Origin: an uncultured Thiohalocapsa sp.
GTDB taxonomy: Bacteria; Pseudomonadota; Gammaproteobacteria; Chromatiales; Chromatiaceae
Assembly (NCBI RefSeq): GCF_913063425.1
Contig: NZ_CAJXYK010000002.1
Coordinates: 124,001 to 188,000, forward strand
Direction: 5' to 3'
DNA: 64,000 nucleotides
Made by a program: the position numbers and the translations under genes. Positions 1-64,000 of the stretch are shown one piece after another (positions within the stretch are counted from its first letter, which is position 1; each line of letters opens with the position of its first letter). The notes under the pieces were generated by a model, which was not told the DNA's origin, searched no databases, and worked only from the letters and a program-made list of their open reading frames with translations.

Positions 1-115
1 TCGGGCCCGTGTCGTCGTTGGCTTGTGGGCGCTCGGCGCTGCGGAGCGCCCGGTGAATCGGGAGCGCCCGGCCGGACGCCGGAGCAGACGCCGCCCGCGC
101 GCGGTCCGCCGCTGG

Positions 116-346
116 TCAGGCCTTCTTGATCATGAAGTGGAACTTGCCGCCGTCCTCTTTGGACTCCATCAGCTCGTTGCCGGTCTGCTTGCTGAACGCG
201 TCGAAGTCCTTGACGGACCCCGGATCGGTGGCGATGACGTGCAGGATCTGGCCCGCATCCATGCCGTTCAGGGTCTTCTTGGCGCGCAGGATGGGCAGGG
301 GGCAGTTGAGGCCGCTGGCATCCAGTTCCTGATCGAATTCCGCCAT
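116..346 (-). CDS. tusA: TusA-family sulfur carrier protein
   Basis: This 76-residue protein has the compact size of TusA and the family's Cys-Pro-x-Pro signature (CPLPILRAKK, Cys15). TusA carries persulfide sulfur in the cytoplasm, and in sulfur oxidisers it feeds the Dsr or sHdr pathway as well as tRNA thiolation. The ATG at 346 is preferred over an upstream ATG at 397 because GGAGG lies 9 bases before it and because it matches the usual family length. A rhodanese gene lies upstream on the same strand, the common rhd-tusA pairing. No dsrE2 gene is visible inside the window. Confidence 0.93.
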   Translation of the reverse strand: MAEFDQELDASGLNCPLPILRAKKTLNGMDAGQILHVIATDPGSVKDFDAFSKQTGNELMESKEDGGKFHFMIKKA

Positions 347-508
347 GTGGTTGTACCTCCGCAGGCTCGTGGGGTGAAGGTTGCAGAATATAAGCAAATC
401 AGCAACCGCAAAGATTCTGATTATTAGGCAAAAACCCAGTGCGACGCAACTGCCGTCGGGCGCCGGGCACCGGGCACCGGGCGCCGGCTGCTCCGTCCGG
501 CCGCGCCC

Positions 509-835
509 TCAGCCGGCGTCGAGGTGACCGATATCGTAACCGTGCCGGGCCCAGGCGATGATGCCGCCGCGCAGATTCAGCGCGTTGTCGTAACCTTGTT
601 GCGCCAGGAACTGGCAGGCATGGTAGGAACGAGCGCCGCTGCGACAGTAGAGCACCACGTCTTTGTCCTTCGGCAGCTCCGCGGCGCGCACCGGCAGCAG
701 GTGCATGGGGATATGCTTGGCGTTGGGTATCGCACCCTGGGCGACCTCCGCCGGCGTGCGAATATCCAACAGCAACAGGTCCTCACCGCCGGCGAGGCGC
801 GCCTGAAGGGTTTCTGAATCGATCTCGTTGACCAC
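509..835 (-). CDS. Single-domain rhodanese (sulfurtransferase)
   Basis: This 108-residue protein is one rhodanese domain with the active-site loop CRSGAR, Cys64 being the predicted persulfide carrier. It starts with an LDIRTPAEV-type strand and ends with the conserved GGIIAWA segment. Such proteins move sulfane sulfur to acceptors such as TusA. It has no signal peptide, so it is cytoplasmic. It lies about 160 bases upstream of tusA on the same strand, which suggests co-transcription in a sulfur relay. The exact donor (thiosulfate, glutathione persulfide or another) cannot be read from the sequence. Confidence 0.92.
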   Translation of the reverse strand: MVNEIDSETLQARLAGGEDLLLLDIRTPAEVAQGAIPNAKHIPMHLLPVRAAELPKDKDVVLYCRSGARSYHACQFLAQQGYDNALNLRGGIIAWARHGYDIGHLDAG

Positions 836-1074
836 GAAAGCACCTACCCTTTGCCCAAGTATTTCAGTATATTAAAGAATCTTCACAGACTCGGCAATCG
901 GCAGCCGGCGGCAAGCGCCCCCTGCCGGTGGTTGGGGATGGGTCTCAGCGGGCGCCGTTTCCAGTGAGCAGGCGCAGTTCCGACACCATTGTCGCACTGC
1001 ACTGAGCTCGGGGCCGCCCTGAGTGCCATCTCCGTTTCAGCCCCACTGAGGGCCGCAGCCGCGGCCGGACGACC

Positions 1075-2508
1075 ATGGATCTACTTCCCATCTTCCTCGA
1101 CATCAAAAACGAACCCTGCCTGGTGGTGGGCGGCGGGCCCATCGCGCTGCGCAAGCTCGAGAACCTGCGCCGATCCGGCGCGCGGGTGCGCCTGGTGTCC
1201 CCCGCGCTGGTGCCGGAGCTGGCCGCACGGGTGGAGGAGGACCCGGCCATCACCTGGTATAAGCGCCGCTTCGACGACGAGGACCTGCTCGACATCCGCC
1301 TGGCCATCGCCGCCACGGATGACCGCGCCGTGAACCGGCACATCGCCGCGCTGGCCAAGGCGGCGCGGGTGCCGGTGAACGTCGCGGATCAGCCCGAGGA
1401 CTGCAGCTTCATCATGCCGTCCGTCATCGACCGCTCGCCGGTGGTGGTGGCGGTGTCCACCGGCACGGCATCGCCGGTGCTGGCACGCATGATCCGGGCG
1501 CGGCTGGAATCCCTGGTGCCGGCGGGCTACGGGCGCCTCGCGGAGCTCTGCGCGCGCTACCGGGACCAGGTCAAGGAGCGCTTCGAGCGCCAACGCGACC
1601 GCCGGCGCTTCTGGGACCGGGTGCTCCAGGGTGGTGTCGCCGAGCGGGTGTTTTCCGGCCATCTGCAGGAGGCCGATGCCCACATGGAGCGCGAGCTCGC
1701 CGCCGGCGGCAACCCCACGGACCTGGGCGAAGTCTATCTGGTGGGCGCGGGGCCGGGTGACCCGGACCTGCTCACCTTCCGGGCACTGCGGCTGATGCAG
1801 CAGGCGGATGTGGTGGTCTACGACCGGCTCGTCGCCAAGCCCATCATCGACATGGTGCGCCGCGACGCAGAGCACGTCTACGTGGGCAAGCAGCGCAACC
1901 AGCACACCATGCGCCAGGAGGAAATCAACAAGCTCCTGGCCCGGCTCGCCAAAGAGGGCAAGCGCGTGCTGCGCCTGAAGGGCGGCGACCCCTTCATTTT
2001 CGGTCGCGGTGGCGAGGAGATCGACACCCTGGCCGCCGAGGGCGTGCCCTTCCAGGTGGTCCCCGGCATCACCGCCGCCAACGGCTGCGCCTGCTATGCC
2101 GGCATCCCGCTGACCCACCGGGACTATGCCCAGTCGGTGACCTTCGTCACCGGGCATCTGAAGGACGGCACCATCAACCTGAACTGGCGCCAGCTCGCCG
2201 AGCCGCATCAGACCATCGTGTTCTACATGGGACTGGTGGGCCTGCCGGTGATCGTGGACAAGCTGATCGAGCACGGCGTGCCGCCGCACATGCCCATCGC
2301 GTTGGTGCAGCAGGGCACCACCCACATGCAGAAAGTCTACCCGGGCACCCTCAAGACGATTCTCTCCCGGGTGGAAGAGGACCCGCCTGAGCCGCCCACG
2401 CTCATCATCGTCGGCGAGGTGGTGAACCTGCGCGACAAGCTCAATTGGTTCAGCACCATCCCGGACCGCGAGCAGGGGGCCACGACGCCCCTGCTGCCGG
2501 GCGATTGA
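1075..2508 (+). CDS. cysG: Siroheme synthase (trifunctional CysG)
   Basis: The 477 residues match full-length CysG. Residues 17-28 hold the NAD-binding VVGGGPIALRK loop of the precorrin-2 dehydrogenase/ferrochelatase half. From about residue 219 the uroporphyrinogen-III methyltransferase half begins with VGAGPGDPDLLT, followed by the RLKGGDPFIFGRGGEE motif near residue 300. The enzyme makes siroheme, the cofactor of dissimilatory and assimilatory sulfite reductases, so it fits the sulfur genes around it. Its last bases overlap the following gene's proposed TTG start by four, which suggests translational coupling. Confidence 0.96.
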   Translation: MDLLPIFLDIKNEPCLVVGGGPIALRKLENLRRSGARVRLVSPALVPELAARVEEDPAITWYKRRFDDEDLLDIRLAIAATDDRAVNRHIAALAKAARVPVNVADQPEDCSFIMPSVIDRSPVVVAVSTGTASPVLARMIRARLESLVPAGYGRLAELCARYRDQVKERFERQRDRRRFWDRVLQGGVAERVFSGHLQEADAHMERELAAGGNPTDLGEVYLVGAGPGDPDLLTFRALRLMQQADVVVYDRLVAKPIIDMVRRDAEHVYVGKQRNQHTMRQEEINKLLARLAKEGKRVLRLKGGDPFIFGRGGEEIDTLAAEGVPFQVVPGITAANGCACYAGIPLTHRDYAQSVTFVTGHLKDGTINLNWRQLAEPHQTIVFYMGLVGLPVIVDKLIEHGVPPHMPIALVQQGTTHMQKVYPGTLKTILSRVEEDPPEPPTLIIVGEVVNLRDKLNWFSTIPDREQGATTPLLPGD

Positions 2509-3335
2509 GGCACGCCGTCGCCCGCCCCGACGCCGTCAGGCCCGACCGCGCACGCCGCCGCTGGCTGGGCGGGCTGCTGGCGGGCCTCGCGCTCGGCGCA
2601 CCGCTCGCGGCAGCACAGACCGCCGGCGCGGCGCCGGAGCGCCCGACGCTGCGCCTGGGTGTCGCCGCCAGCGGCCCGCCGCTGGCCTACTTCCGCCGGG
2701 GCGTGCTGCGCGGCCTCAGCATCGATCTGGCCCAGGCGCTGGCGGACGGCCTGGACCGCGACCTTCAGATACAGGAGATGCCCGAGGCACGGCTCGTGGA
2801 TGCCCTGCGCGGCGGGCGTATTGACCTGATGCTCTCCACCCTGCCGGAAGCCGACCTGCGGGCGCTCGGGCTTGCCGCGAGCGCGCCGCTCTTCCAGACG
2901 GGGCAGATGGCCCTGATCCGCGCCGCCGACGTCGCCCGCTTCGGACGGCCCGTGGACATCATCACCACGGCGGCCCGCGTCGGCTACCAGCAGGGCACCG
3001 CCGGTGCGCGCTTCGTGCAGTCCCGCATGCCGCGGTCGGAGCGGGTGCCCTTTGCGGACGTTGCGGACGGCATCGCGGCGCTGCGCGTCGGCGAGGTCGA
3101 CCTGTTCATCCACGCGGCACCCACGGTCTGGGCCGTCGCCGCGGACCGCGCCGAAGAGCAGCTCATCGGCATCTTCCAGCCCCTCACCGACGAGCGCGCG
3201 GCCTGGGTGGTGCGCGCCGAGGAGCGCCTGCTCCTCTCCGCCATCGACATGGTCCTGCGGCGGTGGCGTGAGTCCGGCAGACTCACGCAGATGGTGAACC
3301 GCTGGATGCGCACGCGGGTGGAGGTGGCGCCCTGA
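2505..3335 (+). CDS. Periplasmic solute-binding protein, family 3 (amino-acid type)
   Basis: This is a protein of about 276 residues with a basic N-terminus, a hydrophobic signal segment (WLGGLLAGLALGAPLAAA) and the family-3 binding fold (start TLRLGVAASGPPLAYF, then GLSIDLAQALADGL). TTG at 2505 is chosen because it overlaps the cysG stop (TTGA) and leaves a normal signal peptide. An ATG at 2445 inside cysG is the alternative. No permease or ATPase gene is next to it, so it may work as an orphan receptor or share another transporter. The ligand is unknown. Confidence 0.8.
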   Translation: MRHAVARPDAVRPDRARRRWLGGLLAGLALGAPLAAAQTAGAAPERPTLRLGVAASGPPLAYFRRGVLRGLSIDLAQALADGLDRDLQIQEMPEARLVDALRGGRIDLMLSTLPEADLRALGLAASAPLFQTGQMALIRAADVARFGRPVDIITTAARVGYQQGTAGARFVQSRMPRSERVPFADVADGIAALRVGEVDLFIHAAPTVWAVAADRAEEQLIGIFQPLTDERAAWVVRAEERLLLSAIDMVLRRWRESGRLTQMVNRWMRTRVEVAP

Positions 3336-3418
3336 GTCAGCAGCCCATCGTCCGCTGCCGGCCGTCGCGCCGGCGGGCCCAGCCTGCGGGCGGGGCTGCG
3401 AGATCGCCGGCGGCCCGG

Positions 3419-4114
3419 TCAGGAGTCCGCCGGCTGCACCGTGGTCAACCCCAGGGACTCCCAGGCCTGCATGCCACCCCGGTACCATTTGATGCGATGC
3501 GCCGGATAGCCGAAGCCGAGCAGGGCCTTGATGTTGGTGGGGGACTGGCCGCACCAGGCGCCGTTGCAGAAGAACACCAGGGTCTTCACGGCATCGAAAT
3601 TCCAGATGCCGTCGGCGCTCGCCGCACCGAGCTCCAGCTGCAGCAGCTCGGCGATCTGCTCGGGCGACGCGAAGGCGGGGTCGAGCCGCTTGTAGGGGAT
3701 GTTGACGGCACCGGGGATGGTGCCGCGGGCCACCCATTCCTCGGTGCGCGAGTCGATGAGGAGCACCCCCGGGTCGCCGTCGGCGATGCGCTGCATGTAG
3801 TCCAGCACCTCCAGCTCGCCGATGGTCTCCACCCCCGGCGCGATCTGCATGGGCTGGACACAGTACGGTGGGCAGGGCCGGCCGGTCTTGTCGTAGGGCG
3901 GCTCGATGCGATGGCTCGGGTCCTGGTAGCGCAGCACCGTTATGGTCTCGCCGCCGTGCGGCATCTCGATGTAAGGCAGATCTTCGGCGATCTTGACGCT
4001 GAGATTCTGCAGGTCGAACACATCTTCATCGGTGCTCGCGGCAAGGGCGGCCGACGCCGCCGATGCCAGGATCAACGCCGACAGCGCCACTCGGCCCAAG
4101 GCCCTGCGCCGCAC
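3419..4114 (-). CDS. Exported rhodanese-like protein
   Basis: This protein of about 231 residues has a signal peptide (ALGRVALSALILASAASAALA) and a C-terminal rhodanese domain. The domain carries LLIDSRTEEW, a cysteine loop FFCNGAWCGQS in the catalytic position, and a closing GGMQAWESLGL. A CPPYC motif lies in the linker. It resembles periplasmic rhodanese-like proteins of the CXXCW-motif type linked to PQQ/c-type cytochrome dehydrogenases. GTG at 4114 is chosen because longer starts run into the divergent thioredoxin gene and because the signal peptide then sits at the N-terminus. It is divergent from the TlpA-like gene at 4164, which suggests a shared periplasmic thiol role. Confidence 0.82.
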   Translation of the reverse strand: MRRRALGRVALSALILASAASAALAASTDEDVFDLQNLSVKIAEDLPYIEMPHGGETITVLRYQDPSHRIEPPYDKTGRPCPPYCVQPMQIAPGVETIGELEVLDYMQRIADGDPGVLLIDSRTEEWVARGTIPGAVNIPYKRLDPAFASPEQIAELLQLELGAASADGIWNFDAVKTLVFFCNGAWCGQSPTNIKALLGFGYPAHRIKWYRGGMQAWESLGLTTVQPADS

Positions 4115-4163
4115 GCCGCCCTTCTGCGCACCCCTGCACCGTCCATCAGTGAGGAAACAACCG

Positions 4164-4703
4164 ATGTCCGAGTCCGAAGCCCCCGCCAGCCCCGCCGCCG
4201 ACAAGCCGAAGCGGCGCCGCTGGCGCGGACTGCTGGTGAATCTACTGGTCGTATTGGTCATCTTCTTCGGGGTCCAATGGTATAAGTCGCGACCGCTCGC
4301 CTCCGGCAGTGCGCCGCCGCTGTCGGCGCAGACCGTGCTTGGGGCCGAGGTCAGCCTCGCCGCCCTGCGGGGCGAGCCGGTGCTGGTGCATTTCTGGGCC
4401 ACCTGGTGCCCCACCTGCAAGCTGGAGGAAGGGAGCATCAATGCCCTGAGCCGGGACTATCAGGTCGTCACCGTCGCCATGCAATCCGGTGGCGAGCGGG
4501 AGATTGCCGGCTACCTGCGCGAGCGCGACCTGGGCTTCGACGCCGTGGCCGACCCCTACGGCGAGATCGCGAGCACCTGGGGCGTGCGCGGGGTGCCGGC
4601 GAGCTTCGTGCTGGACGGCGACGGCGAGATCCGCTTCGGCGCGGTGGGCTACACCCCGGGCATCGGGCTCCGGGGGCACCTCTGGGCGGCGGGCCGGGAG
4701 TGA
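4164..4703 (+). CDS. TlpA/ScsD-like membrane-anchored thioredoxin
   Basis: This 179-residue protein has one membrane anchor (about residues 22-40) followed by a periplasmic thioredoxin domain with the active site WATWCPTCK (Cys82, Cys85) and a later cis-proline loop (RGVPASFVL). This is the architecture of TlpA/DsbE/ScsD proteins, which reduce periplasmic disulfides, often for cytochrome c maturation or copper tolerance. GAGGAAA lies just before the ATG. It is transcribed away from the exported rhodanese at 3419-4114, so the two may share an intergenic control region of only 49 bases. Confidence 0.88.
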   Translation: MSESEAPASPAADKPKRRRWRGLLVNLLVVLVIFFGVQWYKSRPLASGSAPPLSAQTVLGAEVSLAALRGEPVLVHFWATWCPTCKLEEGSINALSRDYQVVTVAMQSGGEREIAGYLRERDLGFDAVADPYGEIASTWGVRGVPASFVLDGDGEIRFGAVGYTPGIGLRGHLWAAGRE

Positions 4704-4765
4704 GCCGCAAGAGCCTTCGCGCCAACCGTCCTGCACCGGTACGCCGGGTGGCCGCTGCGCGCACA

Positions 4766-4793
4766 TTGCGGCGGCGGCGCCTGTGGATATAAT
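4766..4793 (+). promoter_or_regulatory. Candidate sigma-70 promoter of the zinc-ribbon gene
   Basis: A perfect -10 hexamer, TATAAT, lies at 4788-4793 in an otherwise GC-rich context, 38 bases before the ATG at 4831. A weak -35 (TTGCGG) lies 16 bases upstream. The leader also holds GGAGC before the start. Confidence 0.5.
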
Positions 4794-4830
4794 GGGCGCA
4801 TATTAGAATGCATCGATATAGGAGCAGACC

Positions 4831-5091
4831 ATGCCCACTTACGATTACCGCTGCGAGGCCAACGGCCGCGTCGTCGAGGTCAGCCACCGCATGAGCGAGA
4901 AGCTCGCCACCTGGGGCGAGCTCTGTGAGCGTGCCAACCTGGACTGCGGCGACACCCCCGCCGACACCCCGGTGCAGCGCCTCGCCACCGGCGGCAACGT
5001 CATCGGCAGCAGCAACCTCGGCAGCGGCTTCGACCCGGCACCCGCCTGCGGCGCCGGCGGCTGCGGCACCGGCATGTGCGGGCTCAACTGA
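4831..5091 (+). CDS. FmdB-like zinc-ribbon small protein
   Basis: This 86-residue protein starts with MPTYDYRCEANG, the opening of FmdB/CxxC zinc-ribbon regulatory proteins. It then carries Cys32 and Cys39 and ends in a Gly-Cys-rich tail with three further cysteines (PACGAGGCGTGMCG). It probably binds a metal and may be a small regulator, but its function is not known. An AGGAGC ribosome site precedes the ATG. It stands alone between the thioredoxin gene and a hairpin. Confidence 0.8.
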   Translation: MPTYDYRCEANGRVVEVSHRMSEKLATWGELCERANLDCGDTPADTPVQRLATGGNVIGSSNLGSGFDPAPACGAGGCGTGMCGLN

Positions 5092-5478
5092 CCGGATTGC
5101 GCCCTGCTGGGCAAATCGTGGACCAGTCGTGGGCTCATCGTGGGGTCCATCCTGCACCAGTCGTGAGACAGTCCTGAGCCAGCCCAAAACTCATTGCTGA
5201 CGCCTGCCCCGGGGCCGCGCAACGCGGCCCCGGCGTCTCTACCCTCCCCCAACAACCCGTCTCGTCACGCGGCACCACGCCGCAGGCCCCTCCACGCGAC
5301 CCCCGCCGCCGGGCTCGAACGTCCAAACATGGCGGCCATGAGGGAGCCACGCCGCACGACCACTGATGCCAACTCGTTGCGGTGCAGACAAGTCACCTGT
5401 TCCGCCGTGGCCGTCGCGTCGGTGCGTTCAGCCCCAATTTCCCGAGGTGACATCGACAGCCACCACCGGAGCCACCCG
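5092..5478. other. Intergenic stretch with repeats and a hairpin
   Basis: No gene is seen here. The first part holds near-repeats of ACCAGTCGTG (5120 and 5157 areas) and related CATCGTGG words. A GC-rich hairpin follows at 5209-5233. The remainder shows no recognisable feature before the DUF5996 start. Confidence 0.5.
5209..5233 (+). terminator. Strong GC hairpin, possible terminator
   Basis: Two perfect 11-base arms (CCGGGGCCGCG and its complement) enclose a 3-base loop downstream of the zinc-ribbon gene. No T-run follows, so intrinsic termination is uncertain. Confidence 0.45.
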
Positions 5479-6408
5479 ATGACCGCCACCGACAGCCCCT
5501 GGCCCAAGCTCCTCTACAGCGAGTGGGCCGACACCTGCACCACCCTGCACCTCTGGACCCAGATCGTCGGCAAGATCCGGCTGGCGCAGAGCGCCTGGAT
5601 CAACCACTCCTGGCACGTGACGCTGTATGTCACGCCCCGGGGGCTTACGACATCGCCGATGCCCTGGGGCCGCGAGCAGTTTCAGATCGATTTCGATTTC
5701 ATCGACCATCGGCTGGTCGCTACCACCAGCACCGGAGCAACGCGGGAGATGGCGCTCTCGCCCATGTCCGTGGCGGCCTTTCACCGGCGTTTGTCCGCGC
5801 TGCTCGGGGAGCTTGGTATCGACGTGCACATCAACGCACTACCGAACGAGGTGCCGGACCCTATCCCCTTCCATGCCGACGAGCAGCACGCCAGCTACGA
5901 CGCGGATGCGGCACACCGCTTCTGGCGCGTGCTGCTGCAATGCGACCGGGTATTCAAAGTCTTTCGCGCGCGCTTCACCGGCAAGTGCAGCCCGGTGCAT
6001 TTCTTCTGGGGCAGCAACGATCTGGCGGTGACGCGCTTCTCGGGCCGCCCGGCACCCGAGCACCCGGGCGGGGTACCGAACCTGCCGGACCCGGTGACAC
6101 GCGAGGCCTACAACCAGGAGGTGAGCAGCGCGGGCTTCTGGCCCGGCGGCGGGCCCCTGGATCAGGCCGCCTTCTACAGCTATGCGTATCCGGTGCCGGC
6201 GGGATTCGGCGAGCGCCGGGTGGCGCCCGACTCGGCCTATTTCGACCCGACCCTGGGCGAGTTTCTGCTGCCCTACGAGGCGGTGCGCACCGCGGATGAT
6301 CCGGACGGGACATTGCTCACGTTTCTGCAGAGCACTTACGAGGCGGCGGCCGAGACGGCGCGTTGGGAGCGCAGGCAACTTGAGCGAGAGCCGGTGCGCC
6401 CGCGTTGA
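5479..6408 (+). CDS. DUF5996 family protein
   Basis: This 309-residue soluble protein matches the DUF5996 pattern in length and features. It opens with WPKLLYSEWADTCTTLHLWTQIVGK and later has WHVTLYVTPRGLTT, FQIDFDFIDH and HFFWGSNDLAVTRFSGR. The family occurs widely but has no established function. The ATG at 5479 is chosen over upstream in-frame codons because the conserved WPKLL segment begins a few residues later. It appears to be a single-gene unit with no evident partner. Confidence 0.85.
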   Translation: MTATDSPWPKLLYSEWADTCTTLHLWTQIVGKIRLAQSAWINHSWHVTLYVTPRGLTTSPMPWGREQFQIDFDFIDHRLVATTSTGATREMALSPMSVAAFHRRLSALLGELGIDVHINALPNEVPDPIPFHADEQHASYDADAAHRFWRVLLQCDRVFKVFRARFTGKCSPVHFFWGSNDLAVTRFSGRPAPEHPGGVPNLPDPVTREAYNQEVSSAGFWPGGGPLDQAAFYSYAYPVPAGFGERRVAPDSAYFDPTLGEFLLPYEAVRTADDPDGTLLTFLQSTYEAAAETARWERRQLEREPVRPR

Positions 6409-6489
6409 GCCCCCGGCGTTACTGCACGTCCCGTGGGTCATGTCAGCACTGAACCGCGGGACGAGCCTCAAAGCACCGGCACTTTCTAA

Positions 6490-6570
6490 CTACGCAATAC
6501 ACGAAAGACGCGAAAAGCGGCGGTTTTGCGGACTACTCGGGCGTCTTCGCGGCCTTTGCGTGTTGCGTAG
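6490..6570. repeat. MITE-like inverted repeat
   Basis: The arms at 6490-6517 and 6544-6570 are imperfect inverted repeats (CTACGCAA and GACGCGAA on the left; TTCGCG and TTGCGTAG on the right). They lie between the DUF5996 gene and the soeC 3' end. The type resembles the CACGAAGG inverted pair at 56941-57232. Confidence 0.55.
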
Positions 6571-6669
6571 GTCTCGTTCGCAGAGGCTCAGCCGCGACGC
6601 GCGCGACGGACACGACTTTCGCGACCTTGAGTCACAGAGCGCCGATGCTGCGCCGGCCCCTGTGCGTGC

Positions 6670-7650
6670 TCAGGCGATGCTCTGATAGTACAGGTTCTGC
6701 GGGTGGTTGGCCTCGGCGAAGAAGTACCAGCGCTCGGCCAGCAGGCCCAGGTATTGGATCACGAAGGCGGCGATGGGCAGCGTCGGCGACTCCAGCACAT
6801 AGGAGATGCCGATGAGGAACAGCGGCACCGGGAACACCAGCACCAGGAAGCCGATTCGCACCAACTTCAGGAATTCCGGGCTCTGGTGATGAAAGAATTC
6901 GCGGGTGTTGAAGGAGCTGGCCGTAAAGCCCTGGGACTTCTGCACGATCTTGCGGTGGCGCACGCCGATGGCGGTCTGCAGCGTGCTCTTGTGCTTGAGC
7001 GTGGCGTTGCGGATCAGAGAGGCGACCCGCGTTGCGAGCCCGAGCAGCGTGAAGATCACCGCCCAGGTGCCATAGAAGCCCACCAGGTGGTTGCCGAGAT
7101 AGGCCGAATAGGCCGCCGCCAGCATGAAGCCGGATGCCATGCCCAGAAAGGTGAAATTACCGATGGTATAGGGCGAGTGCCATTCCTCCAGAAACTTGAC
7201 GCTCGCGTAGATCATGCCGGTGCAGACGAAGAGCGTGAAGGCCACGAAGACGCCGATGAAGCCGAGCACCATGGTGACATCCATGGGCAGGGCACCGTCT
7301 CCCGCCACGATCCAGGGCTGGGTCCAGCCCAGGTAGTGGAACAGGCCGTATAAGAACACCACGCCCATCATCATCGGGAGCACGATCACCTCCCGCGAGA
7401 GCCACGACGTTCGCCACATGGACGCCGCCCGCCAGGCCCGCTCGGGTCGCCCGAGATGGAAGAAGGACGCGCCGAGCCCGCCCACCAGCAGCGCCAGTGA
7501 CAGCACACTGCCGACGGCATAGAAGTTCGCGCCCTGGGGCTCGATGAGCTTGATGCTCGCGTAGAGCTGCCCCGTGAACAGGGCGAGGAAAAGCCCCTGC
7601 CCGGCGCCGATGAGCGTGGTCAGGAAGATGACGGAGAAGGCGGGATGCAT
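6670..7650 (-). CDS. soeC: Sulfite dehydrogenase (quinone), membrane subunit SoeC
   Basis: This 326-residue polytopic protein of the DmsC/NrfD anchor type has about eight membrane segments. It is the last gene of the soeA-soeB-soeC set and would pass electrons from cytoplasmic sulfite oxidation to the quinone pool. The conserved N-terminus HPAFSVIFLTTLIGAGQGL follows directly after the chosen ATG at 7650; a longer frame upstream has no conserved residues. The family alone could also be polysulfide or DMSO reductase. The untwinned, signal-less SoeA and the sulfur context favour sulfite oxidation. Confidence 0.9.
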   Translation of the reverse strand: MHPAFSVIFLTTLIGAGQGLFLALFTGQLYASIKLIEPQGANFYAVGSVLSLALLVGGLGASFFHLGRPERAWRAASMWRTSWLSREVIVLPMMMGVVFLYGLFHYLGWTQPWIVAGDGALPMDVTMVLGFIGVFVAFTLFVCTGMIYASVKFLEEWHSPYTIGNFTFLGMASGFMLAAAYSAYLGNHLVGFYGTWAVIFTLLGLATRVASLIRNATLKHKSTLQTAIGVRHRKIVQKSQGFTASSFNTREFFHHQSPEFLKLVRIGFLVLVFPVPLFLIGISYVLESPTLPIAAFVIQYLGLLAERWYFFAEANHPQNLYYQSIA

Positions 7651-7784
7651 AGGGTTGATTCCGGTGTCGTCGCCCGGGCAGCGCGCGCCCGGCCATTGTC
7701 CTAGTTTCTTTGTGGTTTCCGGCGTACGCCAAAGCGGTGCTGCCAAGCGTCGGGCGCCCATAGATGGGCACCCGGCGCGGCGGC

Positions 7785-8507
7785 TTACCAGGTCACGTCG
7801 TCGAGGGTCTCTTCTCCGGTGTAGACCGTGATGTCTTCCTTGGTCAGCGGATTGTCGGCGCGCTGCAGCTCATCCTCGCTGATGTGCATGCGCGTCTTCT
7901 GCCGCGGCAGATAGTGGTTGGCCGGCTTGGTGCCCCACTCAGGCATCAGCGCATAGCCGCCGCGCTCGCGGATGGCCACCGAGACCTCGGAGTCCGGGTC
8001 GTGCACATCGCCGAAGAGCCGCGCATTGGTGGGACAGGCCAACACACAGGCGGGCTGGCGCTCTTTCTCTGGCAGTGACTGGTCGGTGATACGGTCGATG
8101 CACAGCGTGCACTTCTTCATCACCTGCTGCTGCTCGTCCAGCTCGCGCACCCCATAGGGGCAGGCCCAGGAGCAGTATTTGCAGCCGATGCACTTGTCGT
8201 AGTCCACCAGCACAACGCCGTTGTCCTCGCGCTTGTAGCTCGCCCCGGTGGGGCAGACGGGCACGCAGGGCGGCTCTTCGCAATGCAGGCAGGACTTCGG
8301 GAAGTGCACCGTCTCCGTCGCCGGATAGCTGCCGACCTCGAAGGTCTGCACCCGGTTGAAGAAGGTACCGGTGGGATCGGCGCCATAGGGATTCTCATCC
8401 ACCATGGGTCCGGCCCAGCCGGAGGCGTTCCACTGCTTGCAGGAGGTCACGCAGGCATGGCAGCCGACGCAGACGTTGAGGTCGATGACGAGGGCGAGTT
8501 GGGTCAT
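7785..8507 (-). CDS. soeB: Sulfite dehydrogenase, iron-sulfur subunit SoeB
   Basis: This 240-residue electron-transfer protein has four cysteine clusters: CVGCHACVTSC near the N-terminus, CLHCEEPPCVPVCP, CIGCKYCSWACP, and CTLC paired with CVLACP. These bind four [4Fe-4S] centres that wire SoeA to SoeC. There is no Tat signal, which fits the cytoplasmic location of the Soe complex. It is separated from soeA by an inserted four-helix-bundle gene, an unusual break in an operon that is normally tight. Confidence 0.93.
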   Translation of the reverse strand: MTQLALVIDLNVCVGCHACVTSCKQWNASGWAGPMVDENPYGADPTGTFFNRVQTFEVGSYPATETVHFPKSCLHCEEPPCVPVCPTGASYKREDNGVVLVDYDKCIGCKYCSWACPYGVRELDEQQQVMKKCTLCIDRITDQSLPEKERQPACVLACPTNARLFGDVHDPDSEVSVAIRERGGYALMPEWGTKPANHYLPRQKTRMHISEDELQRADNPLTKEDITVYTGEETLDDVTW

Positions 8508-8563
8508 GAAACTACCTATGGCCTATATGCATGATGCGTCGCGTGGTTGGGTACAAAAGGCAG

Positions 8564-9107
8564 AAGTGCAGGAGTGCATGACGGAATCCAGACCACGGGC
8601 AAGGGCGACGCGCTATTTCTTGAGCTGCGGGTCAGCCGCTTCGATGCTGCTGCGCAGTTTCGCAATGATCCGGCTGACCTCATTGCCGTCGGCAATCAAC
8701 TGACTGAACGTTCGCTGATCGATATATCCCAGATCGAACGCCACATACACCTGGCTGCGAACTTCCGCCGCCGAGCCCCGCGCGATGGCAAGAAAACGCT
8801 TCAGCTCCGCGTTGCTGTAACGCTCAAAGCCCTCGGCGATGTTCGACATCACAGAAATGGCCGCCCGCCGAATCTGGTCCCTGAGGGCGAAATCCTTCGC
8901 CAGCGGCCCGTCGCTGCTGATCTGGTAGATCGCTTTCGTCAGAGCACGCGCCTTGCGCCAGCCGACGACATCCTCGAAGCGCTGAATTCCTCGCACAGTG
9001 TCTCCGCCCAGGCCAAGCTGCTTACAGGGCGCCGCAGCCATACGTCGCGCTTGCGGCACCCTGCACTGTCGCACTTCGCACTATTGCACTTCGCACTATC
9101 TGCACTC
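8564..9107. mobile_element. Putative four-helix-bundle (IVS-like) insertion in the soe operon
   Basis: The four-helix-bundle gene is bounded by related sequence in opposite orientation: 8564-8580 (AAGTGCAGGAGTGCATG) and 9061-9107, where CGCACTT/TTGCACT words recur. The reverse complement of the left end matches the first 17 bases of the right end at 13 positions. Such ends recall the stem-forming intervening sequences in which this family was first noticed. That it is a mobile unit is inference. Confidence 0.45.
8613..8996 (-). CDS. Four-helix-bundle protein (23S rRNA IVS-type family)
   Basis: This 127-residue protein shows the family hallmarks WRKARALTKAIYQIS, RDQIRRAAISVMSNIAEGFER and a region of E/A/L-rich helices. 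Members are encoded in intervening sequences of 23S rRNA genes and as scattered chromosomal genes, and are related to the Avd accessory protein of diversity-generating retroelements; the fold is known but the function is not. GTG at 8996 gives the usual family start, though the frame stays open to an ATG at 9074. Lying between soeA and soeB, it is foreign to the operon's function. Confidence 0.85.
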   Translation of the reverse strand: MRGIQRFEDVVGWRKARALTKAIYQISSDGPLAKDFALRDQIRRAAISVMSNIAEGFERYSNAELKRFLAIARGSAAEVRSQVYVAFDLGYIDQRTFSQLIADGNEVSRIIAKLRSSIEAADPQLKK

Positions 9108-9111
9108 GCAG

Positions 9112-12018
9112 CTATTTCCTCCCAAACACCCCCGCCACATACGACTGCCACCGCGAGCGGGGCCGTGCGGCCTGACCGGGCAGCGTCTTCATGGGTGCGA
9201 ACTGGGGCTCGGTGACCTGACCCTCCTGGGCGCCCTCGGCCTTGTAGATGCGCACCCGCAGGTCGAACCAGGCCGCCTGGCCGGTGATGGGGTCGGAGTT
9301 CGAGAAGTGTCTGCCGGCGCCGCCGTCGGGCAGCTCCTCGCCGATCAGGTGGTTCAGCAGGAAGCCCTTGGTGGCCTCGTCGGCCTTCGGGTCCAGCGCC
9401 CAGGCGCCAGCGGCCTTGCCGATGGCGTTCCAGGTCCAGACGGTGCCGGGCTCCACGGCCTCGGAGTATCGGCACATGCACTTCACCCGCCCGAGATGGG
9501 ATTCCACCCAGATCCAGTCACCGTCCTCGATGCCCTGGGCGATGGCGAGCTTGGGGTTCACGAACAGATAGTTGTGGCTGTGGATCTGCCGCAGCCACGC
9601 GTTTTGGCTGTCCCAGCTGTGGTACATGGCCATGGGCCGCTGGGTGAGCGCCGCCAGCGGGAAGCGCGTCTTGTCCACCAGCTGGCCTTCCAGCGGCTCA
9701 TAGTGGAAGGGCAGCGGGTCGAAGAAGGTCTCGATGCGCTCGCGCAGGTGCTCCGGCGGCTGGCGCCCGGGCCATTTGCCCTGGGCCGCGGCGCGGAAGC
9801 GTTGCAGCACCTCGGAGTAGATGTGCAGCGTGATGGGCTCGGCCCAGCGCGTGAGCGCATGCGCCCGGGCCCAGTGCAGGTAGCCCTTGTTCCAGTTGCG
9901 CATGTACTGATAGCTGCGCGGCAGCTCATGGTGGAAGACGCAGCCGTTGGCGGCGTACTGCTCCCATTGGCGCGGATTGGGCTCGCCCTTCAGGTACTTC
10001 TCGCCGAACTTGCCGCGCCAGCCGGCCAGGAAGCCGATGCCGGAGCCGGGTGAGGTCTCGTAATTGACGATGAAGTCCGGATAGTTGCGGTACTTCGGCG
10101 TCCCGTCCTGCTTGGTGAAGGCCGGCAGCTTGAGCCGTCCGCCCAGCTCGATGAGCACGTCCTGGAAGGGCCGGCACTCGCCCTTCGGCGGCAGCACGGG
10201 CAGGCGCACCGCATCCACCGGCCCGTCGAACTCCGAAATGGGCCGGTCCAGCATGGAGAGCACGTCGTGGCGCTCCAGGTAGGTGGTGTCCGGCAGCACC
10301 AGATCGGCGAAGGCGACCGTCTCGGAGGCAAAGGTGTCGCACACCACCAGGAACGGGATCTTGTACTCGCCGTTCTCATCGGTGTCGGTGAGCATGTGCC
10401 GTGCGGCGGTGGTGTTCATCGACGAGTTCCAGGCCATGTTGGCCATGAACAGGAACAGGGTGTCGATGGGATAGGGGTCGCCGCGCCAGGCGTTGGTGAT
10501 GACGTTGTGCATCAGGCCGTGGGCCGCCAGCGGGTACTCCCAGCTGAAGGCCTTGTCGATGCGCACCGGCTTGCCGTCGTCGTCGACGAAAAGGTCTTCG
10601 GGCTTCGCCGGCCACCCGAGCGGCAGACCCTCCAGCGGCGCCTCCGGCTGCACGGCATCCGGGTGATTCGGCGGCTTCGGGCAGGGCGGGATGGGCTTCG
10701 GGAAGGGCGCGCGGTGGCGGAAGCCGCCGGGGCGGTCGATGGTGCCGAGCACCGTCATCAGGATGCTCAGGGACCGGATGGTCTGGAAGCCGTTGGAATG
10801 CGCCGCGAGCCCCCGCATGGCGTGGAAGGCCACCGGGTTGCCGGTGACGGTATCGTGCTCCTTGTCCCAGCAGTCGGTCCAGCGGATGGGCAGCTCGATT
10901 TTGTGGTCACGGGCGGTGACGCCCATCTCGTGGGCAAGCCGTCGGATGGTGTCCGCCGGGATGCCGGTGATGTTCTCCGCCCACTCCGGCGTGTAGGGCT
11001 CCACCCGCTCCTTCAGCAGCTGGAAGGACGGCTTCACCGGGGTGCCGTCCGGCAGCTCGTAGCTGCCCATGAGGCGCGGGTCCCCGCCCTCGGTGTGGGT
11101 CAGCACGGGGCCGTTCTTGTTGCGGTCCCACCAGAGCTTGTTCTGCGGGTCGGTGCAGCCCTCGGTGATCTCCGCGTCCGGGTCACGGTAGAACATGCCG
11201 TGGTCGTCGCGGCTCGGGTCGTCGATGACCAGCTCCGGGGCATTGGTGTACTGGACCAGAAACTCCCGGTCGAACAGGCCGACTTTCAGGATCTCGTGGA
11301 TCAGCGCCAGGAAGAGCGCGCCGTCCGTGCCGGGCTTGATGGGCACCCATTCGTCGGCGATGGCGGAATAGCCGGTGCGAATCGGGTTGATGGAGACGAA
11401 GCGCCCGCCACGGCGCTTGAACCTGCTGATCTGGATCTTGAGCGGGTTGGAGTGATGGTCCTCGGCGGTGCCGATCATCACGAACAGCTTGGCCCGCTCC
11501 AGATCCGGCCCGCCGAACTCCCAGAACGACCCGCCGATGGTGTAGATCATGCCCGTGGCCATGTTCACGGAGCAGAAGCCGCCGTGGGCGGCGTAGTTCG
11601 GCGTGCCGAACTGCTTGGCGAACATGCCGGTCAGCGCCTGCATCTGGTCGCGGCCGGTGAAGAGCGCGAATTTCTTCGGGTCCTCCGCCCGCAGCCGGCC
11701 CAGGCGCTCGGTGAGCATGTCCATGGCCTCGGCCCAGGAGATTTCCTCGAATTCCGACTCGCCGCGCTTGGCGCCCGGCTTGCGCTTCAGGGGCTTGGTG
11801 AGCCGCGCCGGCGACACCTGCTTCATGATCCCCGAGCTGCCCTTGGCGCAGATGACGCCCTCGTTGAGCGGATGGTTCGGGTTGCCCTCGATGTAGCGCA
11901 CCTGGCCATCGCGCAGGTGCACGCGGATCCCGCAGCGGCAGGCGCACATGTAACAGGTGGTCTCCTTGACCTCCGTATGGCCGTCGGCTTGATCGGTGTG
12001 GACTGCGGGATCTTGCAT
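9112..12018 (-). CDS. soeA: Sulfite dehydrogenase, molybdopterin catalytic subunit SoeA
   Basis: This 968-residue molybdopterin oxidoreductase of the CISM family begins with a [4Fe-4S] site (Cys22, Cys25, Cys29, Cys57; CYMCACRCG and GVICAKG). Long molybdopterin-binding segments follow, such as WAEAMDMLTERLGRLR, and a C-terminal dinucleotide-binding domain. It lacks a Tat signal, as expected for the cytoplasmic SoeA that oxidises sulfite to sulfate. ATG at 12018 is chosen because the 41 residues upstream in frame show no conservation. soeB and soeC lie downstream on the same strand. Confidence 0.93.
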   Translation of the reverse strand: MQDPAVHTDQADGHTEVKETTCYMCACRCGIRVHLRDGQVRYIEGNPNHPLNEGVICAKGSSGIMKQVSPARLTKPLKRKPGAKRGESEFEEISWAEAMDMLTERLGRLRAEDPKKFALFTGRDQMQALTGMFAKQFGTPNYAAHGGFCSVNMATGMIYTIGGSFWEFGGPDLERAKLFVMIGTAEDHHSNPLKIQISRFKRRGGRFVSINPIRTGYSAIADEWVPIKPGTDGALFLALIHEILKVGLFDREFLVQYTNAPELVIDDPSRDDHGMFYRDPDAEITEGCTDPQNKLWWDRNKNGPVLTHTEGGDPRLMGSYELPDGTPVKPSFQLLKERVEPYTPEWAENITGIPADTIRRLAHEMGVTARDHKIELPIRWTDCWDKEHDTVTGNPVAFHAMRGLAAHSNGFQTIRSLSILMTVLGTIDRPGGFRHRAPFPKPIPPCPKPPNHPDAVQPEAPLEGLPLGWPAKPEDLFVDDDGKPVRIDKAFSWEYPLAAHGLMHNVITNAWRGDPYPIDTLFLFMANMAWNSSMNTTAARHMLTDTDENGEYKIPFLVVCDTFASETVAFADLVLPDTTYLERHDVLSMLDRPISEFDGPVDAVRLPVLPPKGECRPFQDVLIELGGRLKLPAFTKQDGTPKYRNYPDFIVNYETSPGSGIGFLAGWRGKFGEKYLKGEPNPRQWEQYAANGCVFHHELPRSYQYMRNWNKGYLHWARAHALTRWAEPITLHIYSEVLQRFRAAAQGKWPGRQPPEHLRERIETFFDPLPFHYEPLEGQLVDKTRFPLAALTQRPMAMYHSWDSQNAWLRQIHSHNYLFVNPKLAIAQGIEDGDWIWVESHLGRVKCMCRYSEAVEPGTVWTWNAIGKAAGAWALDPKADEATKGFLLNHLIGEELPDGGAGRHFSNSDPITGQAAWFDLRVRIYKAEGAQEGQVTEPQFAPMKTLPGQAARPRSRWQSYVAGVFGRK

Positions 12019-12575
12019 GGTGATTTCCGGGGCTGGTGGGGTCTGGGGCGAGTCGCTCGGTACCGGCGCGCGGGTGATCCGGGAGCAGGCGGCCGCAGCG
12101 AGGTCAGCGCCAGGCTGCCGGCGGCACCAGGTCGCGTCCACGGGAGCGTGCCGCTCCGTCTAATGCTCGGCCGGGGCGCCGAAAAACCCTGCAAGGGAGA
12201 TCGCACCGCGGCCACTCAACGCGCTCAATATACAGAATCGGAACATTCTAATGTTCCGCGCGCAAGGTTAAGAGGCTCGCGCACGCATTCAAGGATGCGG
12301 ATCACGGGGTTTTTGCTCGCCGGCCTTGCCGGTTTCCCCATGACGATATGGCGCAAGCGCCCGGCGCTCAGACGCGCTCGGGATCGCAGCCGGCAGTCGT
12401 TGCCCGGGGAGCAGTTGACCGAGTTTCAGGGGGCACGCCCCGCAGCCGCCGGCCGGAGCGGCCCCGGTCGAGTGCGGTACAGGGTCCGGGACGCCGACTC
12501 AGGATGAGCCGACGGCGGCGTGGACGGTGTGGTGGGCGGGCGCCCGCGGGACATCCCGGGCCGAGGGCGGGGCCT
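12019..12575. other. Intergenic control region upstream of soeA
   Basis: No gene is recognised here. The region holds the palindrome at 12239-12258 and a candidate -10 (TATATT, minus strand, 12227-12232), which could drive soeA with a leader of about 200 bases. Nothing else is seen towards the cupin 3' end. Confidence 0.5.
12239..12258. promoter_or_regulatory. Palindromic operator upstream of soeA
   Basis: CGGAACATT and AATGTTCCG form perfect 9-base arms around a 2-base centre. The site covers the expected -35 region of a minus-strand promoter whose -10 would be TATATT at 12227-12232. The binding factor is unknown. Confidence 0.5.
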
Positions 12576-12959
12576 TTATCCGTCGCGCACGTCCGGGTCC
12601 ACCTCGAAGCCTGCGCCGGCCTGGGCCAGGCGCAGCGGCGCACCGAAGAAGGCCAGCACTGTCAGGTCTTCCTCGATGTCGAAGAAGGCGTGGTCGCACG
12701 CCGTGTGCACGTACATGATGGAGCCCTTCTGCACCAGCTGGTCTTCGTTGCCCACCCGCAGGCGCGCCCGACCTTCGAGCACGAGGTAGAGCTCGTCTTC
12801 CTCGTGCGCGCTCTGCATCTCTGTGGAGCCCGCCGGCAGGTGGTAGATGGAGCAGCTCAGCGACGGCGTGCGCAGAACCTCCTGAAAGCGCGGCGTACCG
12901 GTCTCGATCTTTGCGAGCAGTGCTTGCAGATCGAAGAGCAGCCACTGGTGATCGGTCAT
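12576..12959 (-). CDS. Cupin-domain protein
   Basis: This 127-residue protein is a single cupin barrel. It carries the metal-binding pattern HEEDELYLVLEGRARL (motif 1) and CDHAFFDIEEDLTVLAFF (motif 2). The substrate and activity are unknown; small cupins may be enzymes or metal/ligand sensors. The ATG at 12959 is used because the upstream in-frame codons run through the control palindrome at 13011-13047. The gene is monocistronic and probably regulated through that palindrome. Confidence 0.82.
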   Translation of the reverse strand: MTDHQWLLFDLQALLAKIETGTPRFQEVLRTPSLSCSIYHLPAGSTEMQSAHEEDELYLVLEGRARLRVGNEDQLVQKGSIMYVHTACDHAFFDIEEDLTVLAFFGAPLRLAQAGAGFEVDPDVRDG

Positions 12960-13470
12960 GGGTTGACTCTCCGGCTTCAGGGGTGGCGCTGGCTCGCAGA
13001 ATGGAAGACTGATGGTATTGCGAATACTTGACATTCGCAATACCATCCAAATCTGCGTCATCAAAGCGTCACACTACCCCAACACCAGGTCAACGTGGAG
13101 TTTTCCATGCGCTCGCCACCCTACGACGAGCTCGCCGAGCCCGGCGGCCGGAACCACCGCGAACAGGGCGAGCACAGGTCGCAGCCTGCCGCCGGCACCG
13201 CCGCGGCCTCGCCGCTGCGCGGCTGGCGCCTGGCGCTGGCGCGCCTGCTCGCGCGCCATCCTGAGCGCCAGAGCCCCCGCCGGCGCCGCTGGTCTCTGTT
13301 GCGTGCGCTCGCCGCAGACACGCCGCGTCGGGACCGGCGCGCACAACCACCCGGCCGGTTCTGATTCGCACCCTGTCAAGCGACACCCGCTGGCAGGCCG
13401 CCGACATCAACCGGACACAACCCTTCGGTACCCTGGTGCAGCAGCGATATACCTGCACTGGAGGCCCCGC
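12960..13470. other. Intergenic region between cupin and PhoD genes
   Basis: The region is divergent between the cupin and PhoD genes. It holds the 15-base-arm palindrome at 13011-13047 and no convincing gene. Open frames through it have no recognisable protein motif. Confidence 0.5.
13011..13047. promoter_or_regulatory. Perfect 15-base inverted repeat, likely operator
   Basis: The left arm GATGGTATTGCGAAT (13011-13025) is exactly complementary to the right arm at 13033-13047, with a 7-base spacer. It lies 52 bases upstream of the cupin ATG. A TTGACA hexamer straddles spacer and right arm (13028-13033, plus strand). The size and symmetry fit a dimeric repressor or activator site. Confidence 0.6.
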
Positions 13471-15039
13471 ATGCGACCCAAGCCCGCCTGGAACAGACGC
13501 GAGCTGCTGCGCGCGCTCGCCGGCCTGCCCCTCGCCGGCCCCGCTGCCGCCGCCTCAGCGGCCATGCTCGCCACACCCAGCTTCCCGCAGGACCCCTTCA
13601 GCCTGGGCGTGGCATCCGGTTATCCGCGCCCGGACGGCATGGTGCTCTGGACCCGACTCGCGCCCGAGCCGCTGGCCCCCGCCGGCGGCATGCCGCCCGA
13701 AAGCGTCCCGGTGCGCTGGGAAGTGGCGCGGGACCAGAGCTTTCGGCAGCTCGCAGCGGCCGGCACCGCCTACGCCACCCTGGACTGGGCGCATGCGGTG
13801 CACGTTGAGCCCTACGGGCTGGCGCCGGACCGGGAGTATTGGTACCGCTTCCATGCCGGCGACGCCACCAGTCCGCCCGGGCGCACCCGCACCGCACCGG
13901 CGGCGGATGCGCTTGCGGATCGGCTGCGCATCGGCGTCGGCTCCTGTCAGCACTATGCCTATGGCTGGTACACGGCGTATCGGCACGCGGCCGCGGACCA
14001 GCTCGACCTCTTCCTGCACCTGGGCGACTACATCTACGAGGCCTCCCGCGGCACGGGCGTGGTGCGCTCGCAGGGTGTGCAGGAGCCGGTGCCCCTGGAG
14101 GACTACCGCCGCCACTACGCCCTGTACAAATCGGACCCAGACCTGCGGGCAGCGCACGCGAGCTGCCCCTGGCTCCTGGTCTGGGACGACCATGAGGTGG
14201 ACAACGACTACGCCGGCAGCCGCTCCCAGGACGACGACACACCGGCCTGGTTTCTGGCCCGCCGCGCCGCCGCCTACCGCGCCTACTACGAGCACATGCC
14301 GCTGCCGCGGGGCATGGTGCCCTTCGGCCCGCACATGCGCATCCACACCCGCCTCGGGCTCGGGCGGCTGGCGACCCTGCACATGCTCGACAACCGCCAA
14401 TACCGCAGCCCCCAGCCCTGCCCGAAGCCGGGACGCGCCGGCTCCAACTTCATCAGCGGCGACTGCAGCGAGCGGCTGAATCCCGACGCCACGCTGCTCG
14501 GTGCCCGCCAGGAGCGCTGGCTCGCCGCCGGCCTGCGCGGCTCGGGCGCCCGCTGGAGCCTGCTCGGCCAACAGACCCTGATGGCGCACGCCGACGGCCG
14601 CGAGGGCGACGGCGAATTGTTCTTCTCCGACGGCTGGGACGGCTACCCCGCCGCCCGCAAGCGCCTGCTGGACCTCTTCGCCGAGGGCGCCTGCGCCAAC
14701 CCCGTGGTGCTCGGCGGCGACGTGCATTCCTTCTGGGTTGCGGACCTGAAGCCCAACTTCGCCGACACGCGCGCCCCCGCCGTCGCCAGCGAATTCGTCG
14801 GCACCTCCATCAGCTCCCCGCCGCCGCCGGAACACCGCATCCAGGCCGTGGTGCGCGAGAACCCGCACATCCACTATGCCACCGGCGAGCACCGCGGCTA
14901 CCTGCGGCTCACGCTGACCCCAGCGCGGCTCACCGCAGACCTGCGTGCCGTCGCGAGCGTGCGCGAGCGCGATGCGACCTGCGACACGCTGGCGAGCTTC
15001 GTCGTCGAGGACGGCCGGCCCGGACCGGTGGCGGCCTGA
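13471..15039 (+). CDS. PhoD-family alkaline phosphatase/phosphodiesterase (exported)
   Basis: This 522-residue protein has a twin-arginine N-terminus (NRRELLRALAGLPLAG), an FN3-like N-terminal domain, and a PhoD catalytic domain with VGSCQHYAYGW, HLGDYIYEASR, LLVWDDHEVDNDYAG and the late metal-binding GGDVHSFWV. PhoD enzymes hydrolyse phosphate mono- and diesters outside the cytoplasm with Fe/Ca cofactors. ATG at 13471 is chosen for the Tat signal, with GGAGG about ten bases upstream. It converges with nnrS. A phosphate-starvation box was not seen. Confidence 0.92.
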   Translation: MRPKPAWNRRELLRALAGLPLAGPAAAASAAMLATPSFPQDPFSLGVASGYPRPDGMVLWTRLAPEPLAPAGGMPPESVPVRWEVARDQSFRQLAAAGTAYATLDWAHAVHVEPYGLAPDREYWYRFHAGDATSPPGRTRTAPAADALADRLRIGVGSCQHYAYGWYTAYRHAAADQLDLFLHLGDYIYEASRGTGVVRSQGVQEPVPLEDYRRHYALYKSDPDLRAAHASCPWLLVWDDHEVDNDYAGSRSQDDDTPAWFLARRAAAYRAYYEHMPLPRGMVPFGPHMRIHTRLGLGRLATLHMLDNRQYRSPQPCPKPGRAGSNFISGDCSERLNPDATLLGARQERWLAAGLRGSGARWSLLGQQTLMAHADGREGDGELFFSDGWDGYPAARKRLLDLFAEGACANPVVLGGDVHSFWVADLKPNFADTRAPAVASEFVGTSISSPPPPEHRIQAVVRENPHIHYATGEHRGYLRLTLTPARLTADLRAVASVRERDATCDTLASFVVEDGRPGPVAA

Positions 15040-15124
15040 GGCGCACCGGGCCAGGCCGCGCCGCTCACCCAACCAGAGCAGCCACGGCGGCCGCGTGCCG
15101 ATCAGGATGGTCGGGGCGCGGGCG

Positions 15125-16393
15125 TCAGCCGGGCTTGCCGTCCACCCGCGGTGCCACCAGCATCGGGCCGCACACGCCGGTGAAGAGCGCAAAGGCGCCG
15201 ACCCAGCAGAGGCCCGCCGCGACCATCCAGGTCAGGTACAGCTCCGGCAAGGCCCAGACACCCGCCGTGCGCAGCAGTGCCGCGAGGTTCACCAGCACGA
15301 AGGCGACCAGCATGAGCCGGCTCGCCTGCATGGCGCGGCCGGTATGGCCGAGCGTGACCCGGGTCATCATGCCGAGGGTCAGCACGCCGATGGCGCCCGC
15401 CGTCAGCGCATGCACCGCGATGCTGGGCGGCAACAGGCCGAAGGCGGCGCTGCCGTCCAAAAGCAGTCCCAGCGCGAGCCACAGGAAGCCCAGATAGAGC
15501 ACCGCCAGCATCGGCCGGCGCCAGGCGCGGCGGTCATGCCAGCCGGCGAAGCGCACCAGCTGCAAGGCGCCGGCGGCCATGCCCGCGACGCCGGCGAGCC
15601 AGCCCACCCACTCGCCGGGGCGCCCGCCGCCCGGCTCTGCGACATGCAGCACGAGCAGCGCCAGCGCGGCACCGAAGGTCAGCGCCTCGATCCGGTGCCA
15701 GGTCTTGGGTGCCGCATCCGGCAGCGCGGCGCGGGTGAAGAAGGGCATGACCCGCCCGCCCACAAGCAGGATCACGACCACCACCAGGTCCAGCATCAGC
15801 CGCTGGCCCCGCGCCGCCAGCCCTGCTCCCAACCCGTCAACGAGCCCCATGCCGGCCAGGCTCGCGAGCAGCGACGCCAGCGTGCAGCCCGCGAAGACAG
15901 CGAGAAAGAGTCGGTTGGCCGGGTTCGGGCCCTGCCACAGGGGCCGCCACAGCGACAACGCAAGGGCCGGGAAGAACGCGATGTCGAGCAACCCCACCAG
16001 CCAGCCGGGGGCGGAGAGCCAGGGGGCGACGCGCGCCGCCAGCCAAAGCCCCACCAATGCGGCCAGCAGCGGCCCACCGGCCGTCGGCAGGCCGCTCCAG
16101 TTGCGCGCGGCCGTCAGCAGGAAGCCCGCGATCACCGCCGTGGTATAGCCGAACAGCATCTCGTGGGCGTGCCAGTTGCTGCCGGCCTGATAATCCGGTT
16201 GCCCCACCCAGCCGTACAGCAGACCGAGCCACAGCAGCATGGACACCACGGCGAACAGGCCGGCGGCGAGAAAGAACGGCCGAAAGCCGAGCGCCCACAA
16301 GCCGCGCCGGCGCAGCCGGAAGCCCGCCGGGTCGCCGGTGGCGGCGGGCGGCGGCTGCCTGGGGATGGCGGTGGGGAGGCGCGCGTCGGGCAT
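15125..16393 (-). CDS. nnrS: NnrS-family heme-copper membrane protein
   Basis: This 422-residue protein has about twelve membrane segments. It shows the NnrS start FRPFFLAAGLFAVVSMLLW, the histidine motif NWHAHEMLFGYTTAVIAGFLLTA, and a later VHALTAGAIGVLTLGMMTRVTLGHTGR. NnrS proteins contain heme and copper, and their expression is tied to nitric oxide defence and denitrification. No FNR/Dnr box was found in the short gap to the upstream flavodoxin gene, so the two probably form one transcript. Confidence 0.93.
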   Translation of the reverse strand: MPDARLPTAIPRQPPPAATGDPAGFRLRRRGLWALGFRPFFLAAGLFAVVSMLLWLGLLYGWVGQPDYQAGSNWHAHEMLFGYTTAVIAGFLLTAARNWSGLPTAGGPLLAALVGLWLAARVAPWLSAPGWLVGLLDIAFFPALALSLWRPLWQGPNPANRLFLAVFAGCTLASLLASLAGMGLVDGLGAGLAARGQRLMLDLVVVVILLVGGRVMPFFTRAALPDAAPKTWHRIEALTFGAALALLVLHVAEPGGGRPGEWVGWLAGVAGMAAGALQLVRFAGWHDRRAWRRPMLAVLYLGFLWLALGLLLDGSAAFGLLPPSIAVHALTAGAIGVLTLGMMTRVTLGHTGRAMQASRLMLVAFVLVNLAALLRTAGVWALPELYLTWMVAAGLCWVGAFALFTGVCGPMLVAPRVDGKPG

Positions 16394-16415
16394 GGCGGGT
16401 CAGATGCACCGGCGC

Positions 16416-16973
16416 TCAGACAGTCTGTCCGGCCCCTGCACCCGCGCCGTCGGCACCGCCGGCGAGCAGTTGGGCACGCACGGACTCGACCCAGCGCGTC
16501 AGCCGTTGCGGCGTCAGGTCGGCCTGGTTTTCCTGATCCAGCACCAGACCGCAGAAGGCGCCGTCGCCGAGATCGGCGCGGGAGCGCTGATAGTCGTAAC
16601 CGGCCGTGGGCCAGGCCCCGACCACCGCGGCACCGCGGCCCCGAAGCTCCTGGTACAACACCCCCAGCGCATCGGCGAACTCATCCGGATAATTCACCTG
16701 GTCACCGAGCCCCACCAGCGCCACCACCTTGCGCTTGAAATCCACCGCGTCCAGCTCCGGCACAAAGGCCTCCAGCGCTGCCGGGAGGTCGCCGCAGCCG
16801 GTGGTGGAGGTGGCGAAGAGCAGGGCGCCGAAGCCGTCCATCTGTGCCGCATCGGTGTCGTCGAGGTTGTGCACCACGGCCGCGCCTTTCGGCAGGTACT
16901 GCTGCTGGATCAGCCGGGCCAGCTCGCCGGTGCCGCCGTTCTCGGACGCGAAGAAGATACCGATGGGGGCCAT
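16416..16973 (-). CDS. Long-chain flavodoxin
   Basis: This 185-residue protein is a flavodoxin with the FMN phosphate loop FASENGGTGELA at residues 8-19, the aromatic/glycine loop STTGCGDLP, and the late DYQRSRA insert typical of long-chain forms. It would carry one or two low-potential electrons, for example to nitrogenase, ferredoxin-dependent enzymes or biosynthetic reductases. GAGGAGC precedes the ATG. It sits 22 bases upstream of nnrS on the same strand; the link between the two is not established. Confidence 0.92.
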   Translation of the reverse strand: MAPIGIFFASENGGTGELARLIQQQYLPKGAAVVHNLDDTDAAQMDGFGALLFATSTTGCGDLPAALEAFVPELDAVDFKRKVVALVGLGDQVNYPDEFADALGVLYQELRGRGAAVVGAWPTAGYDYQRSRADLGDGAFCGLVLDQENQADLTPQRLTRWVESVRAQLLAGGADGAGAGAGQTV

Positions 16974-17095
16974 GATGCGCTCCTCTGTCTGGGTGCCGGC
17001 GGGCGCTGTAACCTCGCGCGGGCGGTGGGTTGGGCTGGGGCTCGTGGTGGGTGGCAGTACGCGCGCTGGATGCGCGCTGGCTTGCTGTGCTTATC

Positions 17096-17312
17096 CTACT
17101 CGGCCTCGGCGTTGGGCGCGGCGGCGGCATCGGCCTGGGTGTAGACACGCTGCGCAATTGTTTGCGTCCAGGGTGTATTCGCCGCAGTTGTCGCAGATTT
17201 GGGCCGGCACCGGTTTGATGACCACCAGCGTCTCGCCTCACGTCAAGGAGACGGTGACTTGGCCGGGGACCATCCGGCCGGTCTTGCAGGCGATGCAGTT
17301 CATCGGTTTCAT
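17096..17312 (-). pseudogene. YgiT-type zinc-finger antitoxin, broken
   Basis: Reading the minus strand from the ATG at 17312 gives the YgiT/MqsA zinc-finger pattern: MNCIACKTGRMVPGQ, then VSLT, then a TGA (17238-17240) where the family has Arg (LTRGET), then GETLVVIKPVPAQICDNCGEY. Around 17146-17155 the frame shifts, and the family-like tail AQRVYTQADAAAAPNAEAE continues in another frame to TAG at 17096-17098. One nonsense change and one frameshift therefore inactivate it. Its toxin partner would lie upstream (above 17312) but is not recognisable. Confidence 0.75.
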
Positions 17313-17641
17313 TATGGTGACGGTAACCGTAATACCTCGATTCGGAGGCCGCGTACGCAATTGCGTATAACGTCCCCGTTTTTTGATTGTGTCGGGCGAC
17401 CCCGTGCGCCAGCGGCCGGGCGATCTGATAGGGTGCCTGCCCCCGGCAACCGCTGGTGGCCCTGCGCCTGGACGGAACGCCCAGCCCACCGGTCTGGAAC
17501 GCGTGCCCGCATCTGGCGACGCGCCGGTGTTGCAGCCGGTCAATAGCCAATCGCGGCGTTGCACCAGGTATCCACTGTTGTGTTGTGACAGCCCTGGCGC
17601 TGTCGCCGGCTCATCAACGCGCTGTCTTCTGCACCGCTGCA
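17313..17641. other. Intergenic stretch with one GGGGACGGTA-type repeat
   Basis: No gene is recognised here. A TATAACGTCCCCGTTTTT element lies at 17366-17384, right behind the broken antitoxin. The remaining bases up to the DMT transporter start show nothing identifiable. Confidence 0.45.
17366..17384 (-). repeat. GGGGACGTTATA-type short repeat, copy 1
   Basis: The plus-strand text is TATAACGTCCCCGTTTTTT. Related copies lie at 18737-18767, 30351-30368 and in the 31211-31418 cluster. Confidence 0.6.
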
Positions 17642-18577
17642 ATGCCCCGCATGACCACTCGCTCCGCTGCCACGGCACCACCGGAATCAGCCCGTGGTGA
17701 TGCCGACAGCGCCAACCAAGCCATCGTCATCCCCGTCATGCTGGCGGGCTCTGCGCTGTGGGGCCTGTACTGGCTGCCGCTGCGGTGGCTGGAGCAGGCG
17801 GGGCTCGGGGGGCTGTGGGCGCTGACCTTCATCTACATCGGGGCGACGGCGACGCTGGGGCTGGTGGCGCGACGGCATTGGCGGGCGGTGGCGGCGGCGC
17901 ACCGGCGGTTGCTCGGGATCGCGTTGTCGGCGGCGGTGTCGGGCATCGCCTTCGGTCTGGGCATGATCGAGGGGCAGGTGGCGCGGGTGCTGATCCTGTT
18001 CTACCTGTCGCCGCTGTGGGCGGTGCTGCTGGGGCGGGTGCTGCTGGGGGAGCGGCTGCTGGCGGTGACGGTGCCGGCGCTGGTGCTGGCGCTGTTCGGG
18101 GCGGGGCTGATGCTGCTCTCGGATCTGCGCGGGCTGGACCGGGGCCTGCTCGGCGCCTTCAGCCCGGCGGATCTGCTCGGGCTGGTGGCGGGGTTTGCGT
18201 TTGCGCTCACCAATGTACAGCTGCGGGCGGCGCGGGGGCTGCCGGGGGCGCTGCGGAACCTGGCATCGGTGGCGCTGGTGCCGCCGCTGGCGGCGGTGGC
18301 GGCGGCGGGTGCGGGGACCACCTTCGACGCCCCCTGGTGGGCGCTGCCGGCGGCGCTGGGCGTCGGGGTGGTCTGGATGAGCAGCATGATCTCGGCGACG
18401 CAGTACGGCATCAGCCGGCTGCCGTTGCAGCGCTCGTCTGTGCTGCTGCTGTTCGAGCTGGTGGTGGGTGCGGTGTCCGCGGCCTGGCTGGCGGGGGAGG
18501 CGCTCGGCCCGGCGGAGCTGGCGGGCGGCGCCTGCATCGTGCTGGCGGGGCTGGCGGTGGTGTGGCTGCGGCGGTGA
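17642..18577 (+). CDS. EamA/DMT-family transporter
   Basis: This 311-residue protein has ten hydrophobic segments in two EamA halves. The first starts at PVMLAGSALWGLYWLPLRWL and the second at LGLVAGFAFALTNVQLRAARG, with the conserved end ELAGGACIVLAGLAVVWLRR. DMT transporters export amino acids, metabolites or drugs; the substrate cannot be read from sequence. ATG at 17642 begins just before the first membrane segment. An 8-base hairpin with a 3-base loop follows the stop, so it is probably transcribed alone. Confidence 0.88.
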   Translation: MPRMTTRSAATAPPESARGDADSANQAIVIPVMLAGSALWGLYWLPLRWLEQAGLGGLWALTFIYIGATATLGLVARRHWRAVAAAHRRLLGIALSAAVSGIAFGLGMIEGQVARVLILFYLSPLWAVLLGRVLLGERLLAVTVPALVLALFGAGLMLLSDLRGLDRGLLGAFSPADLLGLVAGFAFALTNVQLRAARGLPGALRNLASVALVPPLAAVAAAGAGTTFDAPWWALPAALGVGVVWMSSMISATQYGISRLPLQRSSVLLLFELVVGAVSAAWLAGEALGPAELAGGACIVLAGLAVVWLRR

Positions 18578-18602
18578 GGCAGGTAGTCGCCCCGCCTGGG
18601 GG

Positions 18603-18621
18603 CGCCGAGTTTCACTCGGCG
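18603..18621 (+). terminator. Hairpin after the DMT transporter gene
   Basis: CGCCGAGT and ACTCGGCG form a perfect 8-base stem around TTC, 26 bases after the stop. It lacks a following T-run. Confidence 0.45.
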
Positions 18622-18736
18622 ACCCTGCGCGCACCAAGCCGCAGGGTCTCAGGGCAAGACGACGGACCGCGGATGATCCCAAGTGCAGGGACGGCAGCCA
18701 CAACGCTTCGATCCGGACAAAACGTCAGTAATTACA

Positions 18737-18767
18737 TATAACGTCCCCGTTTTTGTCCCCATTTTTC
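18737..18767 (-). repeat. GGGGACGTTATA-type short repeat, copy 2
   Basis: TATAACGTCCCCGTTTTT is followed at once by a second GTCCCCATTTTT word. It matches the copy at 17366-17384 over at least 17 bases, so two copies bracket the DMT transporter gene in direct orientation. Confidence 0.6.
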
Positions 18768-18867
18768 TGCGGTTGTTCGGGTTGCGGGCGGACCGCGGCG
18801 GGCAGTCGGCGGAAATGCCTCGGCGCTGCCCGCGGGGCGCCCGTCCATGGGCTCAGTGCTGCTGCCC

Positions 18868-19467
18868 TCAGCGGCACGCACGCCGCCTGCGAACATGCAG
18901 AAGCGCAGCGCCGAAGGACATCAACAGCAGCGTGCCCGGCAGCGGCACCCTGAGGCTGCCCGCACCGGCGCTGTCCGCGCTGAGCGGCTGCGGGTCGAAG
19001 AGGTCGCCGTCGAACAGCTTGATGCTGGACAGGGTCAGTGCGCTGATGCCGGGCTGCTGCGCCAGAAAGGTCACGGTGGCGAGCAGGAATGTATCCGGCT
19101 GGGTGCTGAAGTCGAGCAGTCCTGAGGCCTCTGCGAGCCGCAGCACGCCGCTGCCGGCGTTGCTGTCGTCGCTCAGGTCAAACTGCACGGAGAACGGATC
19201 CACCAGCGTGGTGCCCAGGCTGTAGGACTGGTATTCGGCGACGATGGGATCGAAGGTCAGGTCGAAGTCGAAGCTGCTGAGGTCCTCGGTGTCGAGTCCG
19301 GCGACGACGATGTCGATGTCGATGAGCTGGCCGGTGTAGAGCTTGGCGCTGACGGGCTCAAGGCTGAGCTCGATGGGGGCCGCGTGGGCCTCATTGCCGG
19401 CGAGGCTCAGGCCCGCAGCGGCGGCGCAGAGCGGCAGCGCAGCGAGCAGGGCGTGGGCTTTGGTCAT
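18868..19467 (-). CDS. Cohesin-like protein with PEP-CTERM-type C-terminus
   Basis: This 199-residue protein has a signal peptide and then about 125 residues that read like a cohesin. It carries AKLYTGQLIDIDIVVAGL, FDFDLTFDP, a middle strand region, and LLATVTFLAQQPGISALTL. The C-terminus is VPLPGTLLLMSFGAALL followed by basic residues, a PEP-CTERM-like sorting tail for exosortase/rhombosortase-type anchoring. It lies 84 bases downstream of a secreted phosphoesterase that ends in a dockerin. I infer that the two bind each other. No exosortase gene lies in the window. Confidence 0.78.
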   Translation of the reverse strand: MTKAHALLAALPLCAAAAGLSLAGNEAHAAPIELSLEPVSAKLYTGQLIDIDIVVAGLDTEDLSSFDFDLTFDPIVAEYQSYSLGTTLVDPFSVQFDLSDDSNAGSGVLRLAEASGLLDFSTQPDTFLLATVTFLAQQPGISALTLSSIKLFDGDLFDPQPLSADSAGAGSLRVPLPGTLLLMSFGAALLHVRRRRACR

Positions 19468-19551
19468 GGTGCAGGGTCTCCTGGCACGGGTATTCGGATG
19501 GACCCGGCGCCGGTGCAGCCGCAGCAATGGCGTCGCACCGGCGCCGGCGGC

Positions 19552-22500
19552 TCAGTTGCGCAGCTTAAGGATCAGGAGCCGTGCATCGCGGATGGAGACG
19601 ACGCCGTCACCGTCCAGGTCGCAGGCGGGGCACTCGCTCGCGGGCCGGCGGAGATGGCCGCGCATGGCCATCACGTCGTCTCGGGCCACGACGCCGTCGC
19701 CGTCCGCATCCCCGCGCGGGCTGTAGAACACCGTGAGCCGCGGGCGGCGCGCCAGGGCGTCGGTGCCGGTGTAGAGCTCGGTGGCGATGTCCCAGCCGTC
19801 CGTGCTCTGGTTGAGGATGAGCCAACCCTCCTCGCTCGCGCCGGCGGCCCAGGCCTGCACCGTGGGCGTCACGTCGAAGGTGGTGTAGGTGCCGCCCTGG
19901 AGGTTCGGCTTGCTCTCATCCGGCGCGGCCACCGCCTCGCTGTCGTCCACCTGCACGCCATCCCCGCCGAAGCTGTTCCAGCTGCTGGTGCCGTCCCAGG
20001 GCGTGAGCATCTGGTGCAGACCCACCGGCCCGTTGGTGGAGCTGGTGATGTAGAAGCGCAGCTCGGCGCCGGTTACCACGGTGTCCGCCGGCAGGCTGGC
20101 GAGCAGGCCGTCGAAGCGGATCAGGCCGTGCGACATGCCCGGGCCGCCGTAGTCGCTGGTGGCCTGGTCGAAGCTCAGCTCCTCCGCTGCGAAGCTCGCA
20201 GCCGGGCTCGCGGAGGCGATGGCGATGACCTGGCTGCCGGTGTAGCCGTCGGTGCCCTCGCTCAGCACCACGCGCAGGCGATTGTCCACCGGCGTGCTCA
20301 CCAGCACGGCGTCGGACCAGTCCGAAGAGCCGAAGACGTTGTTGGCGCGCACCCGGTACTCGTAGTCCGTGCCGTCCACCAGCTCCGACTGGCTGAAGCT
20401 CGTGGTCTCCGGGTCCAGGCCGCCGGCGACGGTCTCCCAGGTGCCGTCCGCGCCGACCCGCCGGTCGACGCTGATGTTGCTGACGTTGGCCGGGTCCTCG
20501 GTGTTGGTCCAGCGGATGGTGATGTCGGTGTAGGAGGTCGCCTCGCCGGTGAGGCCCGTCGGCGCGCTCGGCGGCTCCCCGGACAGGGCCTCGAAGGGCA
20601 GCTTGATCTCATCGCCATAGAAGGGCGCCGCATGCAGCGTGATGCTGCTCGGCTTCTCGTACGGCGCGTCATCGCTCACCTCGCCCACGCCCTCGACGTA
20701 GTTGACCAGCTCGCCGTTCTCGTAGCGGGCGGTGACGACGGTGCGGATGCGCAGCTCCGCGGGTACCCCGTCCGCCGCAGGAATGACGTGATTCCACTTG
20801 AACTGGTTCAGTGACGCGCTGTCGAGGGTCCAGCTCTTGTCATCGTCGTCCGCGCGGGGCGTGGCACCCCAGCTGCCCTCGCCGACGTAGAGCACGCCGT
20901 TGTCGTCATCGCGCACGAAGCCCATGTCGTTGCCGTCGGCATCCGAGCGCACCAGCGGGAAGGTGAACTTGTGGTTGTGGGTGTCACTTTCGTTGGCGAC
21001 GGTGAGGCCGTAGTCGTCGAACAGATCCGCCCAGTCCAGCTCGTGGTCGTTCTCCGCCTTGGTGGAGGTGTGCGGGCGGATGGGCTTGTGGTAGCCGGCG
21101 ATCTTGAAGGTGTCGTTGGCGTGCGCGGCTAGGTCGCTCGCGAGCCAGAGCAGCTGCTGGTCGTGCGCCGCCTGCATGCCGTTCAGGTAGAACTGCGAGT
21201 TCAGGTTGATCACGTGCAGCAGGCTGCCGCCGAAGGTCCAGGCGCCGTAGCTGTAGTCGGCGGACTGGGCCGGGTCGGTGTTGCCGGAGTCGAACAGGTT
21301 GTAGAGGACTTCAAAGTCGCCGTCCTCGTGGTTGCCGTGCACGGCAAGGATCGGATACATGCGCCCGTCGCCGGACTTGGTGCCCTCGGACCAGTCCGTC
21401 AGCCATTGCAGCCAGCTGGCGTCACTGGTGCCGTCGCCGGAGTTGAAGTCGCCGGTGAAGAGCACGAACAGCGGCCGCAGCTTGGCCACCATTTGGTTGG
21501 ACCAGCGCCCGGCCTGAAGCGCATCGCCGGAGGACTTGGTGTCGCCGCCGGTGATGTAGGTGAAGGCCTTGGGCGTGTTGGGCGCGGTACGGAACCACAT
21601 GCACTCGCCGGCGCCGTCCGAGTCCGCGATGACGAAGCGATAGGCCGTATCCGGCAGCAGGCCGCCGAGCTTGGCGAAGTGGTTGTTCATACCCCGATAC
21701 GGGGTGATGCGCTGCGGCGCCTGGCTCATGGCATAGCTGCCGAGCTCCGACAGGCAGCCCTCGGCGGGGTCGTAGAGGTCGTAGTGGACGGTGGCGCCGC
21801 TGCCGCGCACCTGGTCCCAGATGACGTTCATGGTGGTGGCCGGGTCGTCCCCCGGTGACCAGCTGAGGCGCACGCGGTAGCTGGACGGCGTGGTCTGCTC
21901 GCCGATGAAGCGCACCACCAGCTCCGGGGCCAGGGCGCTGTTGCCGTCGAAGGACTCCGCGGTGCGCTGGCCCTGGCCCTGGATGATGAAGGCCATGGCG
22001 TTGCCTTCCTGCCAGCCGTCGCGGTCCACGATCTCCTGCACGATGGCCGCGAGGTCCGGCGTGCGCTGGTGCTCGCCGCCGGGCAGCCCCTCCTCTGTGA
22101 CGGTCCACTCGGGAATGCCTGCCCAGTCCACCGACGCGGTGGTCTTGGCGCGACTGGAGATGTTGTAGGGCGTATCGGCGTAGGACGCCGGGTCGTCCGC
22201 CGCCTCGCCCCAGATGGTCACGGCGAAGGGATCACTGTTCTTGTCGCCCTCGTCCACGGCGAACTGCAGATGCGCGGAGAGGATCTGCGCGTCTTCCGGA
22301 ATGGTGACATCCGTGAGCCGAATGCCGATGGTCTGCCGGCGATCGGGCTCACCCTCGTGGTCCTCCACCAGCTCCAGATCGGAGCTTGCGATGTCCAGCA
22401 CGCCCGGGCCGTCATCACCCTCTTCGGCATCGTCGTCGGAGGCGGCGACCCGATAGCGCTCCAGCGACGGCACCACAAGCACCAGCTCGGGCGCCAGGTC

Positions 22501-23118
22501 CGCCACATCCACCTCGTCGATGGAGCCGTCAAAAGACTCCGCGGTTCGTGTGCCGCTGCCGGTGAGCACGAAGCCCATGGCGTTGCCCGCCTGCCAGTCC
22601 GGCTGGTCGACAATCTCCTGGACGATGGCCGTCAGGTCCGGCGTGCGCTGCGCCGCATCGGCGGCGTGCTCCAGCTCCCAGTCTGGAATGCCGGACCAGT
22701 CCGCCTCGGCCGTGGTCAGAAGCCGGCTGCTGATGTCGTTCAGGGCGTCGGTGAAGGCGGCGGCATCGGCCGTCAGCTCGCCGCGGATGGTGACGTTGAA
22801 GGGATTGACGTTCTTGTCGTCCTCATCGGTGCGGAACTGGATATAGGCGCCGAGAATCGGCAGCCCCTGTGGCAGGTCCAGGCCCGCGAAGCGCAGGCCG
22901 ATCAGCTGCGGAACACCGGGGTCGTCTTCGGTGATTTCGAGGTCCGAGCTTGTGAGGTCCACCGCACCCGCGGCCTCCTCGGCATCGTCGCTGCTCGCGG
23001 CGATGTGATAGCGCAATGTCTGATTGGCCGCGGCCGGCGCCGCCAGCATGGCCGCCGCCAGGAACGCGGAGAAGAGTACCCCCGCCGCGCGCGGCAGGTG
23101 GCGTGTGGGTCGGTACAT
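19552..23118 (-). CDS. Secreted multidomain metallophosphoesterase with C-terminal dockerin
   Basis: This is a 1188-residue exported protein. After a signal peptide (1-32) come two similar modules (about 33-200 and 220-390), each with an acidic DDAEE start and an AESFDG end. Next is an FN3-like purple-acid-phosphatase N-domain (from about 413) and a calcineurin-like phosphoesterase (about 520-720) with ITGGDTKSSG, FTGDFNSGDG, VHGNHEDGDF and AGYHKPIRPH. An FN3 domain (about 850-935), a beta-rich module (about 960-1130) and a type I dockerin (1136-1188; GDADGDGVV and DLDGDGVV calcium loops) complete it. It would release phosphate outside the cell. The neighbouring cohesin-like PEP-CTERM protein is the likely anchor. 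Confidence 0.88.
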   Translation of the reverse strand: MYRPTRHLPRAAGVLFSAFLAAAMLAAPAAANQTLRYHIAASSDDAEEAAGAVDLTSSDLEITEDDPGVPQLIGLRFAGLDLPQGLPILGAYIQFRTDEDDKNVNPFNVTIRGELTADAAAFTDALNDISSRLLTTAEADWSGIPDWELEHAADAAQRTPDLTAIVQEIVDQPDWQAGNAMGFVLTGSGTRTAESFDGSIDEVDVADLAPELVLVVPSLERYRVAASDDDAEEGDDGPGVLDIASSDLELVEDHEGEPDRRQTIGIRLTDVTIPEDAQILSAHLQFAVDEGDKNSDPFAVTIWGEAADDPASYADTPYNISSRAKTTASVDWAGIPEWTVTEEGLPGGEHQRTPDLAAIVQEIVDRDGWQEGNAMAFIIQGQGQRTAESFDGNSALAPELVVRFIGEQTTPSSYRVRLSWSPGDDPATTMNVIWDQVRGSGATVHYDLYDPAEGCLSELGSYAMSQAPQRITPYRGMNNHFAKLGGLLPDTAYRFVIADSDGAGECMWFRTAPNTPKAFTYITGGDTKSSGDALQAGRWSNQMVAKLRPLFVLFTGDFNSGDGTSDASWLQWLTDWSEGTKSGDGRMYPILAVHGNHEDGDFEVLYNLFDSGNTDPAQSADYSYGAWTFGGSLLHVINLNSQFYLNGMQAAHDQQLLWLASDLAAHANDTFKIAGYHKPIRPHTSTKAENDHELDWADLFDDYGLTVANESDTHNHKFTFPLVRSDADGNDMGFVRDDDNGVLYVGEGSWGATPRADDDDKSWTLDSASLNQFKWNHVIPAADGVPAELRIRTVVTARYENGELVNYVEGVGEVSDDAPYEKPSSITLHAAPFYGDEIKLPFEALSGEPPSAPTGLTGEATSYTDITIRWTNTEDPANVSNISVDRRVGADGTWETVAGGLDPETTSFSQSELVDGTDYEYRVRANNVFGSSDWSDAVLVSTPVDNRLRVVLSEGTDGYTGSQVIAIASASPAASFAAEELSFDQATSDYGGPGMSHGLIRFDGLLASLPADTVVTGAELRFYITSSTNGPVGLHQMLTPWDGTSSWNSFGGDGVQVDDSEAVAAPDESKPNLQGGTYTTFDVTPTVQAWAAGASEEGWLILNQSTDGWDIATELYTGTDALARRPRLTVFYSPRGDADGDGVVARDDVMAMRGHLRRPASECPACDLDGDGVVSIRDARLLILKLRN

Positions 23119-23449
23119 CGGTGCCCCCGGGTGAGCTGATAGATGAACGGCAGGCGAGGGGCCGCTGCCGAAGGCCTGGGACCCATGCCGGCGCCGGGCT
23201 CTTGCCCAGCGGCGACGCGCCGCCGGCCCAGGCCGGGTAGTGACGGCCCGGTGGGCTTCAGACGGCTCCAGGGCCTGGAGGCTTCTGCAAAGCCGCCTCC
23301 AGCATTCCGGAAAACCCCTCAATCATATGGGTATTAACCACGATCCGTGTAGCCATCTACCCAGACGCGGCGGCTATGCTAGCGAGCCGATGTGACGGGA
23401 CTGAGAAGCAGCTGTTGCGATTTGATGGCGATGCATGTCGCGAGCTGCG
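23119..23449. other. Promoter-bearing gap upstream of the phosphoesterase
   Basis: No gene is recognised here. An AT-rich island around 23320-23345 stands out from the GC-rich surroundings and is the probable promoter position for the minus-strand phosphoesterase. No clear hexamer pair could be fixed. Confidence 0.4.
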
Positions 23450-25240
23450 TCAGCGCAGGCGCAGCCGCACCGGGCGCAGGTGGTAGGCATGGCGGGTCTG
23501 GGTGTGGTCGAACACGGCCACCCAGAGCAGGGTGCCGTCGGTGATGGCGACGTCCCGGCTGGAGCCCGTGTCCAGGCGCCGGCTCAGCTCCAGGGACCAG
23601 CGCCCGTCCGCCCAATGGCCACGGGCGGCGATGTCGCCGCGGTCGCCTGTGAGCCGGCCGGTGGGCAGCACGCTCGGCAGCAGCGTGCCCACCGGCAGGG
23701 TGTCCGGGCCGTCGGCGTAGGGGCGGGTGTCGTTGAATTCGATCCAGGCCGGCTCCGGTGCCGTTGCCGGCGGCGCCGGTGGTGCGCCGCCGGCCGCCTC
23801 CGGCAGGGCCAGATCCCGGGGGTCCTTCGGCAGGCGCAGCGGCTGCGTCCGGCCCTCGCTGAAGAACTCCCAGTTCATCTCGTAGCCGCTGAAGGTGCCG
23901 GGCGGGTCCTTGCGGTAGCCGCCGGTGTAGCGCGGCAGCCAGGCGCCGCTGTCCGGGTCCCGGGTGCGCGGCGTCTGCGCCGGGGCGGGCAACGGCGGGC
24001 CGAAGAAATTGTCGTCCGCCTGATGCTCGGCGTCGTTGCGCACGGACTTCCAGTGCCAGACGTCGAGGATGCCGCCGTCGGTGGTGTAGTGCAGGCCGCG
24101 ACCGCCAGGCGCCTCGGGCTCGCCCCGCAGCGGCTGCGCACCCAGGTGCACCGAGGTCAGGGCCGCGAGCGGCCTGCCGGGCGGCGCCAGCATGAGGGCG
24201 AGCTTGTCCTCGTACCAGCGGTTCTCGTCGGCACTGCGGTAGGCGGTCTGCAGGATGCGCCAGCCCTGGGCTGTCTTGAGCAGCGGCACATGGGCGGTGC
24301 TGCGGGTGGGGTCGGTCCACTCGCAGAGCAGGTAGACACGCTCGCCGTCGTGGACGCCGCGCAGGGTCAGGATGCTCTCGCCGCCCGGCAGATTGGCGCC
24401 GTTGGCGAGTGCGATGCGCAGCGCGGGGGCCTGCGCCCAGGCGCGGTCGTCCACGCGGCCGTCCAGCACGGGCAACTCCACGGCCCGCGGCAGGGTCAGG
24501 TCCCGCACCAGCACGCGGTCCGCGACGACGGCGGCGACGATCAGACCCAGGCTCACCGCCGCCGCCCAGGCGCCGATGCGCAGGTGGGCCGGGCGCGGCA
24601 GCAGGATCGCGAGCAGGCGCCGCACACCGCCGCCGGCGAGCTGTAGACCGACATGCGCCGCGGCATAGCCCAGCAGGCCCCAGGCCGCCATCCGATGCAG
24701 CGCCTCCAGCAGCCGGCGCCCGCCGGGCGGCGCAGCACCAAGGTATTGCAGGGCACCGGTGCCGGCCGCCAACAGCAGCAGACCAAAGGCGAGCCAGTAC
24801 AGCACCAGGTCCAGCCGGCGCAGGCGGGCCGCGCGGTCGCCCGCTGCCCCCATCCGCGGCAGTCGCAGCAGCCGGCGGCCGAGACCGCTTCGCACCTGAT
24901 ACAGGGCATAGGCCAGCATGGCCGCCAGCACAAGGGCACCGGAGATGAGATGCCACAGCAGCGCCGCCCCCTGCGGCAGCACCGGGGCCAGTGCGGCGGA
25001 AACCAGGGCATCGGGGGCATCTGCGGCGATGCGCAGGCCGGTGGCGAGGCTCACCGCCAGGGCCAGCACCAGCAGCCAGTGGAGCAGCACCGTCGGCAGC
25101 GGCGCGCGGCTGAGCCGCTGTGTCGGTGAGCCTTGCGGCGGGGAGGGCTCGGTGGCGCCGACCTCCGCGCGGATGCGCTGAGGCCGGGACGGCTGCCGGC
25201 CCGCGCCGGTCGCAACGGCCGTCCGGGTTGCAGGGGACAT
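23450..25240 (-). CDS. Cytochrome b561 fused to ethylbenzene-dehydrogenase-like heme domain
   Basis: This 596-residue protein has an N-terminal cytochrome b561-type membrane domain (about residues 48-250; LLHWLLVLALAVSLATGLRI and a later histidine-bearing segment, ALHRMAAWGLLGYAAAHVGL). A C-terminal soluble domain (about 255-596) resembles the heme-binding gamma subunit of ethylbenzene dehydrogenase/DMSO reductase type II enzymes (LYLLCEWTDPTRS-like strand, NRWYEDKLALML, DVWHWKS). It may carry electrons between the quinone pool and a periplasmic partner. No molybdoenzyme catalytic subunit lies beside it, so its partner is unknown. Confidence 0.82.
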   Translation of the reverse strand: MSPATRTAVATGAGRQPSRPQRIRAEVGATEPSPPQGSPTQRLSRAPLPTVLLHWLLVLALAVSLATGLRIAADAPDALVSAALAPVLPQGAALLWHLISGALVLAAMLAYALYQVRSGLGRRLLRLPRMGAAGDRAARLRRLDLVLYWLAFGLLLLAAGTGALQYLGAAPPGGRRLLEALHRMAAWGLLGYAAAHVGLQLAGGGVRRLLAILLPRPAHLRIGAWAAAVSLGLIVAAVVADRVLVRDLTLPRAVELPVLDGRVDDRAWAQAPALRIALANGANLPGGESILTLRGVHDGERVYLLCEWTDPTRSTAHVPLLKTAQGWRILQTAYRSADENRWYEDKLALMLAPPGRPLAALTSVHLGAQPLRGEPEAPGGRGLHYTTDGGILDVWHWKSVRNDAEHQADDNFFGPPLPAPAQTPRTRDPDSGAWLPRYTGGYRKDPPGTFSGYEMNWEFFSEGRTQPLRLPKDPRDLALPEAAGGAPPAPPATAPEPAWIEFNDTRPYADGPDTLPVGTLLPSVLPTGRLTGDRGDIAARGHWADGRWSLELSRRLDTGSSRDVAITDGTLLWVAVFDHTQTRHAYHLRPVRLRLR

Positions 25241-25394
25241 CGCGGCTTGGCTGGATTGGTCCGGATGAGAGAGGACCGGGGCGGCAGCCCCGGGTCATTC
25301 GGCGGCCAAGCCTAGCGGGCGTTCATGACGATTTCTTGATGCTCGCGCCGGCGGGCGGCATGGGACTGTCCCGGGTGAGGCTGCAGGGAGCGGG

Positions 25395-25459
25395 TCGGGC
25401 ACGGGGGTCGGGCACTGGGGTCGGGCACGGGGGTCGGGCACGGGGGTCGGGCAGGGGCC
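25395..25459. repeat. Five 13-base tandem repeats downstream of cynS
   Basis: TCGGGCACGGGGG recurs every 13 bases with starts at 25395, 25408, 25421, 25434 and 25447; one unit has ACTGGGG instead of ACGGGGG. It lies in the cynS 3' region and may reflect replication slippage. Confidence 0.7.
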
Positions 25460-25496
25460 GCGCACGGGCCGGATGCCCGTGCGCCGAAGGTCGCTG

Positions 25497-25937
25497 TCAC
25501 CAGGACTTGTAGGGCAGGAACTTGCCGTTCAGTGTCACCACCACGCGGTCGCCTTTCGGGTCCTCCTGCTTGGCGACGTCCATGGAGAAGTCGATGGCGC
25601 TCATGATGCCGTCGCCGAACTGCTCGTGGATGACCTCCTTCAGGGTCTCGCCGTAGACGCCGACGATTTCGTAGAAGCGGTAGATCAGCGGGTCGGTGGG
25701 GATGGTCTGGTCCCAGACCTTTTTCGGGAACTCGGTGAGGGCGGCAGCCACGTCCGGGCCCAGGCCCAGGGCCTCGGTGCAGGTCTTGGCGTTGGCCTCG
25801 CTCAGGCTGTTCATGCCGAGGCAGGCGGAGCACAGGAACTCCGGCGCCAGACCGACGGCGCCCCCGAGCGCCTCCCAGGTCATGCCCTTGGCCTTCTTCG
25901 CGTCCAGGATGGCGGTCTTCATCTCGGTCTTGGTCAT
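25497..25937 (-). CDS. cynS: Cyanate hydratase (cyanase)
   Basis: This 146-residue protein matches cyanase in length. It has an N-terminal helix-turn-helix-like domain and a C-terminal catalytic domain with the triad at Arg87, Glu90 (YRFYEIVGVYG) and Ser113 (IMSAIDF), aligned to Arg96, Glu99 and Ser122 of the E. coli enzyme. It converts cyanate and bicarbonate to ammonia and CO2. ATG at 25937 gives the conserved start. A -24/-12 promoter (TGGCACCAGGCTTGCT, 25996-26011) lies 60 bases upstream, so expression is probably sigma-54 dependent. The ABC transporter operon at 26240 is divergent. Confidence 0.96.
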   Translation of the reverse strand: MTKTEMKTAILDAKKAKGMTWEALGGAVGLAPEFLCSACLGMNSLSEANAKTCTEALGLGPDVAAALTEFPKKVWDQTIPTDPLIYRFYEIVGVYGETLKEVIHEQFGDGIMSAIDFSMDVAKQEDPKGDRVVVTLNGKFLPYKSW

Positions 25938-25995
25938 GCGTCGGCACCTCGTCGTGCGGCTGAAGAAACTGGATGGGAGCAACCGGCAGAAGGCA

Positions 25996-26011
25996 AGCAA
26001 GCCTGGTGCCA
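25996..26011 (-). promoter_or_regulatory. Sigma-54 (-24/-12) promoter of cynS
   Basis: The minus strand reads TGGCACCAGGCTTGCT, which matches TGGCAC-N5-TTGC at every fixed base with exact GG-N10-GC spacing. It is placed about 60 bases before the cynS ATG. Confidence 0.75.
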
Positions 26012-26069
26012 AGGCACGCCGACGCGGATCGTTGCCGGCGTGAAGCTCGGAATCGAGATTGCCGACTGG

Positions 26070-26136
26070 AATTGTCAGGCATTGTCGACACTCGCGGCCG
26101 AGCACGACGCCGACGAATGTCGCCAAACCGGTGCGC
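26070..26136. promoter_or_regulatory. Candidate activator-binding region between cynS and cynD
   Basis: AATTGTC (26070-26076), CATTGTCGACA (26080-26090) and AAACCGGTGCGC (26125-26136) recur upstream of osmC at 33298-33304, 33266-33276 and 33277-33288. The region is centred between the two divergent -24/-12 promoters, as expected for an enhancer-type site. Confidence 0.6.
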
Positions 26137-26187
26137 TCGGTGCGCCACCCTGCGCCGTGACTGGGCAAACACGGCATCTGCAGGCCA

Positions 26188-26203
26188 TGGCACGGTCTCT
26201 GCA
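26188..26203 (+). promoter_or_regulatory. Sigma-54 (-24/-12) promoter of the cyn transporter operon
   Basis: TGGCACGGTCTCTGCA has the full TGGCACG -24 element and GG-N10-GC spacing (GG 26189-26190, GC 26201-26202). It lies 37 bases before the ATPase start. Confidence 0.72.
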
Positions 26204-26239
26204 CTGGCCTCCGGCAACCTTCACTGCCGGAACCATCGC

Positions 26240-27046
26240 ATGGCTGCCAGCGTCTCCGTCGATTTCATCACCCACACCTTCAAGGGCCAGAGCGCACCGA
26301 CGCTCAAGGACGTCGAGCTCAGCATTCGCCCTGGCGAGCAGGTGGCGCTGATCGGCCGCAGCGGCTGCGGCAAGTCCACGCTGCTGCACATGCTGGCGGG
26401 GCTGATGCTGCCGACGGAGGGCTGCGTGCACATCCGCGGCCACATGGTCACCAAGCCGAGCGCCAAATGGAACATGATGTTCCAGAAGCCGAGCCTGTAC
26501 CCCTGGATGTCGGTGCGGCAGAACGCGGAGCTGGGCCTGCTCTTCGCCGGGCGCCGCGATCCGGCGCGCATCGATGCGCTGCTGGATCTGGTGGGCCTCG
26601 CCGACAAGGCAGACGCCAATGTCCAAAGCCTCTCCGGCGGGCAGCAGCAGCGGGTGGCCCTGGCGCGCTCGCTCGCCACCTCCCCCGAGCTGCTGCTGCT
26701 GGATGAGCCCTTCTCGGCGCTGGACGCCTTCACCCGCGCCGCGCTCCAGGACGAGGTCTCCCGCATCGCCCGGCAGGAGAAGCTCACGCTGGTCATCGTC
26801 ACCCACGACATCGATGAGGCCGTGGCCATGGCGGACCGGGTGCTGATCATGGCGGCCAACCCCGGGCGCATCGTCGGCGAGATGGCCATCGACCTGCCGA
26901 CGCCCCGGGAGCGCGCCAGTGCCGAATACAGCCGCGCCCGCGAGCAGCTGATGACCACCTTTGACGGACTCGTCGGCGACGGCCGCAGCACAGCGGCGCC
27001 GAGCGCGGACACCCAGGACGCGGAGCCCCAGCGCGCCGCCGCCTGA
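26240..27046 (+). CDS. cynD: Cyanate-type ABC transporter, ATP-binding protein
   Basis: This 268-residue ABC ATPase has Walker A GRSGCGKST (residues 39-47), the signature LSGGQQQRVALARS, Walker B LLLLDEPFSALD and a VTHDIDEA switch. It belongs to the nitrate/taurine/cyanate (NrtD/TauB/CynD) group. Its place opposite cynS and ahead of a binding protein and permease supports cyanate import, although the ATPase alone cannot show substrate. ATG at 26240 follows a sigma-54 promoter at 26188-26203. Confidence 0.85.
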   Translation: MAASVSVDFITHTFKGQSAPTLKDVELSIRPGEQVALIGRSGCGKSTLLHMLAGLMLPTEGCVHIRGHMVTKPSAKWNMMFQKPSLYPWMSVRQNAELGLLFAGRRDPARIDALLDLVGLADKADANVQSLSGGQQQRVALARSLATSPELLLLDEPFSALDAFTRAALQDEVSRIARQEKLTLVIVTHDIDEAVAMADRVLIMAANPGRIVGEMAIDLPTPRERASAEYSRAREQLMTTFDGLVGDGRSTAAPSADTQDAEPQRAAA

Positions 27047-27176
27047 GCCGCCACAGCGCCGGCAACCGATCCCCTTCCCCGCCGAGCCGCCCCAGAAGCG
27101 GCCGGCGCCCACCACTGAGGCTGGCAACCGGATTTCCTCTCCACAGCCGACCATCGCAACCCAAGAGGCACCCTCC

Positions 27177-28412
27177 ATGAGCCAGCACGATGACGATCTG
27201 AATTACCTCTTCGAGCACGAGATGTCGCGCCGCGACTTCATGCTCGACCTGCTTGCCAAGGGCGGCCTCGCCGCCACCATGGCGAGCCTGCCGGGCCTGC
27301 TGAACGCCGCCGAGCCGCCGGAGGACGAGGTCGTGCGCATCGGCTACATCCCCATCACCGACGCCACCGCCCTGCTGGTGGCCCACGCCAACGGATATTT
27401 CGAAGAGGAAGGGCTGAAGGTGGAGAAGCCCACGCTGATCCGCGGCTGGTCGCCGCTGGTGGAAGGCTTCGCCGCCGGCAAGTTCAACCTGGTGCACCTG
27501 CTGAAGCCCATCCCCGTGTGGATGCGCTACAACAACGACTTCCCCGTCAAGATCATGTCCTGGGCGCACCTGAACGGCTCCGCCGTGGTGGCCGGCAAGC
27601 ACCTGGACGCCAAGGACTTCAGCGACCTCGCCGGCAAGCAGGTTGCGGTGCCCTACTGGTACAGCATGCACAACATCGTGCTGCAGATGGCGCTGCGCAA
27701 CGCCGGCCTGAAGCCGGTCATCAAGGACCAGACCGCGGAGCTGGCAGCGGACGAGGTCAACCTGATGATCATGCCGCCGCCGGACATGCCGCCGGCGCTG
27801 GCGTCCAAAAAGATCGACGCCTTCATCGTCGCCGAGCCCTTCAACGCCGCCGGCGAGCTGCTGGCGGGCGGCACCATGCTGCGCTTCACCGGCGACATCT
27901 GGAAGAACCACCCCTGCTGCGTGGTCTGCATGAACGAGCAGACCGTCGCCGCCAAGCCGGAGTGGACCCAGAAGGTCATGAACGCCGTGGTCAAGGCGCA
28001 GATCTACGCCCAGCAGAACAAGGGCGAGGTGGCGCACATGCTCTCCAAGGATGGCAAGAAGTACCTGCCCATGCCGGCCAAGGTGGTGGAGCGGGCCATG
28101 ACCTTCTACGGCCCAGACGACTACACGGACCCGAACGCCAACCGCCACGTCGCCGAGTGGCAGAACGGGCGCATCGACTTCCAGCCCTACCCCTACCCGA
28201 GCGCCACCAAGCTCATCGTCGAGGAAATGAACAAGACCCTGGTGGGCGGCGACACCACCTTCCTGAAGGATCTCGACCCCGACTTCGTGACGCAGGACCT
28301 GGTGAACTACGACCACGTCAAGGTGGCCATGGAGCAGTTCATGGACTGGTCCAAGGTGCCGGGCATCAACCCGGACGACCCCTACACGCGTGAAGAAGTG
28401 GTGGTGCTGTGA
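27177..28412 (+). CDS. cynA: Cyanate-type ABC transporter, substrate-binding protein
   Basis: This 411-residue protein carries a Tat-like start (SRRDFMLDLLAKGG at about residues 17-30) and a NrtA/TauA/SsuA-type binding fold (VRIGYIPITDATALLVAHANGYF). A region rich in Met-Pro (LMIMPPPDMPPALASKKIDAF) and the tail DWSKVPGINPDDPY follow. It would capture the anion in the periplasm. The 130-base gap to the ATPase gene is the only break in the operon. It overlaps the permease start by four bases (GTGA). Cyanate is inferred from cynS; nitrate or a sulfonate cannot be excluded. Confidence 0.85.
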   Translation: MSQHDDDLNYLFEHEMSRRDFMLDLLAKGGLAATMASLPGLLNAAEPPEDEVVRIGYIPITDATALLVAHANGYFEEEGLKVEKPTLIRGWSPLVEGFAAGKFNLVHLLKPIPVWMRYNNDFPVKIMSWAHLNGSAVVAGKHLDAKDFSDLAGKQVAVPYWYSMHNIVLQMALRNAGLKPVIKDQTAELAADEVNLMIMPPPDMPPALASKKIDAFIVAEPFNAAGELLAGGTMLRFTGDIWKNHPCCVVCMNEQTVAAKPEWTQKVMNAVVKAQIYAQQNKGEVAHMLSKDGKKYLPMPAKVVERAMTFYGPDDYTDPNANRHVAEWQNGRIDFQPYPYPSATKLIVEEMNKTLVGGDTTFLKDLDPDFVTQDLVNYDHVKVAMEQFMDWSKVPGINPDDPYTREEVVVL

Positions 28413-29410
28413 CGGCGGCCGAGGGCACCCTGCCGCTGACCGCGGAGCCGGCGCTCACCGGCGGCGAGCAGCGCCGCTCGGCCGGCGGCCGGCCGGCGAG
28501 GCCGGCGGCTGCCGACGCAGGCGCACCGGCACCGCCGGGCGGTGCCGGCGACGCGGGGCGCAGCGCCCCCGCACGCAGCGCCGTCATCGAGCGACCCGCG
28601 CGCCACTGGCACACCCGCACCTTCCGCTGGCCTGCGGTACGGGCCTTCCTGCTGTCCACGGTGGCCTATCCGGCCCTGGGCATCGCAGTGCTGCTGGCGC
28701 TCTGGTGGCTCGGCGGCTGGGCCATTGCAAGTAACGAGGACGTGTCCGCCTTCGCCGGCTTCGCGCCGGCCCCGGCCTTTGCGGCCCTCGGCGAGCTGGT
28801 CGCCTCCGGCGATGTGTGGGGCACCATTTACCCGAGCCTGTACCGCATCGGCATGGGCCTGCTCTGGGCCTTCGTCATCGGCGTGCCGGTGGGCGTGGCC
28901 ATCGGGCTGTCGTCGGCGCTGCGGGAGGTCACCCACGTGCCCTTTCAGTTCCTGCGCATGATCAGCCCCCTGGCCTGGATGCCCATTGCGGTGCTGGCCT
29001 TCGCCACCTGGGACGGCGCCATCGTCTTCCTGATCACCGTCGCCGCGGTCTGGCCCGTGCTCTTCTCCACCGCCCAGGGCGTGCGCCGCATCGACCCGCT
29101 GTGGTTCAAGGTGGCGCGCAACCTGGGCGCCGACGGCTGGCAGATGCTGCGCCGGGTGATCATGCCCGCCATCGGGCAGGACATCTTCGCGGGCTTGAGG
29201 CTCGCGGTGGGCGTCGCCTGGATCGTGCTCGTACCGGCGGAGTACCTGGGCGTCACCAGCGGCCTGGGCTACGCCATCAACGACGCCCGCGACACGCTGG
29301 AGTACGACACCCTGGCAGCCATCGTCGTGGTCATCGGCATCATCGGCTTCCTGCTGGATGGCCTCTGCGTCAGCCTCATCAAACGCTTCTCGTGGCGGCA
29401 GGCGGACTGA
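28409..29410 (+). CDS. cynB: Cyanate-type ABC transporter, permease
   Basis: This 333-residue permease of the BPD/TauC/CynB type starts at a GTG that overlaps the previous stop. An alanine/glycine-rich cytoplasmic N-terminus of about 75 residues precedes six membrane segments. The EAA loop for ATPase docking is visible as ARNLGADGWQMLRRVIMPA. It completes the transporter with the ATPase at 26240 and the binding protein at 27177. The long disordered N-terminus is unusual for the family. Confidence 0.87.
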   Translation: MTAAEGTLPLTAEPALTGGEQRRSAGGRPARPAAADAGAPAPPGGAGDAGRSAPARSAVIERPARHWHTRTFRWPAVRAFLLSTVAYPALGIAVLLALWWLGGWAIASNEDVSAFAGFAPAPAFAALGELVASGDVWGTIYPSLYRIGMGLLWAFVIGVPVGVAIGLSSALREVTHVPFQFLRMISPLAWMPIAVLAFATWDGAIVFLITVAAVWPVLFSTAQGVRRIDPLWFKVARNLGADGWQMLRRVIMPAIGQDIFAGLRLAVGVAWIVLVPAEYLGVTSGLGYAINDARDTLEYDTLAAIVVVIGIIGFLLDGLCVSLIKRFSWRQAD

Positions 29411-29673
29411 GACCGGCGGCAATGCCGGCGGCGTAAGGCCTGCGGCCGATGGCCGCATCCAAAGTCCGGGGCCTGGGCTCGCCGGGTCGTCGGCGGCATA
29501 CCGCCGCGTCGGCCGCTGCCTGCGGCGGTATCAGGACGGCTGCGGCCACCGTGGACTTGCCGCGCCGGCTGGGGCCGAGAGCCAGCATCCCGAGCCCGTG
29601 GTACACCACCACCGCCGCAGACAGGCCGGGGAGCCCCCCGAGGGAGCAGGCGTGCCGCAGCGCGCAGCATCCG

Positions 29674-30108
29674 TTACAGCAGGGCCCAGGCCTCGGCGGC
29701 GACGCGACCGGTGTCCTCGTGCGTCAGGTCCTTGACCAGCTCGCCCTTCACCGCGCGCTTGAGCGGCGCGTCCATCACCTCGCGCAGCAGGCCCATGAAC
29801 TGCGGCGGCGCCATGATGCAGAGCTGCTCGAAGCGATGGGCATGGAGCCCCTCGCGCAACAGCGCCACGACTTCGCGGGCGAAGCGCATGGCCTCTTCGT
29901 GCTTGGGGTCGGTGCTCGGCTCCATCGCATGGCGTTGCTCGCCGCGGGAATCGAAGGCTCGGCCCGGCCGGTCGCTCTCGATCTCCTCCCCCTTGAGGCG
30001 CGCCTCGGGGTGGACCAGGTCCTTGAGCTCCGCGAGGGGCTGCCCGCGGCCCTCCAGCGCGTAGAGCCGCGCGCGGGTGGCATTGCTCACGATCACCCAG
30101 GTCTTCAT
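29674..30108 (-). CDS. Host-attachment-type protein (PF10116-like)
   Basis: This 144-residue soluble protein begins MKTWVIVSNATRARLYAL and has DLVHPEARLKGEEIESDRPGR and APPQFMGLLREVMD. These fit the family named from an Agrobacterium host-attachment protein, which is widespread and of unclear role, and is distantly like release-factor eRF1 domain proteins. ATG at 30108 is preceded by GAGAGGT. It stands alone on the minus strand and converges with the cyn operon. Confidence 0.82.
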   Translation of the reverse strand: MKTWVIVSNATRARLYALEGRGQPLAELKDLVHPEARLKGEEIESDRPGRAFDSRGEQRHAMEPSTDPKHEEAMRFAREVVALLREGLHAHRFEQLCIMAPPQFMGLLREVMDAPLKRAVKGELVKDLTHEDTGRVAAEAWALL

Positions 30109-30426
30109 CGTCGATACCTCTCTGGTCAGTCCGGCCTTGCGGCCCGCCGCGGCGATCACCGTGCGCGGACCACACCCTACCTTCAAGGTAGACGCCGAAG
30201 CGGACTGCTCACAAGGCATCACCGGGCGCGGCGCCGATCGGTGCAGTTACCTCCACCGAAGGCAGGTCCACCGGAGCGCCCGGAGACAGCCGGCTATGGT
30301 GGCGATTGCCCCGCGCTGTGCGACCGTGCGACGACGCTGTCAAGATCAGGTTACCGTCCCCGAATTTTGGCGCTTTCTTTTTCTGCACAGGGCTGCACAG
30401 GTTGGCGTCGCCCTATTTCGAGGCTG
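30109..30426. other. Intergenic stretch with one GGGGACGGTAA repeat
   Basis: No gene is seen here. A TTACCGTCCCCGAATTTT element lies at 30351-30368 near the exoD-like 3' end. Confidence 0.5.
30351..30368 (-). repeat. GGGGACGGTAA-type short repeat, copy 3
   Basis: The text TTACCGTCCCCGAATTTT is a variant of the repeats at 17366 and 18737 and of the cluster at 31211-31418. Confidence 0.6.
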
Positions 30427-31101
30427 TCAGCCGAAGCCGAGGACGGATTTGACGGCGTCCTTGAAGAGGTCGATGAAGGCGGGGCCGAACACGGCAACCC
30501 CCACCACCAGCAGGGTGATCCAGGCGATGCCGATGGCGATCCCGGCGAGCACCAGCAGGCCGTCGCGGGTAATGAGACCGATGGAGGCCATGGCGATGCC
30601 GATGCCGGGCAGGGTATTGGTGGCCGGGAATGGAATCAGGATACTGGCAATGAACACCACGAACACGGCGCCCACGATGCGCTCCGCCGTGGGCCCCGAC
30701 AGCAGCAGCAAGCGCGGCCGGGCGAGGGTCTCGATCCAGCCGAAATACTTGCGCGCGCCGGCGGCCATCTGCACCAGACCGGACTTACTGAGGCGACGCT
30801 CGCCGAAGCGTTGCGGCATCCAGGGCTCCGGGCGCCCCATGGCCATCTGCACAGCGATGGCGATCATCGGCAGGGAGACGATCTGGGGAATGCCGTAGAG
30901 CAGCGGGATGCACACCGGAATGGCCAGCGCAAACAGCATCAGGCCGAAGGCGCGCTCACCCAGGGCCTGGGTGAAATCGTGCAGGGTCATACCGTCGGCG
31001 GGAGCCTCATCGGCGATGACTTCCAGCGCGGCGATCAGGCCGCGGCGGGGCGCCGCCTCCTCCGCCTCGTCGGCGGCGGCGTCAACGGAGTGCTCGTTCA
31101 T
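30427..31101 (-). CDS. ExoD-family exopolysaccharide synthesis protein
   Basis: This 224-residue membrane protein has the ExoD pattern. A soluble N-terminus (LIAALEVIADEAPADGMTLHDFTQALGERAFG) leads into LPVCIPLLYGIPQIVSLPM-like membrane helices and a motif of the RPEPWMPQRF type. Two further helix pairs end in VFGPAFIDLF. ExoD affects polysaccharide production and alkali/envelope tolerance, but its biochemistry is unknown. It sits between two stretches rich in short repeats, with no operon partner. Confidence 0.86.
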   Translation of the reverse strand: MNEHSVDAAADEAEEAAPRRGLIAALEVIADEAPADGMTLHDFTQALGERAFGLMLFALAIPVCIPLLYGIPQIVSLPMIAIAVQMAMGRPEPWMPQRFGERRLSKSGLVQMAAGARKYFGWIETLARPRLLLLSGPTAERIVGAVFVVFIASILIPFPATNTLPGIGIAMASIGLITRDGLLVLAGIAIGIAWITLLVVGVAVFGPAFIDLFKDAVKSVLGFG

Positions 31102-31210
31102 GGCAGGTGTCCTGTAGTCAACAGCGCAGGGCCGAAAGCAGCGCGGATGGTACAGCGCTCCGCCCCACCGCGCGCGCCCTCAAAACACGGAGACGAATTT
31201 GGGAACAAGA

Positions 31211-31418
31211 TACGGGGACGGTAACCTTAACTTGAGAGATAGACATGATGCCAAAGAAACGGGAAGAAACGGGGACGGTAAACTTAACTCAAACAGCACT
31301 GGCCTTGCGGAGCTCGATGTTGAACGACGGCACACCAGTCCGCTGAATTTGATATACCGTCCCCTTTTTATGTGTCCCCAATTTTTGTGCTGAATTGAAT
31401 ATACCGTCCCCGTTTCTT
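31211..31418. repeat. Cluster of GGGGACGGTA inverted repeats (MITE-like)
   Basis: Four copies lie in about 210 bases: 31211-31232 and 31266-31289 as GGGGACGGTAA...CTTAACT, and 31345-31370 and 31392-31418 as the reverse (GAATT...ATATACCGTCCCC). The pair 31271-31289 and 31345-31364 faces inward around some 55 bases and resembles a miniature element with terminal inverted repeats. The rest of 31102-31525 holds only the sigma-54 site of the next gene. Confidence 0.65.
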
Positions 31419-31472
31419 ATCCCCGTTTCTTCGTGTGGCGGACCGGCGGCAACTGCGTTGCCCCGGGCCGAT

Positions 31473-31488
31473 TGGCCCGTTGCTTGCT
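31473..31488 (+). promoter_or_regulatory. Sigma-54 (-24/-12) promoter of the NifA-like gene
   Basis: TGGCCCGTTGCTTGCT has exact GG-N10-GC spacing (GG 31474-31475, GC 31486-31487) and one mismatch to TGGCAC-N5-TTGC. It ends 38 bases before the start codon and suggests autoregulation. Confidence 0.6.
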
Positions 31489-31525
31489 TGCGCAGTGACC
31501 ACTTTGTCGTCAATGCCGAGCATCC

Positions 31526-33220
31526 ATGTCCACGTCCGACACCGCCATTACCCTGGAATCCGAGCTGCTGGTGATCCAGCAGGCGGCGCGCATCATCAGC
31601 CGCAGCGATGACCCGGAGGCGGCAATCCAGGGCATCCTGCGGCTGCTCTCCCAGCTGCTGGGCCTGAACCGCGGCCGGGTCCTGCTGGTGGACCCAAGCA
31701 CCGCCACCCTCGCCATCCGCTATGCCTATGGCCTGACGGACGAGGAGCGCGCCCGCGGGCGCTATGCCTTGGGCGAGGGCATCACCGGCCGTGTGTTCCA
31801 GACCGGTCAGATGGAGGTGGTGCAGGACATCGACGCCGAGCCGAGCTACCTGACCCGCGCCGTCGCCCGCGGCGTGCTGCCGCAGGAGCCGGTGGCCTTC
31901 CTCGCACTGCCCATCCAGCAGCACGAGCAGACCATCGGCGTGCTGGCGGTGCACCGGCTGCGTCAGCGCGAGCGGCCCTTTCAGCGCGACCTTGCACTGT
32001 TGCAGGTCATCGCGACACTCGTCGCACAGGTGCTGCGCGTGAATGATCTGGTGGCCGAGCGCACCGCCCAGCTGCTGTCTGAGAACCGGCTGCTCAAGAA
32101 CCGGCTGGAGAGCCGCGGCGCCTCCTACGGCATCATCGGCCAGAGCCCCGCGCTGCACCAGGCCATCAACCAGACGCTGCAGGTGGCGGCCACCAAGACC
32201 ACGGTGCTGCTGCTCGGCGAGTCCGGCACCGGCAAGGAGCGCTTCGCGCGCATGCAGCATGTGGCGAGCAAGCGCGCCGACGGGCCCTTCGTGAGCGTCA
32301 ACTGCGCGGCCATCCCGGCGAACCTGCTGGAGTCCGAGCTGTTCGGCCACGAGAAGGGCGCCTTCACCGGTGCGCAGGCGGTCAAGAAGGGGCGCATGGA
32401 GCTCGCCGACGGCGGCACGCTGTTCCTGGACGAGATCGGCGACCTGGACCTTGAGCTTCAGGCCAAGCTGCTGCGGGTGCTGGAGTACAAAGTCGTGCAG
32501 CGTGTGGGCGGCACCCGCGATATCCCGGTGGACGTGCGCATCGTCGCCGCCACCCACCAGAACCTCCAGGAGGCCGTGAACGACGGCCGCTTCCGCCTGG
32601 ACCTGTTCTACCGGCTGAATGTGTTCCCGATCCGCCTGCCGCCGCTGCGCGCGCGCGCCGGCGACGTGCCCATCCTCGCCCGGCATTTTCTCAACGCCGC
32701 CAACCAGGAGTACGGCCGCAACCAGGTGTTCGGCCCCGGCGCCCTGGAGCTGCTGGAGCGCTTCGGTTGGCCCGGCAACATCCGCCAGCTGGAGAACCTG
32801 GTGAAGCGCGCCGTGCTCATGAGCACCGAATCCGTCATCCGCCGTGACCTGGTGCAGGAGATCCTCGTCGAGGAAGAGGGCATCCGCCAGCCGGGCGCCG
32901 CCGGCGCGGGCACGGAGCCGGGCGGGCTGTCCATGGCGGCCCCGGCCGGCGCGGGCGCATCGCGCGCCCCGGCGGACCCCGTGCCGCTGCACCACAGCGA
33001 GCCGATGACGGCGCCGGGCGCCGGCGTGCCCGGCAACCCCTTCGACAGCGCCGAGCCGGGGCTGCGGCCCTATGCGCGGGTGCGCCACGACGAGCGCGAC
33101 CACATCGAGCAGGCCCTGCGCCGCCACCACGGCAACAAGACCCGCGCGGCGCTGAGCCTGGGCCTCACGCCTCGCCAGCTGCGCTACCGCATCGTCAAGC
33201 TCGGCATCGCCACGGAGTGA
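31526..33220 (+). CDS. NifA-like sigma-54-dependent transcriptional activator
   Basis: This 564-residue regulator has an N-terminal GAF domain (about 20-170), an AAA+ domain (about 200-430) with Walker A GESGTGKE, the sigma-54 contact loop GAFTGA and a Walker-B region FLDEIGDL, and a C-terminal Fis-type helix-turn-helix ([20 protein letters not shown]). This is the NifA/NorR-type layout. The NifA inter-domain cysteine pair is not apparent. A stretch of about 80 Ala/Gly/Pro-rich residues links the AAA+ and HTH domains. It probably drives the -24/-12 promoters at 25996, 26188 and 33359 and its own. No nif genes are in view, so the nifA name is not given. Confidence 0.9.
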
Positions 33221-33265
33221 GCGGCCTGAAGCCAAGGTGGACGCCGGCGCCCGCAACCTCGCCGA

Positions 33266-33325
33266 CATTGTCGACAAAACCGGTGCGCGCCCTGTCGAAT
33301 TGTCGACCTCTCTGGTGTGACAATT
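33266..33325. promoter_or_regulatory. Candidate upstream activator sites of osmC
   Basis: The region holds the palindrome TTGTCGACAA (33268-33277), AAACCGGTGCGC (33277-33288), TGTCGAAT (33293-33300), TTGTCGAC (33300-33307) and an AATTGTC/GACAATT inverted pair (33298-33304 and 33319-33325). It lies 35-95 bases upstream of the -24/-12 element. Three of these words recur between cynS and cynD. Confidence 0.6.
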
Positions 33326-33358
33326 TCCAAGCGACTGTTATTCTTCGTCTTTCATAGC

Positions 33359-33374
33359 AGGCACGGTCATTGCT
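33359..33374 (+). promoter_or_regulatory. Sigma-54 (-24/-12) promoter of osmC
   Basis: AGGCACGGTCATTGCT matches the GGCACG-N4-TTGCT consensus with exact GG-N10-GC spacing (GG 33360-33361, GC 33372-33373). It lies 63 bases before the osmC ATG. Confidence 0.75.
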
Positions 33375-33436
33375 TTCACGGGGTTGAGCTGCAACCAGGT
33401 CCAACGTGACCACCCACAACCCACGGAGTCAGCCCC

Positions 33437-33985
33437 ATGAGCGCCACCGCCGAGACCGTTTCCGCAACCATCGACTACCTGCGCCCCATCGACGCCGAGG
33501 GCCTCACCAAGCTCGGCGAGAAGGGCAAGGCCAACCCCACCAACGTCGTCACCCTGAAGGCCAAGACGGTCTGCGAGGGCCAGTTCCGCAATATGACCTA
33601 TGTGCGCGACCTGGCGCCCATGCTCATCGACGAGCCGCCGCACCTGCTTGGAGAAGACAACGCCCCCAACCCGTCCGAGGCGGCGCTCGCCACCCTCGGC
33701 GCCTGCCTGGCCGTCGGCGTGCACGCCAACGCCACCGCCCGCGGCGTCAAGCTCTCCAAGCTGGAGCTGCACCTGGAGGGCGACATCAACGTCACCGCCG
33801 TCTGGGGCACGGGCGACCTGAACCCGGCCAAGCCGCTGGGCTTCACCGACATCCGCGTCACCATCGACGCCGAGGGTGATGCGCCGAAAGAGGTCATCGA
33901 CGAGATCATCGCCCACTCCAACACCTGGTCGCCGGTGGCCAACACCATGCGCCGCCCGGTGAACGTCAGCGTCGATCCGGCCTGA
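33437..33985 (+). CDS. OsmC/Ohr-family protein
   Basis: This 182-residue protein shows the OsmC fold signature GEDNAPNPSEAALATLGACLAVGVHANATARG with the peroxidatic-type cysteine in GACLA. The first catalytic cysteine may be the one in KTVCEGQFR. Members reduce organic hydroperoxides or handle other small electrophilic or sulfur compounds. GGAGTC precedes the ATG. It lies behind a -24/-12 promoter and next to the NifA-like activator. Its link to cyanate genes through shared control suggests a role under nitrogen or cyanide/cyanate stress. Confidence 0.88.
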   Translation: MSATAETVSATIDYLRPIDAEGLTKLGEKGKANPTNVVTLKAKTVCEGQFRNMTYVRDLAPMLIDEPPHLLGEDNAPNPSEAALATLGACLAVGVHANATARGVKLSKLELHLEGDINVTAVWGTGDLNPAKPLGFTDIRVTIDAEGDAPKEVIDEIIAHSNTWSPVANTMRRPVNVSVDPA

Positions 33986-33994
33986 GCCCGCCAG

Positions 33995-34072
33995 CAGCGA
34001 TGCAACCCAGCGCTGCAACCCAGCGCTGCAACCAAGCGCCGTAACCGAGCGCCGCACCCCGGCGCCACGCCC
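33995..34072. repeat. Six degenerate 13-base tandem repeats
   Basis: Units of the form CAGCGCTGCAACC repeat every 13 bases from 33995: two exact copies (34008, 34021), a one-base variant (33995) and increasingly diverged copies at 34034, 34047 and 34060. The array fills the gap between osmC and the flavoprotein gene. Confidence 0.7.
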
Positions 34073-34192
34073 AAACCCAGCGCGGCAGGCCTGCCCGACG
34101 ACGGACCGCTGCACCGGCACGACCCGGTGCAACCGGCCCAGCGCCGCCGGCCCTGCCGTCCTCGCCCGCCACCGCTTTCGGAGTCGTACCCC

Positions 34193-35356
34193 ATGAGCGC
34201 CGCCGTCCAGATGCCCGAGCCCACGGCCGCAGGCCGAATCATCCCCGCTGTGCCCACCGCCGATGAGCTGGTGGCGGCGACGCAGGACGTGGTGGAGCGC
34301 GAGCTCGCCCCGCTCACCGCCCGCATCGACCGGGAAGGTCTGTACCCCAAGGCCGTCATGCACAGCCTCGGCGCCGCCGGCGCCTTCCGCGCCCACCTGC
34401 CCGATGCCCGCCCGGACGGCTGCCACGACTTCGGCGCCGCCATCCGCGCCATGGCCGCCGTCTCCCACGAGTGCCTGTCCACCGGCTTCGCCACCTGGTG
34501 CCAGGACACCTGCGCCTGGTACCTGCAGATGGGCGAAACCGAGGCCCGCGACCTGTGGCTGGAGCCGCTGGCGTCCGGCCGGGTGCTCGGCGGCACCGGC
34601 ATGTCCAACACCATGAAGGCGTTCTCCGGCATCGAGGACCTGCGCCTCACCGGCGAGCGGGTGGACGGCGGCTACATCGTCAACGGCAGCCTGCCCTGGG
34701 TGTCCAACCTGGGCGCGGACCATGTCTTCGGCACGCTCTTTACGTTGAGCGGCGACACCGCCCGCACCGTCATGGCGCTGGTGGACTGCAGCGCGCCGGG
34801 GTTCACACTGCGCCAGTCGGCGCACTTCGTGGCCCTGGAGGGCACCCGCACCTTCGCCTGCCTGTTCGATAACGTCTTCATTCCGGACGCCCACATCATC
34901 GACCACGACGGCGCCGCCTTTCTGCGCCGTGCCCGCGCCGGGCTGGTGCTGCTCCAGTTCGGCATGGGCGCCGGCAACATCCAGGGCTGCATCGATGTCT
35001 GCCGCGGCGTGGAGCACCAGCTCGGGCATGTGAATCAGTTTCTGGACGACCGCCCGGACGAGCTCCAGGAGGAGCTCGACGACATCGTCGAGGCGGTGCT
35101 GACCCTGGCCGAGACGCCCCACGAGGCGTCCGAGGACTTCTTCCGCGAGATCCTGCAACTGCGGCTCGCCGCCGGGGAGCTGGCCCTGCGCGCCTCCCAA
35201 TCCGCCATGCTGCACACGGGTGCCAAGGGCTACCTCAGCAGCGCACCCGCCCAGCGCAAGCTGCGCGAGTCCTACTTCGTCGCCATCGTCACGCCGGCCA
35301 CCAAGCACCTGCGTAAGGAGTTGGCGCGGATGGATTCGGAAGGGGCGGGCAGCTAG
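34193..35356 (+). CDS. Acyl-CoA dehydrogenase-like flavoprotein
   Basis: This 387-residue protein has the acyl-CoA dehydrogenase/flavin monooxygenase fold: an alpha N-terminal domain with HECLSTGFATWCQDTC, a beta middle domain (GGTGMSNTMKAFSGIEDLRL, YIVNGSLPWVSNLGADHVFG) and a helical C-terminal domain. The catalytic glutamate usual for acyl-CoA dehydrogenases is not obvious. A flavin-dependent oxygenase such as the SfnB/DszC group is therefore possible. It follows osmC after a tandem-repeat spacer and may share the sigma-54 promoter. Confidence 0.78.
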   Translation: MSAAVQMPEPTAAGRIIPAVPTADELVAATQDVVERELAPLTARIDREGLYPKAVMHSLGAAGAFRAHLPDARPDGCHDFGAAIRAMAAVSHECLSTGFATWCQDTCAWYLQMGETEARDLWLEPLASGRVLGGTGMSNTMKAFSGIEDLRLTGERVDGGYIVNGSLPWVSNLGADHVFGTLFTLSGDTARTVMALVDCSAPGFTLRQSAHFVALEGTRTFACLFDNVFIPDAHIIDHDGAAFLRRARAGLVLLQFGMGAGNIQGCIDVCRGVEHQLGHVNQFLDDRPDELQEELDDIVEAVLTLAETPHEASEDFFREILQLRLAAGELALRASQSAMLHTGAKGYLSSAPAQRKLRESYFVAIVTPATKHLRKELARMDSEGAGS

Positions 35357-35503
35357 GGGCGGGGGGCGAGGGGGCGGCATGGTCGTCAGAGCCTGGGGTT
35401 ACGCTGCGCTGCCCCGACCGACGCCTCGCACCTCGTTACTCGCTACTTGTTACTTTCACAATCAACAACTTGTCCGCTTCAATCAGGAATCGCAGGATTT
35501 GCC

Positions 35504-35884
35504 ATGCACACCTTCTCCACCCCACTTTCCGCCGACGAAGCCATCGACAAGCTCAAGACCGGTGTCGAGGGCGTCGGTCTGCGTGTCGTCGCCCACATCA
35601 ACGGCCAGGCCAACGCCAAGCTGATCGGTAAAGACGTCCCGGCGGATCAGATCCTGGAGATCTTCCGGCCGGACTTCGCCATCCGCGTCTGGGACGCCTG
35701 CAAGCCCGCGGGCCACGACATCCCGCTGCGCATCCACGTCTACGAGGACCAGGGCACCACCAAGGTCGCCTGCCGCATGCCGAGCACGGCGTTCGCGGCC
35801 TTCGACAGCCCGGCCCTTGCCGAGATCGGCACCGAGCTGGACGCCCTCTTCGAGCAGATCCTGGCGCAGGTGCCGCGCGCCTGA
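35504..35884 (+). CDS. DUF302-family protein
   Basis: This 126-residue protein fits the DUF302 pattern: it begins TFSTPLSADEAIDKLKTGVEGVGLRVVAHINGQA, has the central DQILEIFRPDFAIRVWDACKPAG and the closing MPSTAFAAF. The family has a small alpha/beta fold, and some members bind heme or handle sulfur and metals, but no role is established. ATG at 35504 is chosen for the conserved start. It sits between the flavoprotein gene and the rubredoxin fusion on the same strand. Confidence 0.85.
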   Translation: MHTFSTPLSADEAIDKLKTGVEGVGLRVVAHINGQANAKLIGKDVPADQILEIFRPDFAIRVWDACKPAGHDIPLRIHVYEDQGTTKVACRMPSTAFAAFDSPALAEIGTELDALFEQILAQVPRA

Positions 35885-35962
35885 GCCGCCGCCCGCCGTC
35901 CCTCCTGCCACCCCCCTTTCACCCCCCAGGCCACCCCCCAGGCCACCCCCGGAGCAGTACCC

Positions 35963-37366
35963 ATGACCGAGACCCCCTACCGCAAGTGGATCTGTGACGC
36001 CTGCGGCTACATCTACGACGAGGCCAAGGGGGACCCGGACGGGGGCCTGCCGCCCGGCACCCGCTACGATGATATGCCCGACGACTGGCAGTGCCCCCTG
36101 TGCGGGCTGCGCAAGGCGGACCTGCGCCTGCTGCCGGACGCACCGCCGCCTTCCCCGGTGTCGGACGTGCCGAGGCGACCCACAGCCGGTCCTGGGCTGC
36201 GCCGCCGGCACTTCGGCAGCGCGGAGCATCTGGTCATCGTCGGCGCCGGCGTCGCCGGCTGGTCCGTGGCCGAGGCCGCCCGCCGCCGCGACCCGGCCCT
36301 GCCGATCCTGCTGGTCACCGCCTGCGAGGGCGCCGTCTATGCCAAGCCGTCGCTGTCCACGGCGCTGGCCCACGGCCGGGACACGCAAAGCCTGGTGGAC
36401 GCCACCGCCGGGCAGCGCGCAGCCGAGCTCGGCATCGAGGTGCTGACCCGCACCCGGGTGCTCAAGATCGACACCACGCGGCGGCGGCTCATCACCGCCC
36501 GCGGCGGCATCAGCTACGGCCGGCTCGTGCTTGCCCTGGGCGCCCGCCAGCGGCGCCTGGACATGGCCGGTGACGCCGCCGATGCCGTGCTGCGGGTCAA
36601 CGATCTGGCGAGCTACCGCGGCCTGCGCGAGCGCCTGGACGCCGGCCCCAGGCAGGTGACCCTGGTGGGCGCAGGGCTCATCGGCTGCGAGCTGGCGGAC
36701 GACCTCACCGCCGGCGGCCACGCCGTGACCCTGGTGGACCCGGCGGATCGGCCCCTCGCGGCCCTGCTGCCGGCGGATGTGGGCGGCGCGCTGCGCGAGC
36801 GCCTGGCGGCGAAGGGCGTGCAATGGCGGCTCGGCAGCACGCTCGCGGCGCTGGACCATGCCGGCGAGCGGCTGCGGGCGACCCTCGCCGACGGCACGCG
36901 CTTCGACACGGACATCGTCCTCTCCGCCGCCGGCCTGCTGCCCATCACGGAGCCCGCCGCCCGCGCCGGTCTCGCGGTGCAGCGCGGCATCGTCGCCGAC
37001 CGCCGGCTGCGCACGTCGGTGCCGGGCGTCTACGCCCTGGGCGACTGCGCCGAAGTGGAGGGGCGCTGCTTCAGCTACATCGAGCCCATCCGCCGGCAGG
37101 CCGAGGCCATCGCCGCGGACCTCGCGGGCGAGGATGCCCCCTTCCTGCCGCTGCCGCCGCTGGTGCGGGTGAAGACGCCGACGCTGCCCATCAGCGTCTG
37201 CCACGGCCATGTGGCCGCCGGCGGCGCAGCCACCGCGTGGCAGCGCATCGCCGACGACCACGAGGGCATGCGCCTGGAGCAGCCGGATGCGACGGGCCCC
37301 GCCTTCATCCTCACCGGCAGCTATGCCCAGCTCGGCGGCGAGCTGTACCGCGCGCACCTGGGCTGA
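35963..37366 (+). CDS. Rubredoxin fused to NAD(P)H-dependent FAD oxidoreductase
   Basis: This 467-residue fusion has an N-terminal rubredoxin (residues 1-54; [23 protein letters not shown] and CPLCG, four iron-binding cysteines). A rubredoxin-reductase-like FAD/NAD(P) module follows: FAD site [19 protein letters not shown] from about residue 91, NAD site [17 protein letters not shown] near 232, and [12 protein letters not shown] near 354. Electrons would flow from NAD(P)H via FAD to the rubredoxin and on to an oxygen/NO/peroxide reductase or oxygenase. It may serve the adjacent OsmC or flavoprotein. A spacer of C-rich repeats precedes it. Confidence 0.9.
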
Positions 37367-37472
37367 GCCGGACGCGAATCGGCGCCGCTCTGCGCTGCCT
37401 GGTCAGCGCACACCCTTGTGTGGAGCAGCCATCGGGGCGGGGTGCGGACTTGAGCCGTCGCGCCGGCCGCCG

Positions 37473-38831
37473 TCAGTCCGGCAGCATGGCCCTGAGCAGG
37501 CCCCAATCGGCGATCACCTGCTCCGCGTAGGCCACGGCGGCGTCCAGCAGTGCGTCACCCTCCTCCGCCAGCACCGCCGCCGCGGCGGCCTCGAAGCGCG
37601 TGGAGCGCCGGTCGCCGCGGGCATGGGCCAGCGCCAGGGCCTCGCCACAGGCGGCGGCGTACTGCGCCAGCCCTTTTCCCGGCTTCTTCTTCGCCAGCGC
37701 GATGTCCTCCGGGTCGATGCCCACCCGCGCGTGGTGGCGCGAGCGCACCAGCCAGTGCTTGTCTTCCCACACCGCCTCGTCCAGGACCATGTCGGGGCTG
37801 CGCTGCATGCGGCGCTGGCAGTCCACGGTGAGGTGCGCCGGGGCCAGTCGGTTCTCCGGGCGCAGACCCGGGAAGTGGTGCAGCGGACCCGACAGGCGCT
37901 GCTGTTTGACCTCAACCACATGGCAGAGCGGCAGGTCGGCGTCGCCGGCGGAGTCCTCCGGGCCCACCAGCAGATAGAACCGATCCAGGTCCACGGAGCC
38001 GGTGCCGGCACCCAGGCGCCGCACCAGATCCAGCACGGCGTCGTCCACATAGGGCCGGAAGGCCGCTCGCACCTGGTCGGCACGTGCGGGCTCCAGCGTG
38101 CTGAAACGCTGCGGGCGGTCGCGAAAGCGCGGGCGGCCGTCGCGCACCTCCACCTCCTTCGCAAGCGTGCTCTTGGTGGCGAAGTCCCGACCGCCGGCCC
38201 GGCGGCGCCGGGCCTTCTTCCAGGGCTTGCGCAGCACATGGCCGCTCGAAAAATGCGTCATGGCGCTGTCGCGCCGCTCCGGGTCGTTGACGCCCTCCAG
38301 GCAGGTGCGGCGGTAGGCGGCGAGCAGGGCGTGGCCGGCTTTGCGTGCGTCCTTTGCCGTGGCGGCCGTCAGCCGGTCCGGCGCGTCGACGTCATCGGCG
38401 TCATACCGCCCATCAAGCACGCCGGCGCAGTAGTCGGCAGCCAGCACCAGACTCGTGATGCAGCGGGCGAGATCCCAGGCGGCATGGCCCAGACAGGCAT
38501 CGTCATAGTCGTTGGGGCAGAACACGACGCTGTCGCCGTGGGAGCCTTCTTCGGTGAGGAAGCCGAAGTTGGATGCATGGCAGTCCCCCATCACCCTGGT
38601 CACCGGCACCCGCTCCAGCAGCGCCGCCGGCAGCGCCAGGACACCGCTCGCCAGGTCTGCATAGTAGAGCTGCGCCGAGCCGCGCAGGAACCGCAGCGGG
38701 CTTGCGGCCATTTTGCGGTGCTTGGGCATGGGCTGGGACGCAGCCTCGCCGGCGCCGGGATCGACGCCGTCCACGCGGGCCAGCTCGGCGCGGATCAGCA
38801 GCCGGCGCTCGGTGTTGTTCGGATCGTGCAT
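37473..38831 (-). CDS. DUF2252 family protein (phosphotransferase-like)
   Basis: This 452-residue soluble protein fits DUF2252, a kinase-like fold related to aminoglycoside/HipA-type phosphotransferases. It has MPKHRKMAASPLRFLRGSAQLYYADLAS, the loop GDCHASNFGFLTEEG and the metal-binding NDYDDACLGHAAWDLARC. Function is unknown. It ends 38831 upstream, 11 bases from the stop of the PhoD-like gene at 38843 on the same strand, so the pair is likely co-transcribed. Confidence 0.84.
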   Translation of the reverse strand: MHDPNNTERRLLIRAELARVDGVDPGAGEAASQPMPKHRKMAASPLRFLRGSAQLYYADLASGVLALPAALLERVPVTRVMGDCHASNFGFLTEEGSHGDSVVFCPNDYDDACLGHAAWDLARCITSLVLAADYCAGVLDGRYDADDVDAPDRLTAATAKDARKAGHALLAAYRRTCLEGVNDPERRDSAMTHFSSGHVLRKPWKKARRRRAGGRDFATKSTLAKEVEVRDGRPRFRDRPQRFSTLEPARADQVRAAFRPYVDDAVLDLVRRLGAGTGSVDLDRFYLLVGPEDSAGDADLPLCHVVEVKQQRLSGPLHHFPGLRPENRLAPAHLTVDCQRRMQRSPDMVLDEAVWEDKHWLVRSRHHARVGIDPEDIALAKKKPGKGLAQYAAACGEALALAHARGDRRSTRFEAAAAAVLAEEGDALLDAAVAYAEQVIADWGLLRAMLPD

Positions 38832-38842
38832 GGGTTTCTCAT

Positions 38843-40846
38843 TCAGGGCGGCGGCGGAAACACCACCTCGCCGCCGTCCGCCGTCAGCAGCCGGATGTCC
38901 ACGGGTGTGCCGGTGGCGTCCAGCTGCACCCGGCCCAGGGCGCTGCCGTTGTAGAGGCGGCGGTGGGGGTTGCCGTCCGGGCGGCGGGCACGCAGGCGCA
39001 GACGCCGGCGGCGGGTGAGCCAGTTGAGCGGGGAGCGGGTGCCGTAGAGCCAGAGGTTGAGGCGGTCGAACCAGCCGAGCAGGGTGTGCGGGAACTCGTT
39101 CTTGAGGCCGCTCGCCGTGATCTGCCAGATGCGCGGGGTGTTGGTGCGAAAGCGCAGCACCGCGTCGTAGACGAAGCTGTAGTGGACATCGCCGGAGAGG
39201 ATCACGAAGTGCTGCGGCGTGCGCCGGTGGCGGAAGATGTTCAGCATGACATTGGCCGCGCCCGGGTGCGCCATCCAGTTCTCGGCGTCCACCAGCAGGG
39301 CGTGGCCGAGCCAGGTGAACACCCGCTGCACGTTCTCGATGAGCTTCACGCCCAGCACCGGCGCCGGGGAGACCATGACCACGGCGTCCGCGTGCATCAG
39401 CGTCTGCTGAAGCTCCGAGAGCTCCTCCCAGTCCATGAGCCCGGAGGGCTTGGCGAGGCTCGACTCGGACCACCAGCGGTGGGTGCGGGTGTCGAGCACC
39501 ACCAGCTTCGGCACTGTGGGCAGGCTGTAGTGCCAGTGCTCGAAGTCGAGCAGCCGGTCGATGAGCCGGTCGCGGGGCTCCAGGCCGCCGGGGGGCTCGG
39601 TGGCGAGCGGCGGCACGGGGGCGGGCTCTGCCGGTGCCTCGGGGGCATCGAGGGCCGCCGGCGGTGCGGGCGCGTCCGGCGGAAAGCATGCCAGCGCGGC
39701 ATCCAGCAGCTCGCCGTGGCGGTCCGGGTCGTTGCCCCAGCCCTGGAACAGCCAATAGCCGATGAGCGCGTTGCCGATGATGCGCCGGGAGAAGGGATGG
39801 CTGTAGGCGGCCTCCTCCCAGCCGCGGGTGAGGTTCCAGTCGTCGGTGATGTCGTGATCGTCGAAGATCATGTAGACGGGCAGGTGCGCGAGCGCCCGGC
39901 GCACCCGGGCGAGCCCATCGCGAAAGCGCTCGATCACCGGGCACTCGGCGGCATAACGCGCGGCGAACGGCGCCGGCAGCGGCTGGGGCGGGCGCTGCGG
40001 GTCCAGCTCGATGCGGGGCCAGAGCGCCGGCGACCAGACCAGCAGGTACATGGCCGCCACCTCGGCCAGGGTGATCAGGTGGTTGTGCGCGGAGGCGGTG
40101 GTGAAGATGGGCTTCTTCGCGCCGCCGAAGAAGATGTCCTGGAGCGCGCGGTTGGCGCGGGTGTGCGGCAGGAGCTGCTCGCGCCGGTAGTAGCCCGCGG
40201 CACTTTCCAGCAGCGCGGCGCTGTCGGCGACGGTGCCGCCGGTGAGCCGCTCCGGGTAGAGCCCGAGCAGCGCGATCACCTGATGGATGGCGGCGAGCAT
40301 GGGCCCCGCCACGTCGTCGCAGTAGATCTGATCGCCGGTCATCACCAGCAGCGCCGGGCGCGCCGCGGCGTCCGCGGGCGCGGCGCCGATGAGGTCGTCC
40401 AGACGCAGCAGGGTGTCCGGGCCGTCGAAGTGGGGCTTGCGGCAGGAGCCGTGCACCAGGTCCGCAAGCCGCGGGCGGATCACCAGCGTCGGGCGCGCAT
40501 GCCCCGGGTAGCAGAGGTCCGGCAGCAGCTCCGCGAGGCCCTGCTCGCCGCCGGCCGCCATCACGCGCAGGTCGTATTCGAGCAGCTCATCGGCGGGCAG
40601 CGGCTCCGCGGGCTTCAGGTCCAGGAGCCGCACGAAGGCATGCTCGCCGATGCGCACCTGGGCTGCGGTGGCGCCGGGAAAGTCCTCGGTCAGGAAGGGC
40701 TTGGCGGCCCCCGCGCGGTAGAGGTCGAGCCGCAGGTCCACAGGCTCGCTCAGCACCAGCCAGATGACCAGACGCTCAGGCGTGACCCGGCGCAGCATGG
40801 GGCCGGCGAGGATGGGCGGCAGGGCGGCAGCGGTGGTGGAAGACAA
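38843..40846 (-). CDS. Cytoplasmic PhoD-like phosphatase
   Basis: This 667-residue protein has the PhoD metallophosphatase pattern: LVMTGDQIYCDDVAGP, VYMIFDDHDITDDWNLTRGWEEA and FVILSGDVHYSFVYDAVL. It has no signal peptide, unlike the exported PhoD at 13471. An Ala/Pro-rich insertion of about 40 residues lies before the RDRLIDRLLDFEHWHYS segment. It is encoded directly upstream of DUF2252. The substrate is unknown. Confidence 0.86.
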   Translation of the reverse strand: MSSTTAAALPPILAGPMLRRVTPERLVIWLVLSEPVDLRLDLYRAGAAKPFLTEDFPGATAAQVRIGEHAFVRLLDLKPAEPLPADELLEYDLRVMAAGGEQGLAELLPDLCYPGHARPTLVIRPRLADLVHGSCRKPHFDGPDTLLRLDDLIGAAPADAAARPALLVMTGDQIYCDDVAGPMLAAIHQVIALLGLYPERLTGGTVADSAALLESAAGYYRREQLLPHTRANRALQDIFFGGAKKPIFTTASAHNHLITLAEVAAMYLLVWSPALWPRIELDPQRPPQPLPAPFAARYAAECPVIERFRDGLARVRRALAHLPVYMIFDDHDITDDWNLTRGWEEAAYSHPFSRRIIGNALIGYWLFQGWGNDPDRHGELLDAALACFPPDAPAPPAALDAPEAPAEPAPVPPLATEPPGGLEPRDRLIDRLLDFEHWHYSLPTVPKLVVLDTRTHRWWSESSLAKPSGLMDWEELSELQQTLMHADAVVMVSPAPVLGVKLIENVQRVFTWLGHALLVDAENWMAHPGAANVMLNIFRHRRTPQHFVILSGDVHYSFVYDAVLRFRTNTPRIWQITASGLKNEFPHTLLGWFDRLNLWLYGTRSPLNWLTRRRRLRLRARRPDGNPHRRLYNGSALGRVQLDATGTPVDIRLLTADGGEVVFPPPP

Positions 40847-40948
40847 CAGCGCGAGGCGGGCTCGGTGGGCAGGCGGCGGTGAACTGCCGCCATTCTAGCC
40901 GTTGCGCCCCCGCCGCCGCCTGCCCCTGTGGCAAGGGCCCGACCAAGC

Positions 40949-42181
40949 TCAGAACTCGACGGCCAACTGCGCCACGAAGCTGTTGCCGCTGTCGCCGGTG
41001 CCGCCTTCGCCCTCGCTGTAGTCGCTGTCGTTGCGGTACTCGAAGGACAGGGCCGTGTTGTCGAAGAGGCCGATGGACCAGCCGATGAGCCAGCTTTCTT
41101 TCGGCAGCTCCAGGCCGATGGCCTCGTCGGTGCCCTGGTAGGCGACGGCGGCGACGGTCTCTTTGCCGAGCACCGGGAAGCTGTAGCCGAGCTCGATGTT
41201 CCAGGCCGACGGCCGCGCACCATGATCCTTGTAGCTCAGGCTGTCGGGATCGAAGTCGTCTGTGGCGGAAAGGTATTCGCCGATGAAGTTGAACTGGCCG
41301 ACGATCACGGCGAGGTTGGCGGTCCAGCCGCCGGTGCGATCAATGGGGTCTGTGCTGAAGCTGTCGGCGCGGGGATCTTCGCCTTCCACCAGCTCGTCGA
41401 AGGTGGCATTGCGGTTGTCGGCCACCGTGTCCTGAAGGCTGTCGGAGTCGCCGAGGTTATTGATCCAGCCGACACCGCCGGCGACGGTGATGTCGTCCTG
41501 CTCCCAGGCGTAGCTCAGGTTGGCGCCCCAGCTGCTGATGCGGTTGTCGCCGTTCAGCTTGTGGTCGCCGTTGAAGCCGTAGACGCTGCCGCCGAACCCC
41601 TGGTGGACGAAGCCGAGCTCCGCCGCGGTCTCGCGCGTCTCGCCGATCTCGAGCGTCAGCGGGTCTGACACCAGGTTGGTCTCATAGGCACCGAAGGGCA
41701 CGTAGACCTGGCCGACGGTGAAGAAGACCGGCGCGACATCCGGGTTGTAGAGGGTCGCGAAGGCGAGGTCGACCTCCAGGTCGGTATCGTCTTCCTCGTA
41801 GAGCAGGGCAGCACCGATCTCGACCCAATCGGTCACCTGTGCGGCGATGCCGAGCTCGAAGGTGGCGAGCACGAGGTCGGACTCGGAGGGGGCGTCGAAG
41901 GGCTCGAAATACCCCGCCTCCACCTCGATGAGGCCGGCGATCTGGATGCGCTCGAACCAGCCGCCGCCGGCACGCTTCTCTTCCAGGGCCTCGTCGAGTC
42001 GCTCCACGCGCTCAGGCGCGCCCTCCAGCGCCTGCTTCTGCTCGGCGATCTGCGCCGCCTGGCGGGCGTTCTCTTCTTCCAGTTGCAGGACCCGCTCTTC
42101 CAGCGTCTGTGCCCTGGCGGTGCCGGCGACGCCCGCGACCAGGGCGAGTCCCACGGCGGCTGCGATCGGTTTGGTGTGCAT
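40949..42181 (-). CDS. LbtU-family siderophore-type porin
   Basis: This 410-residue outer-membrane protein has a signal peptide, a short coiled-coil (LEERVLQLEEENARQAAQIAEQ), a beta-barrel rich in aromatic/acidic alternation, and a terminal phenylalanine (AQLAVEF). This matches the LbtU porins named from the Legionella legiobactin receptor: FERIQIAGLIEVEAGY, then VTDWVEIGAALLYEED and VAPVFFTVGQVYVPFG. It probably imports an iron chelate. A strong leader hairpin (42198-42228) and GGAGG precede the ATG. DUF4198 and another exported protein lie upstream in the same direction. Confidence 0.82.
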   Translation of the reverse strand: MHTKPIAAAVGLALVAGVAGTARAQTLEERVLQLEEENARQAAQIAEQKQALEGAPERVERLDEALEEKRAGGGWFERIQIAGLIEVEAGYFEPFDAPSESDLVLATFELGIAAQVTDWVEIGAALLYEEDDTDLEVDLAFATLYNPDVAPVFFTVGQVYVPFGAYETNLVSDPLTLEIGETRETAAELGFVHQGFGGSVYGFNGDHKLNGDNRISSWGANLSYAWEQDDITVAGGVGWINNLGDSDSLQDTVADNRNATFDELVEGEDPRADSFSTDPIDRTGGWTANLAVIVGQFNFIGEYLSATDDFDPDSLSYKDHGARPSAWNIELGYSFPVLGKETVAAVAYQGTDEAIGLELPKESWLIGWSIGLFDNTALSFEYRNDSDYSEGEGGTGDSGNSFVAQLAVEF

Positions 42182-42197
42182 AGTCGGACCTCCGGTT

Positions 42198-42228
42198 GCG
42201 CCTGCGCCGCGGCGTGCGGCGCAGGCGC
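42198..42228 (-). promoter_or_regulatory. Leader hairpin of the LbtU-like porin
   Basis: Perfect 13-base arms GCGCCTGCGCCGC and its complement enclose a 5-base loop, ending 16 bases before the ATG and next to the GGAGG site. It could block translation or guard mRNA. Confidence 0.55.
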
Positions 42229-42364
42229 GTAGGATAATCTATAAAATCGTATGATCCCGCTCGCGCAAGCGGGTCACCGGCGCGCGTTCGGGGCAGCAGC
42301 CACTGCGGGCGCGCCCGGCTGGGCTGCGCCCGGCGCACCGACATGCGCTGGATCGCGGGGCGGC

Positions 42365-43153
42365 TCAGAGCTCCGTGGCGTGAATCCAGAGCACCGCGTC
42401 CTGGGACAGCGCCTTGCCCTCGTGCTCTTTGACCGGGCCGGAGCCCAGGCAGGCGAAGCCCCAGGTGCCGGGGCGCGGGATGCCGAAGGTGAACAAGCCG
42501 TTGGCGTCGGTGATGGTGGCGATGGCGGTGGGCGGCACCGGACCCTTGGTCTCCTTGCTGAAGGCCTTAGCGGCCATATCCACGTCCGAGTTGATGTACT
42601 CCACCTCGCACTCGACGCCGGCGGCGGGCTCGCCGTCGGAGAGCAGCTGCCCGGTGAAGGTGCCGCCGGCGAAGACCTGATAGGGCTTGTCCATGGGCAC
42701 GATTTCCGTCGGCAGACCGACGGGCTCGCTCCACCCGGTGGGCATGGCGCCCTTGTTGAGAATGGTCTTGGTGATCTGCTGGATGTAGATGTCCTCGGCG
42801 CCTTCCATGTACGGCGCCGGCACCAGCGCGAAGATGTAGTCGCCGTTGCGGCGCACCTTGTAGGTGGTGGTGTAGGCGCCCGCCGGCTCGCCGCTGGCAC
42901 CCGACCATTGCACCGCCTCCAGACTGTCCTTGAGATCCGTCTGCTTGCCCTTGAAGACGACGAAGAAGTCCTCCGGCACGCCCATGTCCATGGCGTTGGT
43001 GTTCTCCATGGGATGGCCGAACACCAGGGCCAGCGGGACATCGCCCGGCTGCTCCAGCATGACCTCCGGCGTGTAGAGGAGCTGGAAGTGGGCCTGTGCA
43101 GGGCCGGCGAGGGTGGTTGCCGCCGCCGCGGCAATGAGTGCGGTCGTCTTCAT
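42365..43153 (-). CDS. DUF4198 (NikM-like) periplasmic protein
   Basis: This 262-residue exported protein (signal MKTTALIAAAAATTLAGPAQA) opens with AHFQLLYTPEV, the histidine start of DUF4198 proteins, and ends as a carboxypeptidase-regulatory-like beta module. The N-terminal His of the mature chain may bind a metal, as in NikM-type proteins. DUF4198 genes commonly accompany metal-uptake porins, which fits the LbtU-like gene downstream. The metal is not shown by sequence; iron is inferred from feoAB and the Fur box nearby. Confidence 0.84.
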   Translation of the reverse strand: MKTTALIAAAAATTLAGPAQAHFQLLYTPEVMLEQPGDVPLALVFGHPMENTNAMDMGVPEDFFVVFKGKQTDLKDSLEAVQWSGASGEPAGAYTTTYKVRRNGDYIFALVPAPYMEGAEDIYIQQITKTILNKGAMPTGWSEPVGLPTEIVPMDKPYQVFAGGTFTGQLLSDGEPAAGVECEVEYINSDVDMAAKAFSKETKGPVPPTAIATITDANGLFTFGIPRPGTWGFACLGSGPVKEHEGKALSQDAVLWIHATEL

Positions 43154-43313
43154 GGAGACTGACTCCTTTGCTGCTTGATGAAAGGCCGGAGCACGGCCGG
43201 GCCGTGCCGACGTGGAGCGCTGTCGACGGCCCGCTGGCGGCGGCTGGCGGGGAGTCGTTGGATGTGTCCGGGGGAAGGGCTTGGCGCGGTGGCGTTGCGC
43301 CTGCGCGATGCCG

Positions 43314-43664
43314 TTATTCGACGATGTCCTTGCCGGAGATCTCGATGTCGTGCCCCGGGCCGGCGTCGAACACCACGGTGTAGTCGCCGTCGGGCTTGTC
43401 GAACTCGACCTCGCTGTACTCATTCAGCTCGCCCTCGAGGATCGGGTTGCCGTTGCCGTCCACGACGCGGATGGCGACACCGGCGGCGGACGAGCCGTCG
43501 GAGAAGCCGCCTTCGCAGAGCACGGTGCCGTCGCCCATGTCGTAGCAGGCGCAAAGCGGTGTGTGCGCCGACACGGCGGTGCTGAAGGTGAGGCTGGCGA
43601 CCGTCAGCACCCCGGCGCGCAAAGCCACTGCGGTGGGATAGGGGATGCGGAGGAATTGTCGCAA
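43314..43664 (-). CDS. Small exported protein, DUF4198-operon partner
   Basis: This is a 116-residue protein with a signal peptide (VLTVASLTFSTAVSA) and a mature start HTPLCACYDMGDGTVLCEGGF rich in His and Cys. A beta-sandwich-like region follows, ending VVFDAGPGHDIEISGKDIVE. I recognise no family. It may be a metal-binding accessory of the DUF4198/LbtU-like genes downstream. TTG at 43664 is proposed because AGGAGA lies 6 bases before it and the signal peptide then begins normally; an ATG at 43787 would give a long unlikely leader. Confidence 0.65.
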   Translation of the reverse strand: MRQFLRIPYPTAVALRAGVLTVASLTFSTAVSAHTPLCACYDMGDGTVLCEGGFSDGSSAAGVAIRVVDGNGNPILEGELNEYSEVEFDKPDGDYTVVFDAGPGHDIEISGKDIVE

Positions 43665-44058
43665 GGCAGGTCTCCTGGGGTTCTGAAGTGGTGAGGGTCG
43701 GGAGTGGTGGCGGTTGCGGGTGCTGGACGGGCGCGGTGCAGACAGCAGGCGTGCAGACAGCAGGCCGGTGTTCAGCGCGGCGACCATGGCCCTGAAGATT
43801 ACAGGGCTTTCGCCTTAATGTAAATAGCAATAATTCGCAATAGCGTTTTCTTGCCGATCTCTGTAGTCTGCGTGACAGTCTTCAAGGGCTGCCCCGCTGC
43901 CCTGCGCCGCAGTGCGATGCCGGCGGGTCCGCGGCCTGTGAACCGCCCGACCCGAGTGTTCTCATGCCCAAGCACTTACGCTTTGCCTGCCGCCGCCGTC
44001 TGCTCGCCCACCGCGCGCCGACGGCACGCTTCCCAGCGCGACAACCCGGTCTGCACCG
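43665..44058. other. Divergent control region of the iron genes
   Basis: No gene is seen here. A Fur-box-like site lies at 43823-43841 in an AT-rich island between the exported-protein gene (minus) and feoA (plus). The remainder towards feoA shows nothing identifiable. Confidence 0.5.
43823..43841. promoter_or_regulatory. Fur-box-like site, feoAB/LbtU divergent region
   Basis: AATAGCAATAATTCGCAAT fits the gammaproteobacterial Fur 19-mer (AATGAGAATNATTCTCATT) at about 13 of 18 defined bases. It lies between feoA and the minus-strand iron genes. Confidence 0.5.
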
Positions 44059-44316
44059 GTGCTGAGCCTGAACGACATCCGCCCCGGCGGTCGGGTGCGC
44101 ATCCGCCGGCACCTGTCCACGGGCGCCGTGCGCCAGCGGCTGCTGGACCTGGGTCTGATGCCGAACGCTGTCGTCACCGTGGTGCGCAGCGCACCGCTCA
44201 ACGACCCCATCGAGCTCAAGCTCGACGCCTCCAACGTCTCACTGCGCCGCAGGGAGGCGCGCACCATCGAGGTCTCGCCACTGGAGGCCGACGCCGCGGA
44301 GCCTGACCATGTCTGA
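44059..44316 (+). CDS. feoA: Ferrous iron transport accessory protein FeoA
   Basis: This 85-residue SH3-like FeoA has the usual MLSLNDIRPGGRVRIRR start and a LLDLGLMPNAVVTVVR segment. It begins with GTG at 44059 and overlaps feoB by eight bases. FeoA binds the cytoplasmic side of FeoB and tunes ferrous iron import. No ATG in frame gives a better start. Confidence 0.9.
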   Translation: MLSLNDIRPGGRVRIRRHLSTGAVRQRLLDLGLMPNAVVTVVRSAPLNDPIELKLDASNVSLRRREARTIEVSPLEADAAEPDHV

Positions 44317-46855
44317 GCCCAGATCCGAGCAGCCGCATCGAAAGGACGTACAGGTGGCCCTGGCCGGCCAGCAGAACGCCGGCAAGTCCACGCTGTTCAA
44401 CGTGCTGACCGGCGCCCGCCAGCATGTCGCCAACTACCCCGGCGTCACGGTGGACAAGAAGCACGGCCAGTACAGCGACGACCTGGGCACCGTCTACACC
44501 GTGGACCTGCCGGGCACCTACAGCCTCACGTCCTTCTCGCTGGAGGAGCGCGTGGCGCGCGAATTCCTGCTCGGCGAGCGCCCGGACGTGACCGTCAACG
44601 TGGTGGACGCGTCCAACCTGCGCCGCTCCCTGCACCTGACGCTGCAGCTGCTGGAGCTGGAGCTGCCGCTGGTGCTGGCGCTGAACATGATGGACGTGGC
44701 CGCGAGTCGCGGCATCCAGGTGGACAAGGACCTGCTCGCCCGGCGCCTGGGGCTGGCGGTGGTCACCACCGTCGGCCGCAAGGGCGAGGGCCGCGAGGCG
44801 CTGCGGCAGGCCATCCGCGGCGTCGAGGACGGGGCGACCGCCACCGAACGGCCGCACCCCGCGGCCGTGGTGCGCTACGGGGCGCTGGAGCCCGCCATCG
44901 AGCAGCTCATGGCCCGCTTCGCCACGGAGCCCAGGCTCTCCGACCTGCCCCGGCGCTGGCTGGCGCTGCAGTTGCTGCAAGGGGACACGGCCGCCGTGCA
45001 GCTGCTGGCCGAGCGGCTCGGTGACGACGCTGCCCGCCCGCTGCGGGAGACGGCCGGTCGCTTCATCGACGCCTTCGAAACGGCCGCCGGCATCGAGGTC
45101 TCGGATCATGTCGTCAGCTGCCGCGACCAGGCCGTGGAGCGGCTGCTCAAGGGCGCCGTGCAGGGCGCAGGCAACGGCCGCCCTTCGCTGACCGAGCGCA
45201 TCGACCGCTTCGTGCTGAACCGCTGGGCGGCGCCGTTCTTCCTCGTCGCCACGGTCTTCGCCATCTACCAGGTGTCCATCGTCTGGGGCTACGAGATCAC
45301 CACCTACACCTGGCCGCTGCTGGCCAAGGCGCGGGAGCTCATCGCCGGCCTGCTGCCGGGCGCCGATTTCCTGGTGGACCCCTACACCCGCTCCCTCGGG
45401 CTCTGGCTGGTGGATTCAGCCAACACGCTGCTGAACTACGTGCCGATCTTTCTGATCCTGTTCGCGGCCATCGCCATCATCGAGGACTCGGGCTACATGG
45501 CGCGCATCGCCTTCATCCTCGACAAGATCCTGCACCGCTTCGGCCTGCACGGGCAGAGCACCCTGCCCCTGATTCTGGGCGGCGTCTTCGCCGGCGGCTG
45601 CGCCGTGCCCGGGGTCATGGCCACCAAGGGCATTCCGGACACGCGCGCGCGCATGGCGACCATCTTCACCGTGCCCTTCATGAACTGCCTGGCCAAGGTG
45701 CCGCTCTACACCTTACTGCTCGGCATCTTCTTCGTGGAGCACAAGTCGCTGATGCTGTTCTACATCTCCACCATGACCATCGTCTTCGCGCTGCTGGTGG
45801 CCAAGCTGCTCACCAAGACGGTGCTGCGCGGGCAGGAGACCTCCCCCTTCGTCATGGAGCTGCCGCACTACCACCTGCCGACGGTGACAGGCGTGCTGCG
45901 GCGCTCCTTCGAGCGCACCTGGCAGTACATCAAGAAGGTGGGCACCGTGGTGCTGGCGGTGGCGGTGGTGGTGTTCGCGCTGCTGCACCTGCCGGGGTTG
46001 TCGGCGGAGCGCAAGGCCCATTACGAGGCCGAGGCGCAGGCAGCGGTGGAGCGCTTCGCGGCGGCGCTCGAAGGCAACACCTACCGCGATGTGGCCCTGG
46101 GCGGGAACCTGGTGCCGCTGGTGAGATACTTCACCGACTACAAGCGTGCCAAGCTGAACGCCACGGGCGCCGCCGGCTCCGCGCGGGTTACCGAGCGCTT
46201 CCAGGCGCGCAATGCGGACTTCTACCCGCTGGTGAAGCCGCCGGCGGGGGATCGCGACGCGCGCAAGGCCTGGCGGGAGCTGCGCAAGCTCGCCCGCGCG
46301 CGGCAGGGGCTGCGCAAGGACATGCGCGAGGAGCGGATCAGGACCTCGCTGCTCGGTACCATCGGCCGCGGGCTGGAGCCGGTGACGCAGCTCGCGGGCT
46401 TCGACTGGAAGATCAACATCGCGCTGCTGTCGTCCTTCGCGGCCCGGGAGAGCAGCGTCGCCACCCTGGGCGTGCTCTTCCAGCAGGACGAGGACCAGAA
46501 CGCCACGCTGGAGGAGCGCATGGGCGCCGAGACCCGCGCCGGCGGCGCCACGGCGCTGCTCGCGGTGTCCATGATCCTGTTCTTCGCGCTCTATCCGCCC
46601 TGTCTGGCCACCACCATCATGGTCAAGGTCCAGACCGGCTCCTACCAATGGATGCTGTTCGCCATTGTCTTCCCCACCCTGCTCGGGCTCGGCGTGGCGA
46701 GCGCCGTCTACAGCATCGGCACCGCGGTGGGCGCCACCGGTATCCAGGCCATGTCCGCGGTGTATTGGGGCGCGGTGGCGCTGCTGCTGGTGGTGGGCCT
46801 GGTCAGCGACCGGCAGGCGAGCCGGCGGCTGCGGGCGCGCCTTGCCGAGACCTGA
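44309..46855 (+). CDS. feoB: Ferrous iron transporter FeoB
   Basis: This 848-residue protein has an N-terminal G domain (G1 GQQNAGKST at about 20-28, DLPGTYSLTSFS switch, LNMMDVA specificity loop). A guanine-dissociation-inhibitor region follows, then about eight to ten membrane helices with gate motifs GGCAVPGVMAT and FYISTMTIVF. It imports Fe2+ across the inner membrane. Between about residues 560 and 700 there is a large insert rich in charged residues. It forms an operon with feoA. Confidence 0.96.
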   Translation: MSEPRSEQPHRKDVQVALAGQQNAGKSTLFNVLTGARQHVANYPGVTVDKKHGQYSDDLGTVYTVDLPGTYSLTSFSLEERVAREFLLGERPDVTVNVVDASNLRRSLHLTLQLLELELPLVLALNMMDVAASRGIQVDKDLLARRLGLAVVTTVGRKGEGREALRQAIRGVEDGATATERPHPAAVVRYGALEPAIEQLMARFATEPRLSDLPRRWLALQLLQGDTAAVQLLAERLGDDAARPLRETAGRFIDAFETAAGIEVSDHVVSCRDQAVERLLKGAVQGAGNGRPSLTERIDRFVLNRWAAPFFLVATVFAIYQVSIVWGYEITTYTWPLLAKARELIAGLLPGADFLVDPYTRSLGLWLVDSANTLLNYVPIFLILFAAIAIIEDSGYMARIAFILDKILHRFGLHGQSTLPLILGGVFAGGCAVPGVMATKGIPDTRARMATIFTVPFMNCLAKVPLYTLLLGIFFVEHKSLMLFYISTMTIVFALLVAKLLTKTVLRGQETSPFVMELPHYHLPTVTGVLRRSFERTWQYIKKVGTVVLAVAVVVFALLHLPGLSAERKAHYEAEAQAAVERFAAALEGNTYRDVALGGNLVPLVRYFTDYKRAKLNATGAAGSARVTERFQARNADFYPLVKPPAGDRDARKAWRELRKLARARQGLRKDMREERIRTSLLGTIGRGLEPVTQLAGFDWKINIALLSSFAARESSVATLGVLFQQDEDQNATLEERMGAETRAGGATALLAVSMILFFALYPPCLATTIMVKVQTGSYQWMLFAIVFPTLLGLGVASAVYSIGTAVGATGIQAMSAVYWGAVALLLVVGLVSDRQASRRLRARLAET

Positions 46856-46878
46856 GCCCGTGCTCCGTGTGTCTTGTG

Positions 46879-46957
46879 CCGTGGGAGCGGCATCCCTGCC
46901 GCGACGCCCTTGCGCTGCGCCCTGGAAGACCGTCGCGGCCGGAGGCCGCTCCCACGG
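46879..46957. repeat. Paired REP-like palindrome (BIME) after feoB
   Basis: 46879-46906 (CCGTGGGAGCGGC...GCCGCGAC) and 46931-46957 (GTCGCGGCC...GCCGCTCCCACGG) are inverted copies of a GTGGGAGCGGC palindrome found in many gammaproteobacteria. It could fold into one long hairpin and stabilise the feoAB mRNA. Confidence 0.65.
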
Positions 46958-47023
46958 CGGCGACCGCGGGCACAGCGTCAGCCTAACCCATCGGCACCCC
47001 CCACCCAGAACGGACGAGCCGAT

Positions 47024-47311
47024 ATGAGCGAAGCGGACAACAAACCGCAGCCGAGCGAGGCCCAGCCAACGTCTGCGGTGCCGGACATCGATACCCAACC
47101 GGCGACGAGCTGGGTGGATTGGGCCGTGGTGGCCGCCGTGCTCGCCGTGGCGCTTTGGTATCTCTACCGCAAGCTCTGGGCGCAGCGCGGCGACTGCAGC
47201 AGCTGCGCTAAGGGCAAGAGCGGCTGTGCCGTGCAACAGGCGTCCAAGGCGGCACAGACCAAGCGCACCGTGCACGTGCCCGCCGACCAGATCGAACGGG
47301 GTCCATCCTGA
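47024..47311 (+). CDS. FeoB-associated Cys-rich membrane protein
   Basis: This 95-residue protein has one membrane helix (WVDWAVVAAVLAVALWYLYRKLW) followed by a Cys-rich tail (DCSSCAKGKSGCAVQQ). It is the typical FeoB-associated Cys-rich membrane protein. The cysteines may bind iron or a cluster and regulate FeoB. The last base of its stop is the first base of the next ATG (TGATG), which suggests tight coupling with the ABC gene. Confidence 0.85.
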   Translation: MSEADNKPQPSEAQPTSAVPDIDTQPATSWVDWAVVAAVLAVALWYLYRKLWAQRGDCSSCAKGKSGCAVQQASKAAQTKRTVHVPADQIERGPS

Positions 47312-48279
47312 TGCAGAACGCCGTGAGGTCTACTGCAGCACAGACGTCTGGCGGCGGACCCGTGGGCGCCCTCGCCGCGGAGAGCACAACAGGGCCCGCA
47401 CCGGCCATCGAGGTGCAGCGCCTCGCCCACCGCTACGGCAGCCGGGTCATCTACGACGACCTCAGCTTCGCGGTGCCGCAGGGCAAGGTCGTCGCCCTGC
47501 TCGGCAAGAACGGCGTCGGCAAGACCACGCTGATCCGGCTGCTGATGGGCTATCTGAAGCCGAGCGGCGGCCAATGCCGGGTGCTGGGGGAGCCATCCCA
47601 TGCCCTCTCGCCCGCGACACGCGCGCGCATCGGGCTGTTGTTCGAAGGCCACCTCGCCTACGACTTCATGAGCATCGCCGAGATCGAGCGCTTCCACCGC
47701 CCGTTTTACCCGCGCTGGCGGCGGGATCTGTTCTACGATCTGGTGGACCGGCTGCAACTGCCGCATGAGCACAAGATCGCCAACATGTCCTGCGGCCAGC
47801 GCTCGCAGGTGGTGCTGGGGCTGATCTTCGCCCAGGACCCGGACCTGATGATCCTGGACGACTATTCCATGGGCCTGGACGCGGGCTACCGCCGGCTGTT
47901 TCTGGACTATCTCAAGCGTTGTCTCGAGCAGGGCGGCAAGACCGTCTTCGTCACCTCCCACGTGGTCCAGGACATGGAGTCCCTGGTGGACGAGGTGATC
48001 TTCCTGAAGCGCGGCGGCGCCGTGCTGCAGATGCCGCTCGCGGCGTTTCGTGACGGCTTCCGCTGCTTCCGCTTCGACCCCCGGGGTGGCCCCATGCCGG
48101 CGCCCGATGCCCTGATCGAGAACGTCGACCTGCACGGCCGCGAGCCGCTGCTCTATACCTTTGCGACCCGCGAGCAGCTGACCGAGCAGCTGCGTGAGCG
48201 CTGCCCGCAGCTGCGCCTCGCCGAGGAGCGGGCGATGACGCTGGAAGACGCCTTCATCGGCTTGACGGGCAAATACTGA
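47311..48279 (+). CDS. ABC-2 type transporter ATP-binding protein
   Basis: This 322-residue ABC ATPase has Walker A GKNGVGKTTLIRLLMGYLKP, a signature region with MSCGQRSQVVLGLIF (a CGQRS variant of LSGGQ) and Walker B DPDLMILDDYSMGLD. In the Walker B the catalytic Glu is replaced by Asp. It is of the exporter/gliding type, followed by an ABC-2 permease and a DUF4857 protein, and coupled translationally to the FeoB-associated gene. The substrate is unknown; context suggests metal or envelope linked. Confidence 0.88.
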   Translation: MQNAVRSTAAQTSGGGPVGALAAESTTGPAPAIEVQRLAHRYGSRVIYDDLSFAVPQGKVVALLGKNGVGKTTLIRLLMGYLKPSGGQCRVLGEPSHALSPATRARIGLLFEGHLAYDFMSIAEIERFHRPFYPRWRRDLFYDLVDRLQLPHEHKIANMSCGQRSQVVLGLIFAQDPDLMILDDYSMGLDAGYRRLFLDYLKRCLEQGGKTVFVTSHVVQDMESLVDEVIFLKRGGAVLQMPLAAFRDGFRCFRFDPRGGPMPAPDALIENVDLHGREPLLYTFATREQLTEQLRERCPQLRLAEERAMTLEDAFIGLTGKY

Positions 48280-48282
48280 GCC

Positions 48283-48948
48283 ATGCTCCGCGCGATCCTG
48301 CTCAAAGAATGGCTCAAGCTGCGCTGGGTCTGGCTCGGGCTCGCGCTGGTGCATGTGGGGATGCTGGCTTATCTGTTCCTCAGCCTGCGGCATCAGTTCC
48401 AGGTGGAGCACTCGGAGATGATCTGGTACTGGGCCTTAGAGCTGCGCCGCCTGCTCTATGACCAGCTCATGTTGCTGCCGGCGCTCACCGGTGCGGTCAT
48501 CGCCGTCGCCCAGTTCACACCGGAGATGATCGGTGGGCGCTTTCGGCTGTCGCTGCACCTGCCCGTCCGGGGAGATGTGCTGGTGTGGACCTGGGTCGTC
48601 TTCGGTGCCGGGCTGGGGCTTGTGCTGTCGGTGCTCGATGCCGCCGGTCTGTACGCGCTGGTCCGCCTGTTCTTCCCGCCGGAGGCCGCCGCCAGTGCCG
48701 TGCTCACCGCCCTGCCCTGGCTGCTCGGCGGCTGGGTGGCCTACTTCGGCACCACCCTGGCGCTGCTGGAGCCGGCCGCGCCCAGGCGGCTCGTCTATCT
48801 GGCCCTGGGGCTCGCCTTTCTGGGGCTTTTGTACCTGCATCGCGGCTATCAGGAGTACGACCGCATCCTGCCGGCGCTGGCGGCGGCGTCGCTGCTGTTC
48901 ATCCCGGCGGTGATCCTGCCCGCCCACCGCTGCCGTCACCGCAGCTGA
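48283..48948 (+). CDS. ABC-2 type permease
   Basis: This 221-residue membrane protein has about six helices (ILLKEWLKLRWVWLGLALVHVGM at the start) and the PEMIGGRFRLSLHLPVRGD loop typical of ABC-2 permeases. It lies three bases after the ATPase stop and seven bases before DUF4857, so the three act as one unit. The substrate is unknown. Confidence 0.82.
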   Translation: MLRAILLKEWLKLRWVWLGLALVHVGMLAYLFLSLRHQFQVEHSEMIWYWALELRRLLYDQLMLLPALTGAVIAVAQFTPEMIGGRFRLSLHLPVRGDVLVWTWVVFGAGLGLVLSVLDAAGLYALVRLFFPPEAAASAVLTALPWLLGGWVAYFGTTLALLEPAAPRRLVYLALGLAFLGLLYLHRGYQEYDRILPALAAASLLFIPAVILPAHRCRHRS

Positions 48949-48954
48949 GCCCCG

Positions 48955-50274
48955 ATGACCGCCATCCTCGCCCGCTGGTCCCTGCTCGCGCTCGCCATCG
49001 CGCTGCTGGCGGTGTGGCTGCCGCTGGGAAAGGACCTGCTGTTCGAATACCGCTTCGGCAAGACCGACCTGTTCTACAGCCCGGTCATCGAGCGCTTCGT
49101 CTACAAGGAGCTGCTGGGCGACGGCCACCAGTTCGTCTACCGCGACCAGACCGGCGCCGACTACGGGCGCGAGGCCTTCGAGGCCCTGATCCCCTTCATC
49201 TACTACAAGAACATGGAGCTGTGGGGGCGGCTGCCGCTGGAGCTGCAAGGGCAGCGCTTCGACAAGGCCCGCATCCAGGCGGCGCGCCAAGTGCTGCAGC
49301 TGGACCCGGAAGAGCTCCCCGAGCACCGCCCGCGCATTCAGCTCTTCCCGCTGCTGGAGTCCAATCCCGGGCGCGCGCGCTTGCGCTTCCCGACGGACAT
49401 CATGCGCCCGAATCAGCAGCTCACCTTCATCAACAGCGACGCCAACCGCATCGACGCCGGGCTGACCCGCACCTTCACCGAGGCCATGACCGCCGCCGGC
49501 TTCGCCTTCCCGGTGGCCGCCACCTTCGGGCGCGTCTCCATCCTGAAGCCCTTCGACGCCGGCTTCTTCCTGCTGGACGCCGAGGATAAGCTCTTTCATT
49601 TGAAGCGCGTGGACGACGCACCTAGGGTGGCCCGGGTGCCGCTGCCGGCGGGTCTCAAGGTGCGCCATGTCAAGATCGCCGAGAACAGGCGCGGCGAATA
49701 CCTGGGCCTGGTGCTGGCGGCAGACGACCGGCTGTTCCTGCTGGGGCAGCAGGACTATGCGCTGACGCCCTTGCCGCTGCCGCGGTACGATCCGGACCGC
49801 ATGGCGCTCAAGATCCTGTTCAATCCGCTGTATCGCACCGCGGTCTATTCCGATCAGACCCATGTTCATGCCGTCGCCATGGACCAGGACTTCCACCCCA
49901 TCGACCGCTACAGCCGGGAGATGGCCATGGCCCGCACGCGCCCGGTGGACCAAGTCTGGAGCGCGCTGGTGCCCTTCAGTCTGGCGCTGGAGGACCCGAA
50001 CGGCCGCTATCTGCGCTTGCAGCCCCGCCTGCATGGGCAGACGGCGCTGATCGGCATCGGCCTTGCCCTGCCGCTCGCCTACTGGTGGCTGCGCCGCCGC
50101 GGCCTGCGCCGCCGCGATCTGCTGCCCTCCCTGCTGCTGGTGGCCGTCACCGGGCTCTATGGGCTGCTCGCCAACCTGCTGTTCCCGCCGGAGCGCGCCG
50201 CGCCGCAGCTGAGCCCCGAGGCCGCGAAGCCGCGCACCGCTGCCGCCGGACCGGCCGCCAGCCGCGGCCACTGA
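48955..50274 (+). CDS. DUF4857 domain protein
   Basis: This 439-residue membrane-associated protein has an N-terminal helix, the DUF4857-type opening LLFEYRFGKTDLFYSPVIERFVYKE, a beta-propeller-like region, and three C-terminal helices (ALIGIGLALPLAYWWLRRRG...LLLVAVTGLYGLLANLLFPP). DUF4857 proteins accompany ABC-2 transporters, mainly in Bacteroidetes-type clusters, and their function is unknown. Its presence in an iron operon in this background is notable. Confidence 0.8.
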   Translation: MTAILARWSLLALAIALLAVWLPLGKDLLFEYRFGKTDLFYSPVIERFVYKELLGDGHQFVYRDQTGADYGREAFEALIPFIYYKNMELWGRLPLELQGQRFDKARIQAARQVLQLDPEELPEHRPRIQLFPLLESNPGRARLRFPTDIMRPNQQLTFINSDANRIDAGLTRTFTEAMTAAGFAFPVAATFGRVSILKPFDAGFFLLDAEDKLFHLKRVDDAPRVARVPLPAGLKVRHVKIAENRRGEYLGLVLAADDRLFLLGQQDYALTPLPLPRYDPDRMALKILFNPLYRTAVYSDQTHVHAVAMDQDFHPIDRYSREMAMARTRPVDQVWSALVPFSLALEDPNGRYLRLQPRLHGQTALIGIGLALPLAYWWLRRRGLRRRDLLPSLLLVAVTGLYGLLANLLFPPERAAPQLSPEAAKPRTAAAGPAASRGH

Positions 50275-50286
50275 CCGGGCCTGCCC

Positions 50287-50961
50287 ATGGGCGTGCTGAC
50301 CTTGTTCAAGGGTGGACGGGACCATGCCCGGGCCCCGACCCTGCTGGTGGTGGGCGTCCATCGCGAGGAGCGCGCCTTCGGCGAGGCCGTCGCCGCCCAA
50401 CTGCCCGCGGCGGACTTCGACCTGTTGCGCATCGAGCAGGGCCTCTCCGGCCGCCGCCCCGGCCCTGACGAGCTCACCGCTTACCGCCGGCGCCACCGCG
50501 CTTTGTACACCCAGCTGCTCGACCACATCACCCCCAGCCACCGCGTCGTCCTGGACCTGCACACGGGCTTCGACGAGGCCGGACCCTGCGCAGACGTGCT
50601 CTGTGCGGACACCGGGCTGCTGCGCTGCATCGAGCACCAGGGCATGACAGCGCTTCCCGGCGCCGGCGCCGCCCCCCAGCGGCTCCGCGGCCTGCGGCTG
50701 GTGGACGCGGCGCCGGCGATGGAGGCAACCCATGCCGAGGATGTCGCCGCGGCTGGGGCAACCTGCAAGCGCTGGCCCTGGGTCAGGCCCGACATCCCGC
50801 AGGCCGTCTGGTGTGCCGAGGGCTTTCTCTACGTCGGGATCGAGGTCTACCTGCCGAGCGCGGCGCAGGACGCCGCCGCGCATGCGGAATTCGGTGCCGC
50901 GGTGGTGAGCGCCACCGTCGCCTGCGCACATCGCCTTGCCGGGGCTGAGCGCAGGCGATGA
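50287..50961 (+). CDS. M14-like (succinylglutamate desuccinylase/aspartoacylase-type) protein
   Basis: This 224-residue protein keeps zinc-site features of the AstE/ASPA-like M14 fold: VVGVHREERAFG (HxxE) and VVLDLHTGFDEAGPC (second His). It is shorter than typical desuccinylases (about 320 residues) and lacks a clear distal catalytic Glu segment, so it may be a minimal enzyme. It lies 12 bases after DUF4857 on the same strand. Its substrate is unknown. Confidence 0.68.
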   Translation: MGVLTLFKGGRDHARAPTLLVVGVHREERAFGEAVAAQLPAADFDLLRIEQGLSGRRPGPDELTAYRRRHRALYTQLLDHITPSHRVVLDLHTGFDEAGPCADVLCADTGLLRCIEHQGMTALPGAGAAPQRLRGLRLVDAAPAMEATHAEDVAAAGATCKRWPWVRPDIPQAVWCAEGFLYVGIEVYLPSAAQDAAAHAEFGAAVVSATVACAHRLAGAERRR

Positions 50962-51326
50962 GTCGCTGATCCGGCCGCATGCACGGTTCCAGCGTCCGCC
51001 GGCGGTAGGCCGGTGCCGAGGCTCACCCACCGCCTGACGCGTCCAGGCCCTGCATCACCCGCCGGCGCGTGCCCCAGGCGCCCGCTGCACGCACCGAGCG
51101 GGCGCTTCCTGAAAGGCCGCTTGACCAGCGGCTTGGGCGCGCTTATCATGCAAATGAGAATTGTTCGCATGTAAGCACGCCCCGCCAGCCGCAGGCGATG
51201 CCGATGTCCATCGGGCGCTCCCAGGGGGCCCCGGCCAGGCCCACCCCGGGCATCATCGAGCCACGGCAAGCCAGGTGTTTCTTCCCAGCCCACCATCGGC
51301 CACGCCGATGCAGAGGAGACCCAGGC
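50962..51326. other. Gap with the Fur-box promoter region of the heme gene
   Basis: No gene is seen here. The Fur-box-like site at 51152-51170 lies 157 bases before the heme-utilisation start. Confidence 0.5.
51152..51170. promoter_or_regulatory. Fur-box-like site upstream of the heme gene
   Basis: AAATGAGAATTGTTCGCAT carries TGAGAAT-T-GTTCGCA. The left half matches the Fur 7-1-7 consensus fully and the right half at 5 of 7. Confidence 0.65.
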
Positions 51327-52385
51327 ATGTCAGTGACCACCTTGAGACCCAGAGACAGCCACCAGCGGCGCGTGCAGGCACCGCCGCCGGCGCCGCCCGC
51401 AGCGCCCGACCGGGCGCGGACGCCGCTGACCCCCAGCCTGCCCGCTCGCAGCCCGCTGCACCACGCCGCAGCCGGCCTGCGCTTGAGCGGCCATTGGCGT
51501 GAGCTGCTGTGCGACCTCGCCCTGCTCGGGGAGCTGCGGCTGGAGCTGGCGACGGCGCGGGTGCGTCTGGTGGACAGCATCTCCCTGGCTGGACTGCGGG
51601 TGGACGGCACCCTGGCGAGCCTGCACGGCGCCGAACAATCACTGCGGCTGCTGCTGGAGCGCTGTCACGCCCTGTCCGCGGCGCCGGCGCGCGACGCCCT
51701 GCTGCTGGAGGACGACCTGGGCCGTCCGCTGCTGCGGCTGTCGCCGCTGGCGGGCAGCGATGCGCCGCTCTGGCGGCTGGTGCTGGACGGCATCCTCGGC
51801 GCCGGCGAGCGCGTCGTGCCCTTGCGGGAGACACCGCCGGCGCTGGCGACCCTCATCGCACATCCCCTGGGCGCCCTGCAGGCGCTCTGCGCGGATGCGC
51901 CCGGCTTCACCGACACCGCAGCACTCACCGGGCAGCTCACCCTGGACCCCGGGCGGCTGCGGCACGAGGCCGCGGCGGGCGGCGGATCGGCCGTCGCCGT
52001 GGACCCGGCACTGATCCCCTGTGCCCTGCGCGGCCTGTCCGAGGAACTGCTGCCCCTGGTGATCACCGCCGGCTCGGATGCCCTGGTGCTGCGCCGGCAG
52101 GCCGCGTTCCGCCACTACGACTATGCCCTGGGGCGCGCGCGGCTCACCGGCGACACCACGGGCTTCGAGCTCGATGTCGCCGCCATCGACAGCGCCTGGG
52201 TGGTGAACGGTGCCGCCGGTGCTGGTCGCGGCCGCCAGCTGCGGCTCTACGACGCCGATGGCCGGGCGCTCGCGATCATCGCCGCCGCGCGCACCTGCAC
52301 CAACTGCTGCGGCGGCACCGGCGCTGCGCCCTGCAGCGGCGAGCCGCGCTTCTGGCGTTCCCTGATGAACGCGCTCACGAGCTGA
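51327..52385 (+). CDS. HemS/HutX-type heme-utilisation protein
   Basis: This 352-residue soluble protein has an N-terminal Pro/Arg-rich stretch, then two HemS/ChuX-like halves (LRLSGHWRELLCDLALLGELRLELATARV and VLRRQAAFRHYDYALGRARLTG). The C-terminus is cysteine-rich (RTCTNCCGGTG) with FWRSLMNAL. Family members bind or degrade imported heme. A Fur-box-like site lies upstream, so expression should rise in low iron. The tail cysteines are an unusual addition. A 41-residue secreted peptide gene follows. Confidence 0.74.
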   Translation: MSVTTLRPRDSHQRRVQAPPPAPPAAPDRARTPLTPSLPARSPLHHAAAGLRLSGHWRELLCDLALLGELRLELATARVRLVDSISLAGLRVDGTLASLHGAEQSLRLLLERCHALSAAPARDALLLEDDLGRPLLRLSPLAGSDAPLWRLVLDGILGAGERVVPLRETPPALATLIAHPLGALQALCADAPGFTDTAALTGQLTLDPGRLRHEAAAGGGSAVAVDPALIPCALRGLSEELLPLVITAGSDALVLRRQAAFRHYDYALGRARLTGDTTGFELDVAAIDSAWVVNGAAGAGRGRQLRLYDADGRALAIIAAARTCTNCCGGTGAAPCSGEPRFWRSLMNALTS

Positions 52386-52402
52386 GCGCAACGGAGAGAC
52401 TT

Positions 52403-52528
52403 ATGACCCGCGCCACCATCATCGTCGGCGCCCTGCTGGCGGCCCTGCTGGCCGCCCCGCTCAGCGACGGCAGGGCTCATTCCGCCGCCGTCGGCGACGC
52501 CCCGCTTGCACACGCCACACTGCCATAG
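52403..52528 (+). CDS. 41-residue secreted peptide
   Basis: This is a small frame with a good ribosome site (GGAGAG) and a signal-like start (RATIIVGALLAALLAAPLSDG). The mature part is only about 15 residues (RAHSAAVGDAPLAHATLP). It may be a real small gene of the heme unit or the stump of a longer exported protein truncated at TAG. No family is recognised. Confidence 0.4.
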   Translation: MTRATIIVGALLAALLAAPLSDGRAHSAAVGDAPLAHATLP

Positions 52529-52548
52529 GTGCCTACCCGCCGCGCGCG

Positions 52549-52602
52549 ACGGCTTATCTGCTCGACACCTGCATCCTGAGCCGCTTAAGCCGCGAAGAGA
52601 CG
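52549..52602 (+). pseudogene. PIN-domain (VapC) N-terminal fragment
   Basis: The plus strand in one frame reads AYLLDTCILSRLSREE, which matches the opening of VapC-type PIN toxins (YLLDTNVLSRL), and then loses all likeness. It has no start codon in a sensible place. It lies between the secreted peptide and brnT. It is short, so the likeness could be chance. Confidence 0.35.
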
Positions 52603-52758
52603 CAGCGCGCGCGGCGCAGCGAAGCCCATCCTCCCCAACAGCGAAGCGAAACTCATCCTCACCGGTCGCACCTGACAGATGGAACGAGGCACTGGACTCA
52701 CCGCCGACCTGCACGCGCTGACGCCGAAGGGGACCCAGCCGTCGGCTGGCGCGCTTTT

Positions 52759-52767
52759 GGTATAAAA
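52759..52767 (+). promoter_or_regulatory. Candidate -10 of brnTA
   Basis: GTATAAAAT lies about 10 bases before the brnT ATG, giving a nearly leaderless mRNA. BrnA normally represses its own operon at such a site. Confidence 0.4.
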
Positions 52768-52776
52768 TCGGCATAC

Positions 52777-53043
52777 ATGCGCAGCTTCGAATTCGATCCC
52801 GCCAAGAGCGAGTCCAACCGGCGCAAGCACGGGATCGATTTCGTCGAGGCACAGGTCCTATGGGTTGATCCAGATCTGGTGGAAGTTGAAGCGCGCTCCT
52901 CCGACAAAGCGCGTCGGCTCGTGGTCGGCCGCATCTGCGGCAAGCACTGGTCGGCGATCATCACCATGCGCGGTGAGCGCATCCGCATCATTTCAGTGCG
53001 ACGTGCCCGCCTCGCGGAGATTGCCCTGTATGAAGGCTCATGA
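52777..53043 (+). CDS. brnT: BrnT-family toxin (type II)
   Basis: This 88-residue protein matches BrnT: FEFDPAKSESNRRKHGIDFVEAQVLWVDP at the start, RRLVVGRICGKHWSAIITMRGERIRIISVRRAR at the end. BrnT is a RelE-fold ribonuclease inhibited by BrnA. It overlaps brnA by 14 bases, as is usual for this pair. It lies between the heme gene and dusA. Confidence 0.93.
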   Translation: MRSFEFDPAKSESNRRKHGIDFVEAQVLWVDPDLVEVEARSSDKARRLVVGRICGKHWSAIITMRGERIRIISVRRARLAEIALYEGS

Positions 53044-53266
53044 ACTGGACAAGGGTTTCGACGCAGGCGAAGAGGACATCCTGGACGCCTTCGACCTCAC
53101 GACGGCGCACCGGCCCAACCAGGCATCCAAGCGCGTGAACGTGGACTTTCCCGTCTGGATGGTGGACTCGCTGGACCGCGAGGCGAGCCGCTTGGGCGTC
53201 ACCCGCCAGTCCATCATCAAGATCTGGCTGGCGGAGCGGCTGGAAGCCCGCGCCGGCGAGCGCTGA
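53030..53266 (+). CDS. brnA: BrnA-family antitoxin
   Basis: This 78-residue antitoxin has the C-terminal ribbon-helix-helix KRVNVDFPVWMVDSLDREASRLGVTRQSIIKIWLAERLEA and an N-terminal segment that would wrap BrnT. ATG at 53030 overlaps brnT. The pair looks intact, unlike other toxin-antitoxin remnants nearby. Confidence 0.93.
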   Translation: MKAHELDKGFDAGEEDILDAFDLTTAHRPNQASKRVNVDFPVWMVDSLDREASRLGVTRQSIIKIWLAERLEARAGER

Positions 53267-53414
53267 GTCGACGCAACCATACCGCTGCGGCCGGCCCGTC
53301 GACCGGGTCAGCGCCGCGAAATCCCACTTGCGCCTTCAGTGACCGGCAGCGTGTCGAGCTGAGCAACCAGCAGCCCCGCCTCCCAGCCCGCGCCCCAGGC
53401 CGGCAACGACGACC

Positions 53415-54383
53415 ATGCAAAGCCCAGACCGCCGTCTCGCCGTCGCCCCCATGCTGGACTGGACGGACCGCCATTACCGGTACTTCGCGCGGCGCATCAC
53501 CCGGCACACGCTGCTGTATACGGAAATGGTCACCACGGGGGCGCTGATCCACGGCGACACCGCGCGCTTCCTGCGCCACGACCCGGCGGAGCACCCGGTG
53601 GCGCTGCAGCTCGGCGGCGCCGACCCGACTGCGATGGCCCATTGTGCGCGGCTGGGCGGGGACGCCGGCTTCTGCGAGGTCAACATCAACGTCGGCTGCC
53701 CGTCAGACCGGGTACAGAACGGGCGCTTCGGCGCCTGCCTGATGGCGGAGCCCGGCGTCGTCGCCGACTGTGTGGCGGCCATGAAGGCGGCGGTGGCCGT
53801 GCCGGTGACGGTGAAGACCCGCATCGGCATCGACCACCAGGACAGCTGGGAGGCGCTCGCCGCCTTCACCGATGCCGTGGCCTCCGCTGGCTGCGATGCG
53901 CTCATCGTCCACGCCCGCAAGGCCTGGCTCAAGGGCCTGAGCCCGCGGGAAAACCGCGACGTACCACCGCTGCGCTATGACATGGTGCTGCGCCTGAAAC
54001 AGGCCTTCCCGGCACTGCCCGTGGTCATCAACGGCGGCATCCAGACCCTGGACCAGGCCGCGGCCTTCCTGGACCAGCTGGACGGGGCGATGGTCGGCCG
54101 CGCCGCCTACCACACCCCCTGGGTCCTGGCGGACGCGGACCGCGTCATCTTCGGCGACCCGACCCCGCCGCCCACCCCGCACGAGGTGCTGGACGCCTTC
54201 ATCCCCTACGTGGAGCGCCAGCTCGCCGCCGGCGTGCCCCTGGGCAGCATCACCCGCCACATCCTCGGCCTCTTCCAGGGCCGCCCCGGCGCCCGCCGCT
54301 GGCGCCGCCACCTGAGCGAGCAGGCACACCGCCCCGGCGCGGGCATCGCGGTGCTGCGGGAGGCGGCGCGGCTGGTGGGCTGA
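53415..54383 (+). CDS. dusA: tRNA-dihydrouridine synthase A
   Basis: This 322-residue flavoenzyme has APMLDWTDRHYRYFAR, VNINVGCPSDRVQNGRFGACLM (active-site Cys), TVKTRIGID and HARKAWLKGLSPRENRD, all DusA features. It reduces U20/U20a of tRNA. dusA genes are integration targets of many mobile elements. Here the 3' end of the gene abuts a truncated antitoxin gene on the opposite strand, and the defence island begins. Confidence 0.96.
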   Translation: MQSPDRRLAVAPMLDWTDRHYRYFARRITRHTLLYTEMVTTGALIHGDTARFLRHDPAEHPVALQLGGADPTAMAHCARLGGDAGFCEVNINVGCPSDRVQNGRFGACLMAEPGVVADCVAAMKAAVAVPVTVKTRIGIDHQDSWEALAAFTDAVASAGCDALIVHARKAWLKGLSPRENRDVPPLRYDMVLRLKQAFPALPVVINGGIQTLDQAAAFLDQLDGAMVGRAAYHTPWVLADADRVIFGDPTPPPTPHEVLDAFIPYVERQLAAGVPLGSITRHILGLFQGRPGARRWRRHLSEQAHRPGAGIAVLREAARLVG

Positions 54384-54576
54384 GCTTGCGGCCGACACGC
54401 ACCTTGCCGCGCAGGTCCTGCATGAGCCAGTCCTGGTCTGCGAGGCGCTCATGCTTGCGTGCGTACTCGCTGAGCCAGATGCGAAACTGGTCATTGCAGG
54501 CGGTGTGCTCGGCCTTGGCCCGTGCACGGGCGGCCTCGATGCACTGCTCGTCGGCGCTGAAGGTGATGTTCTTCAT
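54382..54576 (-). pseudogene. Truncated VapB-type antitoxin at the dusA 3' end
   Basis: From ATG at 54576 the minus strand encodes MKNITFSADEQCIEAARARA and further antitoxin residues to VRVGRKL, codon 65, which coincides with the dusA stop. The frame runs on into the antisense of dusA and is not family sequence. The C-terminus and its PIN toxin are missing. An insertion or deletion against dusA most likely removed them. Confidence 0.65.
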
Positions 54577-54837
54577 GATCTGGCCTTGCTCTTGGCATGA
54601 CGTACACGAGCATCGTGTACAGGCTTCTCGTGTGGCCTAACCCGCAGCCTTGATAACGCCCACAAGCCCGGCGTCGAAGGCGATGACGCCCTCCGCAGCA
54701 GCCACAGGCGCAGGGCGCTGTGGTTGCGCTGCCCAAATACATACGCGAGCGAGCCTACCGTCGCGAGCCGGTTCCGGCTGAGCTCGTCGCGGTCATGGGC
54801 TCAGGCAACGGACGCGGCCAGGCTCGACGGCTTGCCG
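54577..54837. other. Unassigned gap before the helicase 3' end
   Basis: No gene is recognised here. The segment about 54640-54740 can be read on the minus strand as a short coding tail (AAEGVIAFDAGLVGVIKAAG then stop) that may be the end of a lost gene. Confidence 0.35.
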
Positions 54838-56922
54838 TCAGCGCGCTGCGGCAAAGTCGTCGAGAAACTCGGACGGCACATCGCCGCTCGTCACCAGCAG
54901 ATGGTCCCGCGCGCGGGTGCAGGCGACATAGAGCAGGTGGCGCTCGGTGGCATAGACCTCATCGAGATCGGCCTCGTCGGCGATGGTCTCGATGCGGGAC
55001 TGGAGCGGGACGATCTCGTCGTCGCACGCCATGACGACGACGGCGCGGAACTCCAGGCCCTTGGCCAGGTGCATGGTCGCCACGGCGACTTGACCGGGCG
55101 GCAGCTGCATCCGCGCATCGAGCGTGGCGGCATTCAGCCCCGCGCCCTCCACTGCCGCCACCGCCCGCTCAAGCTCGGCGGCGGAGCGCACGAACACGGC
55201 CATTTCGTTGGCGTTGAGCCCTTCCGCCAGGCGCATGCGCAGCCAGTCAGCCACCGCCGCCTGCTCCGCGGCTGGGTCGTCAAAGCTTCGCACCAGGGGC
55301 GCCGGCCCATTGAACACCGAAACAGTCCCGCCGCGATCCTCGACGTTGCCGTCGACGTCCGTCAGCCGGGCGCCCAGCAACTGATCGGCATGCGCGCGGA
55401 TCTGGTGCGAGGTCCGATAATTGACCTTGAGTGTGCGCGAGCGCCCGCGCACATCCACGCCCAGCGCCTTCCACGAGAACGGCTGCCGGAAGATGCGCTG
55501 CCCCAGGTCGCCGGCGAAGAAGAGCCCGTTCGGTCCGCTGCCCGCCAGCGCCGCCAGCAGCCGCAGCTGCGCCACGTCCACGTCCTGCGCCTCGTCGACG
55601 ATCACGTGGTCGTAGACCGGTTGCGCGTCGGCGGCGAGCTGCTCGGCGACGCGCGTCAACAGCACGGCACGCGTCATCAGGCCACGCTCGGCGAGCGCCG
55701 TCCTGACCTGCGCGAAGATGCGCCACAGCGCCTCCCGCCGGCGCTCCGGCAGCCGCGTCCTGCGCCCGAGTCGGCGCACGTCGCGGTACGCGGGCCAGTC
55801 GGGGAGCTGCCAGGCGTCCACCACATCCGCCCACTCCCCGATCAGGAAGCGCATGTCCTCGTCGGTGCCTGCCTCGGCTGCGGCGGCCTTCAGCAACCCG
55901 GCAAGCTGGTCTTCGTCCACGAGCTTCGGCTCGCCGATGCGGGCGCGGTACAGGCGCTCGCCCACGGCATCCAGCGCCGCCACGTCAATGCGCTCGGCAA
56001 GCTGCGGCGCCTTGTGCACCAGCCGGCCGAGCTTGATGCGCAATGCGGCAGCGAGCGGCGCCGAGAAGGTGGTGAGCAGCACCCGCGCATCGGCATTCGA
56101 CCGCGCCAGGTGCACAGCGCGGTGCAGTGCGACGATGGTCTTGCCGGTGCCGGCGGAGCCGGCAACGCGCGCGGGGCCGTTGAAGTCCTGCTCCACGATC
56201 CGCCGCTGGCCGGGATGCAGGAACACCGTCCACTTCTCCCACGGGAACTCCAGCGCCCGTGCCAGGGCCTCCACGTCCTGCATGACCCGGAAGCGGCGCT
56301 GGGCGTCGGGATGCGCAAAGGCGTCGGCTGCCCCGCCCACCTGCGCCGGCTGCGGCTGCCCGCCGGTGGCGAGCTCCAGCAGGGCCTCGGCTGCCTCCTG
56401 CGGCAGGTGATCGGTGAGCGCCAGCAGCCCGTCCTCGTCCGCGGCGCGCACATCGGCAAGCCATTCCGGCGGCACGCCGTAGCCGAGCAGCGCATCGTCG
56501 TCGAGCCCGGCGAACAACCCGTCACCGCCAGCTGGTGTCGCCGGCCGTGGCTCGGGCGCTTCGACGTAGACGGGAACACGGATCTCCTCCACCGTCTCGC
56601 GGATCTCCACCAACTGCGCGGCGCCGGTGCTCGGATGCGTTTCGAGCTTCCGGCGCTCCGCCCAGGCATAGGCGGCGTCGTGGTGGTCCACGTAGCACAG
56701 CAGCAAGCTGTCATCAGTGCGGTGGACGATGAGCCGGATGTCCCGGCTCACGCGCACCGACCAGAAGCGCTTGTCCCTGGCGCGGCTCAGCTTGTGGAAG
56801 CTGAAGGACGGATTGGCGGGGTTCAGGTGCAGGTCGAAGGCGGTGGTCTTGACCGCCTTCTGCTCCTCGCCGGTGAGCTTCGCGAGGCTGTCGGTGAAGG
56901 TGTCGGCGATGCGGAAGTGCAT
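54838..56922 (-). CDS. UvrD/Rep-like helicase with N-terminal RelE-like domain
   Basis: This 694-residue protein has an N-terminal region of about 100 residues (FRIADTFTDSLAKLTGEEQK, then LSRARDKRFWSVRVSRDIRL and CYVDHHDAAYAWAERRKLE) that reads as a RelE/ParE-type fold. A superfamily 1 helicase follows: Walker A GSAGTGKTIVAL near residue 254, VDEAQDVD near 440, HLAKGLEFRAVVVMACDD near 620 and YVACTRARDHLLV near 665. ATG at 56922 gives the conserved start. It sits with toxin-antitoxin and restriction genes, so an antiviral role is plausible. Confidence 0.86.
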   Translation of the reverse strand: MHFRIADTFTDSLAKLTGEEQKAVKTTAFDLHLNPANPSFSFHKLSRARDKRFWSVRVSRDIRLIVHRTDDSLLLCYVDHHDAAYAWAERRKLETHPSTGAAQLVEIRETVEEIRVPVYVEAPEPRPATPAGGDGLFAGLDDDALLGYGVPPEWLADVRAADEDGLLALTDHLPQEAAEALLELATGGQPQPAQVGGAADAFAHPDAQRRFRVMQDVEALARALEFPWEKWTVFLHPGQRRIVEQDFNGPARVAGSAGTGKTIVALHRAVHLARSNADARVLLTTFSAPLAAALRIKLGRLVHKAPQLAERIDVAALDAVGERLYRARIGEPKLVDEDQLAGLLKAAAAEAGTDEDMRFLIGEWADVVDAWQLPDWPAYRDVRRLGRRTRLPERRREALWRIFAQVRTALAERGLMTRAVLLTRVAEQLAADAQPVYDHVIVDEAQDVDVAQLRLLAALAGSGPNGLFFAGDLGQRIFRQPFSWKALGVDVRGRSRTLKVNYRTSHQIRAHADQLLGARLTDVDGNVEDRGGTVSVFNGPAPLVRSFDDPAAEQAAVADWLRMRLAEGLNANEMAVFVRSAAELERAVAAVEGAGLNAATLDARMQLPPGQVAVATMHLAKGLEFRAVVVMACDDEIVPLQSRIETIADEADLDEVYATERHLLYVACTRARDHLLVTSGDVPSEFLDDFAAAR

Positions 56923-56940
56923 TGGCTGGGCCAGATTCTC

Positions 56941-57232
56941 ACCACGAAGGCACGAAGGACACGAAGTCGAGCAGATCCGCGGCGCCTTAGCCCGACGCGT
57001 TCTTGTCCAATGCCTTAGCCGTTCAAAATCCGACGAATGCCCTGTTTCAGCACAGGGACGTTGAACAAGCCAGGCCCGAGATGACGATGCACATTGATCG
57101 CCGCGCCAATGATCTCGCTCGTCCATTTGTCTGGGATAAGCACCAGTCTTTTTCCAGTTACCGCGGACCTCCGCGCAGAACGTGGCTTCTACTCGATCTT
57201 GCCTGACTTCGTGCGCTTCGTGTCTTCGTGGT
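56941..57232. repeat. Inverted CACGAAGG/TTCGTG repeats bracketing a GxxExxY remnant
   Basis: 56941-56968 reads CACGAAGGCACGAAGGACAC in its core, and 57205-57232 is the inverted form (CTTCGTGCGCTTCGTGTCTT). Such inverted pairs often flank GxxExxY genes, and a fragment of one lies inside. The unit probably arrived as a mobile cassette and decayed. Confidence 0.65.
57016..57146 (-). pseudogene. GxxExxY protein fragment
   Basis: The minus strand in the frame ending at TAA (57016-57018) reads LVLIPDKWTSEIIGAAINV, then HRHLGPGLF, then unrelated residues to the stop. SEIIGAAINVHRHLGPGLF matches the GxxExxY family signature (EIIGAAIEVHRHLGPGLLE). The glycine-Glu-Tyr region that names the family is missing. 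The fragment is bracketed by inverted CACGAAGG repeats. Confidence 0.65.
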
Positions 57233-57252
57233 GAAAAAAATATCCTGGCCAG

Positions 57253-57663
57253 TCAGGCCGCTTCATCGGAAACCAAGGCAGAGGCTGACTCGATCCGCAT
57301 TCCGATCCCCGCAGCAAACCCCGAGTAGTATGTCAGTACCCCGACCAAGTGCGCATTCAGGCTGACACCCTCCGCGTCTGCCGCAGCCGCAAGCGCCCGA
57401 TGCAGGCTCCGCGGAATGCGCAGTGTCACGCGGCCGCTGAACTCGTCCGCGGGCACTTGTGCCGGCGGGAAGGGGCGCCCTTGCTCGGCAAACGCCGCCG
57501 CGGCCGTCTCGATGGTATCCAAGGCCAGCTCGTAGGCCTCCTGGTAGGTCTCAGCGTACTCGGCGACGTCCGGCAACTCCTTGACACGCGCCTCGAACAG
57601 CGCTTCGCCGTCGAACACGCCGCGGCGGACACTGATGTTGTAGGCGTGCGGATCGATCTTCAT
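57253..57663 (-). CDS. hicB: HicB-type antitoxin
   Basis: This 136-residue antitoxin has a partial RNase-H-like N-domain (FEARVKELPDVAEYAETYQEAYELALDTIE) and a C-terminal ribbon-helix-helix-type region (GRVTLRIPRSLHRALAAAADAEGVSLNAHL). It overlaps the HicA gene by four bases (ATGA), with the toxin upstream. HicB neutralises HicA and represses the operon. Confidence 0.88.
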   Translation of the reverse strand: MKIDPHAYNISVRRGVFDGEALFEARVKELPDVAEYAETYQEAYELALDTIETAAAAFAEQGRPFPPAQVPADEFSGRVTLRIPRSLHRALAAAADAEGVSLNAHLVGVLTYYSGFAAGIGMRIESASALVSDEAA

Positions 57664-57953
57664 TGCAATGCTCTCAAATACTCAGCCAGCTCCGACTCGA
57701 ACTGCCGGAGTGTTGCGACAATGTTCCGCACATAGACGGGCTTGATCTCGGGGTTCTTGCCGTGCCCGCAGGTAAAGGCCTGTGACGTAAAGCTCGGGAC
57801 ACCTGGATGCGTCATGACCTTGTGGCCCTGCTTCGCGCCATCGCGGACGTCGAACCCCAGCTTCCTCAGGATGCGCACCAGATCGCTGCATCGCAGGCTC
57901 GTGACGGCCTGTTCCAGCTGCTCCCGCGCCGCGCGGACGGCCTCAGCAGACAT
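57660..57953 (-). CDS. hicA: HicA-type toxin
   Basis: This 97-residue protein has the HicA double-stranded-RNA-binding fold: LRCSDLVRILRKLGFDVRDGAKQGHKVMTHPG with the active-site His in the GHKVM loop. It is somewhat longer at the N-terminus than standard HicA. It lies directly upstream of hicB in the order typical for these pairs. HicA cleaves mRNA. Confidence 0.83.
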   Translation of the reverse strand: MSAEAVRAAREQLEQAVTSLRCSDLVRILRKLGFDVRDGAKQGHKVMTHPGVPSFTSQAFTCGHGKNPEIKPVYVRNIVATLRQFESELAEYLRALQ

Positions 57954-58111
57954 CGGGAAGTGACACCAAATGTGGTGTCGTGAAAGTATAGTGCAAGAAA
58001 ACCAGCGGCGTTGTCACGTACTTTTTCTCCTGTTCGTCAGGGGCTCCGGCCTAGGTCTTGTCCAGCGAGCACCGGCGCGCGAGGGCCGGAGACCGTTCCC
58101 GTTGGCCCCGA

Positions 58112-58441
58112 TCACACCCGAAACACCTTCATCACCTCGTCGCCCAGGTGGTTGATCACCTTGACGGCGATGCGCCCGGAGGCTGGCTTGGGGAAGGGGC
58201 GGGAGGTGTCGCTGTGGAGGCTGGCCCAGGCGTCCTCGTCGATCTCGGCGCGCAGCGTGGTCTTGAGCGCCTTGTAGGGATCGTTGGCACCGAGGAAGTA
58301 GGCGTGGCGGACGAAGAAGCTCTCCTCGTTGTAGTCCGTGTCGATGAACCAGCAGGCGATGCCGTCGGGGCCGTCGGAGCGGACCTCGCCGCTCTGCGGG
58401 TGGAAGACATCGACGCCTCGGATCGTGACTTGTGTGTAGTG
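58112..58441 (-). pseudogene. C-terminal remnant of a type III-like DNA methyltransferase (Mod)
   Basis: The minus strand from about 58441 to the TGA at 58112-58114 encodes VTIRGVDVFHPQSGEVRSDG, a middle IDTDYNEESFFVRHAYFLG, and the end GRIAVKVINHLGDEVMKVFRV. This is the C-terminus of BPTD-type site-specific DNA methyltransferases, with no start codon of its own. The N-terminal half lies at 60717-61388, and about 2.3 kb of unrelated genes separate the two. It cannot make a working enzyme. Confidence 0.75.
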
Positions 58442-58476
58442 GTCAGTGGTTAGTTGGAGGGGGAAGTCGGCTTCCG

Positions 58477-58926
58477 TCAGAGCTTGAACCGCAGGGATCT
58501 TTTCAAGCCCGTCAGCATCTTGCCGAGCTCGCTCGCCTCGCGGAACAGCTCGGTGTAGGTCTCCCTTTCGAGCATCCGCAGACGATGCGCCAGCAGCAGG
58601 AGCGTTTTCGCCTCGGCCAGAGACCCGCTCGCAATGCTCAAGAACTGCAGGAACTCCTTGCTCGCCGTCCGCGCCGCGCCCTCCGCGATGTTCGCCGATA
58701 CCGAGACTGCCGCCCGCCGCAGCTGGCTGGTCAGTCCGAACCGTTCTTCCGCCGGAAAGCCGCTTGAAGACTGATAGCTCCTCTCGACCGTATATGAAGA
58801 TGGCGGCGCGGAGGTAGCGCTCGCCTTGCTCCGAAACTCCAGCGTCGGAGTCTTAGGCAGCGCCTCCACCGGTGCGTGGCTTCGGCGCCTTCTCTGCGGA
58901 CGCTGCACCATCTGCCGGTGCTTCAA
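58477..58926 (-). CDS. Four-helix-bundle protein, second copy
   Basis: This 149-residue frame matches the IVS-type four-helix-bundle family from about residue 58 (FPAEERFGLTSQLRRAAVSVSANIAEGAAR) to the end. The first helix expected at the N-terminus (the WQKA-type motif) is absent, and the N-terminal 55 residues run through a REP-like palindrome (58829-58851). It may therefore be N-terminally damaged. It lies between the mod remnant and the two-gene module. Its relative at 8613 sits in the soe operon. Confidence 0.7.
   Translation of the reverse strand: MKHRQMVQRPQRRRRSHAPVEALPKTPTLEFRSKASATSAPPSSYTVERSYQSSSGFPAEERFGLTSQLRRAAVSVSANIAEGAARTASKEFLQFLSIASGSLAEAKTLLLLAHRLRMLERETYTELFREASELGKMLTGLKRSLRFKL
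58829..58851. repeat. REP palindrome copy near the four-helix gene
   Basis: CTCCGAAACTCCAGCGTCGG and the next bases form an imperfect palindrome of the CTCCGACGCTCC/GGCGTCGGAG type found at 62279-62300. It belongs to the REP family around the transposase at 61572-62102. Confidence 0.5.
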
Positions 58927-59062
58927 CGCCGGAGCAGGAGAATTAAGGAATCAATGCGTTAGCCACTTTTCAAGGGCGCGATACACGGAAAGCCGGAGGT
59001 TGACACTGTTTGCGCCATGGCCACTTTTCGGCGCGCTGCGGTCGGCGGCGCCTGGCGCACCG

Positions 59063-59611
59063 TTACCGCCCGGATCGGGCTCGGTCCTTATCGATATCCC
59101 GACGACGAGCTGCGCGATTATCAAACTCGCTTAGTGCCCGACGAGCGCCCTCGAACGCGCGGTAAATCAGCAGCGCAATCGAGATCCAGGAACCGATGAT
59201 TCCGCCCGCCAAAACGAGCCCGTGGACGATATCGAGTGCGCCACCGAATGCAGCCAATGTGGCTATGACAGCCAAAGAAATGACCAAATATACCTGGGCC
59301 GCCCAGAGCCAACGGTTCTTGTAACGAATAATGGCTTCAAGCCGCTCCTGCTCGCGGCGATTAAGCATCTCGTGCTTCTGGAGATCGGCCCATTTTCCGT
59401 GCAGCGGCAGAGCACCAGCGAGCGCCGCGGCCGGTAACGCGCTGAAGAACCAAAGCTTCGTCATCGCCTGCTGCGCATTGACCATCGGGGCAGTGGCGAG
59501 GTAGTAGCCAATCGCCACACCCGTAAAAATGCAGATCAGCACCAGCGTGAAGGCGATTACCGCACGCCGCGATCGATCTGTTGCCTGAGCCAGTCGGTCA
59601 TTTGCTCGCAT
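59063..59611 (-). CDS. Unrecognised membrane protein (module gene 2)
   Basis: This 182-residue protein has four hydrophobic segments (about 18-38, 52-70, 104-124 and 130-150) and a basic tail (RRDIDKDRARSGR). The cytoplasmic loop carries HGKWADLQKHEMLNRREQERLEAIIRYKNRW, a helix that may be a coiled coil. I recognise no family. It overlaps the 3' end of the upstream gene by 55 bases, so the two are translated as a unit. Membrane proteins of this size often act as effectors in phage-defence pairs, but this is inference. Confidence 0.68.
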   Translation of the reverse strand: MRANDRLAQATDRSRRAVIAFTLVLICIFTGVAIGYYLATAPMVNAQQAMTKLWFFSALPAAALAGALPLHGKWADLQKHEMLNRREQERLEAIIRYKNRWLWAAQVYLVISLAVIATLAAFGGALDIVHGLVLAGGIIGSWISIALLIYRAFEGARRALSEFDNRAARRRDIDKDRARSGR

Positions 59612-60525
59612 AACTGTTGACGGTCGACCCGTCCGTTATTCGCTTCGACGCGCAGTTTCGCCGAAAGGCGGAGATCGTTGCCTTTGATCTTGCCGCCGTC
59701 AGATAATTCCACCTCCACATCTTCCGGCTCGGCGTGTCGGAGCGAGATCGCAACCTGATCCAGAAACTCTTGAGCATTAGGCGTCGTCCTGTACTTATAG
59801 CGGATCTCGAGTGCGACTTCGATGTTGGCCTCGTCTAGCGCGTCGCTGAAATGGGCCATAGCCTTCCAGCGGTCGCCAAACGCAGCCCGAAGCAGCTCGG
59901 CGCCACGCCCGTACGGGATGTGCTGCACCAGTTCCCGGGCCTCGGATTGTGGCAACTCAGCGCGCGTAACCAAGTCCGCCCCAAGCCGAATCTTCTTCGC
60001 GTGGGAGCGCGTGATGCGCTCTTTCTCCTTTGGCGCGACTTGGTCAGCTAGGAAAAACCGCTCCTCTTGTTCCAGCAGATCCAGACGCTCTGCAAGCAGC
60101 CAGCGCAGATACCGCTCCAGATGCCGGCTAGACAACGCCTGACTCTGCACGAGAGCTACATGGTTGTGGTCCACGACGAAGAACAGTTGCGAACCCAAAA
60201 ACTCCCGTTCGTGCCCGTCCGAATTCTCGGGCGGAGGATACTCCTCCAACCCGTACTCGGGCGCATTCGGAGCCTTCACCAGCATCTGCTGGTGCTGCCC
60301 CTGGGTGTACTGCACGACTTCGCTGAACAATGCGCCATCCTGCGATCGATGATGATTGAGCGCGTGGAACGCGGACTCCTGTTCGTCCACCGGCCGATGC
60401 CGATCCAGGGCCGCCGGCAGCTTGCGGATCGCTCGCTGGAGCAGAGACTGCAAGTCCCGGCCTTCCGATGTCCAGCGAACCTGTTTGTATGTGATGGACT
60501 TCTGCACCTTTGTACTTCTTGCCAT
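59557..60525 (-). CDS. Unrecognised soluble protein (module gene 1)
   Basis: This 322-residue soluble protein has no recognised family. Visible parts are a basic start (ARSTKVQKSITYKQVRWTSEG), a region with FFVVDHNHVALVQSQALSSR, a helical middle rich in Leu/Glu (YLRWLLAERLDLLEQEERFF) and a C-terminal beta/alpha part (LSDGGKIKGNDLRLSAKLRVE). ATG at 60525 is preferred over a TTG at 60552 because GGGGA lies 8 bases upstream of it. It is co-encoded with the membrane protein at 59063. Kiwa-like membrane/DNA-binding pairs share this layout, but likeness of sequence is not established. Confidence 0.68.
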   Translation of the reverse strand: MARSTKVQKSITYKQVRWTSEGRDLQSLLQRAIRKLPAALDRHRPVDEQESAFHALNHHRSQDGALFSEVVQYTQGQHQQMLVKAPNAPEYGLEEYPPPENSDGHEREFLGSQLFFVVDHNHVALVQSQALSSRHLERYLRWLLAERLDLLEQEERFFLADQVAPKEKERITRSHAKKIRLGADLVTRAELPQSEARELVQHIPYGRGAELLRAAFGDRWKAMAHFSDALDEANIEVALEIRYKYRTTPNAQEFLDQVAISLRHAEPEDVEVELSDGGKIKGNDLRLSAKLRVEANNGRVDRQQLCEQMTDWLRQQIDRGVR

Positions 60526-60716
60526 GCGATTTTCCCCGTGAGTATGGCTCAAACGGTGAGCCTGTCGAAAGCGGACACCGGCAGTCGATCAATCACACAT
60601 CGACCGGCAAGTTCGCGCGTCCTCCGTGTAGTCGAGCCGCACCCGAACGGCCCAACTCGGCAACATCCTCGATGTTGAGCGTGAGCCCCGCGGGGCAACG
60701 AGGAGCGCGGCAGTCC

Positions 60717-61388
60717 TTAGTCTTGGCGCACCAGCGTGCGTGGCCGAGCCCTGTCGTCCTTCACATCGCGGCTGGTGGTGGACCACTGGAAGTTGGAGTT
60801 GAATTTGATGCCGTAGGGCGGGTCGATGTAGATGCACTGCACGTTGCCCCGCAGCCCCTCGCGCTCCGCAAGGGAGGCCATCACCTGCAGGCTGTCGCCC
60901 AGGATCATGCGGTTGGTCCAGTGCGCGTCATGGCGATAGAACTCCGTCTTGTCCGCGCCCTGCGGAATCCCGTTGAAATCCGCAAACAGATCCAACTGCT
61001 CCGGCACCGCCGCGCCCGCCTGGCTCCCACGCTCCAGCGTGGGAGCCAGGGCAGACGCTCCAGCGTCCCGGGCCGCGGAGCGGCGCACCAGGTCATCGAT
61101 CAGCACCTTCGGGTGGATCTTCTCCTGGATGAACAGCGGCGGCGCCTGCACCACCAGATCGGACCAGTCCTGCCGGTCCTTGCCGCGCCAGACGAGCTGC
61201 GGGTCCAGGTCCGGGTCGCGGGCGGCCTTCTCGTCCTCCAGCCCGCCGGCCGCGCGCGCATAGCGCACCTCCTTCGGCGCCCGGTCCGCATCCGTCAGCA
61301 CCGGTTGGTACTCGGCGGTGGGGATGTTGCGGCGTTTGGCCTCGTCGTGGGTCAGCGCCTCGATGCTCTTGTGGTCTTTGCTCGCCAT
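60717..61388 (-). pseudogene. N-terminal remnant of a type III-like DNA methyltransferase (Mod)
   Basis: This 223-residue frame starts with ASKDHKSIEALTHDEAKRRNIPTAEYQ and holds the methyltransferase motif ILGDSLQVMASL and the catalytic DPPYG (CIYIDPPYGIKFNSNFQW). It then breaks after SRDVKD, with 12 unrelated residues and a stop. The AdoMet-binding FxGxG part and target recognition domain that should follow are missing. A REP element lies in frame inside the coding region (61021-61067). The C-terminal remnant is at 58112-58441. Confidence 0.8.
61021..61068. repeat. REP palindrome inserted in the mod reading frame
   Basis: GGCTCCCACGCTCCAGCGTG runs to GGGAGCC at 61048, followed by GACGCTCCAGCGTC (61054-61067). 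It encodes GASALAPTLERGSQ in frame, a peptide with no counterpart in Mod proteins. The same palindrome occurs around the transposase. Confidence 0.75.
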
Positions 61389-61429
61389 GTGCGTGTGCTT
61401 CCTTCAGTGTGCCGGGTGATCTGCCGAGC

Positions 61430-61560
61430 GCGACGCTGGAGCGTCGGCCATTGCTCCCACGCTGGAGCGTGGGAGCCAGGGCGCCAGGGGGGGGCGCCAG
61501 ACTCGGCGGACTCGCTCCCACGCTCGGGCGTGGGAGCCAGGACGGACGCTCCAGCGTCCA
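61430..61560. repeat. REP cluster downstream of the REP-associated transposase
   Basis: GACGCTGGAGCGTC (61432-61445), GCTCCCACGCTGGAGCGTGG (61453-61472 and on), GCTCCCACGCTCGGGCGTGG (61514-61533 and on) and GACGCTCCAGCGTC (61545-61558) lie in about 130 bases. They alternate in orientation as in a BIME. Confidence 0.8.
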
Positions 61561-61571
61561 GGCCGCAGCGC

Positions 61572-62102
61572 TCACCATTGTGTCGTCACCTCGATCAAGC
61601 CTTCCAGCCCGGCATAGTTACGCGCACTGGAATAGCGCCAGTGCAGCGGGTCGTCCACATAGCCGCGCTTGACCGGGTTGTTGTGGATGTACTCCAGCTT
61701 CACCGACGCCATGGCCGCATCGGCGATGAGCTCGGGATGGCTGCCCTCCTGCCAGACCTGGTGCTCGCGGTCGCGCTTGTGGCGCAGTTTGTGGAAGGCG
61801 AGTAGGTCCAGCACCGGGGAGCGGCGCTCGATGAGGCCGCTGATAATCTGCTTCGCGGTGTAGGACTTGAAGCTGGCCATGGTCTTGCCGATGGCGGGGG
61901 ATTGGGCCAGCAGGTGGCAGTGGTTCTCCATGATGACGTAGCCGTAGAGGGTCAGGCCGGCGTGCTGCTGCAGGTAGGCCAGGGCATCGAGCAGGATGCG
62001 GGCGTTGGCGGGGTGGGCGAACAGCGGCAGCCATTGGACGATGGTGCAGGTGAGGAAATGCGGGGCGGTGGGGTCCAGAACCTTGTAGCGGTCTCTTGCC
62101 AT
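61572..62102 (-). CDS. REP-associated tyrosine transposase (RAYT)
   Basis: This 176-residue protein belongs to the Y1_Tnp/HUH family: HxH motif HCH (His61, His63 in MENHCHLLAQS) and Tyr81 in SFKSYTAKQI, followed by the C-terminal YIHNNPVKRGYVDDPLHWRYSSARNY signature. RAYTs act on REP palindromes, and REP clusters lie on both sides (61430-61560 and 62123-62330). It sits between the mod and res remnants. ATG at 62102 is conserved; the longer frame is REP sequence. Confidence 0.9.
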   Translation of the reverse strand: MARDRYKVLDPTAPHFLTCTIVQWLPLFAHPANARILLDALAYLQQHAGLTLYGYVIMENHCHLLAQSPAIGKTMASFKSYTAKQIISGLIERRSPVLDLLAFHKLRHKRDREHQVWQEGSHPELIADAAMASVKLEYIHNNPVKRGYVDDPLHWRYSSARNYAGLEGLIEVTTQW

Positions 62103-62122
62103 GGTGTTGCCTGCTGTGTTGT

Positions 62123-62330
62123 CGACGCTGGAGCGTCTGCCCTTGCTCCCACGCTGGAGCGTGGGAGCCAGTCCCCCTGCGCTTCCCCACCCTGGAGCGT
62201 GGGAGCCAGTCCCCATGCTTTTCCTCACGCTGGCGCGTGGCAGCGAGTCTCACCAGTCACCCGGGCTGCGGCAACTCGCTCCGACGCTCCGGCGTCGGAG
62301 TGTGTGGCGGGCGCTCCAGCGCCCGGCGGC
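62123..62330. repeat. REP cluster upstream of the REP-associated transposase
   Basis: GACGCTGGAGCGTC (62124-62137), CTCCCACGCTGGAGCGTGGG (62147-62166), CACCCTGGAGCGTGGGAGCC (62188-62207), CACGCTGGCGCGTG and CTCCGACGCTCCGGCGTCGG (62279-62298) with a final GGCGCTCCAGCGCC line up within about 200 bases, bounded by the res stop. Confidence 0.8.
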
Positions 62331-62334
62331 GCGG

Positions 62335-63874
62335 TCACTGGGCATCGGTGGCGGCTTGCAGCGCGGCGTCGAAGCTCTCGCGCACCTCGTCTTCCAGCCC
62401 CTCCTCCATCTCCCAGACATCGGTCATCTCGGCGAAGGCCCAGCGGCCGAAGCCGCCGTGGTTGTTGACGCCCGGAATCCAGTAGGTCTCCATGGTGTCC
62501 TTCTTGGCCTTGGCGTCTTCGCCGCGATAGCCCTTGACCTCGATGACCAGGTGCAGCAGGTCGTCGTCGCCATGCCCGTCGTCGATGAGCACGATGAAGT
62601 CCGGCAGGTAGCGGCGCGGCTCGCTGCCCATGCGGTAGGGCACCTCGAAGCCGAGATTGTGGTTCTTGACGTAGGCGCGGACCTTGTCATGACCCTCCAG
62701 CACCCGGCACAGCTCGCCCTCCCAGCCGCTGTCGAGCATGGCCCAGTTGATGTGGCAGCGGGCGGGGTCGGTCTGCCAGCGGTCTTCCTTGCTGGTGTTG
62801 AAGTTGACGTGGATGGTGGAGCCCTCGGGGTTGTAGGGGTCCAGCACGGGCTTGACCGGGCGACGGCCGATCTCTGCACGCGTGATGGCGGCCGTGATGC
62901 GCGCGCAGGCCATGTCCGCGAGCTCCTGGTACATCAACAGCGCCGGGTAGGTGTCGCCCTTGCAGTCCAGCCAGCCGTCCAGCCATTGGCGGGTGATGCG
63001 CTTGAGCTGGCCGAAGAGCTGCAGCTGCGGCGGCTCGCCGGGGTCGCGCCACTTGGTCAGGATCAGGTGCTTGGTCAGGTGCATCAGCAGCGTGGAGCGG
63101 CGGACCTGGTCGAGGTGGTCGAGGTCGAGATCGACGACCTCGCCGATGATGCCGGACATCCGGGTCTTGGACGGGCCGACCAGGGCCGGGGTGAGCTCCA
63201 GCCGGGAGTCGTCGGTGAACGCGGCCTCCAGGCGTTGGTTGGGCAGCTCGACGCGGTAGCCGGCCACGCGCGGGAAGCGGATCTCCAGGTGGTCGCGCTC
63301 CGGGCGCATGGCCCTGACCTGGACCGTCTTGCGGGGCGGCTGGGGTGGTGCGACCGTGGGCTTGGCCGTGAAGTCGAACGGGATGCCGAGCACGTCGGCG
63401 TATTCGACGTTGAAAAGGCCGTCTTCGTTGAGGTCGCAGGACTGGCGGCGCAGCGCGCGGCCCACCACCTGCTCGCACAGGAGCTGGGTGCCGAAGGCGC
63501 GCACGCCGAGCACGTGGGTGACGGTGTTCGCGTCCCAGCCCTCGGTGAGCATGGAGACGGACACCACGCAGCGGATGGAGCCGCCGAGCCGGCCGGCCTT
63601 GCCGACGGTATTCATGACCTCGCGCAGCAGGTCCTGGTCCGTCAGCTTATCGGCGTCCGCGCGGTTGCCGGTGCGCTCGATGATCTCCCGGCGGAAGCGC
63701 GCGATCTCGTCCTTGGCGGCGTCGTGGAAGGTCTTGTCGAGGCCCTCGCCGGATTCGAGCTGCTCGCTGTCGATGAGCAGCGTGCGCGGGCGTGGGTAAG
63801 CGTTCCCGTGCTCGTCGCAGTGGATACTCGTAGGGCGAGTTGAGTATCGGGCGTTCGAAGAACGGGTTGTCCAA
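62335..63874 (-). pseudogene. Type III-like restriction endonuclease (Res, BPTD_3080-like), core deleted
   Basis: Only the first 18 or so codons (TTG at 63874; NPFFERPILNSPYEYP) and the C-terminal part remain. They meet near 63820 in different frames. The C-terminal part begins CDEHGNAYPRPRTLLIDSEQ and keeps SMLTEGWDANTVTHVLG and QVVGRALRR (helicase motifs V-VI) and a nuclease-like tail with YLPDFIVL and LHLVIEVKG (PD-(D/E)xK). Walker A and the DExH box lay in the lost middle, so it is inactive. A full protein would be near 900 residues. Confidence 0.8.
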
Positions 63875-64000
63875 GGTCCCTCCCGTACGTCGCTCATACC
63901 TCGCGTGGCTCCAGCCGCCGCAACCGGGAGCCCCAGCCACGGGTGCAGGTTCGCCGCGTTGTGCACCAAATGGGGACTCGGTGCAACCCCCAGCTGATGC

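Follow-up and report, generated by a model that had tools for sequence, protein, structure and literature searches.

In Pseudomonas pseudoalcaligenes CECT5344, cyanate genes are already known to be under sigma-54 control, the activator CynF acting on cynABDS (PMC6627978); the main text of this paper mentions neither OsmC, acyl-CoA nor rubredoxin. For Thioalkalivibrio, the parts of the reports used here describe a thiocyanate dehydrogenase, a copper protein using cytochrome c, a cyanate pathway leading from thiocyanate to cyanate and sulfur, and ABC transporter genes together with a sigma-54 Fis-family regulator near the dehydrogenase gene (PMC5328954, PMC5744179). In the nit1C cyanide/nitrilase cluster, as far as it is described in the part of the source used, the Fis-family sigma-54 regulator NitA adjoins genes for cyano compounds (PMC11049912). 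The locus reported here, located in a stretch of 64,000 nucleotides from an uncultured Thiohalocapsa sp. (this whole stretch is called the window), shares with the CynF system a Fis-family sigma-54 activator, an ABC importer, a cyanase and structural genes preceded by a sigma-54 promoter (Table 1), and differs from it by its GAF-type activator. With Thioalkalivibrio it would share the conversion of thiocyanate to cyanate and sulfur, for which a flavoprotein, an OsmC protein and a rubredoxin reductase are proposed here in place of the copper enzyme, and with nit1C it shares the regulator beside cyano-compound genes, nit1C differing by its nitrilase chemistry. A sequence-only reading had proposed that cynS, the transporter operon, the activator gene and the osmC operon form one sigma-54 regulon, and had considered the coupling of cyanate metabolism to these redox genes as new. 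Footprinting in relatives, a genome-wide composite search and conserved gene neighbourhoods support the regulon; its novelty is narrower than assumed, because control of cyanate genes by sigma-54 and an enhancer-binding protein is known from CynF (PMC6627978), which leaves as new the link to the osmC module alone, on which no paper was found. We consider it moderately probable that the locus is one local sigma-54 regulon serving a catabolic route that yields cyanate and sulfane sulfur, with thiocyanate as the likeliest substrate.

Table 1. Genes, promoter elements and predicted activator sites of the locus (positions in the window).
Feature	Positions	Strand	Basis or remark
cynS, cyanase	25497..25937	-	TIGR00673 above cut-off
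Sigma-54 element of cynS	25996..26011	-	TGGCACCAGGCTTGCT, 0 mismatches
Predicted palindromic activator site	26082..26091		TTGTCGACAC, between the divergent cynS and transporter promoters
Weaker second predicted site	26117..26126		ATGTCGCCAA, 2 mismatches; kept in L087
Sigma-54 element of transporter operon	26188..26203	+	TGGCACGGTCTCTGCA, 1 mismatch
ABC transporter ATPase	26240..27046	+	PF00005
ABC transporter substrate-binding protein, NrtA/NMT1 type	27177..28412	+	family match
ABC transporter permease	28409..29410	+	PF00528
Sigma-54 element of activator gene	31473..31488	+	TGGCCCGTTGCTTGCT, 1 mismatch
Activator-site-like sequence	31504..31513		TTGTCGTCAA, over the expected transcription start of the activator gene, immediately after the -12 element
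GAF-AAA+-Fis enhancer-binding protein, proposed regulator	31526..33220	+	GAF, PF00158, PF02954
Predicted activator site	33268..33277		TTGTCGACAA, upstream of osmC
Second, imperfect predicted activator site	33300..33309		upstream of osmC, 2 mismatches
Sigma-54 element of osmC operon	33359..33374	+	AGGCACGGTCATTGCT, 1 mismatch
OsmC-family protein, one invariant cysteine (C90)	33437..33985	+	domain match and alignment
Acyl-CoA-dehydrogenase-fold flavoprotein	34193..35356	+	domain match, alignment, structure model
DUF302 protein	35504..35884	+	PF03625
Rubredoxin fused to NAD(P)H-dependent rubredoxin reductase	35963..37366	+	PF00301, PF07992 and PF18113

The cynS product is a cyanase (equivalog score 170.4 bits at a cut-off of 113.3), and its gene is the sole cyanase gene detected in this genome (E 1e-25; 1 match). 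The activator combines a GAF domain with the features of bacterial enhancer-binding proteins, i.e., a sigma-54 AAA+ domain with the GAFTGA loop and a Fis-type helix-turn-helix. GAF domain and loop had been recognised from the sequence; the description as the only enhancer-binding protein holds for the window, since 19 PF00158 matches in the genome, 18 of them strong, show that further activators are encoded elsewhere. In the activator of locus L117 the loop reads GAFSGA. Assignment to NifA was rejected as the top NCBIfam match, the NifA family TIGR01817, covers nearly the full length at 477 bits, which is below the cut-off of 528.85. It is not CynF either: five CynF-like proteins, which judged by gene order alone are presumably orthologues of the published CynF, form a separate clade with support 1.0 and the window protein falls outside (20 of 23 activators aligned; tree without L122, whose frame ends early; outgroup of 16 out of 80 more distant activator loci). 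Among these 80 loci the module is present in one only, L007.

The transporter, read from the sequence as a cyn transporter, is probably not classical CynABD; that assignment was set aside because of the sequence divergence and the presence of a separate CynABD-type locus. A CynABD-type transporter is encoded on contig 32 of the same genome beside a CynF-like activator that carries PAS rather than GAF, and the window binding protein is approximately 28% identical to CynABD-type proteins, including the CynA-type protein there. The window importer may therefore carry something other than cyanate. Among solved structures, its binding protein comes closest to an ABC binding protein that carries no name and to NrtA, which binds nitrate.

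OsmC/Ohr peroxidases use a peroxidatic and a resolving cysteine. In the OsmC protein of the module only C90 is kept (invariant in 21/21 aligned sequences, of 24 found), and an invariant serine, S165, occupies the position of the second cysteine in Ohr chain 6mjn, so that a peroxidase of this type was rejected. The flavoprotein model (pLDDT 91.6) shows an acyl-CoA dehydrogenase fold, with a TM score of 0.82 and 20% identity to the human short-chain enzyme. Acyl-CoA dehydrogenases carry their catalytic glutamate in the IYEGT region; at the equivalent end, 18 of 20 flavoprotein sequences have IVTP and the other two IVSP and VLTP, and the profile alignment to a solved enzyme ends just before it (20 of 22 aligned; L112 is cut by a contig end and L114 was left out). 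The protein is likely an oxygenase or oxidase. The DUF302 gene is present in 13 loci including the window and missing in several others.

All four -24/-12 elements proposed from the sequence were recovered with exact GG-N10-GC spacing and were scored by mismatches to the familiar sigma-54 consensus TGGCACN5TTGCW. Any one of them on its own is weak evidence, because match counts are near expectation in the window (28 observed versus 33 expected with up to two mismatches) and amount to 145 versus 94 in a reversed control genome-wide (up to one mismatch). Five sites in the window have no or one mismatch, and four of these are the promoters of cynS, the transporter, the activator and osmC; an element with up to one mismatch occurs in at most 0.1% of dinucleotide-shuffled upstream regions of these four genes (two-mismatch elements not counted singly). 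Among relatives, the cynS element is perfect in L087, L090 and L091 and has one mismatch in L108, L110, L112 and L117. Elements with up to two mismatches precede the transporter in 13 of 18 upstream regions (rows with a top ATPase match below 44% identity left out) and the activator gene in 14/24 loci, the window included in both; L089 was too short for the upstream-region counts. The osmC element was found in 21 of 29 loci, corresponding to 21 of the 23 with the activator in the same stretch (absent in L118 and L133), and none of the six loci lacking a linked activator has a site directly ahead of osmC (Fisher 6e-5 for the element, kinship ignored).

The GAF-type activator would bind the palindrome TTGTCGACAA approximately 70–100 bases upstream of the promoters. 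Two of the words said to be common to the cynS/transporter gap and the osmC upstream region fared differently: TTGTCGACAA is exact ahead of osmC and one letter off in the gap, while AAACCGGTGCGC, with two exact copies in the window, is probably incidental and was dropped as part of the site since it is absent in the nearest relative, L087. The exact 10-mer TTGTCGACAA occurs at four places in the whole genome; the other three copies, apparently intragenic and with no GG/GC element of fewer than three mismatches within about 300 bases, were rejected as regulon members. TGTC(C/G)GACA (middle letter optional) lies ahead of osmC in 17 of the 23 activator-carrying loci, and when the sequences upstream of the four genes are dinucleotide-shuffled, the palindrome turns up in at most 0.9% of them; it is also found in 2/28 flavoprotein upstream regions serving as control. 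Predicted sites recur in relatives including Enterovirga, Marinobacter and Caballeronia; in the parts read of a nitrile-hydratase plasmid locus (L121) TGTC(C/G)GACA was not found. No palindrome lies upstream of the activator gene's own promoter in the window, and TGTC(C/G)GACA begins 24–26 bases before the activator start codon in L107, L108, L110, L111 and L112; the gene may be autoregulated, probably via the site over its transcription start. One of the refutations named by the sequence-only reading was a lack of conservation in related genomes; the -24/-12 elements and the word CATTGTCGACA are conserved there.

A composite pattern, TGTCGACA followed by 70–100 bases and GGCAY-N6-TGC, has exactly three matches in the 5.9 Mb genome, the cynS, transporter and osmC promoters, and none in the reversed control. 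As pattern and spacing were fixed after the sites had been seen, the relatives are the independent part of the evidence. Five further matches lie outside the module in the genomes G003, G050 and G392.

In a class-wide sample, cynS, the ABC transporter, the GAF-type activator, osmC, the flavoprotein, in part DUF302, and the rubredoxin reductase are linked in changing order in eight families, and they are also linked on a Marinobacter plasmid, where they form one same-strand gene run ending with cynS; runs including cynS were also found in Acetobacter and Enterovirga. Genomes with this OsmC have cynS in 13 of 15 cases versus 48/369 overall (E 1e-25), and in 12 of the 15 both genes share a contig and are about 12 kb apart at most (co-occurrence, hypergeometric P = 5e-11, uncorrected for kinship and own genome counted). 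A phylum-wide search of 398 genomes at E 1e-150 returned only the own genome, this limit being too strict for distances such as those of Caballeronia, Acetobacter and Enterovirga. Among plasmid records (3 of 6 read from one search and 5 of 28 from another), four of the five loci from the flavoprotein search carry importer, OsmC and flavoprotein, with no cynS in the stretch read. Further neighbours among 13 loci revealed nothing general, several being common to the close relatives L113 and L115 only.

A rhodanese accompanies the module in part of the genomes, namely in 10 of 23 with the module versus 0 of 89 others (P = 2e-8; E 1e-40; kinship ignored), with 13 of the 23 lacking it at this threshold. 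It follows cynS with its own sigma-54 element in L108, lies between permease and activator in L112, adjoins the reductase in L113 and L114, and is also found with the module in Enterovirga and two alphaproteobacterial plasmids. In L124, one of the six loci without linked activator, it heads the osmC operon and is preceded by a sigma-54 element and the palindrome. The window genome encodes its rhodanese outside the module on contig 32, with neither element nor palindrome in the 320 bases ahead, and none was found in the bases read ahead of the L112 gene. In Caballeronia, cynS is followed by a gene for a metallo-beta-lactamase-fold protein, for which a sulfur transferase/dioxygenase is the top NCBIfam match, at a score under the cut-off.

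The company these genes keep suggests thiocyanate. In the proposed route, the activator would drive the sigma-54 promoters of cynS, the NrtA-like importer and the operon of osmC, flavoprotein, DUF302 and rubredoxin reductase, and the importer would take up a small cyano anion. This anion would hypothetically be oxidised by the flavoprotein and the single-cysteine OsmC, with electrons from the rubredoxin reductase, to cyanate and sulfane sulfur; cyanase would convert cyanate to ammonia and CO2, a rhodanese-type sulfurtransferase would remove the sulfur, and thiocyanate or some similar cyano compound would thereby serve the cell as a nitrogen source. Tentatively, and with rather less confidence than we place in the regulon and its route, this could represent a third thiocyanate route beside copper dehydrogenase and hydrolase, in which importer, flavin oxygenase, NADH-rubredoxin reductase, single-cysteine OsmC and rhodanese turn SCN- into cyanate and a persulfide and cyanase then releases the nitrogen, with one sigma-54 activator in control of them all.

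The same regulon could instead serve cyanide, the flavoprotein being a cyanide monooxygenase that makes cyanate and the rhodanese turning leftover cyanide into thiocyanate. A route in which cyanase acts after a cyanide monooxygenase has been described, and rhodanese counts as a cyanide enzyme, according to the part of the source used (PMC5778177). Such a monooxygenase would fit well with a flavoprotein and an NADH-rubredoxin reductase. We regard this as unlikely, since the locus encodes an ABC importer with binding protein. HCN passes membranes by diffusion and would not need it. It is likewise improbable that the osmC, flavoprotein and rubredoxin genes guard against cyanate stress, i.e., modified thiols and peroxides, with the importer as a second cyanate transporter. 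OsmC is generally an oxidative-stress family, and in L007, L113–L115, L120, L123, L124 and L133 the genes paired with the module are, within the stretch read, exclusively of CynABD type; moreover, the CynF regulon responds to cyanate, as the part of the paper used describes (PMC6627978). However, the second cysteine that Ohr-type peroxidases have is missing from this OsmC, the four plasmid loci mentioned above have no cynS nearby, and 35 of 48 cynS genomes are without this OsmC (E 1e-25), so that cyanate use does not require it.

An organic sulfur-nitrogen compound such as an isothiocyanate or organic thiocyanate, rather than an inorganic anion, would agree with two genes in the neighbourhood of the module, a glutathione-transferase-like one in L113 and L114 and one annotated as 2-hydroxychromene-2-carboxylate isomerase in L135. 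By tblastn these genes occur in no other locus examined, and the solved relatives of the binding protein suit small anions, which makes such a substrate decidedly unlikely.

For the preferred reading, a sigma-54 regulon for the breakdown of thiocyanate or a similar cyano anion, the meaning is twofold. The OsmC protein, the acyl-CoA-dehydrogenase-fold protein, DUF302 and the rubredoxin reductase, named in family libraries only by fold or domain, now have a testable role and one regulator. To our knowledge, the thiocyanate or cyanide step in heterotrophs is described biochemically and poorly assigned to genes; should either of the two prove to be the substrate, this module would provide candidate genes for that step, which might help to clean effluents from mines and coke production.

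The genes for cyanase (cynS), the ABC transporter and the osmC operon very probably form one regulon, as the sequence-only reading had proposed from four sigma-54 elements, all of which are present with 0, 1, 1 and 1 mismatches. Lone matches to this element have little weight, because 28 sites with ≤2 mismatches in the window compare with 33 expected, and 145 sites genome-wide with ≤1 mismatch compare with 94 for the reversed pattern; the weight comes from the position and conservation of the elements. The palindrome TTGTCGACAA, which is exact at one site and has one change at another, is found at just four places in the 5.9 Mb genome, and no sigma-54 element of <3 mismatches lies near the other three. 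The composite pattern TGTCGACA-N(70,100)-GGCAY-N6-TGC has three matches in the genome, namely at cynS, the transporter operon and osmC, and its reversed control has 0, in a search that was not blind, since the pattern was written after the sites had been seen.

Positions of features in the window, on contig 32 of its genome (C32) and in compared loci (L-numbers)
Feature	Position	Description
Sigma-54 element	25996-26011	precedes cynS
Sigma-54 element	26188-26203	precedes transporter operon
Sigma-54 element	31473-31488	precedes activator
Sigma-54 element	33359-33374	precedes osmC
Palindrome TTGTCGACAA	33268	exact
Palindrome TTGTCGACAA	26082	one change
Second cyanate-type locus (L137)	C32:30000-49500	CynF-like activator, CynABD-type genes, CobW, rhodanese
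Sigma-54 element of L137	C32:34686-34701	exact
Apparently interrupted activator	L122:4088-5688
Metallo-beta-lactamase-fold protein	L120:16774-17475	directly 3' of cynS, Caballeronia
Repeated short word	31210-31420	ahead of activator promoter
Host_attach/baeRF family 12 gene and neighbour	29674-31101	between transporter and activator
Molybdopterin oxidoreductase and associated genes	6670-12141; 23450-25240

Across 23 genomes the composite pattern matches in 12, its control in none, and 17 of its 22 matches lie at the module; of the five away from it, three are in G050 and one each in G003 and G392. Upstream of osmC, compared in 29 loci with sufficient DNA including the window, the element is present in 21 at ≤2 and in 20 at ≤1 mismatch, and 17 loci have it together with TGTC(C/G)GACA, in which the middle letter may be absent; after shuffling, elements at ≤1 mismatch turn up in 0.1% of copies and the palindrome in 0.9%. 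The 21 loci with the element all belong to the 23 with the activator in the same stretch, of which L118 and L133 have no element ahead of osmC. None of the six loci without activator has element or palindrome directly ahead of osmC (0/6); in one of these, L124, both precede the rhodanese gene heading the osmC operon. As internal controls, no element was found upstream of the flavoprotein (28 loci) or reductase (23 loci) genes, and the palindrome precedes the flavoprotein gene in 2 of the 28. The element stands ahead of the transporter in 13/18 loci (8/18 with palindrome), of cynS in 9/20 (4/20 with palindrome) and of the activator in 14/24, and the sites which the sequence-only reading had asked to be sought in relatives recur ahead of both osmC and cynS. 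In five loci the activator-promoter site begins 24-26 bases 5' of the start codon and hence over the transcription start, which suggests that the activator may be autoregulated.

Searched at E 1e-150, with the own genome counted in each sample, the activator occurs in 9/210 genomes of the family (5/61 genera), 10/369 of a class-wide draw (8 families) and 1/398 phylum-wide. In a tree of 45 activators, a single clade (support 0.94) takes in 19 of the 23 labelled as module members, and a separate one (support 1.0) five CynF-like proteins. The remaining four module-labelled activators (L007, L120, L123, L133) cluster with that of L121, a Klebsiella plasmid from wastewater, where an activator of 43% identity adjoins ABC importers, carbon-nitrogen hydrolase and nitrile hydratase genes and TGTC(C/G)GACA is absent from the parts read. 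Of the best 80 activator relatives from named genomes, L007 alone has the module. The L122 activator is apparently interrupted, its frame ending after 369 aa and the remainder matching in another frame. Four alphaproteobacterial plasmids (L132, L134, L135, L136) combine importer, OsmC and flavoprotein with TetR-type regulators, and no cynS lies in the stretch read. By eye, the word ACCGTCCCC or its complement GGGGACGGT is repeated ahead of the window's activator promoter, with similar words at the same place in L087. The Host_attach/baeRF gene and its neighbour without NCBIfam match were found in the same genus only, among the loci compared. Further genes of the window encode a molybdopterin oxidoreductase (1009 aa), a DmsC-like anchor and a fusion of cytochrome b561 with an ethylbenzene-dehydrogenase-type domain.

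OsmC is linked to the activator in 8/9 family genomes, G230 (L107) being the sole exception, and in 10/10 class-wide. The order varies: cynS is divergent from osmC in L113-L115, transporter and osmC are divergent in L116, the osmC operon is inverted in L117, all module genes share one strand with cynS at the end in a Marinobacter plasmid, and in Acetobacter and Enterovirga a single run comprises the module, cynS and genes of the CynABD type. Linkage kept despite such rearrangement argues for a shared function. Independently of the activator, a search at E 1e-25 in 369 genomes found OsmC in 15 and cynS in 48; cynS is present in 13 of the 15 OsmC genomes (hypergeometric P = 5e-11, kinship ignored and own genome counted), within ~12 kb on the same contig in 12 and on a different contig in G392, with no match at this threshold in G074 and G531. 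As 35 of the 48 cynS genomes are without this OsmC, the module is mostly accompanied by cyanase and not vice versa, which fits a route ending in cyanate.

OsmC has a single invariant cysteine (C90, 21/21 sequences), and an invariant serine stands at the position of the second cysteine in the Ohr chain 6mjn. The flavoprotein is confidently predicted to adopt an acyl-CoA-dehydrogenase fold (pLDDT 91.6; TM 0.82 and 20% identity to the human short-chain enzyme), and its closest solved folds are dehydrogenases throughout the best 50 matches. An oxygenase or oxidase role nevertheless appears likelier than acyl-CoA dehydrogenation, because IVTP (18/20 sequences) stands at the end which we take to hold the catalytic glutamate of the dehydrogenases.

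A two-domain rhodanese, whose L113 copy is ~62% identical to alphaproteobacterial plasmid copies, occurs in 10/23 genomes having activator or OsmC versus 0/89 genomes without OsmC match in a 94-genome class draw (P = 2e-8, kinship ignored and the query taken from one of the 23). In five of the ten it lies in the locus stretch, following cynS (L108), between permease and activator (L112), adjoining the reductase (L113, L114) or preceding osmC (L124); it adjoins the CynABD-CobW locus in G000 (the window's genome), G008, G003 and G050, and lies ~25 kb from osmC in G400. It is also present in Enterovirga L007 and plasmids L134 and L135. A sigma-54 element precedes it in L124, with TGTCGACA, and in L108; neither was found upstream in L112 or the window's genome. 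The L120 metallo-beta-lactamase-fold protein has as best NCBIfam match, below cut-off, a sulfur transferase/dioxygenase.

The importer may carry a compound other than cyanate. At C32 the activator is PAS-type and shares 61% identity with the L109 CynF-like protein, the CynABD-type genes are 58-63% identical to those of L113, and rhodanese lies 2 kb beyond CobW; no cynS besides the window copy was found in the genome, and G050 has a second cynS at the corresponding locus. Given this separate locus, and ~28% identity between the window's binding protein and the C32 CynA-type protein, cyanate import may already be served there. The argument is weakened, however, because in the stretch read of L007, L113-L115, L120, L123, L124 and L133 the sole transporter genes beside the osmC module are of the CynABD type.

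In Pseudomonas pseudoalcaligenes, expression of cynABDS requires the Fis-type sigma-54 regulator CynF, and a putative sigma-54 promoter precedes cynA (PMC6627978). A 2025 survey places cyanate lyase among sigma-54 controlled genes of alpha- and gammaproteobacteria (PMC12316311). Two enzymes are known to act on thiocyanate, one a copper dehydrogenase and the other a hydrolase (PMC5328954, PMC5778177). A literature search covering few subscription papers found none joining cyanase, OsmC and rubredoxin, or thiocyanate, OsmC and cyanate, and two in which cyanase and OsmC both appear; the cyanase-osmC coupling may already be in print elsewhere. We consider it probable that the regulon includes a catabolic module ending in cyanate, and since thiocyanate is the compound suggested by a route with both sulfane sulfur and cyanate as products, it would be a tentative candidate for the substrate of the module.
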